Shown in pieces: positions 1 through 36,291 of a DNA stretch of 36,291 nucleotides; position 1 is the first letter of the stretch, and every line of letters starts with the position of its first letter. The position numbers and the translations under genes were made by a program. Under the pieces are notes generated by a model. It had not been told where the DNA came from and made no database searches. It worked only from the letters and a program-made list of their open reading frames with translations. This stretch comes from Verrucomicrobiota bacterium (GTDB taxonomy: Bacteria; Auribacterota; JABMQX01; JAFGEW01). Where the stretch lies: positions 1 to 36,291 of the forward strand of contig JAFGEW010000036.1 of the NCBI GenBank assembly GCA_016931415.1, in the 5' to 3' direction.

Positions 1-1093
1 ACACGGTATGCTTCGTGCCCGTCGTGTTCGTGCCCTGCGTCCACATTCTCTTCAACTGATTCGACGGCCCGAAATCGTCGTCAACCGTAGTGCGGTCCGT
101 CTCATCCGAGAACCAGACGATCTTGGTTGTGCCGGCCTGCGGATCGTAGTCGTACTTCTTCTCGGTGCGGTTGCCATCGTTGTCATAGGCGTAGTCGAAT
201 CGGTAGTACGTGGAGCCGTCCTGCGCCTTGTAGTGTTCGGTGGTGAGGCGTTCGTGGGCGTCGTACGAGAACTGGTCGAACCGGCCATCTTCGTGGTTGA
301 TCTGGTCGACGAGGCCGAGGCCGCCGCTGATCGCGTCCTCGTCGTAGTGGTAGGCGTACGAGGTGATGACCGGCCCGCCGAGCGACTTGGCGTTGACCAG
401 GTTGGTCAGGCGGCCCAGATCGTCGTATTCGAGCGTGGTGACCGTCCCGTTGGGCAGTGTGACCTTGACCATTGCGCCCGTGTCCTGGTCGTAGTCGATT
501 GCCGTGACCTTCGAGCCGCTCGCGGGCATGTTGTCCGTGATCGTCGTAAGCCGGCCGACATCGTCGTAGGCGTAGTCGATGTCATACCCGGCGTCATAGC
601 CCGGGTACCGCCACGCCGTAATCTTACCTGATTCATTGTAGGCGTCAATGTTTATCGTCTTGCCCCACACGTCGGTCAACGACGCCAGCCGGCCGAAGCT
701 GTCGTAGGTGTACTCGACATCGAGCGCGCCCTGGGCCACCTGCTGCAGCCGCCCCGTCGTCGAGTTGTACGTGTAGGTGATGTCGCTGTCGCTCGGGAAG
801 TCGATCTCGCGCAGCCGGCCCGCGTAGACCGCGTTGTCGTCGTAGGACTTGTATTCAACCGTCACGTCGCGTGCGTCGGTCACCTTCCACGTCGAGCCGT
901 CGGGGTAGTAGTCGTAGTCGGTCTCGATCCAGGTGCCCGGATCGCCGCTCGCCGTGCGCACGCGCTTGGTCTCGAGCCGCCCGTAGTCGTCGTAGACGTA
1001 CTGCACCTCGCTGTCGCCGCCGGTATCGCCGTCGCCATTGCACACGCTCGTCGAAGCGCCGGTCAGGTCGTAGTCGTAGGGGATGTGGGACAG
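1..1093 (-). CDS. Rhs/YD-repeat protein, partial, no visible start
   Basis: The minus strand is open from position 1093 to the window edge and encodes a string of YD repeats, for example YVYDDYGRLETK, YTYNSTTGRLQQV, YTYDSFGRLASL, YAYDDVGRLTTI and LEYDDLGRLTNL. This is the beta-cocoon shell of Rhs/YD-repeat proteins, which usually enclose a C-terminal toxin or adhesin tip. The C-terminus lies outside the window. The frame begins directly after the TAG of rubredoxin (codons CTG TCC CAC ATC), with no ATG, no Shine-Dalgarno site and no signal peptide. The first possible start in frame is a GTG near 1045, also without a ribosome site. It could be a displaced Rhs fragment, a recombination product or an assembly join. 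The family call is firm; whether the gene is functional is doubtful. Confidence 0.8.
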   Translation of the reverse strand, partial: MSHIPYDYDLTGASTSVCNGDGDTGGDSEVQYVYDDYGRLETKRVRTASGDPGTWIETDYDYYPDGSTWKVTDARDVTVEYKSYDDNAVYAGRLREIDFPSDSDITYTYNSTTGRLQQVAQGALDVEYTYDSFGRLASLTDVWGKTINIDAYNESGKITAWRYPGYDAGYDIDYAYDDVGRLTTITDNMPASGSKVTAIDYDQDTGAMVKVTLPNGTVTTLEYDDLGRLTNLVNAKSLGGPVITSYAYHYDEDAISGGLGLVDQINHEDGRFDQFSYDAHERLTTEHYKAQDGSTYYRFDYAYDNDGNRTEKKYDYDPQAGTTKIVWFSDETDRTTVDDDFGPSNQLKRMWTQGTNTTGTKHTV

Positions 1094-1258
1094 CTACTCC
1101 TCCGCGGGCGAGAACTGGTCCTTGCCCACCCCGCACTCGGGGCAGACCCAGTCGGCCGGCAGGTCGTCGAACGCGGTGCCTGGAGGAATGCCGCCGTCGG
1201 GATCGCCCTCGGCCGGGTCGTAGATGTAGCCACACACGTCGCACACGTATTTCTGCAT
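1094..1258 (-). CDS. Rubredoxin
   Basis: A 54-residue protein starting [19 protein letters not shown], with the two iron-binding knuckles CDVCG (Cys6, Cys9) and CPECG and the family's aromatic residues YIYDP and DLPADWVCP. Rubredoxins bind one Fe(SCys)4 centre and carry single electrons in the cytoplasm. Typical acceptors in anaerobes are flavodiiron proteins and superoxide reductase, and both are encoded just upstream on the same strand (3790-5007 and 5097-5474). The start is fixed by a strong AGGAGG about seven bases upstream. The length is normal for the family. The gene is the last recognisable member of the stress island and lies 136 bp downstream of the copper ATPase. Confidence 0.95.
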
Positions 1259-1348
1259 GCCCAACCTCCTCGATTCATCGTGCCGGGGACCGCGGCGCCG
1301 TTTCAGGCGTCACTGCGAGTGCGACTCGCGACACTCGCTTGAGCCAAA

Positions 1349-1361
1349 GAATGCCGCATTC
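1349..1361. promoter_or_regulatory. Perfect palindrome GAATGC-C-GCATTC before rubredoxin
   Basis: A 6-1-6 perfect inverted repeat lies between the stop of the copper ATPase (1395) and the start of rubredoxin (1258). Its arms share GAATG/CATTC with the imperfect palindrome at 12200-12214 next to the PerR-like gene, though the spacers differ (3 versus 5 bases). It could be a regulator site for rubredoxin or a weak hairpin ending the ATPase transcript. No T-run follows it. A second inverted repeat, GCGAGTG/CACTCGC, lies at 1315-1338. Confidence 0.3.
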
Positions 1362-1394
1362 CCCAAGCTTCGTCAAGTCAAGCAGATGGCTTCC

Positions 1395-3743
1395 CTAGTC
1401 GAGCGAAGCGCGCCGCAGGCGCAGGGCGTTGGCGATAACGGAGACGGAGCTGAAGCTCATCGCGGCGGCGGCGATCATCGGGCTGAGCAGGATGCCGAAG
1501 ACCGGGTAAAGCGCGCCGGCCGCAATCGGGACGCCGACGGCGTTGTAGAACAGCGCGAAGAACAGGTTCTGCCGGATATTGCGCATCGTGGCCCGGCTGA
1601 GCCGCCGGGCGCGCACGATGCCGCGCAGGTCGCCACGCACGAGCGTCACCGCGGCGCTCTCCATGGCGACGTCGGCGCCCGTGCCCATGGCGATGCCGAT
1701 ATCGGCTTGGGCGAGCGCGGGTGCGTCATTGATCCCGTCGCCGGCCATCGCGACGACGCGACCGGCGGCCTGGAGCTGCTTGACCACTTCGCCCTTCCGG
1801 TCGGGCAACATGTCGGCTTGAACTTCGTCAATGCCGAGTTCGCCGGCCACCGCGTGGGCCGTGATCCGCGTGTCGCCGGTGAGCATGACGATATGGATGC
1901 CTTCGTCGTGCAGGCGCCGGATCGCTTCGGGCGTAGTCGCCTTGATCCGGTCGGCGACACCGATGAGCCCTGTGACCCGTTCCTCAACGGCAAGGTACAT
2001 GACCGTCTGTCCCTTCTGCCGTTGCACGCGCGCGGACTCGGTCAGGGAACCAGCGTCGATGCCAAGCGTCTCGAGCAGCGCGTCGTTGCCGACGGCGACG
2101 CGTTGCCCGTCGATGCGGCCCTGAATGCCCTTGCCCGTGCGGGACTCAAAATCGGTGACGGAGGGAATCTTGACGCCGCGCCTTTCGGCCTCTTCGACGA
2201 TGGCCGCAGCCAGCGGGTGCTCGCTGCCGCGCTCGACGCCTGCGGCGAGTCGAATCACTTCGGCCTCGTCGAAGCCGTCCGCGGCCTGGACGGCGACGAC
2301 GTGCGGCGTCCCCTCGGTCAGCGTGCCCGTCTTGTCCACGACAAGCGTGTCGACCTGTTCCATCCGCTCGAGCACGGCAGCGTCCTTGACGAGCACGCCG
2401 GCCTTCGCGCCACGGCCGGTGCCGACCATGACCGAGAGCGGCGTCGCCAGACCCAACGCGCACGGGCACGCGATGATGAGCACGGAGACGGCAGCGATGA
2501 TGGCATATGCCATACGCGGGCTCGGTCCAACGACAGCCCACACGATGAACGCGACGACGGCTCCGGTCACGACGGCCGGCACGAACCAGGACGCCACGAC
2601 ATCGGCCACACGTTGGATGGGCGCGCGGCTGCGCTGCGCCGCGGCGACCATCTCGACGATCTTGGCGAGCAACGTGTCGGCGCCGACGCGCTGGGCCTCC
2701 ATGACGAACGTGCCGGTACCGTTGACCGTACCGCCGGTGACCGGATCGCCGGCGGCTTTCTCGACGGGCACCGGCTCGCCCGTGATCGAGGATTCGTCCA
2801 CGGCGCTGTGGCCTTCGACAATGATACCGTCTACAGGCACCTTGCCGCCCGGCCGGACGCGCAGCCGGTCGCCGGGCACGACCTGCTCGATGGGCACGGT
2901 CCGATCGCTTCCGTCATCGTTGACGAGGCGGGCCTCGTTCGGCGCGAGCTCGAGCAGCTCGCGGATGGCGCTGCTCGTGCGACGGCGGGCGCGCAGCTCG
3001 AGCACTTGGCCGAGCAAGACGAGCGTGATGATGACGGCAGCCGCCTCGAAGTAGACGCCGACGTGGCCATCGGCATCGCGGAATGACGCGGGGAATATGC
3101 CGGGGGCGATCGTGGCAACGACGCTGTAGGCGTAGGCGACACCGGTACCCAACGCAATAAGCGTGAACATGTTGAGGCTTCGGTTGACGATCGAGCGCCA
3201 GCCGCGCGCGAAGATCGGTGCGCCAGCCCACACGACGACGAGACCGGCAAGCGCAAGCTCGGTCCATGAGGCGGCCGTCCGGCCGAGGAAGTCGTAGAGC
3301 GCGGACCCCACGATGACGTGGGACATGGCAATCACGAAGACGGGCACGGTGAGGACCAGTGCGACCCAGAACCGGCGCGTCATAGACGTCAGCTCGGGAT
3401 CGGCCTCCATCTCGCCCCCGGCAACAAGCGGCTCGAGGGCCATGCCGCACTTGGGGCATGCGCCGGGGCCGGCCTGCTTCACCTCGGGGTGCATCGGGCA
3501 GGTGTAGGTGCCGGCCTGCTGCGCTTCAGACGCTGCGGGGCGCGACGGTCCGGCCACATCGAGGTAACGCCCCGGATCGGCCTCGAAGCGTTCCTTGCAG
3601 TGCATCGAACAGAAAAAGTAGCGGTGTCCTGCGTGCTCTGTCACACCGGCGGCGGCGCTGATATCAACCTTCATCCCGCACACCGGATCGCGCGCCGTTC
3701 CGCCTGGCGTCCGAGGCGCTTCCTGATGCCGGCTTCGATCCAT
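1395..3743 (-). CDS. copA: Copper-transporting P1B-type ATPase with YHS domain
   Basis: This 782-residue heavy-metal P-type ATPase probably exports Cu+ from the cytoplasm. The N-terminus has a YHS metal-binding domain (about 19-60, DPVCGMKV and CSMHC) and a heavy-metal-binding motif (about 80-107, YTCPMHPEV and CPKCGM) in place of the usual CxxC HMA domain. The core shows TGEP (about 321), the membrane CPC site ([12 protein letters not shown], about 426), DKTGT with the phosphorylated Asp (about 470), SEHPLA (about 508) and GDGIND (about 668). YN in TM7 (FALFYNAVG) and MSFSS in TM8 mark the Cu+ subgroup P1B-1. I chose the ATG at 3743 because GGAAGG lies seven bases upstream; an in-frame ATG at 3776 lacks a ribosome site. 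It sits between the flavodiiron protein and rubredoxin, consistent with metal stress accompanying oxidative stress. Confidence 0.95.
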
Positions 3744-3789
3744 CACAGAGCCTTCCGTTGCCTCGGCGACCGGCATCTTGGATGCCGGG

Positions 3790-5007
3790 TTACGCTCCGC
3801 CGCAGGCGGCCTTGACCTTCTCGGCGACAGCCGTGCCGAGTGCGTAAGCGGTTTTCAGATCGTCGTCGTCCGGCACGAACCTGACCTTGAGGCCATCGCC
3901 GACGACGTTGAGCTTCATCGCATCGAGCGTTCCCTGCACCTGTTTGACGCCGGCTGGTGCCCAGCCGTACGAGCCGAACGCGGCAGCGACAAGGTGCTTC
4001 GGCTTGAGCCCATGAATGTAGGTGAGCGCGTCGGCCACCGTCGGGAGCATGTTGCCGTTAAGCGTCGGCGTGCCGACGAGCAGCGCGCCGGCGTCCAGCA
4101 GTTCGGTGGCGATATCGCTGCGGTGGCTGCCCTTGAGCGGCATGAGCTTGGGCACCGCGCCGCCAGCCTTGAGGCCTTCCCCGATGGCATGGGCAAGCTG
4201 GTCGGTGCTCCCCCACATCGTGTCGTAGACGACGACGGCTTTGAGCGTCGGGTTCTGCGCGCACCATTCGACGTACCGCCCCACGATGAAGTCGATATCC
4301 TCGCTGCGACGCCAGATCGGCCCATGGTCGGGCGCGATGATGTCGAGCTCGATGCCGGCCTCCTGCACCTTGCCGATCGCCCGCGAGATCGGCCCGATGA
4401 GCGGCATGAGGATGTTGGCGAAGTACTTGGCCGCCTCCGATCCAAGCACATCGCGCGGCACTTCGTCGGCGAAGCGCTCGCCCGTCGCCAGGTGCATGCC
4501 GAAGGCGTCCTGCGAGAAGAGCAGCTTCTCTTCGGGCATGTAGCTCAGCATGCTGTCGGGCCAGTGGACCATCTTGGTCTCGAAGAACCGCAGCGTGCGG
4601 CCCCCAAGGTCTATGGTTGCGCCGTCCCCGACCGCTTCGAGACCGTCCAGGTCGTGGAAGTGCGCCTGGAGCGCCTCGACACCGGCCTCGGAGGCGTAGA
4701 CGTGATCCGGCTCGACAGCAGCGATCACCTGGGGCAGACAGCCTGTGTGGTCCATCTCGGCATGATTCGAGACGATGACATTGATCTTCTTCGGGTCGAT
4801 AACCGACGCGATGCGCGCCATCAGCTCCTCGCGAAACGGCCCCTTCACTGCGTCGATGAGCGCCACCTTGTCGGCGATGACGAGGAAGGCGTTATACGTC
4901 GTGCCGCGGTAGGTGGCGTAGCCGTGGAAGTCGCGCAGCGACCAGTCGATCGCGCCGACCCACCAGACCGTGTCGGTAACCTGGTGTGCCCTGAAAACGT
5001 CTTTCAT
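3790..5007 (-). CDS. fprA: Flavodiiron protein (A-type flavoprotein)
   Basis: This 405-residue cytoplasmic enzyme reduces O2 to water and/or NO to N2O using electrons from rubredoxin. The N-terminal metallo-beta-lactamase-like domain carries the diiron ligands: HAEMDH (His82, Glu84, Asp86, with His87), His148 (KMVHWPD), Asp167 (SQDAFG) and His228 (APDHGPIW). The C-terminal flavodoxin domain starts near 256 with the FMN phosphate loop [10 protein letters not shown]. No rubredoxin or flavin reductase domain is fused, so it is a minimal class A protein that needs a separate donor, and rubredoxin is encoded nearby. A weak TAGGA lies about ten bases before the ATG. The gene is 89 bp downstream of superoxide reductase on the same strand. 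Confidence 0.95.
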
Positions 5008-5096
5008 CTATGCTGTTCCTACTGGTGTTGCCTTGTCTCGATGACACAAACCCCGTCGAGCGCCGCGCCCGTTCCCGCCTTGCGGCCGGAGCACGC

Positions 5097-5474
5097 CTAC
5101 GCCTTCCAGAACCCGTGGAGGTTGCAGTACTCGCGGGCGCTCACCTTGGCCGCTTTGATCGAGAAAACGGCCTCGGGCCTGTCGCCGGGGTTGAGGAACC
5201 GGCGGCAGGCCTGGCCGTCAGCGAGCAGCTCGATCCACTCGATCCAGTGCTCGGGCGTCATCGGGTGCGGCACGCTGCCGACCGTGACTTTGACACCGCC
5301 CTCGACCTGCTCGATGATGGGGACGTGTTTCTCCTTGGTCGCGTCGACCGTGTTCTCCGACTGAAGCTTCATCGGCTCGTTGCAGCAGACGAGCTCACCC
5401 GCGCCCGTATGGAGCACCTCGACAATGTTGCCACACACGTTGCACTTGTAGACCTGCAACAGCTTCGTCGCCAT
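5097..5474 (-). CDS. dfx: Desulfoferrodoxin (superoxide reductase, two-iron class)
   Basis: A 125-residue protein that reduces superoxide to hydrogen peroxide without making O2. The N-terminal desulforedoxin domain has Cys11 and Cys14 (CNVC) and Cys30 and Cys31 (CC) for centre I. The C-terminal catalytic domain supplies His50 (EKHVPII, with Glu48), His70 and His76 ([14 protein letters not shown]), and Cys117 and His120 (EYCNLHG) for the Fe(His)4Cys centre. Length and motifs fit the two-iron class. A strong GGAGGAGG precedes the ATG. The peroxide formed can be removed by the thiol peroxidase and peroxiredoxin of the same island, and electrons probably come from the rubredoxin at 1094-1258. Confidence 0.97.
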
Positions 5475-5517
5475 GATCGCCTCCTCCTCATCAGTTCATC
5501 ATGAATGCGAACGGTGT

Positions 5518-6489
5518 TCACTGCACAACAACGCCGAAAGCCATCACAGGCGTGCCGGGGAAGGCCACCGACGAGTCGGAATACCCAAGCACGATGGCGT
5601 CGTGCCGCGCCGCCATCGTCTCCTGCAGCTTACCGAAGGCGTTGTAGACCTTGGCTATCGCTTGGCCCTTCGTCACGACGGCGCCCGGTTTGGCCAGGAA
5701 ACGGACGATGCCGCTCGTCGAGCTCAATGGCTTGTCCGAGTAATCGAGGATGCGGCCTGCAACCGCTCCCGGCAGCGGATAGGCAAACGCCTCACCCGAC
5801 GGTTCAACGAGGCCGACGTGTGCGAGCACATTCCAGACCGATCGGATACCGTAGGCGATGTTCTCCTCGTTGACAATGTACGATTCGCCCAACTCGATCG
5901 AGAGGGACGCGACGTCCTGCTTGAGCAGGCTGTACGAGAGCGTAGTCTTCAGCTTGTCCGTATCGCGCACAACGGCAAAGCCGGTACGCGCGGCGCACGC
6001 GGTCGCCGTGGCGTAGGCACGTTTGTGCTCGGGGCCGGGGTCGGAATCGAGCAATGTGTACGGCACCGAGTTGATCCAGTCGTTGTGAAGGTCGAGCACG
6101 AGCATTGGCTTCGTCTCGAGGATCGTCGCCGCGATCTTGGCCGCGATCCGTTCGGCCATCGAGCCGGTCGCGCTCCCTGGGAACGAGCGATTGAGATCCT
6201 CCTCGTTCAGGCCGATGTGCCGCGACGTCGTCTCGAAGCCCAGCGGATTCATCAGCGGGAACGCATAGAGCGAACCTTTCACAAGCGGCACGCGCCGGAT
6301 GCGCCGGAACAGCTCTTGGATCACGACGATGCCGCCCACCTCGTCGCCATGGCCGCACGCCGTGAGCCACACGACCGGGCCCGCCACGCCGCTCTCGATG
6401 GCCATGAACGGCAGCCGCCGCCGCGACAGGTCCGACCCAGTCAGGATCTTGAGAAACGAATACCGCACGCGCTGCGTTGGCTTCTTCAT
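5518..6489 (-). CDS. Aspartoacylase/succinylglutamate desuccinylase-like hydrolase
   Basis: A 323-residue zinc hydrolase of the M14-related AstE/AspA family, which cleaves N-acyl amino acids or related amides. The zinc site is visible as His47 and Glu50 (CGHGDEVGG) and His135 (LDLHND). Glu199 (SIELGES) is the probable general base. MNPLGFETTSR and DLNRSFPG carry the family's substrate-binding Asn and Arg residues. The C-terminal 80 residues (GRILDYSDKPLSSTSGIVRF) resemble the beta-barrel cap seen in this family. There is no signal peptide, so it is cytoplasmic. The substrate cannot be read from the sequence. It is an outsider in an oxidative-stress cluster, lying between the broken cytochrome b5-like gene and superoxide reductase. 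Confidence 0.85.
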   Translation of the reverse strand: MKKPTQRVRYSFLKILTGSDLSRRRLPFMAIESGVAGPVVWLTACGHGDEVGGIVVIQELFRRIRRVPLVKGSLYAFPLMNPLGFETTSRHIGLNEEDLNRSFPGSATGSMAERIAAKIAATILETKPMLVLDLHNDWINSVPYTLLDSDPGPEHKRAYATATACAARTGFAVVRDTDKLKTTLSYSLLKQDVASLSIELGESYIVNEENIAYGIRSVWNVLAHVGLVEPSGEAFAYPLPGAVAGRILDYSDKPLSSTSGIVRFLAKPGAVVTKGQAIAKVYNAFGKLQETMAARHDAIVLGYSDSSVAFPGTPVMAFGVVVQ

Positions 6490-6529
6490 GTTTCTGTACT
6501 CTCACCGTTCTGCTCAGGCGCGTTGCCGA

Positions 6530-6789
6530 TCAACTGTCAACGAGCACGTCGATGACTGAGAAGCCATCGAGCAGCTCGTTGACGTGCACGCATCGGCCGT
6601 GCCGCCGATCAGATTGGGGCCGGCCAAGTGCATCGTCTCATGCCGCCCGTCCTGCCACTGGAAGCTTCACGGCACATCGTAGAGCTTGCCCCTGTAGGCA
6701 ATCAAGGTCGGCGTGCCGTTCATGCCGCTGTAGCGACACAGGTCGTCGCGCGTGAGCGCCTGCCTCCGGCCGGCACGCTTGATGGGCAC
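6530..6789 (-). pseudogene. Cytochrome b5-like heme-binding protein, disrupted
   Basis: The minus strand from 6789 reads LTRDDLCRYSGMNGTPTLIA and then YRGKLYDVP, reaches TGA at 6669-6667, and continues in the same frame as SFQWQDGRHETMHLAGPNL. This matches the small predicted heme/steroid-binding proteins of the cytochrome b5 fold (pattern LAKYNGKDGKPAYVA, then VYDV, SxLWxxGxH and LHxAGxDL). After about 6590 the match moves to another frame and gives VHVNELLDGFSVIDVL, the usual end of the family, stopping at 6530-6532. One nonsense codon and one single-base frameshift within about 260 bp argue for a decayed gene rather than a sequencing slip. The only upstream start in frame is a GTG at 6789. 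The heme ligand histidines still appear (GRH and MHLAG). Confidence 0.7.
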
Positions 6790-6835
6790 GGTGGCCCCGG
6801 CACGACGCCGGGGCCCCTGCGCCGATCATCCTGTC

Positions 6836-7387
6836 TTACTTGAGGAACTTCGAAACGAACGGCGAGGTGTCGCCGCGCCGCAAGAAGTGCCCCGACGGTC
6901 CCTCACCAAGGAACTCGGAGAACCACGACTCGTGCTCGATCTCCTCGTTGAGGATGGCGAGCGCCAAGTCGTAGGTCCGATGGTCCTTGCCGGCCGTCAT
7001 GTTGCAGATCTGCGTATACCCCCGAACAGCGCACCGCTCGGCCTTAACCAGTACGGTGAGCATTGCCATGACGTCCGTCGGGTCCGCAGGCAGGTTTGCC
7101 GGCGGACAGGCCGACATATCGTGGAACACCTTCATGTCTTCGGGCAGCTTGCCGCCGAGTTCGTAGATGCGCGGCACCAGCGCCTCGAAGTGATTGCGGT
7201 CCTCGATCCGCGCCGTCTCGGCGATTTCCTTGATGCCCTCGCCCTCAAGGCCGATCAGGTTCACCCGCAGGATCGTGTAGTAGTAGTAGGTTGTGAGTTC
7301 CGCGGCCGCGTTCTTGACCAGCAACTCGATGAGCTGATCGAGGTTGACGCCCGCCTTCTCGACCATTTCCCGTGCAACTCGCGCCAT
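6836..7387 (-). CDS. Dps-like ferritin (DPSL/thioferritin type)
   Basis: This 183-residue four-helix ferritin-fold protein probably stores iron, using peroxide or O2 as oxidant, and shields DNA. The ferroxidase ligands appear as Glu30 (AAAELTTYYYY), Glu62 and His66 (IEDRNHFEAL), Glu117 (KAERCAVRGY) and Glu149/His152 (NEEIEHESWF). Two cysteines flank the active site (Cys119 and Cys128 in ERCAVRGYTQICNM). That pairing is characteristic of Dps-like proteins of archaea and anaerobic bacteria and separates them from classical Dps. GGAGAGGA sits four bases before the ATG. A second, different ferritin lies at 8182-8685, so the island encodes two iron-storage shells. Confidence 0.85.
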   Translation of the reverse strand: MARVAREMVEKAGVNLDQLIELLVKNAAAELTTYYYYTILRVNLIGLEGEGIKEIAETARIEDRNHFEALVPRIYELGGKLPEDMKVFHDMSACPPANLPADPTDVMAMLTVLVKAERCAVRGYTQICNMTAGKDHRTYDLALAILNEEIEHESWFSEFLGEGPSGHFLRRGDTSPFVSKFLK

Positions 7388-7539
7388 TGTTCCTCTCCCG
7401 ATTCTGAAGGTGGATAATCCGTTTGTGTCGGCGATCTATCTGCACCCAGCCCTTGCCGCATTGCCGTATCCCCGGTCGCCAACTCCCCGGAGACGGTGTA
7501 ATCCTGCGAGGCCACCCGTTGTCTCAGCGCGAGAACTGA

Positions 7540-8064
7540 TCAGATCAGCTTGCGCACCGCGTCGAGCGCCATAGCATAGTCGGGCTCGTTGGAGGTATCG
7601 GGCACAAGCTGGACGTAGCGTACCGTGCCGCCCTTGTCGATGACGAACACCGAGCGCGTGAGCAGCCTCAGGCCCTTGATCAGGATGCCGTAGGCCTGAC
7701 CGAACGACGCCTGCTGATAGTCGCTGAGCGTCACAACACGATCGACGCCGGCCGCGCCGCACCAGCGTTTCTGCGCGAACGGCAGGTCCATGCTGATTGT
7801 CAGCACGACCACATCGTCACCAAGCTTCGTCGCCTCGTCGTTGAAGTGCCGTGTCTGGGTATCGCATAGCCCCGTGTCGAGCGACAGTACGGCCGAGATC
7901 ACAATCACCTTGCCGCGGTACGCCGGCAGCCCGACCGGGTTGAGCGCGTTGTCCACGACAACGAAATCCGGCGCCTTGTCGCCCACCTTAACCTCGCTGC
8001 CGACAAGGGTGATCGGGTTGCCCTTCATCGTCACAGCCCCAGTTCGTTCCGTCATTGCTGGCAT
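7540..8064 (-). CDS. tpx: Thiol peroxidase (Tpx, atypical 2-Cys peroxiredoxin)
   Basis: A 174-residue thioredoxin-fold peroxidase that reduces hydrogen peroxide and organic peroxides. The peroxidatic Cys67 is in SLDTGLCDTQTRHF and the resolving Cys101 in FAQKRWCGAAGVD, 34 residues apart as in E. coli Tpx. The motif usually reads SLDTPVCD; here Pro-Val is Gly-Leu, while the catalytic Thr is kept. I start at the ATG at 8064 (MPAMTERTGAVTMKG) because AGGAGAG lies about seven bases upstream. The longer in-frame reading to 8145 adds an unrelated Gly-rich leader. The next ATG (8055) would also give a normal-length protein. It lies between the two ferritin-type genes. Confidence 0.93.
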   Translation of the reverse strand: MPAMTERTGAVTMKGNPITLVGSEVKVGDKAPDFVVVDNALNPVGLPAYRGKVIVISAVLSLDTGLCDTQTRHFNDEATKLGDDVVVLTISMDLPFAQKRWCGAAGVDRVVTLSDYQQASFGQAYGILIKGLRLLTRSVFVIDKGGTVRYVQLVPDTSNEPDYAMALDAVRKLI

Positions 8065-8181
8065 CTTTGCACTCTCCTCTGAACGGTCATTGCCTCCCTG
8101 TCCCGACTCCTTTCCGCCCCAATCTGTGACACCCTTCCGCGCCACAGGTTGTCTGAGACTGAATCAGTCACACCTCGCGCG

Positions 8182-8685
8182 TCAGTCGGCGCCCCCGGCG
8201 CCGCGCTTGCCGAGCTCGCGGTCGAGCATCAGGAGCGCGCCCGATGCATCCTTGGCGAGCTTGAGCTTCTGGACGATCGCATCAGCCGAGGCCTCTTCCT
8301 CAACCTGCTCCTTGATGAACCACTGAAGAAACACGCCGGTGGCATGGTCGTTTTCCGCGGCAGCCAGATCGGCCAGCGTGTTGATCATGCCGGTGACCTT
8401 CTCCTCGTGCTCGAGGGCGGCCTCGAACGCCTTGAGCGGCGAGGCCCATTTCGACGGCGGCTTGTCAATCGCGTCGAGCGTGACCGTGCCGCGACGCTCT
8501 CCGACGTAGCCGAACATCTTCATCGCGTGTTCGAGCTCCTCGCCCGCTTGCGCCTTCATCCACGCGGCGAAACCGGGCAGATTGACCGTCTCGAAATAGC
8601 TCGACATGGCCAGGTACATGTAGCCGGAGTACAGCTCCGCATTGATTTGTCTGTTGATCGCCGTCTCCATCTTCTTTGTCAGCAT
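8182..8685 (-). CDS. ftn: Ferritin (bacterial non-heme, FtnA-like)
   Basis: A 167-residue non-heme ferritin that oxidises Fe2+ and stores it in a 24-subunit shell. Ferroxidase residues are Glu17 (NAELYSGYMYLAM), Glu50 and His53 (GEELEHAMKM), Glu94 (EHEEK) and Gln126/Glu127/Glu130 (EQVEEEA). The family's conserved FLQWFIKEQVEEE helix is intact. No heme-ligand Met typical of bacterioferritin is evident. I chose the ATG at 8685 because GGGAGG lies five to six bases upstream; the open frame extends eight codons further without a ribosome site. It follows the peroxiredoxin gene by 65 bp on the same strand. Confidence 0.95.
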   Translation of the reverse strand: MLTKKMETAINRQINAELYSGYMYLAMSSYFETVNLPGFAAWMKAQAGEELEHAMKMFGYVGERRGTVTLDAIDKPPSKWASPLKAFEAALEHEEKVTGMINTLADLAAAENDHATGVFLQWFIKEQVEEEASADAIVQKLKLAKDASGALLMLDRELGKRGAGGAD

Positions 8686-8750
8686 CGTTGCCCTCCCATA
8701 TGCTCGCATTGTGTTGAATCACCTTCAGGACGCGTGCACCCGTGTCCCGC

Positions 8751-9434
8751 TCACTTGTGCGGGCACTTCTTCAGGCACAGGAACCAGTCGAGACACTTGT
8801 AGTCCTTGCCGGCCTTCTGGACCCGCTCGTTCGCCGCACCACACGAGCCGGGCGGTGGGACGATCACGTCGTCGCCGAGCTGCCAGTTGGCCGGCGTGGC
8901 GATCTTGAACTCGTCGGAATGCTGCATGGCGATAAGCAGGCGCATGACTTCATCCATGTTCCGCCCGTTCGAGAGCGGGTAGTAGAGGATGGCGCGCACG
9001 ACGGCGTTCGGATCGATCATGAACACGGCGCGAACCGCCTGTGTGGTGCTCGCGGCCGGCTGGAGCATGCCGAAGGCCTTCGAGACCTCCATCGTCAGGT
9101 CGCTGATGACGGGGAACTTCACCTCGATGTTCTTCATCCCCTTGTATTCGATCTTCTCCTTGATCGTGCGCAGCCAGGCGATGTGGCTGAACGTGCTGTC
9201 AATGGACAGCCCGAGCAGCTCGGCGTTGTGCTTCCTGAACTCGTCGGCCATCGAGGCGAACGTCATGAACTCCGTCGTGCACACCGGCGTGAAGTCGGCT
9301 GGGTGCGAGAAGAAGATCACCCACTTGCCCTTGTAGTCATCCGGGAAGTTGATCTTGCCCTGCGTCGTCTCCGCCGTGAACGACGGCGCTTTCTCGCCGA
9401 TAAGCGGCAGTCTGTTTCCCTCATCATAGGTCAT
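8751..9434 (-). CDS. Peroxiredoxin, Prx6-like with Cys-rich C-terminus
   Basis: A 227-residue peroxiredoxin of the 1-Cys/Prx6 type that reduces hydrogen peroxide and organic peroxides in the cytoplasm. The peroxidatic Cys52 lies in HPADFTPVCTTEF, with the Prx6-type continuation AWLRTIKEK and a long C-terminal arm. Unlike strict 1-Cys enzymes it has four more cysteines (Cys198, Cys214, Cys220 and Cys224, the last three in KCLDWFLCLKKCPHK). These resemble the extra C-terminal cysteines of archaeal Prx6-type enzymes and could resolve the sulfenic acid. AGAAGGAGAG precedes the ATG. The gene lies 48 bp downstream of the TIGR02757 gene and leads into the ferritin. Confidence 0.93.
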   Translation of the reverse strand: MTYDEGNRLPLIGEKAPSFTAETTQGKINFPDDYKGKWVIFFSHPADFTPVCTTEFMTFASMADEFRKHNAELLGLSIDSTFSHIAWLRTIKEKIEYKGMKNIEVKFPVISDLTMEVSKAFGMLQPAASTTQAVRAVFMIDPNAVVRAILYYPLSNGRNMDEVMRLLIAMQHSDEFKIATPANWQLGDDVIVPPPGSCGAANERVQKAGKDYKCLDWFLCLKKCPHK

Positions 9435-9482
9435 TGTTTCTCTCCTTCTACTGTGTGTGTTGGTCGGTTTCCGAATCGTCTT

Positions 9483-10295
9483 TCACGCCGCGCGGCTCTT
9501 CAGAAACCCCGCAGCCTCCATCTCCGTGCGAATGCCCACGCGCGTGAGCGCGAAGTCGTACTTGACCGGGTCCCTTGGATTCAGGCGCCGGAACGCGGCC
9601 GTCACTTCGAGCGCCGCGCCTCCGTCCGCCTGGCGGCGCGCCGTGAGTCCAAGGCCCCGCGCGATCGCGTGCATGTGCGTGTCGAGCGGCACGACAAGCT
9701 TCGAGCGTGGGACACGGTCCCAGCCGCCCGGGTCAACCTCGTCGCGCCGGACCATCCACCGCAGGAACAGGTGGAGGCGTTTGCACGCGCTCCCACGCGC
9801 CGGATCCGGCAACAGCCTGGCTCCGGCCGCGCCGCTTCTGCCTCTCAATGCGGCAACAAAACCCGTTAGCGCAGGCACGGTCGTCTCGTCGTCTTCATGC
9901 AGCCCGGCGACAAAGCACGCTTCGAGCGAGCCGTGCTCCTCGACGACCCGCTTGACGCCGACAAGCAGTGCGGCAACATCCCTGCCCGTCGTCCAGCGAT
10001 GCCGAAGGCCGTGCAGTGCGGCGCGGATCTCGGCCGGCGTCCCTTCATGCACACAGGCCGCCGGCGACCCGATCCGGTCGAGCACGGCTCGCACGCTGCG
10101 CAGAATCTGCGCGACACGCCCGTACGCGAGCGACGAGGCGACGAGCGCCACGATCTCGCGATCGCGTCCGTCGTTGTACTCATAGAGGAGTTCGAGCGGG
10201 TCCGGGTGCACGAACCGCCGCCGGTTGTAGAGCTCGTAGAGCTCCTCGAGCATCTCACTCTGGACACTTGGTGCGAACACTCCCCCGCTCCCCAT
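9483..10295 (-). CDS. TIGR02757/DUF2400 family protein
   Basis: A 270-residue member of a conserved bacterial family of unknown function. The family hallmarks are clear: FVHPDPLELLYEYNDGRDRE near the N-terminus, then LLPDPARGSACKRLHLFLRW, MVRRDEVDPGGW, LVVPLDTHMHAIARGLGLT and NPRDPVKYDFALTRVGI. The fold has been suggested to resemble helix-hairpin-helix DNA glycosylases, but no activity is established, and I assign none. The start is uncertain. The ATG at 10295 lies eight bases after the upstream stop but has no clear ribosome site, a GTG at 10280 and an ATG at 10253 are alternatives, and the open frame itself extends to 10364 inside the upstream gene. Confidence 0.85.
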   Translation of the reverse strand: MGSGGVFAPSVQSEMLEELYELYNRRRFVHPDPLELLYEYNDGRDREIVALVASSLAYGRVAQILRSVRAVLDRIGSPAACVHEGTPAEIRAALHGLRHRWTTGRDVAALLVGVKRVVEEHGSLEACFVAGLHEDDETTVPALTGFVAALRGRSGAAGARLLPDPARGSACKRLHLFLRWMVRRDEVDPGGWDRVPRSKLVVPLDTHMHAIARGLGLTARRQADGGAALEVTAAFRRLNPRDPVKYDFALTRVGIRTEMEAAGFLKSRAA

Positions 10296-10303
10296 GCTGC
10301 TGA

Positions 10304-11719
10304 CTAGATCATCCGCTTGACCATCCAGCGCAGCACCTTCGACTTCATCTTGCCCATCATCCACTGCTCGCCGATGCGCTTGTTCATGAACGACATCGAC
10401 GGGAAGGCGTGCTGGAGCATCATGATGTGGGCGAGTCTCTTGCCTGTCTGCATCGCGAGCGCGAACTCGTGGATCATCTCGCTCGCGCCGTCGCCCACGA
10501 TCGTCGCGCCGTAGATCCGGCCGCCCGGGCTTGCGAGCACCTCGACGAAGCCCACCGGCGCGCCGTCAGCCAGCGTCCGGCCATAGTCGGCATACTCGGT
10601 GCGCACCGCCTCGAACTTGACGCCGCGCTTCTGGAGCTCATCGGGGACCGCACCGACGCGCGCCACTTCGGGCTCGGTGAACACCGCCCACGGCACGACG
10701 TACTTTCGGAAATCGCGTTTGAACGGCCACGGCAGCATCGCGTTCATCAACGCGAGCATCCCCTGGTGCATGGCCGCGTGCGTAAGCAGGAAATGGCCGT
10801 TGCAGTCGCCCGGCGCAAAGATGTGCTTCCTCGACGTGCGCAGGTACCTATCCACCGTGATCCCGCGTTTGGTGTGCGCCACGCCTGCCTTCTCCAGGTC
10901 GAGCGACTCGATGTTCGGCCGGCGGCCCGCCGCAACGAGCAGTCGCTCTGACCGCAGCTCGATGGGTCCCTTGGGGCCCTGCGCCCGCAGGACGATCGTG
11001 CCGTCGTCCTTGCTGACCGCTGTGATGTGGGCGCTGTTATGAACAACAATCCCCTCGCTCTCGAAGTGGTTCTGCAAGAGGCTGCCCGGCTCCGGCGGGC
11101 CGATGGGCAGCAGGTGCGGATCCATATGGATGATCGCCACCTTCGAACCGAGCCGCGAGAACGCCTGCGCCATCTCGCAGCCGATCGCGCCGCCGCCGAG
11201 CACCGTAAGCGTCGCCGGCACGTCGTCAATGTGGAACAGGTTCTGGTTAGTCAGAGTGTCAATGCGATCCAACCCGGGTATCGGCGGCACAACCGGCAGC
11301 GTGCCCGTACAAATGAAGATCTTCTTCGCCGTGACGTTCCGGCCACCGGCGTCCACGGTGTGTGGGTCAAGAAAGCGCGCGTGGCCCTCCTCGTGGATGA
11401 GGTCCACTTTCTCGAACATCGCGCGCGTCTTGGTCGCGTTGATCGTGTCCACCACGTCGCGCACACGCTTGAGCGGCGCCTTGACCGTCGGCAGCGGCAG
11501 TTCGCCAAAGCCCATCGCCTCGAGGTCCTTGACCGCGTACCGCAGCTTGGCCGCCTTGAGCAACGCCTTGCTGGGAATGCAGCCAACGTTGAGGCACTCT
11601 CCGCCCAGCTTGTGTGGCTCGATGCCAGCCACTTTCAGCCCCATCGCCGCGCCCATGATCGAGACCGCCATCCCGGCCGGCCCCAGCCCGATAGCCAGCA
11701 CGTCATACTCGTATTTCAT
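10304..11719 (-). CDS. Pyridine nucleotide-disulfide oxidoreductase, lipoamide dehydrogenase-like
   Basis: A 471-residue FAD enzyme with the FAD loop GLGPAGMA near residue 11, the redox-active pair Cys42/Cys47 (GGECLNVGCIPSKALL), and the NAD(P) loop GGGAIGCEMAQAFSRLG. It resembles lipoamide dehydrogenase and mercuric reductase. The C-terminal His-Glu motif of lipoamide dehydrogenase (HAHPTLSE) is replaced by HAFPSMSF, so the proton-relay His and Glu are absent and lipoamide is an unlikely substrate. Its product may reduce another thiol or disulfide carrier for the peroxidases; that is inference. The start is fixed by a TGATG overlap of one base with the perR stop, which implies translational coupling. 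A longer open frame upstream is the perR gene read out of frame. Confidence 0.88.
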   Translation of the reverse strand: MKYEYDVLAIGLGPAGMAVSIMGAAMGLKVAGIEPHKLGGECLNVGCIPSKALLKAAKLRYAVKDLEAMGFGELPLPTVKAPLKRVRDVVDTINATKTRAMFEKVDLIHEEGHARFLDPHTVDAGGRNVTAKKIFICTGTLPVVPPIPGLDRIDTLTNQNLFHIDDVPATLTVLGGGAIGCEMAQAFSRLGSKVAIIHMDPHLLPIGPPEPGSLLQNHFESEGIVVHNSAHITAVSKDDGTIVLRAQGPKGPIELRSERLLVAAGRRPNIESLDLEKAGVAHTKRGITVDRYLRTSRKHIFAPGDCNGHFLLTHAAMHQGMLALMNAMLPWPFKRDFRKYVVPWAVFTEPEVARVGAVPDELQKRGVKFEAVRTEYADYGRTLADGAPVGFVEVLASPGGRIYGATIVGDGASEMIHEFALAMQTGKRLAHIMMLQHAFPSMSFMNKRIGEQWMMGKMKSKVLRWMVKRMI

Positions 11720-12195
11720 CAGTGCGTGATCCCCTCGTCCGGACAATCCGTCGTCTGGCTGTAGCGTGCACCTCGGGAAGCGTCCGTCTCGTCCCCCCGG
11801 CATCCGGGGCAAATGCCCTCGAACTCGATCCGATGGCCGAGGACCGTGTAGCCGCTCGATCTGGCAACGGTTTCTTCCATTCCGCTCAATCGTCCAAGAG
11901 GTGCGTCCTCGATGCGCCCACACCGCACACAACGAAGATGGTAGTGGTCTAACGTATCGCCGTCGTAGCGGCGCTCGACGCCCCCCGATTCCATCTGCCG
12001 GATGATGCCCTGGCGGCTCAGCGAATCGAGATTACGATAGACGGTCGCCAGACTGATCCGCGGCAGCCGCATCCTGACCCGGTCAAAGATCTCCCGAGCT
12101 GTCGGGTGTGCCATGCATGCGCGCAGTTCCTCCAGGATCACCCTTCGCTGGGGCGTCATTCGCATCGAGGTCTCATCTGGGAGCTTCTCAACCAT
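11719..12195 (-). CDS. perR: Fur-family regulator, PerR-like
   Basis: A 158-residue Fur-superfamily repressor. The winged helix covers about 10-75 (TPQRRVILEEL and ISLATVYRNLDSLSRQG). Structural zinc cysteines are Cys89/Cys92 (CVRC) and Cys129/Cys132 (CPGC). All five regulatory-metal ligands of Bacillus PerR have counterparts: His30 (AHPTAREIF), Asp78 (RRYD), His84 and His86 (DHYH) and Asp97 (CGRIED). In Fur proper the last is usually Glu. This points to a peroxide sensor, in keeping with the peroxidase and ferritin genes downstream. The start is uncertain: the ATG at 12195 gives a standard N-terminus but no ribosome site, while GTG 12267 or TTG 12246 would lengthen it. The stop overlaps the next gene by one base. 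Confidence 0.85.
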   Translation of the reverse strand: MVEKLPDETSMRMTPQRRVILEELRACMAHPTAREIFDRVRMRLPRISLATVYRNLDSLSRQGIIRQMESGGVERRYDGDTLDHYHLRCVRCGRIEDAPLGRLSGMEETVARSSGYTVLGHRIEFEGICPGCRGDETDASRGARYSQTTDCPDEGITH

Positions 12196-12199
12196 CTGC

Positions 12200-12214
12200 G
12201 AATGAGAACCATTC
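12200..12214. promoter_or_regulatory. Candidate Fur/PerR-type operator
   Basis: GAATG-AGAAC-CATTC is an inverted repeat immediately upstream of the proposed perR start, in the space shared with the divergent phosphatase gene. Read as a 7-1-7 Fur box (TGAGAAC-C-ATTCTTG against TGATAAT-n-ATTATCA) it matches nine of 14 arm positions. An autoregulatory site here would be normal for PerR. If perR starts further upstream (12246 or 12267), the site would be intragenic. Confidence 0.35.
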
Positions 12215-12374
12215 TTGCTGGCCTGGAGTTCCTGTGGGATCAACAAAGGCTGCCGCCTAGGATGCACAACGCCCCGCCGGGATGTCCGATTGGGGTATCC
12301 TTGATGCGGCTCAGACAGGTTGCGGCCTGGTGGAGGAACGCCGCGAGGCAGCCTGTTGTTGGAAGGATGACATT

Positions 12375-14504
12375 ATGGGTATACGAGCCAAACTACTCAT
12401 ACTGCTTCTGCTCATTGCCCTGCTGCCGCTCCTGGTGGTCAGCCGGCTGCAGCGCAGCGCCTCGGTGCGTCTGGGCGAGAGACTGGCCGCGCAGGTGCGC
12501 CAGACACTGGCCGAGGACGCAACGCTCCAGCTCCGGCAGCTCGTCAACGACTCGGGCTTGCTCCTGCGGTACGATCGCCAGACGATTGAACGAGCGCTAC
12601 GCACGCAGGCGCGCGAGGTCGAAAACCGCTTGGCCGGCGAGCTGCCGGCCCATCCGCCTCGTGTCTTCTTCGCCGGGGACTTCGACTCCGCCACCGGGCA
12701 AGTGCCAGACCTCGTGCCATCGCCCAAGCACTTTCTGGCGCCGGGCAACACGAGAGCAACGCCAATGCCGGTCACCTACGCCGAGCAGGTTTTCAAGCTC
12801 GCTCCCGGCGTCGAGCCGGAAGCGGTCGCTGACGATATCTCGCGACTGACCGGCATGGTGCCGACCTATCGTTTCCTCACCAACGAGCACCCCGATCTGC
12901 TCTACTGGAACTACACGAGCCTCGAGAGCGGCGTCCACAGCTCCTATCCCGGCCACGGCGGCTATCCGGGCCACTATGATCCGCGCCAACGGCCGTGGTA
13001 CCGCCAAGCGATGGAGTCGGACGGCGTGGCCTGGACCGGGCCGATGGCGGACGCCTCGTCGCAACGGCTGATCATGACGGCGGCGCTTCGGGTCGCAGGC
13101 CCAGACGGCCGGCCGGCGGGCGTCACCGCCATCGACATTCCACTGAGCGATCTGCTGTCGAGGATTGAGTTACCCGCCGAATGGGCGCCCGACTCGAACA
13201 TCCTCCTCGTGCGCATTGGGCAGCCCCCGAACGGCGGCGACTGCACCCCGTACGTTATCGCCCGGCAGATCTACCGAAGCCGCACGCAGCGCTGGGACGT
13301 TTCGATCGACCTCACGCGGCTCGAGTCGAACGATGCAGCCAAGCTGGACAGGACGATCGAGCACATGGGCCGCAGCGAGTCCGGCGTCGAGGAAATGCCC
13401 TACCAGGGCCGGCGCTCGCTCTGGGCCTACGGCCTGATCCATGAGCGTCTGTACCTCGTCGTGATCGCGCCCTACAACCTGGTCGTGGCCCGTGCGGCGG
13501 ATGCCGAGTCTTACGCGAACGACCTGACGCTGCGCCAGCTCGAGCTCACGAGCATCGTGCTCGGTGCCGTGGTCGTAATCGTCGTCCTGCTCGCCCTCGT
13601 CATCTCGAATCGCATTACGGACCCGGTGCGCCGGCTTGTCGGAGCTGCCAAACGGCTCGCGGGCGGCGACCTTCAGGCCCGCGTCGAGGTTTCAAACCGA
13701 GACGAATTGGGCGAGATGGGCCGCGCCTTCAACACCATGGTGCCGCAGCTCGTTGACAACGTACGCATGCGCCACGCGCTCACGCTTGCCACGGAAGTTC
13801 AACGCGACCTGCTTCCGCACAATGCGCCGCAACAACCTGGTCTCGACGTGGACGGCGGCAGCATCTTCTGTGATGAGACCGGCGGCGACTACTACGACTT
13901 CCTCGACCTCTCGGCGCTCGGCCTGCACCGCCTCGGCATTGCCGTGGGCGACGTGACCGGCCACGGCGTTCCGGCCGCGCTGCTCATGGCCACGGTCCGC
14001 GCGTTGCTGAGAAGCCACGCCGTGCAGCCCGGCAACCTTGGCCGAATTCTGGCCGACATCAACGTTCACATGACCAGCGATACCGCCGTCGGTCAGTTCA
14101 CAACGCTCTTCTACGCTGTCGTCGACGGCAAGCAGCGGACGATCCGCTGGGCCAACGCCGGCCACGATCCAGCCATCCTCTACGATCCGGAGACCGACAC
14201 GTTCGACGAGCTCGGAGGCGCGGGCATCCCGCTCGGGATCGAAGCCGACTACACCTACACGGAGTCCCGGCGCTACAACCTGAAGCCGGGGCAGGTCATC
14301 ATCATCGGCACCGACGGGATCTGGGAATCCCGCAACAGCGACCGCCGCCCGTTCGGGAAAGACGCTCTCCGTGACTTCATCCGCCAACACGCTCACCAAT
14401 CCGCCACGCAGATTGTGGCCGCCATGAGCGAGCGACTTGCGGAGTACCGCGGCCAGACACCCCAGGAGGACGATGCAACGCTTGTCGTGATCAGGATCGA
14501 GTAG
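12375..14504 (+). CDS. Membrane sensor phosphatase: dCache, HAMP, SpoIIE/PP2C
   Basis: A 709-residue inner-membrane signalling protein. TM1 lies at about 5-24 (LLILLLLIALLPLLVV). An extracytoplasmic dCache sensor domain (about 30-390) includes the family's RQRPWYRQAM. TM2 lies at about 393-412, followed by HAMP (413-465, ITDPVRRLVGAAKRLAGG). A C-terminal SpoIIE-type PP2C phosphatase domain (466-709) has the metal Asp residues in DETGGDYYDF, GDVTGHGVPAALLMA, ANAGHDPAIL, IIIGTDGIWE and EDDATLVVI. Such RsbU-like enzymes dephosphorylate anti-anti-sigma STAS proteins in partner-switching pathways. No STAS or anti-sigma kinase gene is in the window. The start follows from GGAAGGA seven bases upstream. 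It is divergent from perR, with about 180 bp between. Confidence 0.93.
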   Translation: MGIRAKLLILLLLIALLPLLVVSRLQRSASVRLGERLAAQVRQTLAEDATLQLRQLVNDSGLLLRYDRQTIERALRTQAREVENRLAGELPAHPPRVFFAGDFDSATGQVPDLVPSPKHFLAPGNTRATPMPVTYAEQVFKLAPGVEPEAVADDISRLTGMVPTYRFLTNEHPDLLYWNYTSLESGVHSSYPGHGGYPGHYDPRQRPWYRQAMESDGVAWTGPMADASSQRLIMTAALRVAGPDGRPAGVTAIDIPLSDLLSRIELPAEWAPDSNILLVRIGQPPNGGDCTPYVIARQIYRSRTQRWDVSIDLTRLESNDAAKLDRTIEHMGRSESGVEEMPYQGRRSLWAYGLIHERLYLVVIAPYNLVVARAADAESYANDLTLRQLELTSIVLGAVVVIVVLLALVISNRITDPVRRLVGAAKRLAGGDLQARVEVSNRDELGEMGRAFNTMVPQLVDNVRMRHALTLATEVQRDLLPHNAPQQPGLDVDGGSIFCDETGGDYYDFLDLSALGLHRLGIAVGDVTGHGVPAALLMATVRALLRSHAVQPGNLGRILADINVHMTSDTAVGQFTTLFYAVVDGKQRTIRWANAGHDPAILYDPETDTFDELGGAGIPLGIEADYTYTESRRYNLKPGQVIIIGTDGIWESRNSDRRPFGKDALRDFIRQHAHQSATQIVAAMSERLAEYRGQTPQEDDATLVVIRIE

Positions 14505-14711
14505 ATGCCGCCGATCGGCGTGCCCGATCGTGTGCTGTCGATTTCGCTCAGGAAGCGCAGCGTTCTGTGGCATACTATTTCCAGAACATACACGGCGCAG
14601 GAATGGGAACCACGGTCGCCGGAGAAGCGGAGCCCCCAATGAACGAGGTTGGCCGCCGCCAACGGCGACCGCGGCCCGCGCCGGAAAGACTCAGATTGCG
14701 GAGATCGAACC

Positions 14712-16655
14712 ATGAGGCATTGCATCAGCCACCGGCTCGGAGTTCTCCTGGTGCTCGCGCTTGCGGGCGTGCCGTTCGCTCTCGCTGATGGCGCGACGAC
14801 CCGCAACGTCCCCACCGCACTGTATCCGACGATCCAGTCGGCCATCATCGCCAGTACCAACGGCGACACTGTCGTCGTCGCCGACGGCGTCTACTCGGGC
14901 GTGGGGAATCGGAGTATCAACTTCTTCGGCCGCGACATCACCGTGCACTCGGCCAACGGCCCAGCCAACTGCACGATCGACGCCGGCGGTTTGGGGCGCG
15001 TCTTCGTCTTCGCCAGCGGCGAAACGGACGAGGCCGTCGTCGAGGGCTTCACGATCATCAACGGCGACTCGACCGGCCAGGGCGGCGCGTTCAGCATCGC
15101 CAACAGCAGCCCGACGATCCGCGACTGCATCATCTACAACTGCGAGGCCTCCTCGTCCGGCGGCGCCTTGGCGCTTGTGGCATGCAACTCGGTGTTCGAG
15201 AACTGCGTCATCGTCGGCAACGAGTCCTTGTACAACGAGGGCGGTGCGATCTCATGCACCGTCAGCAGCGCGCCGGTCTTCGTCAACTGCACGTTCGCCG
15301 ATAACCGCGCCTCCGCCGGCGGCGCCCTCTATGCGCTCGACAGCAACCCAACCTTCATCAACTGCATCCTCTACAACAACATCCCCGACGAGACGTCCCT
15401 GAACGGTTCCGCCGCGCCAACGTTCGACTACTGCGACATCGAAGGCGGCTGGCTCGGCGCGGGTACAGGCAACGTCGACGAAGACCCGACGTTCACCAAC
15501 CCCGGCATGTGGGACAACGGCACGTTCGCCAACGGCGACTACACGGCCCTCCCGGCCTCGCCGGTCATCGACGCCGGTCTTGGCGATGGTGGTGTTACCG
15601 TGCCCGCCCAGGACATCCTCGGCAACGACCGTGTCGACGACCCGACGACGACCAACACCGGTGTCGGCACGCCCGACTACGTTGATCTGGGCGCCTACGA
15701 GTTTCAGTCCGCGCCGCCCGAGCCTGTCTCGTACGCCGACATTGTGTGGCGCGAAACCACTACAGGCCAGATCGGTGTCTGGCTCATGCACGGCATGGCG
15801 CTGGTCTCCGGCGGTGTCACGGGCACGGTCGCTCCGGCCTCGGGCTGGGTGATCCAGGGCGTAGGGGACTTTGACGGCGACGGCAGAGCCGACATCCTGT
15901 GGCGTAACACGCTTACGGGCGACGTGGCGATCTGGATCATGAACGGCATCACGCTTGTGGGCGGCACGGTGGTCCAGAACGTGCCGCTCGCCGCCAGTTG
16001 GGAGATCGAGGGCGTCGGCGACTTCAACAACAACGGCAAGGATGACATCCTGTGGCGCAACACGGGCACGGGCGCAGTGGCCATCTGGCTCATGAACGGC
16101 ACGATGCTCGTCGGCGGTTACGCGGTGGCCACCGTCGATCCGGCCACCAACGACTACGAAATCCAAGCTGTCGGCGACTTCAGCGGCGACGGCCGTGCCG
16201 ATATTCTGTGGCGCGAAACCACAACCAACGAGATCGCCATCTGGCTCATGAACGGCACGACGCGGGGGCTGGCCAACGTCATCGGGACCGTCGCCGCCGC
16301 CTGGGTCATCGAGGGCGTCGGCGACTTCAATAACAACGGCAAGGACGACATCCTGTGGCGCAATTCAGTCACGGGCGCGGTCGGCATTTGGTTGATGAAC
16401 GGCCTGACCATCGTCAGCACCGGCACCGTCGCGACTGTCGATCCGGCCGCGAACGATTACGACATCCAGGGCGTCGGCGACTTCAGCGGCGACGGCCGCG
16501 CCGACATTCTCTGGCGCGAAACCACAACGGGCCACGTCGCCATCTGGATCATGAACGGCCTGGTCCGCACGAGCGCCGGCGTCGTGGCCGTCGTCGACCC
16601 CACCGCCAACGACTGGGAGATTCGCGGCGTCGGCGACTTCAACGGGGCGGAGTGA
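14712..16655 (+). CDS. Secreted beta-helix protein with six FG-GAP-like repeats
   Basis: A 647-residue secreted protein. The signal peptide is at about 1-25 (LGVLLVLALAGVPFALA). Residues about 30-330 form a right-handed parallel beta-helix of the polymorphic outer-membrane/pectate-lyase-like kind (YPTIQSAIIASTNGDTVVVA, VVEGFTIINGDS, PTIRDCIIYNCEA, FVNCTFADNRASAGG, SPVIDAGLGDGG). From 343 to the end come six FG-GAP/VCBS-type repeats, each starting DILWR and ending in GDFxGDGRAD or GDFNNNGKDD, probable calcium-binding loops. No membrane anchor or sorting signal is visible. The likely role is surface or extracellular binding; no catalytic motif is recognisable. The ATG at 14712 starts a clean signal peptide, although its ribosome site is weak. 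The 207 bp before it (14505-14711) hold no recognisable gene. Confidence 0.85.
   Translation: MRHCISHRLGVLLVLALAGVPFALADGATTRNVPTALYPTIQSAIIASTNGDTVVVADGVYSGVGNRSINFFGRDITVHSANGPANCTIDAGGLGRVFVFASGETDEAVVEGFTIINGDSTGQGGAFSIANSSPTIRDCIIYNCEASSSGGALALVACNSVFENCVIVGNESLYNEGGAISCTVSSAPVFVNCTFADNRASAGGALYALDSNPTFINCILYNNIPDETSLNGSAAPTFDYCDIEGGWLGAGTGNVDEDPTFTNPGMWDNGTFANGDYTALPASPVIDAGLGDGGVTVPAQDILGNDRVDDPTTTNTGVGTPDYVDLGAYEFQSAPPEPVSYADIVWRETTTGQIGVWLMHGMALVSGGVTGTVAPASGWVIQGVGDFDGDGRADILWRNTLTGDVAIWIMNGITLVGGTVVQNVPLAASWEIEGVGDFNNNGKDDILWRNTGTGAVAIWLMNGTMLVGGYAVATVDPATNDYEIQAVGDFSGDGRADILWRETTTNEIAIWLMNGTTRGLANVIGTVAAAWVIEGVGDFNNNGKDDILWRNSVTGAVGIWLMNGLTIVSTGTVATVDPAANDYDIQGVGDFSGDGRADILWRETTTGHVAIWIMNGLVRTSAGVVAVVDPTANDWEIRGVGDFNGAE
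15738..16652 (+). repeat. Six in-frame FG-GAP-like repeats of about 50 codons
   Basis: Units begin at 15738, 15891, 16044, 16200, 16347 and 16503 (51, 51, 52, 49, 52 and 50 codons). Each begins D-I-L/V-W-R and contains a GxWxMxG core (IWLMNG). The ends alternate: units 1, 3 and 5 end GDGRAD, while units 2 and 4 end NNNGKDD. This suggests growth by duplication of a two-unit block of about 300 bp. Nucleotide similarity between alternate units is visible, for example GACATCCTGTGGCGCAA at units 3 and 5. Confidence 0.85.
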
Positions 16656-16685
16656 CCGCCGCCTCGCAGCATCGAGCACGACATG

Positions 16686-16727
16686 CCGGCCCTGGTCAAC
16701 GCGACCGGGGCTGGCTTGTTTTCTCTT
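16686..16727 (+). terminator. Rho-independent terminator of the FG-GAP gene
   Basis: CCGGCCCTGGTC (16686-16697), loop AACGC, GACCGGGGCTGG (16703-16714) forms a 12-bp stem with two G-U wobbles, followed by the T-rich CTTGTTTTCTCTT. It lies 31 bp after the stop codon at 16655 in the correct orientation. Confidence 0.85.
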
Positions 16728-16790
16728 GCGACCAGAAGGGCTCCGGGCACGAGCATGGCGCGACCCGACGGGCCTGTGCGCTGTGGGACC

Positions 16791-16817
16791 GGCCTCCTCC
16801 GGTTGCCGAAGAAGGCC
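16791..16817 (-). terminator. Hairpin after the SLBB gene, no U-tract
   Basis: On the minus strand GGCCTTCTTCGG, loop CAA, CCGGAGGAGGCC forms a 12-bp stem with two G-U wobbles, seven bases past the stop codon of the SLBB gene (16824). No T-run follows, so it may act as a Rho-assisted or 3'-end-protecting hairpin. With the terminator at 16686-16727 it closes the convergent gene pair. Confidence 0.55.
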
Positions 16818-16823
16818 CCGGCA

Positions 16824-17966
16824 TCATCGCTTGCGGGGCACGTGGATGGTGTCGTCCGGCCGGATCACTTCGCTGTCCGGCTCTTCCTCGTTCTCGATGT
16901 GCTCGACGTTGAAGGCCAGTGTCTTGACGGCACCGTCGGGTGACGAACGCAGGATACGCACGCGCGTCTTGTCCGCGTACTCGGTGAAGCCTCCGGCATC
17001 AACGATGGCCCGGTAGAGCGTTGTGTGCCGAACAAACTGCTTCTTGCCTGGGAAACGAACCTCGCCGTCAATGAAGTAGGCCAGTGACAGGGTGCTGACG
17101 ACGGGCTGCAGGCCACCCATGCCCGCTCCGGGTAGAAGCAGAAGGATATCCTCCTCGATCTCGAACGTCGTCTTGCCCGCCGCTTCGATCCTCCCGATGC
17201 GATCGAGTTTGATGAAGCCTTCGTCGTCAACGCGGACGTTGATGGGCCTGGGAGCGGCTTTGCCGAAATCCACGTGCAGGACGTCTCCTCGCGAGACACG
17301 ACGTGGCCCTGCCGGATCCTCGGGGGGATACACGTGGCAGTAGACGCCTTTGAGGGGTTGGCCGTCGGGAGCGACGAGGCGGGCGCTGAGCGCCCAACCG
17401 CCGCTGATCTCGTCGACCTTGAACAGGAACCGGTTCCGACCCTTGGTCAACATCACGTCGACCGAGTTCTCGTCCACGGTCAGCGGGCGCGGGACGTCGC
17501 TGCGGTAGATGAGCTTGCCGTTGTGCCAGATGGCCGCACCGCCGCCGCTGCCGAACCGGAGTTGCACACGCTGGGCGTCGTCCGATTCGACGTAGACGTG
17601 CGCATAGACGACCGCGTTTTCGGTCGCCTCGAAGAGTCCGCCCAGATCAAGCACCCGGCCCGTCGATTCGGCATGCCGCCACACTTTCCCGGCCGCTTCC
17701 TCGTGGCGCATGGGTGCCGCCGTCTTCTCGTCGGCAAATGCCGTCTCGAAGCACTGCCCCTCCCCCTTCCTGAACGGTCCGAGCACGAGCCAATCGGTGA
17801 CGTACCCCGCCGGCACACGGCGGAAGTCGAGATCGCTATTGAAGCTCCCCTCGTCGCGCCCGTGGGCGGCGTCGAGGGATCTTGGCTGCTGCACTCTGGC
17901 GCAGGACTGTGCGAAGAGACACACGCCCGCCGCCGCGACGAGTGCCGCCCACAGCCACGTTCGCAT
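16824..17966 (-). CDS. SLBB/polysaccharide-export-like secreted protein
   Basis: A 380-residue exported protein with an N-terminal hydrophobic segment (about 4-20) and a Cys at 22 that could be lipidated, though the lipobox (FAQSC) is poor. Residues about 50-215 form a beta-rich domain (TDWLVLGPF, GAAIWHNGKLIYRSD) of the kind seen beside sugar-binding domains. Residues about 225-285 resemble the Wza-type polysaccharide export domain (RGDVLHVDFG, VRVDDEGFIKLDRIGRIEAAG). Residues about 295-345 look like an SLBB domain (YFIDGEVRFPGKKQF, LYRAIVDAGGF), and the C-terminus ends DDTIHVPRKR. Export channels of this class work with Wzc-like kinases and glycosyltransferases, none of which is nearby, so the role is open. 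AGAGGAG lies eight bases before the ATG. Confidence 0.75.
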   Translation of the reverse strand: MRTWLWAALVAAAGVCLFAQSCARVQQPRSLDAAHGRDEGSFNSDLDFRRVPAGYVTDWLVLGPFRKGEGQCFETAFADEKTAAPMRHEEAAGKVWRHAESTGRVLDLGGLFEATENAVVYAHVYVESDDAQRVQLRFGSGGGAAIWHNGKLIYRSDVPRPLTVDENSVDVMLTKGRNRFLFKVDEISGGWALSARLVAPDGQPLKGVYCHVYPPEDPAGPRRVSRGDVLHVDFGKAAPRPINVRVDDEGFIKLDRIGRIEAAGKTTFEIEEDILLLLPGAGMGGLQPVVSTLSLAYFIDGEVRFPGKKQFVRHTTLYRAIVDAGGFTEYADKTRVRILRSSPDGAVKTLAFNVEHIENEEEPDSEVIRPDDTIHVPRKR

Positions 17967-17993
17967 GGCTACTACTCCTCTGGCTGGCCTTGC

Positions 17994-18079
17994 CTATTCG
18001 ACGGGGCCGAGGCCCATCTGTTCCTCGGAATGGGCGGCGAAGCGCCCCACGAGGTCGGCCAGCGACTCGCGGCACAGCG
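17994..18079 (-). pseudogene. Remnant of an S9 peptidase 3' end
   Basis: Read on the minus strand this stretch gives RESLADLVGRFAAHSEEQMG, then LGPVE and a TAG stop. The intact S9 peptidase at 21992-24190 ends ESLPDLMERFAAYFEEQMGL, then GPVE and stop. By eye about 73 of 86 bases match 21992-22077 in the same orientation, and some similarity continues past the stop. No start, upstream domain or catalytic residue is present, so it is a gene fragment. It lies between the SLBB gene and the isomerase gene and forms a direct repeat with the tail of the intact gene. Confidence 0.8.
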
Positions 18080-18185
18080 CCCTGCATTGGGATCTGCCAT
18101 GCAGCCAACACAAGGGCGGCATTGCGGAGCTCACCGGCAAGGTCATTCGTAAGAACGGCCGGTTTGTCCGCGCGGATCGGCCACA

Positions 18186-19937
18186 TTAGGTTCGCACGTA
18201 CCCCTTCATTGTAGCGAGCGGCGTGTCGGCCTGCTCCACCAGCGGACGAATGACATAGCGCCCCACGGTGGCGGGGACGATGAACGTCTCCGCATAGCGA
18301 ATCTCGAACGGCTCGAACGCATCTGTCGGGCTGGTCACCAGAGCCGCCTGGCCTTCGATCAGACAGAGCACATTCACGCCGCCGCCGCTGTTGTGTTCCA
18401 CCGGCTTCGTAAACCAGTGCCGGCGCGTTTCGATGAACTCGCGTTCGTGCAGACCCGTTCGCTCCTCGCGCCACCCATCCCCCTCCGCAACGAGCTGGAA
18501 CTGGTTAAGCAGCTGCTTCTGGACCACCGCTTCCTGGCACTCCCAGGCGATGTTCGCCGCCCCGTGTTCGAGATGAATCGGGCGCGGGTTGCCGTCCAGT
18601 CCCAGCCGGCCCCAGTCCCACAGCTTGAACGTAAAGATATACGTCGTGGCGGCGATCTCCAGAACCATGCAGTCCTTGCCGGAACTGTGTACCGTACCGC
18701 CGGGAATCAACGCGTGGTCATGCTTCTTGATCGGCCATGAGGCAGCGTAGCGGTCGGCGTCAAATGGAGCGCCGTTGTCCTGGGCGTGCTGGAGATCCCG
18801 CATCATGGCCTCTGGATCGACGCCTTCCTTGAGACCCAGATACAGCTTCGCGCCTGGGGCGGCCTCCATGAGGTAGTAGCTTTCATCCTGGGTGTAGTGG
18901 ATGCCGAACTTCTCCTGTATGTACTCCGTGATCGGGTGCACCTGGAGCGAGAGGTTGCCGCCGCCCATCGTGTCCAGGAAGTCGAAGCGTATAGGGAACT
19001 CGTCGCCAAACCGGCCGTGGACCGCTTCGCCGAGCAACTGGCGCGGCTGGTAGAAGACAAGGTTGATCGCCGGGATCTCGATCGGTACGTCGTTGAACTG
19101 CAACAGAAGGCTGTTCTCCTCGACGATGCAGTTGAAGCACCAGGCGTAGTTGGGCGCATCGCCGTCGAGCCCGCAGGTCTCCCGCAGCCACTGACCACCC
19201 CATGGTCCGGGGTCGAATACCGGCATGAGACTGAATGGGCGACGCGTGAGGTGGCGCAATCCCTGGCGCAGCGCATCGCCCGTGACAAGCTTGGGATCTC
19301 CCACGACCGTCGTGTCGAGCAGGTAGTCCCACCGGTCCATCTGCCGCTTCTTGTGGCGGTCACAGACGCGCCAGTCCACGAAGTACCCCCGCTTGTATTT
19401 CAGCGACCCTTTCAGCGTGAGGTTGCTGACGCCGAGGTTGCCGACTTCGTTGCGGCGATAGCGGAGCTGATGCTCCCAACGCGGCATGTCCGCGTAGATC
19501 AGCAGATCCGGATCGCACATCAGCGTCGCGCCGGGGCCGTAGACAAGTGTCAGTCCTGCGCAGCCGGCGGCGATGCGCCGGCGGGCTGCACCGAGCTTAT
19601 CCGCATCGAAGAAATCAGTGAGCTGCAAGGAGGTCAGGAAGCCGAATACGGGATCGTCGGTCAAGTCGCGCTGCACAAGGGCATCAACAACCTCGGATGA
19701 CTTCATGGCGGCTGTCGTCAACTCGACGTGGACGGGACGGAACGCCTCACGCACCAAGGCCAGCACCTCGTCATCGTGTAGCCCGGTGTAGCAGTCGACG
19801 GCGACCATGGCATTCTCCCGGTCCAGTCGGGCGGCGGCCGCGTGCAGTTCGGCCTGCACGGCGTCACGCCCGCGCCACGCGACGGTTTGATCAAACGCGA
19901 GCGGCACGGCCGTGAATCTGCGATACGAGCGGGTCAT
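18186..19937 (-). CDS. manA: Class I mannose-6-phosphate isomerase-like protein, long form
   Basis: A 583-residue cytoplasmic protein. The C-terminal half (about 255-583) is a class I phosphomannose isomerase cupin pair, interconverting mannose-6-phosphate and fructose-6-phosphate. Metal ligands are visible in SLQVHPITEY (Gln and His), DESYYLMEAAPGAKLYLGLK (Glu) and IPGGTVHSSGKD (His), with the family motif LWDWGRLGLDG. The N-terminal 250 residues are extra compared with the usual 300-400. They (VAVDCYTGLHDDEVLALVRE, RRIAAGCAGLTLVYGPGATL) look like a degenerate nucleotide-kinase-like fold without a P-loop. The ATG overlaps the ROK kinase stop by four bases, so the two are probably co-translated. 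Another sugar phosphate is possible as substrate. Confidence 0.82.
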   Translation of the reverse strand: MTRSYRRFTAVPLAFDQTVAWRGRDAVQAELHAAAARLDRENAMVAVDCYTGLHDDEVLALVREAFRPVHVELTTAAMKSSEVVDALVQRDLTDDPVFGFLTSLQLTDFFDADKLGAARRRIAAGCAGLTLVYGPGATLMCDPDLLIYADMPRWEHQLRYRRNEVGNLGVSNLTLKGSLKYKRGYFVDWRVCDRHKKRQMDRWDYLLDTTVVGDPKLVTGDALRQGLRHLTRRPFSLMPVFDPGPWGGQWLRETCGLDGDAPNYAWCFNCIVEENSLLLQFNDVPIEIPAINLVFYQPRQLLGEAVHGRFGDEFPIRFDFLDTMGGGNLSLQVHPITEYIQEKFGIHYTQDESYYLMEAAPGAKLYLGLKEGVDPEAMMRDLQHAQDNGAPFDADRYAASWPIKKHDHALIPGGTVHSSGKDCMVLEIAATTYIFTFKLWDWGRLGLDGNPRPIHLEHGAANIAWECQEAVVQKQLLNQFQLVAEGDGWREERTGLHEREFIETRRHWFTKPVEHNSGGGVNVLCLIEGQAALVTSPTDAFEPFEIRYAETFIVPATVGRYVIRPLVEQADTPLATMKGYVRT

Positions 19938-20881
19938 TGCGTGTGCAACCTCCTGGCCGCCAAGTAACCCATCCCCAGCAGGGCGGCGGCAGTGCCAAGT
20001 TGGGCGGGAACGAGTTCGGCTTTGATCTGTCCTTGCCAGGTATGCTGCTCGACGTACCGACGCAAGGTGTTCAGGACGATGTCACCGCTACGCATCACGC
20101 CTCCGGTCAGCACGATGCATTGCGGGTTGTAGGCGTGGATCAGCGTGACCGCCGCCGCGCCCCAGGCGCGCAAGCTTCGGCCCTGCAGGTCGATCGCCAC
20201 CTGATCGCCCGTGGCGGCGACGCGGAAAACCGTTTCGTAGTCGATGTTGTCGATGTCCCGCAGTGCGCTCTCGGCGTAGGCGGGGTGTCGCCGAGCCAGT
20301 GTGGTCAAGGCCCATGTGGACCCGATGGTTTCCACGCAGCCGACGTTGCCGCATCCGCAGGTCACCCCATCGACGTCGATCGTCGTGTGTCCGACCAGAA
20401 TGCCGGCGTACCCCGACGCTCCGCGGAGAAGACGACCGTCGACAATCGCGGCGGTCCCCACCCCTGTGCCAAGCGCCATCAGGCACACGTTGTCAAAGGC
20501 CCGAGCCGCCCCGCACAGCCACTCACCGGCGAGCGCCGCGTTTGCATCCCCCTCCAGAACCACCGGACTCGACCAGGACTCGCGTGCCCATGCATCCAGG
20601 TCGACCGCGGCGGCGTCCGGGAACTTGTCATCCGTTGATTCAATCCGGTTGGTGCGGACGTTGACCAAGCTGGGCAAGGCGAGACCAACCGCGTCGATGG
20701 AGACGCGTTCCACGCCGGCCCTGTCGCAGAGCGCCGCGAACGTGGCATCCATCGCCGGCAAGCGGGCGGCCAGCCCGTCGCCTGCTCGGGATGCGACGCT
20801 CGCGTCCGCAAGTACGCGCGTGTCGTCAACGAGCCCAAGTCTGATTGACGTCCCGCCCAGATCGGCCGCCAGGATCTTCAT
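19934..20881 (-). CDS. ROK-family sugar kinase
   Basis: A 315-residue ATP-dependent hexose kinase of the ROK family. The phosphate-1 motif DLGGTSIRLGLVD is at residue 7, the catalytic GDANAAL is near 111 and the GTGVG loop near 139. The ROK zinc site is complete: HTTID supplies the His, and CGCGNVGCVET supplies the cysteines. There is no N-terminal DNA-binding domain, so it is an enzyme rather than a repressor. Glucose, mannose, fructose or N-acetylmannosamine are candidate substrates. The isomerase next door favours mannose or fructose by inference. It overlaps the GntR gene by one base (TGATG) and the isomerase gene by four. Confidence 0.92.
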   Translation of the reverse strand: MKILAADLGGTSIRLGLVDDTRVLADASVASRAGDGLAARLPAMDATFAALCDRAGVERVSIDAVGLALPSLVNVRTNRIESTDDKFPDAAAVDLDAWARESWSSPVVLEGDANAALAGEWLCGAARAFDNVCLMALGTGVGTAAIVDGRLLRGASGYAGILVGHTTIDVDGVTCGCGNVGCVETIGSTWALTTLARRHPAYAESALRDIDNIDYETVFRVAATGDQVAIDLQGRSLRAWGAAAVTLIHAYNPQCIVLTGGVMRSGDIVLNTLRRYVEQHTWQGQIKAELVPAQLGTAAALLGMGYLAARRLHTQ

Positions 20882-21615
20882 CAGTCGGCCCTCCGCAACT
20901 CGACGCTGAGGACAAAGCGATCAGGACGGTACCATTCAACGTTGTGCTCGACGGGACGGTCGCGGCGATCATAGACCAGTCGCTCGCGTCGCAGGAGCGG
21001 CGCGCCACGCGTCACCCGAAGCCGACGCGCGAGCTTTGCCGAAGCGGCGACGGCCGAGATCTTCTCCGCTGAGCGAAGCGACAGAACGCCACAATGGTCT
21101 TCGAGATACGTGTACAACCGATCCCGGAGCGGATCGAGCGCGTCGAGTGAGATGATCGGCGCCAGCCATGATACAGATAGCGCCGTCGGTCCCTGAACAC
21201 CGTTCCCCGCTAAACGGATGAGTTGCCATAGCTGTCCGTTCCCGTCTCGGTCCAGCGCGGCCCGCACATTGGCCGGCGGGTCGACCAGCTTGACCAATGC
21301 CCTCAGCCAGCCGATCCGGAGTCCACGGCCCGCCATCTCACCGGTGAAGCTGTCCCACGCCTCCAGATGCATGTCGATCGGCGTCCGGCGTACGCGTGTG
21401 CCGATTCGTGGCCGCCGCTCGAGCAGCCCCTCCTGGACCAGCCGGTTCATGGCGAGGCGTACGGTGCCGCGGCTGACGTTCAGCTGGCGGGCCAGTTCCG
21501 TTTCCGGCGGCAGTACTGCGCCGTGGGCGTGCTTCGGATGGCGAAGCAGATCCCGCAATCCGCGCTCGATCTGAACGTGCAGAGGTGTTTTCGACTGTTC
21601 GTCCAACTTGATCAT
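20881..21615 (-). CDS. GntR-family repressor with UTRA domain (HutC type)
   Basis: A 244-residue regulator. The N-terminal GntR winged helix (about 1-75) has TPLHVQIERGLRDLL, LPPETELARQLNVSRGTVRL and a recognition helix followed by LVQEGLLERRPRIGTRV. The C-terminal UTRA ligand domain (about 90-240) binds a small effector, often a sugar phosphate in the HutC group. I start at the ATG at 21615, with GGAG about eight bases upstream. The open frame continues to 21651, but that extension would lie inside the operator and promoter. The downstream kinase and isomerase overlap it, so it probably controls a three-gene operon from the operator at 21640-21651, with the phosphorylated sugar as plausible inducer. 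Confidence 0.92.
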   Translation of the reverse strand: MIKLDEQSKTPLHVQIERGLRDLLRHPKHAHGAVLPPETELARQLNVSRGTVRLAMNRLVQEGLLERRPRIGTRVRRTPIDMHLEAWDSFTGEMAGRGLRIGWLRALVKLVDPPANVRAALDRDGNGQLWQLIRLAGNGVQGPTALSVSWLAPIISLDALDPLRDRLYTYLEDHCGVLSLRSAEKISAVAASAKLARRLRVTRGAPLLRRERLVYDRRDRPVEHNVEWYRPDRFVLSVELRRAD

Positions 21616-21639
21616 GGCATGTACTCCGTCCGCTCGCAT

Positions 21640-21671
21640 TTGTATATACAATAGTGGCCCCGGCTCTGCAA
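21640..21671 (-). promoter_or_regulatory. sigma70-like promoter with overlapping GntR operator
   Basis: TTGTATATACAA (21640-21651) is a perfect 12-bp palindrome just upstream of the GntR gene. It equals the operator sequence described for the UTRA repressor TreR of Bacillus. On the minus strand a -35 TTGCAG (21671-21666) and a -10 TATATA (21648-21643) are separated by exactly 17 bases, with the -10 inside the palindrome. Repressor binding would block RNA polymerase, giving autoregulation of the gntR-kinase-isomerase operon. Confidence 0.75.
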
Positions 21672-21991
21672 GCCGCTTCTCACGGTCCTACGTCACCATC
21701 CTCACGTGCAGGACGGACCGGGCAGACGGGGCCATCCGACCTGCAGTCAGCGCGTGCCGACTCCGTCGAAGGCTCAACCACGCGAAAGGGCGCCACGGCC
21801 CCAGCAGGCTGGGCCGTGCAGGGCATCCATGACTGCGGCGGTGCTGGCAGGGAATGTACCTGGCCGTACAGCAGCAAGAGTGGGGGGATCCCCACTTGGC
21901 ACATGCGAGGCCTGCGCCGCCGGAGCACCGGGAGTCGCGGCTCGCTCTGACTGGACGATGGACCGAGAGAAGGGAATAGCGGCGCGGCCTC
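21672..21991. other. Intergenic region, no gene seen; one hairpin
   Basis: About 320 bp between the GntR promoter and the S9 peptidase stop, with no convincing reading frame: the short frames here resemble nothing I recognise and lack ribosome sites. The one clear structure is AGTGGGG-GGAT-CCCCACT at 21879-21896, a 7-bp stem with a 4-base loop and no T-run, about 95 bp past the S9 stop. It might be a weak terminator for the S9 transcript. Confidence 0.5.
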
Positions 21992-24190
21992 CTACTCGAC
22001 CGGGCCGAGGCCCATCTGCTCCTCGAAGTACGCGGCGAAACGCTCCATGAGGTCGGGCAGCGACTCGTGGCGCAGCGACATCATGTGATCGTCGCGCGGG
22101 TAGACCATCAGGTCAAAGTACTTGCCTGCCTCGACGAGCTTCTGGACCATCCACACCGCGTCCTGGAACAGCACGTTGTCGTCCTGCATGCCGTGCACGA
22201 GCAGCAGGTTGCCCTCAAGCTTATCGGCATGGAACACGGGCGAGGTTGCGCGGTAGGTGTCCGGGTCGTCCTGCGGCCGGCCGAGGCGCTCGCCCGTGTA
22301 GCCATCGTCGTAGTTACGCCAGTCGGTCACAGGCTTCCATGAGATGCCTGTGTGGAAGAGGCCAGGGTGCTTGGCCATCGCCATGAGGGTGAGGAACCCG
22401 CCGTAGCTGCCGCCCCACAGGCCGATGCGCTCAGGGTCAACGTAAGGCAGCGTGCGCATGTACTTGGCGCACGAGGCCGCTTCGTCCGAGTCGATCAAGC
22501 CCATCTTCTTGTGGTAGCCGTAGAAGAACGCGCTCCCGTGGCCCATGCTGGCGCGAAAATCAATGGCGACGAGCATGTAGCCCATCTCGTTCGCCATGTA
22601 GGTGTCGAGGATCTGGTAGCGGCCAAAGCCTTCCTTGGCGCCGCCGGCGTAGACGCACGTGAGCACGACGGGGTACTTCTTCGACGCGTCGAAGTCCTGC
22701 GGGAGCAACATCCTAGCGTGCACGGTCGCGCCGTCGCTCTCGTTGGTGAACGTAAACCGCTTGACCTTCATCGTCGGCAGGCGCGTGAACTCAGGCCGCG
22801 GCGAGGTGGTCAGCCGGATGGACTCGCCGCGCCGCGTGCGCCGGAACACCTCGGGCGGCAACATGACGTTCGACGACGTGAACGCCAGGCCCGTCCCGTT
22901 GGGCGAGACCGACACCTCGTTGGACGCGTAGCCTTCGGGTGAGACGTCCACCGGCCGGCCGCCGTTGAGCGGCAAGCTGAACACATGCTCCTCGACGGGA
23001 CTTGGCGCCCAAGCTGTGTAATAGAGCCGGTCGCCGTAACGCGGCACGATGTGGTTGCCTACATCGAACTCGCCGGCGGTGAGCTGTTCAGCCTCGCCGC
23101 CGATGATGGGCACACGATACAGGTGTTTCCAGCCTGTCTTGTAGCTCTCGAAGTAGACGTACTTCGAGTCAGGACTCGACGGCACGGCGCTCCAGCAGAA
23201 CCATGGCTTCTGCTCTTCGGAATACAGAAGCACGGGCTTGTCCGGCGCCTCGGCCGGGATCGCGTAGAGCCGGTAGTCCTTGAACTCCTTGCTCACGTAC
23301 CCGACGACGAAGTGCGCGCTGTCCCATGTCCACGAGCACCGGTGCACGAAAATGCCGTTGCCCGTATCCAGTTCGCCGGCCTTGACCTCCAGCCCGCCGC
23401 CCTCGGTGAGCGGCTCCGGCAGCGGTGCACGCAGCAGCTTGCCGCCCGACGACGGCACGATGCCGACGCGTGTCTTGGCCCGCGGCTTGCCCACGTTGTT
23501 GCGGCGGAACTCGTTGATCTTCACGCCCTTCTCCGGTGTGTAGTCGGGCATCTTGACGACTTCGTACATGCTGCGGTCCACGACGATGACACCCAACCAC
23601 CGGCCGTCGGGTGACCACTGGTACCTGTCCACCGACACTTGGTCTTTCTGGAAGAACGTGACTTGGCGCACGGCACCCGTCTCGACATCGTAGGCCCAGA
23701 CGTTGGCGCCTATCGTGAACCCGATCAGCGCGGCGTCGGGTGCGACCTGTAGTTGGCCGACGCCCTGCGCCGACTGGACCAGGCGCTCGGGCTGACCGCC
23801 GCGTGCCGGGATCCGGAACAGGTTGCCTCGGCAGACAAACGCGATCCACGTCCCGTCCGGCGCCCAGGCGAAATCGCTCACGCCTCTGTACATGAGCTCG
23901 GCGTACTCGACCTCTTCACGCGGCCGTTCATCGTCCTCAACCGGCAGCGCAGCAATCGCCGCCGAGTCGGTGAGCCTGAACAGCGGCTCGCCGGGGCGCG
24001 AAACGTAGATGTCGCGTCGCATCCCGCCTTCCTCGTTCCAGAGGAAGGCGAACGTCTCATTGTCGCTCGCCCACTTGACCGAGCCTGGCGCCGCGCCGTA
24101 GATGTAGGGCACCGAGTACATCTCGGCGAGCGTGAGCCCGCATGTCGGTTTACGCTTGAGAAACGTGCCTCGGATTCTCGACTTCGGCAT
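21992..24190 (-). CDS. S9-family prolyl oligopeptidase-like serine peptidase
   Basis: A 732-residue serine peptidase of the dipeptidyl-peptidase/acylaminoacyl-peptidase kind. The N-terminal 450 residues form a TolB/WD40-like beta-propeller (FAWAPDGTWIAFVCRGNLFR, YQWSPDGRWLGVIVVD, VSPNGTGLAFTSS). The C-terminal alpha/beta hydrolase domain carries the triad: Ser595 (GLWGGSYGGFLTLM), Asp670 or 671 (VHGMQDDNV) and His702 (YPRDDHMMSL). These enzymes cleave short peptides after the propeller filters their size. No signal peptide is visible, so a cytoplasmic location is likely. AGGAG lies five to six bases before the ATG at 24190. The first 41 bases overlap the end of the RNA methyltransferase gene. 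A copy of its 3' end survives at 17994-18079. Confidence 0.93.
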   Translation of the reverse strand: MPKSRIRGTFLKRKPTCGLTLAEMYSVPYIYGAAPGSVKWASDNETFAFLWNEEGGMRRDIYVSRPGEPLFRLTDSAAIAALPVEDDERPREEVEYAELMYRGVSDFAWAPDGTWIAFVCRGNLFRIPARGGQPERLVQSAQGVGQLQVAPDAALIGFTIGANVWAYDVETGAVRQVTFFQKDQVSVDRYQWSPDGRWLGVIVVDRSMYEVVKMPDYTPEKGVKINEFRRNNVGKPRAKTRVGIVPSSGGKLLRAPLPEPLTEGGGLEVKAGELDTGNGIFVHRCSWTWDSAHFVVGYVSKEFKDYRLYAIPAEAPDKPVLLYSEEQKPWFCWSAVPSSPDSKYVYFESYKTGWKHLYRVPIIGGEAEQLTAGEFDVGNHIVPRYGDRLYYTAWAPSPVEEHVFSLPLNGGRPVDVSPEGYASNEVSVSPNGTGLAFTSSNVMLPPEVFRRTRRGESIRLTTSPRPEFTRLPTMKVKRFTFTNESDGATVHARMLLPQDFDASKKYPVVLTCVYAGGAKEGFGRYQILDTYMANEMGYMLVAIDFRASMGHGSAFFYGYHKKMGLIDSDEAASCAKYMRTLPYVDPERIGLWGGSYGGFLTLMAMAKHPGLFHTGISWKPVTDWRNYDDGYTGERLGRPQDDPDTYRATSPVFHADKLEGNLLLVHGMQDDNVLFQDAVWMVQKLVEAGKYFDLMVYPRDDHMMSLRHESLPDLMERFAAYFEEQMGLGPVE

Positions 24191-24905
24191 GGCGGCTCCT
24201 GTACAGATGATGGAGTGCAATCCCCGTCGTTATGGCTAAGTTCAGCGAGTCCACATCCGGCGACTGCGCGATGCGGACCGATTCGCCGAGGGCCTCGTAC
24301 TGCTCCGGCAACCCGGATGACTCGTTGCCGAACACGACGCTGAGCGGACGTGTGAACGTCGTCTCGTCGAGCGCGTGCTTCCCGGTGGTCATGAACGGGT
24401 ACAGCCGATGTGCCGGCTGGCGCGTCCGGTAGTTGTCCATGGCCGCGAAATGCTCAACCCGAATGCCGAATACAGCGCCCATCGACGAGCGGATCGTGCT
24501 CGGGCCAAACACGTCCACGGCCGGCTCGATCACCGCAAGATCGTGAAACCCAAACGCGAGCATCGAACGCATGACCGTGCCGAGGTTGCCCGCATTGCTC
24601 GGATTGACGAGCACAACATGGTCGCTTGCCGCATCGAGCCGCGAGGCGTATTTCTTGAAGACGCCGATGACGAGGCAGTCGCGCTTCGGGCAGAGCTTGT
24701 CGATGAGCCGGTCGTTTTGCTCGACGGGGAAGCCGTGGCGCGCCGCGTGCGACTCGATCTGCTCGATCGCGTCCGCGCTGGCACACTTCGAATGCAGGAC
24801 GACCCGCAGCACGAGCTCGGGCTTCGCCTCGAGGAGCTCGAGCGTCGGGAACATGCCGACCGCATAGGAGTAATCAAACGCCTTGTCGTAGCGCTTCAGC
24901 TTCAT
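24150..24905 (-). CDS. SpoU/TrmH-family RNA 2'-O-methyltransferase
   Basis: A 251-residue SPOUT-class methyltransferase that would methylate a ribose 2'-OH in tRNA or rRNA using S-adenosylmethionine. The three SpoU motifs are present: NPSNAGNLGTVMR (motif 1, about 98), VVFGNESSGLP (motif 2) and SLNLAITTGIALHHL (motif 3), which form the knotted cofactor site. The N-terminal 90 residues (ELVLRVVLHSKCASADAIEQ) are the usual substrate-binding extension. The target nucleotide cannot be read from the sequence. I start at the ATG at 24905 (MKLKRYDKAF). The open frame continues to 25022, but that extension would run through the strong hairpin at 24961-24992. The gene overlaps the S9 peptidase start by 41 bases, suggesting co-transcription. 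Confidence 0.92.
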   Translation of the reverse strand: MKLKRYDKAFDYSYAVGMFPTLELLEAKPELVLRVVLHSKCASADAIEQIESHAARHGFPVEQNDRLIDKLCPKRDCLVIGVFKKYASRLDAASDHVVLVNPSNAGNLGTVMRSMLAFGFHDLAVIEPAVDVFGPSTIRSSMGAVFGIRVEHFAAMDNYRTRQPAHRLYPFMTTGKHALDETTFTRPLSVVFGNESSGLPEQYEALGESVRIAQSPDVDSLNLAITTGIALHHLYRSRHAEVENPRHVSQA

Positions 24906-24960
24906 GGTCCGTCGCCGGTTCTCAGGGTCAAGACGCGGTCTGCCCTCCGCAGGACATGAA

Positions 24961-24992
24961 GGGCCGGGACAGCACTGTAGCCGTCCCGGCCC
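24961..24992 (-). terminator. Strong hairpin at the end of the paralog array
   Basis: GGGCCGGGAC (24961-24970) and GTCCCGGCCC (24983-24992) form a perfect 10-bp GC-rich stem with a 12-base loop, 36 bp past the stop of the first array gene and before the methyltransferase start. On the minus strand only a short TTCAT follows, so termination would rely mainly on the stem. It separates the array transcript from the methyltransferase and S9 genes. Confidence 0.65.
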
Positions 24993-25028
24993 GGAATCGC
25001 AAGGGCTCGATGTCACGAGCAACCCTGT

Positions 25029-27899
25029 TCAGTCATCTTCCTCGGCCGAGCCCTCGTCGCGGATCAGCTCGACTTCGATGCAGATCGACTCGCTCTTGCG
25101 CACGCCGTCGACGACCTGGAACACGATGTCATAGTCGCGCAGCCTTCTGGGGTCGCTCGGTGCCGCGCCCTCGTAGATCGCCTTCTCGCAGAAACGGTCC
25201 TCGTCCTTGACCGGCCCGTCGGCATGCCAACGGAACAGAAGCGGCTGGCCCTCGGGATCGTAGCTCGCCGAGCCGTCCAACCGAATCATCTCACCCGGCC
25301 TGACGCGGATCCTTCGAGGCCCATCGAGCTTGGCCACCGGAGCCAGGTTCTGCTCGCGGATCGCCTCCGGCACCGGCTTGCGCACCAGGGGCGTCGGCTC
25401 AGAGTGCGGCTTGAGGCTCGTGCGGATCGGGTAGACGCCGCGGTCCTTGCCGCCCTCGAAAAACGCCACGTTCATCATCGAGATCGTTAACCAGTGGAAC
25501 TCGGTCTGGTCACCGCTGACGATCTTGAGCAGCAACATCGAGTCGGTGCCCCAGCTCCCGGGCGTCGCCGCGATGTCCCCGGTAGCAGTGCCGAACGGGT
25601 TCCATACCTCGACCGAACCATCCACCTCATCGGTTTCCGGATCGTCCCAGTTCGGGTCCGTCTTCTTGGGGAAGACGAAGCACCCCCGCTTATCGGTGTG
25701 TCCCTTGAACTTGGGCCGGTCGGCAATAAGCCGCGCATCGGCCTGTCGGGTGTCGACATTCGTCACCTGGTAGCAGTACACAGCGGCACCGACGAGGGGC
25801 TCATCATTCAGGTCGAGCACGTACAGCTCGTGCCGACTCGCCGCAATCAGACGACCGTGAATACCCCAGAACGCCACACCACGCTGACCGAGGTAGTACT
25901 GTATCTGGCCCGCGTTCGCCGGATGCAGCCACAGATGAACCATGTCCATGAGGCTGCTGTAGCCCGTGCCGCACGCGACACCCAGCTCGGGCGAGAACAG
26001 AATGCTGGTGCCACGGCGCCCAAGCGTCGGCAGGAGTGGTCCGCCCGCATAGGGCGTGCCGTCCCCGTCGGCAATCAGGATGAGGTTCGAGCTGCACGCA
26101 TACCCGTACAGGTCAGGCAGCGAGAGCATCGTGTGTCCCAACTCGTGGACGACGGGCGACCAGATCGCGTCAAGGTGGCTGCCATCGTCTTCGCCGATCG
26201 GGAAGCCGCCGTCCTGGTACTCGAGATGCCACTCGTACGGGCGGTTGGGCCCCGTACCGGGGATGAAGTCGATGAACTCATCGACGCGGATGTCCGTCTC
26301 TACCCCGACCGGGCTCGTGGTCGAATAGACGGCCCGACGCAGCATGATGCGCAACTGGTCGCTCTGGGTCCGCATCCAGTCGAAGAGACTAAAAGAACCA
26401 ACAAGGTTGATGCGCTTCTCTGCATAGAAGCGCTTGTAGACATCGTCCACATAGCCCCAGATCACTTGACGGCCCGTGTTGATCTCAACAAGCTGGTTGT
26501 TCGCCTCGCAGATCTCGGCGACACCATCTTCGGGGTCAACAGTAACCCGGACCCAGACGGGCTCCTCGGGCCACGTCCACTCGAACTCGACGGTCGTCTC
26601 GGTGAACGGTTCGAGTGCCATGTCGATCATCACCTGTCTACTCAGGACCGGCCGTTCGTCAGCATCGAGGGCAAAGTTACGGTTCGAATCCGGGATTAGC
26701 TCAAACGTGACGGGCACACCGGCCGGCGTCGGCTCAAAGCCATAGTTGGCAATGTGTGCCACCGACTTCACCACGTCGCCCGGCACGGGATAGCCCTTGA
26801 TCGAATACTTGTGGTAACGCGGGAGGCGTTCGACGACATAGAGATCGAAGTCCGGCTGCTCGAGAGCAATCACCTCGAACGTCTCGCTCGCTCGAAGACC
26901 GCGGAACTCGGCCGTGACCGTGCAGCGCCCAAGGGCATGGCCGAAGACTCTGCCCTGCGCATTGACCGTAGCGACCGCTTCGTCAGACGTCGACCACGCA
27001 ATAAGCGGCTTCGCGTCGAATGTCGCCCAGTTGCCGTAGCCGTGATCGTCCACGTACTCGGTGATCCGCTCCCACCGCCCGTTGAGCTGGGCCTGAACGC
27101 CGTACTGCTTGTGGTAACCGTTGACGACGCGCCGGTCGGACGGCACGCCGTGCGGCTCCGGATCAATGGCGATCTGCGTATATGGCGCCGTGCGGAAGTA
27201 GTCACGGTAGACAACCTCGAGCGGCCGGCGCTCCGTCGGGGTTTCCGGACCGTAACGCATGACCAGCTCATCCATGGCGGCTTGCGCCGTCTCGTCGCCG
27301 ATCCAGAGCCTCGCATCGCTCATTGCGTCGGGATCGAGGAACGCATTCCCCGAAGCGATCGGCCCGTCAACGGCCTCCTTGTCAATCCACAACGGCACCC
27401 CTGCTGGAATGCCCCGCCCGTTCGAGAACCAGGCGATGGCGACGTGATGCCACTCGCCGGCTTTCCAGTGCGACACGTCGGCGCGCGCGACGGTCGACTT
27501 CGCTGGCGAGGCCATCACATAGCGCAACGTATTCTTGGCCGATTTCTCCAGGAGCAACCCGTTCCTCTCTGGATCGCCGATGTGCAGCAGCCGGTGCGTC
27601 TTGCCGTCGTTGCCGTTCCAGTCAGGGCGAATCCAGAAGCTGATATAACCCTGCTCCTGGAACAGCACGGGGTGCTCTACCGGCACCCCCTTGGTCAACT
27701 GCACGGCCGCGCCCCAGCCGCCCTTGGCCGCCGGCAACACCGGATCGGGCGCCGCAACCTTCACGCTCTCGTCAATGGCCGCGTCAATGGCCGCGTCGGT
27801 GAACCACGCGACCGCCGCCCGCGGCGGTTCCAGCGCGCTGCCGGTGCTGCAGACGAACACGGCGACCGCGCACAAGCCACATGCGATGCGAAGCATCAT
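25029..27899 (-). CDS. Array paralog 1: secreted LamG-Big2-CARDB zincin-like protein
   Basis: A 956-residue exported protein with a signal peptide (about 1-23, ACGLCAVAVFVCSTGSA). A LamG/concanavalin-like domain spans about 80-215 (GYISFWIRPDW, WKAGEWHHVAIAW, DARLWIGDE). A Big2-like Ig domain lies at about 285-345 (IAWSTSDEAVATVNAQGRV), and a CARDB-like domain at about 352-475 (VVKSVAHIANYG, EICEANNQLVEIN). A zincin segment follows, with HELGHTMLSLPDLYG at 585-599 and a conserved SLMDMVHLWLHP further on. A PKD-like C-terminal domain spans about 860-950 (IRLDGSASYDPEGQPLLFRW). HExxH followed by PDLY resembles M6 (immune inhibitor A) metallopeptidases, so secreted proteolysis is plausible but unproven. 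GAGGAGGAG lies five bases before the ATG at 27899; a TTG further upstream is less likely. It is the most divergent copy and the last in transcription order. Confidence 0.85.
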   Translation of the reverse strand: MMLRIACGLCAVAVFVCSTGSALEPPRAAVAWFTDAAIDAAIDESVKVAAPDPVLPAAKGGWGAAVQLTKGVPVEHPVLFQEQGYISFWIRPDWNGNDGKTHRLLHIGDPERNGLLLEKSAKNTLRYVMASPAKSTVARADVSHWKAGEWHHVAIAWFSNGRGIPAGVPLWIDKEAVDGPIASGNAFLDPDAMSDARLWIGDETAQAAMDELVMRYGPETPTERRPLEVVYRDYFRTAPYTQIAIDPEPHGVPSDRRVVNGYHKQYGVQAQLNGRWERITEYVDDHGYGNWATFDAKPLIAWSTSDEAVATVNAQGRVFGHALGRCTVTAEFRGLRASETFEVIALEQPDFDLYVVERLPRYHKYSIKGYPVPGDVVKSVAHIANYGFEPTPAGVPVTFELIPDSNRNFALDADERPVLSRQVMIDMALEPFTETTVEFEWTWPEEPVWVRVTVDPEDGVAEICEANNQLVEINTGRQVIWGYVDDVYKRFYAEKRINLVGSFSLFDWMRTQSDQLRIMLRRAVYSTTSPVGVETDIRVDEFIDFIPGTGPNRPYEWHLEYQDGGFPIGEDDGSHLDAIWSPVVHELGHTMLSLPDLYGYACSSNLILIADGDGTPYAGGPLLPTLGRRGTSILFSPELGVACGTGYSSLMDMVHLWLHPANAGQIQYYLGQRGVAFWGIHGRLIAASRHELYVLDLNDEPLVGAAVYCYQVTNVDTRQADARLIADRPKFKGHTDKRGCFVFPKKTDPNWDDPETDEVDGSVEVWNPFGTATGDIAATPGSWGTDSMLLLKIVSGDQTEFHWLTISMMNVAFFEGGKDRGVYPIRTSLKPHSEPTPLVRKPVPEAIREQNLAPVAKLDGPRRIRVRPGEMIRLDGSASYDPEGQPLLFRWHADGPVKDEDRFCEKAIYEGAAPSDPRRLRDYDIVFQVVDGVRKSESICIEVELIRDEGSAEEDD

Positions 27900-28003
27900 G
27901 TCTCTCCTCCTCAAGGAAGCTGTGTTCGCGTTCTGTCTCTCCCGACGGCGAGACCACTCTTCCGGTTGCAGAAGGCGGGCACTCCGTCCGTATCGGCGGC
28001 CGC

Positions 28004-30862
28004 TTACTCGGCGTCCTCCGCCTCGGACGCCTTGGCACCATCGCCGACGACGTGCAGCGTGATCCAGATCGGTTCGGACTCCCGGATCCCGTCGATGACG
28101 TAGAAGGCGATCTCAAAGTCGCCCTCCTCCTCGAGCGGCGCCCGGCAATCGAAAACGGGCTTGCTGCCGAAGCGCTCCTCGCGATCGAATTCATCCGGCG
28201 CCTGCCAGCGGTACGCGAGCGGCTGGCCTTCCGGGTCGAAGCTGGCCGACCCATCGATGCGGACCGACTCGCCCATCTTGGCCGTCAGTTCGAGTTCCCC
28301 GTCCGGCTCGCTGGGCTGAATGTCGACCTTGGCAACCGGCCTCAAGTTCTTCTCGCGGACCGCGTCAGGCACGGGGTGCCGGATAATGGGCGTCTCGCCG
28401 TCAAACGGTGTGAGACTGGTGCGGATCGTGTAGATGCCCCAGTTCTTGTGGCCGCTGAGGAACGCCTCGTTCATCATCGTCAGCGTCAGCCAGTGGAACT
28501 CGGTCTGGTCGCCGCTGGCAATCCGAAGCAGCATCATGCCGTCGGCGTCAAAACAGGTCGGCGTGGCTATGATCGGACCGTCCGGCATGGCAAACGGGTT
28601 CCACAACTCCACCGATCCTTCCACCTCGTCGGTGTCGGGTGAGTCCCAGTCCCTGTCCGTCTCCCCCGGAAACACGTAGCGGCCTTCCTCATTCGTATGG
28701 CCGACGTATTTGGCGCGGTCAGCGAAGAACTTCGCCGCGCCGTCCTGGATGTGCGCTTGTTTCGCCTGATAGGCGTACACGGCGGCGCCGGCGAGCGGTT
28801 CGTCGTTGGCGTCGAGTACGAGCAGCTCATTCCGACTCGTCGGGATCAGCAGCCCGTGCACGCCCCAGAACTTGTCGCCGCGGCAACCACGGAAATACTG
28901 CACCTGGCCCGCAAACGCCGGATGCATCACCATGCGGCAGTTGTTCATCAAATAGCCATAGGAGGCGCCGCACTCGACGCCCTCGGCAGGCGATACGATC
29001 GTCGTCCGGCTGCGGTTCAGCTCGGGCACCAGCGGCCCGCCCGCATACAGCTTCCCGTTCGCGTCGGTCACGAGCACGCCGCGCGCATGCACGGGATGGC
29101 CGTACAAGTCGGGCAGCGCGAGCATCGTGTGCCCAAGCTCATGCACGGTGCCCGCCATGATCCAGTCGAGATCCTCGTCGCTGTCGAGGCAGATCGGGTA
29201 ACCGCCCTCATGGTACTTGCTGTGCTGGTCATACAGCCGGCCTTCGGGACACGGCGTATCGAAGCACATCACCTCGCCAATTCGGGTATCATCAAGCACG
29301 CCAACGGGGCTCGTCGTCGGATAGACCGACTCGCGCAGGATGAGCCGCAGGCGGTCGCTCTGCGCACGCAGCCAATCGTAGTAGCAGAACGAACCGGTCA
29401 GGTTCATGCGCTTCCGATTGTAGACGTTCGCCGGTTCGGTATCGTTGTAAGCCCAGATCATCGACCGGGCCGTGTTGAGCTCCACGAGCCGGTTGTTCGC
29501 CTCGCTGATCTCGTCGACCCCGTTGCCTGGATCGACCGTCACCCGCACCCACACCGGCGTGTCCGGCCACGTCCACTCGAACTCGACCGCCGTCTCTTCG
29601 AGCGGCTCAAGGGCCACGCGTGTCGTGGCACGCTTCGTAGGGATCGCTCGTTCGTCCGCGTCGAGCCGGTAGTTGCCGTTCGCGTCGGGGATCAGCTCGA
29701 ACGTCACCGCCACGCCCGACGGCGCGGGCATGAATCCGAAGTTGGCGATGCGCGCGACCGACTTGACGGTCTCCCCCGGCGCGTGATGGTTTTTCACCGC
29801 CATCTCGAGGTACCGCGGCAGCAGCTCGACAACGTAGAGAACAAGGTCCGGCTGCTCCATCGGGATGACGCTCACGTCGTAGCTCGCTTTCAGACCGTGA
29901 AACTCCGCCGTGAGCGTACAGCGCCCAACTTTGTGGCCCGAGACACGCCCCTCTTCGTCGACGGTGGCAATCGTCTTGTCGGACGTGGACCAAGTGGTGA
30001 ACGACTTCGCGTCGTAATGCGTCCAGTTCCAGTATGCGCCGCCAACGTACTCGATCATCCGTTCCCAACGCCCGTTGAGCTTGCCTCTAAGACCAAAAGG
30101 TTTCGAGTACCCGTTGACGACACGCCGGTCGGCCGGCACAGCGTGCGGCTCGGCATCGATTTCGATAGCCGTGAACGGCCCTGTGCGGAAGTAATCGCGG
30201 TACACAAGGTCCACGGACGGACGCTCCTTCGCGCGCATGACCAGCTCGTCCATCGCCGCCTGCGACGTCTCGTCGCCGATCCAGAGCCGCGCATCGTCCA
30301 TCGCCGCCGGATCGAGGAACGCGTTCCCTGAGGCGATCGGCCCATCCACGGCAACCTTGTCGATCCACAGCGGCAAGCCGACAGGTATCCCGACGTGATT
30401 CGTGAACCAGCCAACGACCACATGGTGCCACTCGCCCGCCTTCCAGTGCGACACATCGGCGCGCGCGACGGTCACCTTTTCGGGCGACGCCATGACGTAG
30501 CGCAGCATGTTCTTCGCCGACTTCTCGATGAACAGCCCGTTCTTCTCCGGGTCGCCGATGCGCAGCAGGCGATGGACCTTGCCGTCGTTGCCGTCCCAGT
30601 CAGGCCGAATCCAGAAGCTGATGTAGCCCTGCTTCTGTGCCAGCACGGGATCCTCGACCGGCACCGCCTTGGTCAACTGCACCGCCGTGCCCCAACCACC
30701 CTTGGCCCCCGGCAATGCCGCCTCGGGCGCCGGGATCTTGACGCTCTCCTCTACAGCCGCGTCAGTGAACCACGCCACCGCCGTCTGTGGCGCCTCCAGC
30801 GCGCTGCTCGTACCGCACAACAGCACCGCAGCCGCGCACAATGCGCATACAATCCGCAACAT
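28004..30862 (-). CDS. Array paralog 2: secreted LamG-Big2-CARDB zincin-like protein
   Basis: A 952-residue paralog with the same domain order as its neighbours. The signal peptide is CALCAAAVLLCGTSSA. The LamG-like part contains GLFIEKSAKNMLRYVMASPE, the Big2-like part TTWSTSDKTIATVDEEGRV, and the CARDB-like part ends EISEANNRLVELN. The zincin motif is HELGHTMLALPDLYG (from residue 574; HELGH at 29129-29143). The later conserved segment reads YLMNNCRMVMHP, where copy 1 has SLMDMVHLWLHP, so any metal ligand in that stretch may differ. The PKD-like end has IDGSASFDPEGQPLAYRW. Its ribosome site is ordinary (AGAGG about nine bases upstream). The spacer to copy 1 is 104 bp. Confidence 0.85.
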   Translation of the reverse strand: MLRIVCALCAAAVLLCGTSSALEAPQTAVAWFTDAAVEESVKIPAPEAALPGAKGGWGTAVQLTKAVPVEDPVLAQKQGYISFWIRPDWDGNDGKVHRLLRIGDPEKNGLFIEKSAKNMLRYVMASPEKVTVARADVSHWKAGEWHHVVVGWFTNHVGIPVGLPLWIDKVAVDGPIASGNAFLDPAAMDDARLWIGDETSQAAMDELVMRAKERPSVDLVYRDYFRTGPFTAIEIDAEPHAVPADRRVVNGYSKPFGLRGKLNGRWERMIEYVGGAYWNWTHYDAKSFTTWSTSDKTIATVDEEGRVSGHKVGRCTLTAEFHGLKASYDVSVIPMEQPDLVLYVVELLPRYLEMAVKNHHAPGETVKSVARIANFGFMPAPSGVAVTFELIPDANGNYRLDADERAIPTKRATTRVALEPLEETAVEFEWTWPDTPVWVRVTVDPGNGVDEISEANNRLVELNTARSMIWAYNDTEPANVYNRKRMNLTGSFCYYDWLRAQSDRLRLILRESVYPTTSPVGVLDDTRIGEVMCFDTPCPEGRLYDQHSKYHEGGYPICLDSDEDLDWIMAGTVHELGHTMLALPDLYGHPVHARGVLVTDANGKLYAGGPLVPELNRSRTTIVSPAEGVECGASYGYLMNNCRMVMHPAFAGQVQYFRGCRGDKFWGVHGLLIPTSRNELLVLDANDEPLAGAAVYAYQAKQAHIQDGAAKFFADRAKYVGHTNEEGRYVFPGETDRDWDSPDTDEVEGSVELWNPFAMPDGPIIATPTCFDADGMMLLRIASGDQTEFHWLTLTMMNEAFLSGHKNWGIYTIRTSLTPFDGETPIIRHPVPDAVREKNLRPVAKVDIQPSEPDGELELTAKMGESVRIDGSASFDPEGQPLAYRWQAPDEFDREERFGSKPVFDCRAPLEEEGDFEIAFYVIDGIRESEPIWITLHVVGDGAKASEAEDAE

Positions 30863-30912
30863 GCCTTTATGCCTCTTCAGAGAAATTCCGTCTTGCCTTC
30901 CAGGGCAACCGT

Positions 30913-33789
30913 CTATTCGACGTCCGCCGATTCGACCGCATCGCTGTCATCGGCCACCACGTGGAGCTTGACCCGGATCGTGTCGGACACCCGGACGCCG
31001 TCGATAACGTAGAACAGGATCATGAAGTCACCCGTCTCCTCGGTTGGCGCGTGGCCCTCGTAGACGGGTTTATCGGAGAAACCGCCCTCCGGCCCGAACG
31101 GCCCCTGAGCATGCCACCGGTAGACGAGCGGCTGCCCCTCCGGATCGAAGCTGGCCGAGCCATCAATACGAATCCGGTCGCCAGCCTTGACGGTCAGCTC
31201 GGGTTGCGCGTCGGCCTCGGCGGGTTCGATGTCGATCTTGGCCGCCGGCTTGAGGTTCGTCGTGCGGATCGTCTCCGGCACCTCGCGCCGTACGAGCGGT
31301 GTCTCGCCTTCGGTGGACGTGAGGCTCGTGCGGATCGTGTAGACGCCCCAGTTCTTGGCGCCCTTGAAGAACTCCTCGTTCATCATGGTCAGCGTCAGCC
31401 AGTGGAATTCGGTCTGGCCGCCGCTGACGATCCTGAGCAGCATCATGCCCTCGGCGCCAAAGCAGTTGGGCGTGAACGCCGTGTCTTTGGTCTTCAGTCC
31501 GAACGGATTCCACGCGTCGATAGCGCCGTCGGCCTCGTCCGTCTCCGGCGAGTCCCAATTCTCGTCGGTCTGGCCGGGGAATTCATAACGCCCCCCGGCA
31601 TTGGTGTGTCCCATGTACTTGGGCCGGTCGGCGAAGAACTTCGCCGAGCTGTCCTCAGCGTCGACGTTCGTCGTGTGGTAGCAGTATACGGCGGCACCGG
31701 TGAGTGGCTCGTCGTTGGCGTCGAGCACAAGCAGCTCGTGGCGGCTCGTCGGGATGAGCAGCCCATGGATGCCCCAGAAGCGCGGACCGCGTATGCCGCG
31801 GTAGTGCTGGACCTGCCCGGCGTGCGCCGGGTGCAGCCACATGTGGCAGTATACCATCAGAGGCGAGTAGCCGGTGTAGCACTCGACCTGTGCCTCGCCC
31901 GGCGACCCCATGATGCCGCCCCATTTCGTGACCTCGGGCAGCAGCGGACCGCCGGCATAACGCTCGCCGTTCTCGTCGGTGACGAACACGTTGCGCGCCA
32001 GACAAGGATGACCGTACAGGTCGGGCAGTGAGAGCATCGTATGCCCCAGCTCGTGCACGAGGCCTGAGCAGATGACCTGCAGGAAGTGGTCGGAGTTCTT
32101 GTCGCCGAGGGGGAAACCGCCGTCGTGATACTCGCGGTGCACGTCGAAGGGGCCGCCCTCCGAGTGGTCCGGGTCGTACGCAAGGAACTCGTCGACGCGG
32201 ATGTCGTCGAGCACACCCACCGGGCTCGTGGTCGGGTAGACAGCCTCGCGCAACATGAGTCGCACGCGCTCGCTCTGGGTGCGCATCCAGTCGTAGTAGC
32301 TGAACGAGCCCGTCAGGTTGATGTGCCGCTCGGCATGGTCATGCTTGAGCACGTCGGCAACGTAGCCCCAGATGACCGGCTTGGCGGCGTTGAGCTCGAC
32401 GATCTGGTTGTTCGCCTCGCAGATCTCGCCGACGCGATTGCGCGCGTCGACCGTTACCCGCACCCAGACGGGTTCTTCGGGCCACGTCCACTCGAACTCG
32501 ACCGTCGTCTCCTCGAGCGGATGGAGCCTGTGTGGAATCGTCGCCTGCTCTCGCAGCACCGCCCGTTCGTTCGCGTCGAGCCGGTAGTTGCCGTTCGTGT
32601 CGGGAATGAGCTCGAACGTAACCGGCACGCGAACCGGCGTCGGCTCGTAACCGAAGTTGGCGATGCGCGCCACCGACTTGACGACGTCGCCCGGCGCCGG
32701 CGCGTTCTTGAGCGCCATCTCCTTGTAGCGCGGCTGGCGCTCGACGACGTAGAGGTCCAGGTCCGGCTGCTCAACGGGGATGACCTGCACGGAGTACGTC
32801 GCCGTGAGACCGTGAAACTGGGCCGTAAGCATGCAGCGACCGCGGGCATGGCCTTTGACGAGGCCGTTCTCGTCGACGGTCGCGATCGTCTCGTCGGACG
32901 TCGACCACGTGATGAACGGCTTTGCGTCGAAGTACGTCCAGTTGCTGTACTCGCCGACGAACTCCGTCATGCGCTCCCACCGGCCGTTGAGCTGGCCCTG
33001 GAGCCCGAACTGCTTGTGGGCGCCGCGCACCACACGCCGGTCGGACGGCACCGCGTGCGGCTCGGCGTCGACGGCGATTCCCGTGTACGGCGCGGTGCGG
33101 AAGTAGTCCCGGTAGACGAGCTCGATCGGCGCCCCCTCCTTCTCGGTCTTTGGCTCGGGGTGCATGACCAGTTCGTCCATCGCCGCTTCCGAGGTCTCGT
33201 CGCCGATCCAGAGCCGCGCGTCATCCATCGTGGCCGGATCGAGGAACGTGTTTCCCGAAGCGATCGGCCCGTCCATGGCCCACTTGTCGATCCACAGCGG
33301 CAAGCCCATCGGGATACCGTCGTGGTTCGTGATCCACGCAATGGCGACGTGGTGCCACTCGCCCGCCTTCCAGCCCGATACGTCGGCACGCGCGACGGTG
33401 ACCTTCCCGGGCGACGCCATGACGTAGCGCAGCATGTTCTTCGCCGACTTCTCGATGAGCAAGCCGTTCTTCTCCGGATCGCCGACGCGCAGCAAGCGAT
33501 GAACCTTGCCGTCGTTGCCGTCCCAGTCAGGCCGGATCCAGAAGCTGATGTAGCCCTGCCTCTGCGTCAGCACGGGATCCTCGACCGGCACCGCCTTGGT
33601 CAACTGCACCGCCGCGCCCCAGCCGCCCTTGGCCGCCGGCAATGCCGGATCGGGCGCCTCGACCTTCACGCTCTCGTCAACAGCCGCGTCAGTGAACCAC
33701 GCCACCGCCACCCGTGGCGGCTCCTCCGCACTGCTTGCGCCGCGGGTCAGCACTACAGCCGCGCACAACACCCATACGATACGCCACAT
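30913..33789 (-). CDS. Array paralog 3: secreted LamG-Big2-CARDB zincin-like protein
   Basis: A 958-residue paralog. The signal peptide is WVLCAAVVLTRGASSA, followed by the array-wide VAWFTDAAVDESVK. The domain order is as in copies 1 and 2. The zincin motif is HELGHTMLSLPDLYG (from residue 579; HELGH at 32041-32055), with YSPLMVYCHMWLHP downstream. From the motif to about 31320 it is nearly identical to copy 4, while its CARDB-like region is closer to copy 1 (EEPVWVRVTVD, EICEANNQIVELN). The PKD-like end has IDGSASFDPEGQPLVYRWHA. GAGGG lies directly before the ATG, with further AG-rich sequence upstream. Only 50 bp separate its stop from copy 2, so the genes are probably co-transcribed. Confidence 0.85.
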   Translation of the reverse strand: MWRIVWVLCAAVVLTRGASSAEEPPRVAVAWFTDAAVDESVKVEAPDPALPAAKGGWGAAVQLTKAVPVEDPVLTQRQGYISFWIRPDWDGNDGKVHRLLRVGDPEKNGLLIEKSAKNMLRYVMASPGKVTVARADVSGWKAGEWHHVAIAWITNHDGIPMGLPLWIDKWAMDGPIASGNTFLDPATMDDARLWIGDETSEAAMDELVMHPEPKTEKEGAPIELVYRDYFRTAPYTGIAVDAEPHAVPSDRRVVRGAHKQFGLQGQLNGRWERMTEFVGEYSNWTYFDAKPFITWSTSDETIATVDENGLVKGHARGRCMLTAQFHGLTATYSVQVIPVEQPDLDLYVVERQPRYKEMALKNAPAPGDVVKSVARIANFGYEPTPVRVPVTFELIPDTNGNYRLDANERAVLREQATIPHRLHPLEETTVEFEWTWPEEPVWVRVTVDARNRVGEICEANNQIVELNAAKPVIWGYVADVLKHDHAERHINLTGSFSYYDWMRTQSERVRLMLREAVYPTTSPVGVLDDIRVDEFLAYDPDHSEGGPFDVHREYHDGGFPLGDKNSDHFLQVICSGLVHELGHTMLSLPDLYGHPCLARNVFVTDENGERYAGGPLLPEVTKWGGIMGSPGEAQVECYTGYSPLMVYCHMWLHPAHAGQVQHYRGIRGPRFWGIHGLLIPTSRHELLVLDANDEPLTGAAVYCYHTTNVDAEDSSAKFFADRPKYMGHTNAGGRYEFPGQTDENWDSPETDEADGAIDAWNPFGLKTKDTAFTPNCFGAEGMMLLRIVSGGQTEFHWLTLTMMNEEFFKGAKNWGVYTIRTSLTSTEGETPLVRREVPETIRTTNLKPAAKIDIEPAEADAQPELTVKAGDRIRIDGSASFDPEGQPLVYRWHAQGPFGPEGGFSDKPVYEGHAPTEETGDFMILFYVIDGVRVSDTIRVKLHVVADDSDAVESADVE

Positions 33790-33840
33790 CCCTCTCAGCC
33801 CTCCTCAGAGCTACTGCGTCTTGGCTTTGCAGGCAGTCGT

Positions 33841-36291
33841 CTACTCCGCGCTCGCCGATCCGGCCGCCCCGTCATTCGCAGCGATCACCTTCACTTTGAC
33901 CCGGATCGTGTCGGACGCCCGGATCCCGTCAATCACGTAGAAAAGAATCTGCGTCTCGCCCGGCCGGTCCGGGGCTTTGCCTTCGTAGGCCGGCTCGTCG
34001 GAGAAGCTGTACTCGCGCTCGAACGGCCACTGCGCGTGCCAGCGATACACAAGCGGCTGCCCTTCGGGGTCCGAGCTGGCCGAACCATCAATGCGAATCG
34101 ACTCGCCGGCCTTGACCGTGATCTCCGGCTGCGCGTCCGGCACGGCAGACTCGATGTCGATCTTGGCCACCGGCTTGAAGTTCGTCGTGCGGATCGCTTC
34201 CGGCACCTCGCGCTGCACGAGCGGAGTCTTGTCCCGCCCGGACCGGGGCTTGAGACTCGTGCGAATCGTGTAAACGCCCCAGTTCTTGGCGCCCTTGAAG
34301 AACTCCTCATTCATCATCGTCTGCGTCAGCCAGTGGAACTCGGTCTGGCCGCCGCTGACGATCTTGAGCAGCATCATCCCCTCGGCGCCAAAGCAGTTGG
34401 GCGTGAACGCCGTGTCTTTGGTTTTCAGTCCGAACGGATTCCACGCATCGATGGCGCCGTCGGCCTCGTCCGTCTCCGGCGAGTCCCAGCCTTCATCGGT
34501 CTGGCCGGGGAATTCATAACGCCCCTCGGCATTGGTGTGGCCCACGTACTTGGGCCGGTCGGCGAAGAACTTCGCCGAGCTGTCTTCCGCGTCCATGTGC
34601 GTCGTGTGATAGGCGTACACGGCGGCGCCCTTGAGCGGCTCGTCGTTGGCGTCGAGCACGAGCAACTCGTGGCGGCTCGTCGGGATGAGAAGCCCGTGGA
34701 CGCCCCAGAACCGTGGCCCGCGCAAGCCGCGGTAGTATTGCACTTGGCCCGCGTGGACCGGGTGCAGCCACTGGTGGCAGTACACCATCAGAGGCGAGTA
34801 GCCGGTATAGCACTCGACCTGCCCCTCGCCCGGCGACGCCATGATGTTGCCCCATTTCGTGACCTCGGGCAGCAGCGGCCCCCCCGCGTAGGGCTCGCCG
34901 TTCTCGTCAGTCAGGAACACGTTGCGGGCGAGGCACGGGTGCCCGTACAAGTCGGGCAGCGCGAGAATGGTGTGGCCGAACTCGTGAATGATCGCCGAGT
35001 CGATGGCCATGAAGTTCACCGGCTCGTTGACCGGGAAACCGCCGTCGTAGTACGGGCATTCCGTCTCCCACTCCTCGTCCTGCCAGCGCGTCTCGCCAAG
35101 GGCGAGCCGCGTGAACTGGTCGGTCCGAAATGCGTCTTGAATGCCCTCAGGCGTTATCTCATCGTAGACGGCCTCGCGCACGAGATGATCGAGACGCGCC
35201 TTCTGCCCGTTAAACCAGTCGTAGTAGCAGAACGAACCGACGTGATTGATCACGCGCTCGTCGTAGCACTTCGCGAGCACTGCCGGATCGTAACCGAAAT
35301 GGACCGGCCGCGCATTGCTGAGCTCGGTGCGCTCGTTGTTCGCCTCGCAGATCTCGGAGATCCTGTTCCGCGGATCAACCGTCACCCGTGTCCACACCGG
35401 CGCGTCCGTGTACGTCCACTCGAACTCGACCTCCACCTCATCGAGCGGCGCGAGCTCGCGGTCAATGGTCTTGCGCTCGACCTTCATCGGTCGTTCCGAC
35501 CTGTCGAGCACGAAGTTGGCGTTCGAGTCAGGCACGTACTCGATCTGCACGACGGCGCCCTTCGGCACCGGCCTGTAGCCGTAGTTGGCGACGCGAGCGA
35601 CAAACGTGATCGCATCGCCCGGCGCGGGGCGGTTCTTGAGATCCTCCCAGTGGTAACGCGGTAGCCGCGAGACGCACATGAGCACCAGGTCGGGCTGATC
35701 AACGGGGATGACGCGCACGTCGTATGTCGCCTTCATCCCGCGGAACTCGGCCGTCAGCGTGCAGCGGCCGACGGCGTGGCCCTGGACCATGCCGTTAGCG
35801 TCTACTGTGGCGACCGTCTCGTCGGACGTGGACCACGCAATGAACGGCTTTGCATCGAAATCGGTCCACTGGCCGTAGCGCACGTCGAAGTTCGTCACCG
35901 GCTCGAAGCGGCCGCCGAGCTCGGCAAGCAGCCCGAACTGCTTCTGCGCACCCTCGACGACGCGCTTGTCCGAATGCACAAAGCACGCCTCGTGGTTGAT
36001 GGCAATGGCCGTATAGGGCGCTGTGCGGAAGGAGTCCCGGTAGACGAGCATGAGAGGCGTCTCCTTCTCCTCGGTCGTCGGCGCCGCGCGCATGACGAGC
36101 TCGTCCATGGCCGCTTCCGAGGTCGCGTCGCCGATCCAGAGGCGTGCATCGTCCATCGCCGCCGGATCGAGGAACGTGTTGCCCGAAGCGATCGGCCCGT
36201 CCACGGCAACCTTGTCGATCCACAGCGGCAGGCCCGTTGGAAGACCCTCGTGATTCGGGAACCAGCCAACGACCACATGGTGCCACTCGCC
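33841..36291 (-). CDS. Array paralog 4, cut by the right edge
   Basis: The frame is open from the stop at 33841 to the window end. About 816 residues are visible, and the signal peptide and first part of the LamG-like domain are missing. It enters at GEWHHVVVGWF and continues through LamG (ARLWIGDATSEAAMDELVMR), Big2 (IAWSTSDETVATVDANGMV) and CARDB (VARVANYGYRPVPKG, EICEANNERTELS). The zincin motif here is HEFGHTILALPDLYG (HEFGH at 34972-34986). The protein ends in the PKD-like IDGSASSDPEGQPLVYRWHA. Its CARDB-like region is the most divergent of the four (VQIEYVPDSNANFVLDRSER), yet the segment after the zincin motif nearly equals copy 3. The 51-bp spacer to copy 3 resembles the copy 2/3 spacer. 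Confidence 0.85.
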   Translation of the reverse strand, partial: GEWHHVVVGWFPNHEGLPTGLPLWIDKVAVDGPIASGNTFLDPAAMDDARLWIGDATSEAAMDELVMRAAPTTEEKETPLMLVYRDSFRTAPYTAIAINHEACFVHSDKRVVEGAQKQFGLLAELGGRFEPVTNFDVRYGQWTDFDAKPFIAWSTSDETVATVDANGMVQGHAVGRCTLTAEFRGMKATYDVRVIPVDQPDLVLMCVSRLPRYHWEDLKNRPAPGDAITFVARVANYGYRPVPKGAVVQIEYVPDSNANFVLDRSERPMKVERKTIDRELAPLDEVEVEFEWTYTDAPVWTRVTVDPRNRISEICEANNERTELSNARPVHFGYDPAVLAKCYDERVINHVGSFCYYDWFNGQKARLDHLVREAVYDEITPEGIQDAFRTDQFTRLALGETRWQDEEWETECPYYDGGFPVNEPVNFMAIDSAIIHEFGHTILALPDLYGHPCLARNVFLTDENGEPYAGGPLLPEVTKWGNIMASPGEGQVECYTGYSPLMVYCHQWLHPVHAGQVQYYRGLRGPRFWGVHGLLIPTSRHELLVLDANDEPLKGAAVYAYHTTHMDAEDSSAKFFADRPKYVGHTNAEGRYEFPGQTDEGWDSPETDEADGAIDAWNPFGLKTKDTAFTPNCFGAEGMMLLKIVSGGQTEFHWLTQTMMNEEFFKGAKNWGVYTIRTSLKPRSGRDKTPLVQREVPEAIRTTNFKPVAKIDIESAVPDAQPEITVKAGESIRIDGSASSDPEGQPLVYRWHAQWPFEREYSFSDEPAYEGKAPDRPGETQILFYVIDGIRASDTIRVKVKVIAANDGAAGSASAE

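Follow-up and report, generated by a model that had tools for sequence, protein, structure and literature searches.

At the right-hand end of the window (the whole 36,291-nucleotide stretch analysed, which is the entire contig C36 of its genome), the segment 25029-36291 encodes four colinear paralogues on the minus strand, with 56–67% identity to g2 among the window copies. This segment had been noted in a preliminary description as a tandem array of at least four related genes, to be counted beyond the contig end. When the rest of the genome to which the window belongs (G000; 134 contigs, 98.9% complete) was searched, three further complete copies were found on contig C48, which opens with an N-terminal fragment of the same family. 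The fragment ends ...ADVSHWK and the truncated g4 of the window starts GEWHH..., where the paralogues read ADVSHWKAGEWHH; from this paralogue reading across the join, we estimate the gap between C36 and C48 at about 2 bp. Because the only open-ended family pieces in the assembly meet at C36/C48, the simplest reading is that seven head-to-tail genes (g1–g7, Table 1) span the two contigs across an inferred junction, possibly with extra unassembled copies. The array itself thus stands as first described, and its count rises to seven. The g1 open reading frame opens with a TTG at 27914, and an ATG at about 27899 leads into the apparent signal peptide MMLRIACGLC....

Table 1. Genes of the array and features within them (residue numbers are those of g3)
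Feature	Location	Strand	Description
g1	25029..27899	(-)	secreted LamG-like/Big_2/CARDB/putative M6-like catalytic/transthyretin-like/PKD-like protein; HELGHTMLSLPDLYG; Met-turn YSSLM
g2	28004..30862	(-)	paralogue, 952 aa; HELGHTMLALPDLYG
g3	30913..33789	(-)	paralogue, 958 aa; reference (P0001) for residue numbering
g4	33841..>36291	(-)	paralogue truncated by contig end; g7-like/g3-like mosaic; HEFGHTILALPDLYG
g4 N-terminus, first ~145 residues	G000:C48:2-436	(-)	N-terminal family fragment opening contig C48
g5–g7	C48:469-3366, 3440-6229, 6299-9163		complete copies, found by search of the window's own genome
Transthyretin/carboxypeptidase-regulatory-like beta domain, g3 residues ~684-835	31285..31740	(-)	weak Pfam match and fold match
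Active-site helix HELGH + PDLYG, g3 residues ~573-596	32002..32073	(-)	corresponding position in g4 is where its mosaic tract ends
Hypervariable stretch, g3 residues 533-574	32068..32193	(-)	immediately N-terminal to the active-site helix; identity averaging 27%, pN = pS

The seven genes share one orientation and are separated by 32 to about 105 bp. Upstream, 607 bp lie between g7 and a divergent AhpC/redoxin gene; downstream of g1 come a SpoU methylase and a DPP-IV-like peptidase. A scan for promoters and terminators gave no promoter-like site and four terminator-like sites, none of which exceeded chance. Further along C48 (locus L015), three large neighbouring proteins (11660-13456(-), 14047-16341(-) and 17167-19377(-)) share a common layout without Pfam matches and carry HG...GC/AC motifs as in caspase-fold peptidases; next to the array, they may represent another family expanded in tandem. 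The same contig has, at 10539-10943, a short DNA repeat that reads (T)GKMPVLRGL / ARCPCYED in several frames and looks like an interspersed palindromic-type repeat. Elsewhere in the window, a beta-helix protein with FG-GAP repeats (14649-16655(+)) adjoins a SpoIIE/HAMP sensor gene (12282-14504).

The copies have signal-peptide-like N-termini, as judged by eye. Behind these, the preliminary description had read LamG-like, Big2-like and CARDB-like domains, a segment with the HExxH motif and a PKD-like end. In the window copies, Big_2 and CARDB passed their Pfam cutoffs. The LamG assignment was borderline, since Laminin_G_3 passed its cutoff in g6 but fell short of it in g1–g3 (E 2e-4 to 9e-4), and the PKD-like assignment was weak (PKD_4, E 0.0016–0.02). 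The transthyretin/carboxypeptidase-regulatory-like domain of Table 1 had been missed.

The copies are 49–69% identical to g3, and dN/dS values of about 0.3–0.5 among them (Nei–Gojobori) indicate overall purifying selection. Identity is 46–67% elsewhere in the proteins as against 27% in residues 533–574, where pN equals pS, perhaps through relaxed constraint or faulty alignment. In a tree, g1–g4 and g7 formed one clade and g5–g6 another, with no resolution along the backbone; such a tree is compatible with a single origin of all seven copies. The g4 gene is a mosaic, g7-like in residues ~231–596 and g3-like in the remainder: at sites informative between g3 and g7, it was g7-like at 255 of 340 inside residues 231–596 and at 85 of 426 outside (chi2 232; at most 19 in shuffles). 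The similarity of g3 to g2 stays about the same along the whole sequence, which makes g4 the probable recipient. The block takes in the CARDB region, the hypervariable stretch and the active-site helix, and it is a doubtful but conceivable extension that its conversion on a constant recipient scaffold produces new specificities.

These comparisons bear on why the copies are kept. Selection for dosage, one of two causes suggested in the preliminary description, is unlikely because the copies are no more alike than this; variation in specificity, the other, better fits the divergence and the g4 mosaic. An explanation that we consider rather unlikely, though worth weighing, is that the genes were duplicated neutrally or for dosage and did not diversify in function, the mosaicism following simply from their similar sequences. 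It is in keeping with the default recombination of tandem repeats and with the single copy in most genomes that have homologues. However, the level of identity and the dN/dS values argue that all copies have been retained while differing, whereas dosage would favour near-identical copies.

The signature HE[LFY]GHTxxxxPDLYG, followed by a YxxLM Met-turn, is kept in 7/7 copies, and the window copies have HE(L/F)GHT and then PDLYG exactly as first described. HExxH with an Asp at a spacing found in M6 peptidases is thus present in all seven, the Asp being a putative zinc ligand. We aligned the array with relatives from other genomes, belonging to several phyla. H579, E580, H583, P589, D590, Y592, Y641 and M645 (g3 numbering) were invariant in all 27 sequences covering the region, including, at the sequence level, the Tyr and Met of the downstream Met-turn. 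The metzincin glycine expected for M6 is replaced in every one of them, by Ala (17), Ser (8), Trp (1) or Glu (1). In the widest family PD[LV]Y is not universal, since a more distant Armatimonadota paralogue outside the 27 (L096:8176-11265) has the sequence HELGHRTLVTWD. The putative catalytic domain would be a small one of metzincin type, at about residues 466–680.

The full-length model of g3 (mean pLDDT 78.6) consists of beta domains and then a helical segment. It has a long backing helix (498–521), a strand (530–537) and an active-site helix (575–585) bearing HELGH; confidence is low for the lower subdomain, where PDLY and the surroundings of the Met-turn lie, and pLDDT is <50 in parts of it. 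A core-only model had a mean pLDDT of 63, and in Foldseek it matched the transthyretin-like domain only. The full-length Foldseek search was swamped by beta-sandwich proteins and is useless for the catalytic domain. No zincin was among the listed matches of the two models, in which the lower subdomain is poorly predicted; the sole metzincin-bearing chain among the matches listed, PAPP-A (8d8o), had a TM-score of 0.15 and is not evidence. A sequence search of solved structures with a seven-protein profile returned CARDB, Big_2 and similar domains, and no peptidase. The preliminary description had named two outcomes that would tell against its reading, a non-zincin fold burying HELGH and a known non-enzymatic family with a coincidental HExxH. 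Neither was encountered, and the lower half of the active site is too poorly predicted for the model to speak in favour of a zincin.

The same data allow us to weigh an unlikely alternative, in which the products are non-enzymatic surface or matrix proteins (adhesins or glycan binders) with a structural zinc site, so that the array varies binding and not cleavage. In its favour, binding-type beta domains make up most of the chain, the glycine of metzincins is absent and the models predict the active site poorly. On the other hand, 27/27 sequences across several phyla retain the two His, the Asp, the Tyr, the Met of the Met-turn and the catalytic Glu, which would be needless in a purely structural site. 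The adhesin role offered in the preliminary description as an alternative to a peptidase is therefore less likely as a sole role, since no copy has lost its catalytic residues.

As to the family of these putative peptidases, no curated model covering the enzyme domain scored above its cutoff in the curated libraries. In each of the four window copies, TIGR03296 (M6) was the sole peptidase model to fall on the motif, far below its cutoff and over the motif only (E 0.011–0.064; 13–16 bits vs a cutoff of 110.8). The other peptidase match, M36, fell in the PKD-like end. Neither PF05547 (M6) nor Pfam M64 (PF09471) was listed for the window proteins at E<=1. A profile of the array core aligned over 192 columns with that of a family combining CARDB with HExSHxxGxIDxY (hhalign P 3.5e-20), the profile of this latter family aligned with that of M6 (P 1.8e-8) and the array profile alone aligned with M6 over the motif only (P 1.5e-6), each P-value being that of a single comparison. 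Members of the CARDB/HExSHxxGxIDxY family occur at L016-L021 in the window's own genome and at L030, L045 and L048. They are without a curated peptidase model and have TSP3, beta-helix, NHL, F5/8C or HEAT partners, some with a carboxypeptidase-regulatory-like domain following.

With a joint HMM, all nine M6 ORFs took the top 9 places of 268 (E 3e-7 to 3e-3) and a single M64 protein (L094) came at rank 11 (E 0.055), a ranking that partly reflects the motif because the nine M6 ORFs had been chosen by their HExxH. The reverse search ranked members of the unannotated families first. In this comparison, which covered M6 and one M64 protein, the nearest relative by sequence profile was M6; M64 as the parent family was set aside as the weaker match. 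The earlier doubt that the spacing to the PD departs from M6 has been removed: four proteins that pass the PF05547 cutoff (L079, L080, L081 and L088) have an additional residue in the zinc motif and carry the long-spaced HExGHxxx(G/R)LPDLYD, with Asp at motif position 12. M64 igalysins share this long spacing in their HExxHxxxGxxD, which supplies an Asp ligand (PMC12237041); the array has the spacing and the Asp and lacks the glycine. That the array is of M64 igalysin type, its HExxHxxx[AS]xxD being the igalysin spacing, is very improbable: the igalysin IgAse is similarly multidomain and L094 scores just under the M6 set, yet M6 proteins rank higher and possess the same spacing, Pfam M64 is silent, and the motif closes with PDLY in the manner of M6, against ADEY in M64.

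These results support the view that the array proteins are divergent, unannotated relatives of M6 peptidases. The suggestion of a secreted peptidase resembling M6 has gained from the motif and Met-turn conserved in 27/27 sequences and from profiles favouring M6 over M64, and falls short of the curated M6 cutoffs. We use the label 'M6-like, not M6' because the M6 match is below cutoff, the ranking is influenced by the motif and the long spacing is common to M6 and M64.

Relatives with the full architecture were found in metagenome-assembled genomes (MAGs) labelled Armatimonadota, Planctomycetota (including Phycisphaerae) and Bacteroidota. Homologues are rare and patchy, mostly with one or two copies per genome. 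Those with the full architecture occurred in 8 of 201 sampled genomes from the phylum of one Armatimonadota MAG (G079) and in 2 of 294 from that of a Phycisphaerales MAG (G082); in the window's own phylum they were found in one genus, with 1–2 full copies per genome and up to three pieces. G079 gave ten matches, two of them adjacent. At its loci L041, L042 and L096, some proteins have a short motif, HEVVHGLETPD or HELTHGLETPD, and some ORFs are of 1685–1819 aa. The same domain order in tandem had been proposed as a thing to look for elsewhere; among the genomes examined, the long array is present in that of the window only. In the literature searches, neither this architecture nor this array was found described. 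Single-copy Phycisphaeral homologues adjoin GH127, GH43, GH106, CBM9 and LamG genes, which suggests that glycans or glycoproteins of plants or algae are acted upon; no glycoside-hydrolase neighbours were found at the window's own locus.

Taken together, we think it probable that the array encodes secreted M6-like Asp-ligand metzincins with glycan-binding-type modules, whose specificity has been diversified by tandem duplication and gene conversion. Seven consecutive multidomain proteins would be exported by the Sec route, each built around one small catalytic domain in which H579 and H583 would bind zinc, D590 would provide the third ligand, E580 would act as the general base and M645 would form the Met-turn. 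The lectin-like LamG, Big_2, CARDB, transthyretin-like and PKD-like modules may anchor the enzyme to surfaces made of glycan or glycoprotein. Tandem duplication in this lineage would have given rise to the array, with later divergence under overall purifying selection. The copies would exchange blocks by gene conversion, the stretch before the active-site helix being the freest to change. The likely outcome would be a set of proteases, co-transcribed perhaps as one operon, with differing preferences among extracellular proteins or glycoproteins.

On this view, two families that lack curated models would be linked to each other and related to M6, both made up of putative secreted metzincins with an Asp ligand and thinly distributed among several environmental phyla. 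The long motif spacing is shared by M6 and the igalysins. With its divergent copies and its mosaic, the seven-gene array is a ready-made series of putative enzymes for testing directly what the hypervariable stretch and the binding modules do. Like M6 (immune inhibitor A/thuringilysin; PF05547, TIGR03296), the nearest family by profile, the proteins appear to be secreted and have HExGH...PDLY with its Asp and a Met-turn, and four bona fide M6 proteins have the long-spaced motif. Unlike M6, they lie below all curated cutoffs, have Ala or Ser at the glycine position and carry a small putative catalytic domain behind LamG-Big_2-CARDB, with no M6 propeptide recognised in the array proteins. The M64 igalysins, such as the IgAse of Thomasclavelia ramosa (PMC12237041), are multidomain secreted or surface enzymes whose Asp ligand is spaced like the Asp of the array, but they match less well by profile, keep the glycine and have different accessory domains. 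The CARDB/HExSHxxGxIDxY family has a homologous catalytic core and, in several members, the carboxypeptidase-regulatory-like follow-on domain; it differs in its short spacing and its partner domains, and it occupies single loci in the window's genome and in Armatimonadota and Chloroflexi MAGs. The GP63 (M8 leishmanolysin) arrays of Leishmania (PMC6367770) are eukaryotic and belong to another peptidase family; the analogy is one of evolution and layout, in that they too are tandem multi-copy genes, there for surface metzincins, with mosaic intragenic recombination.
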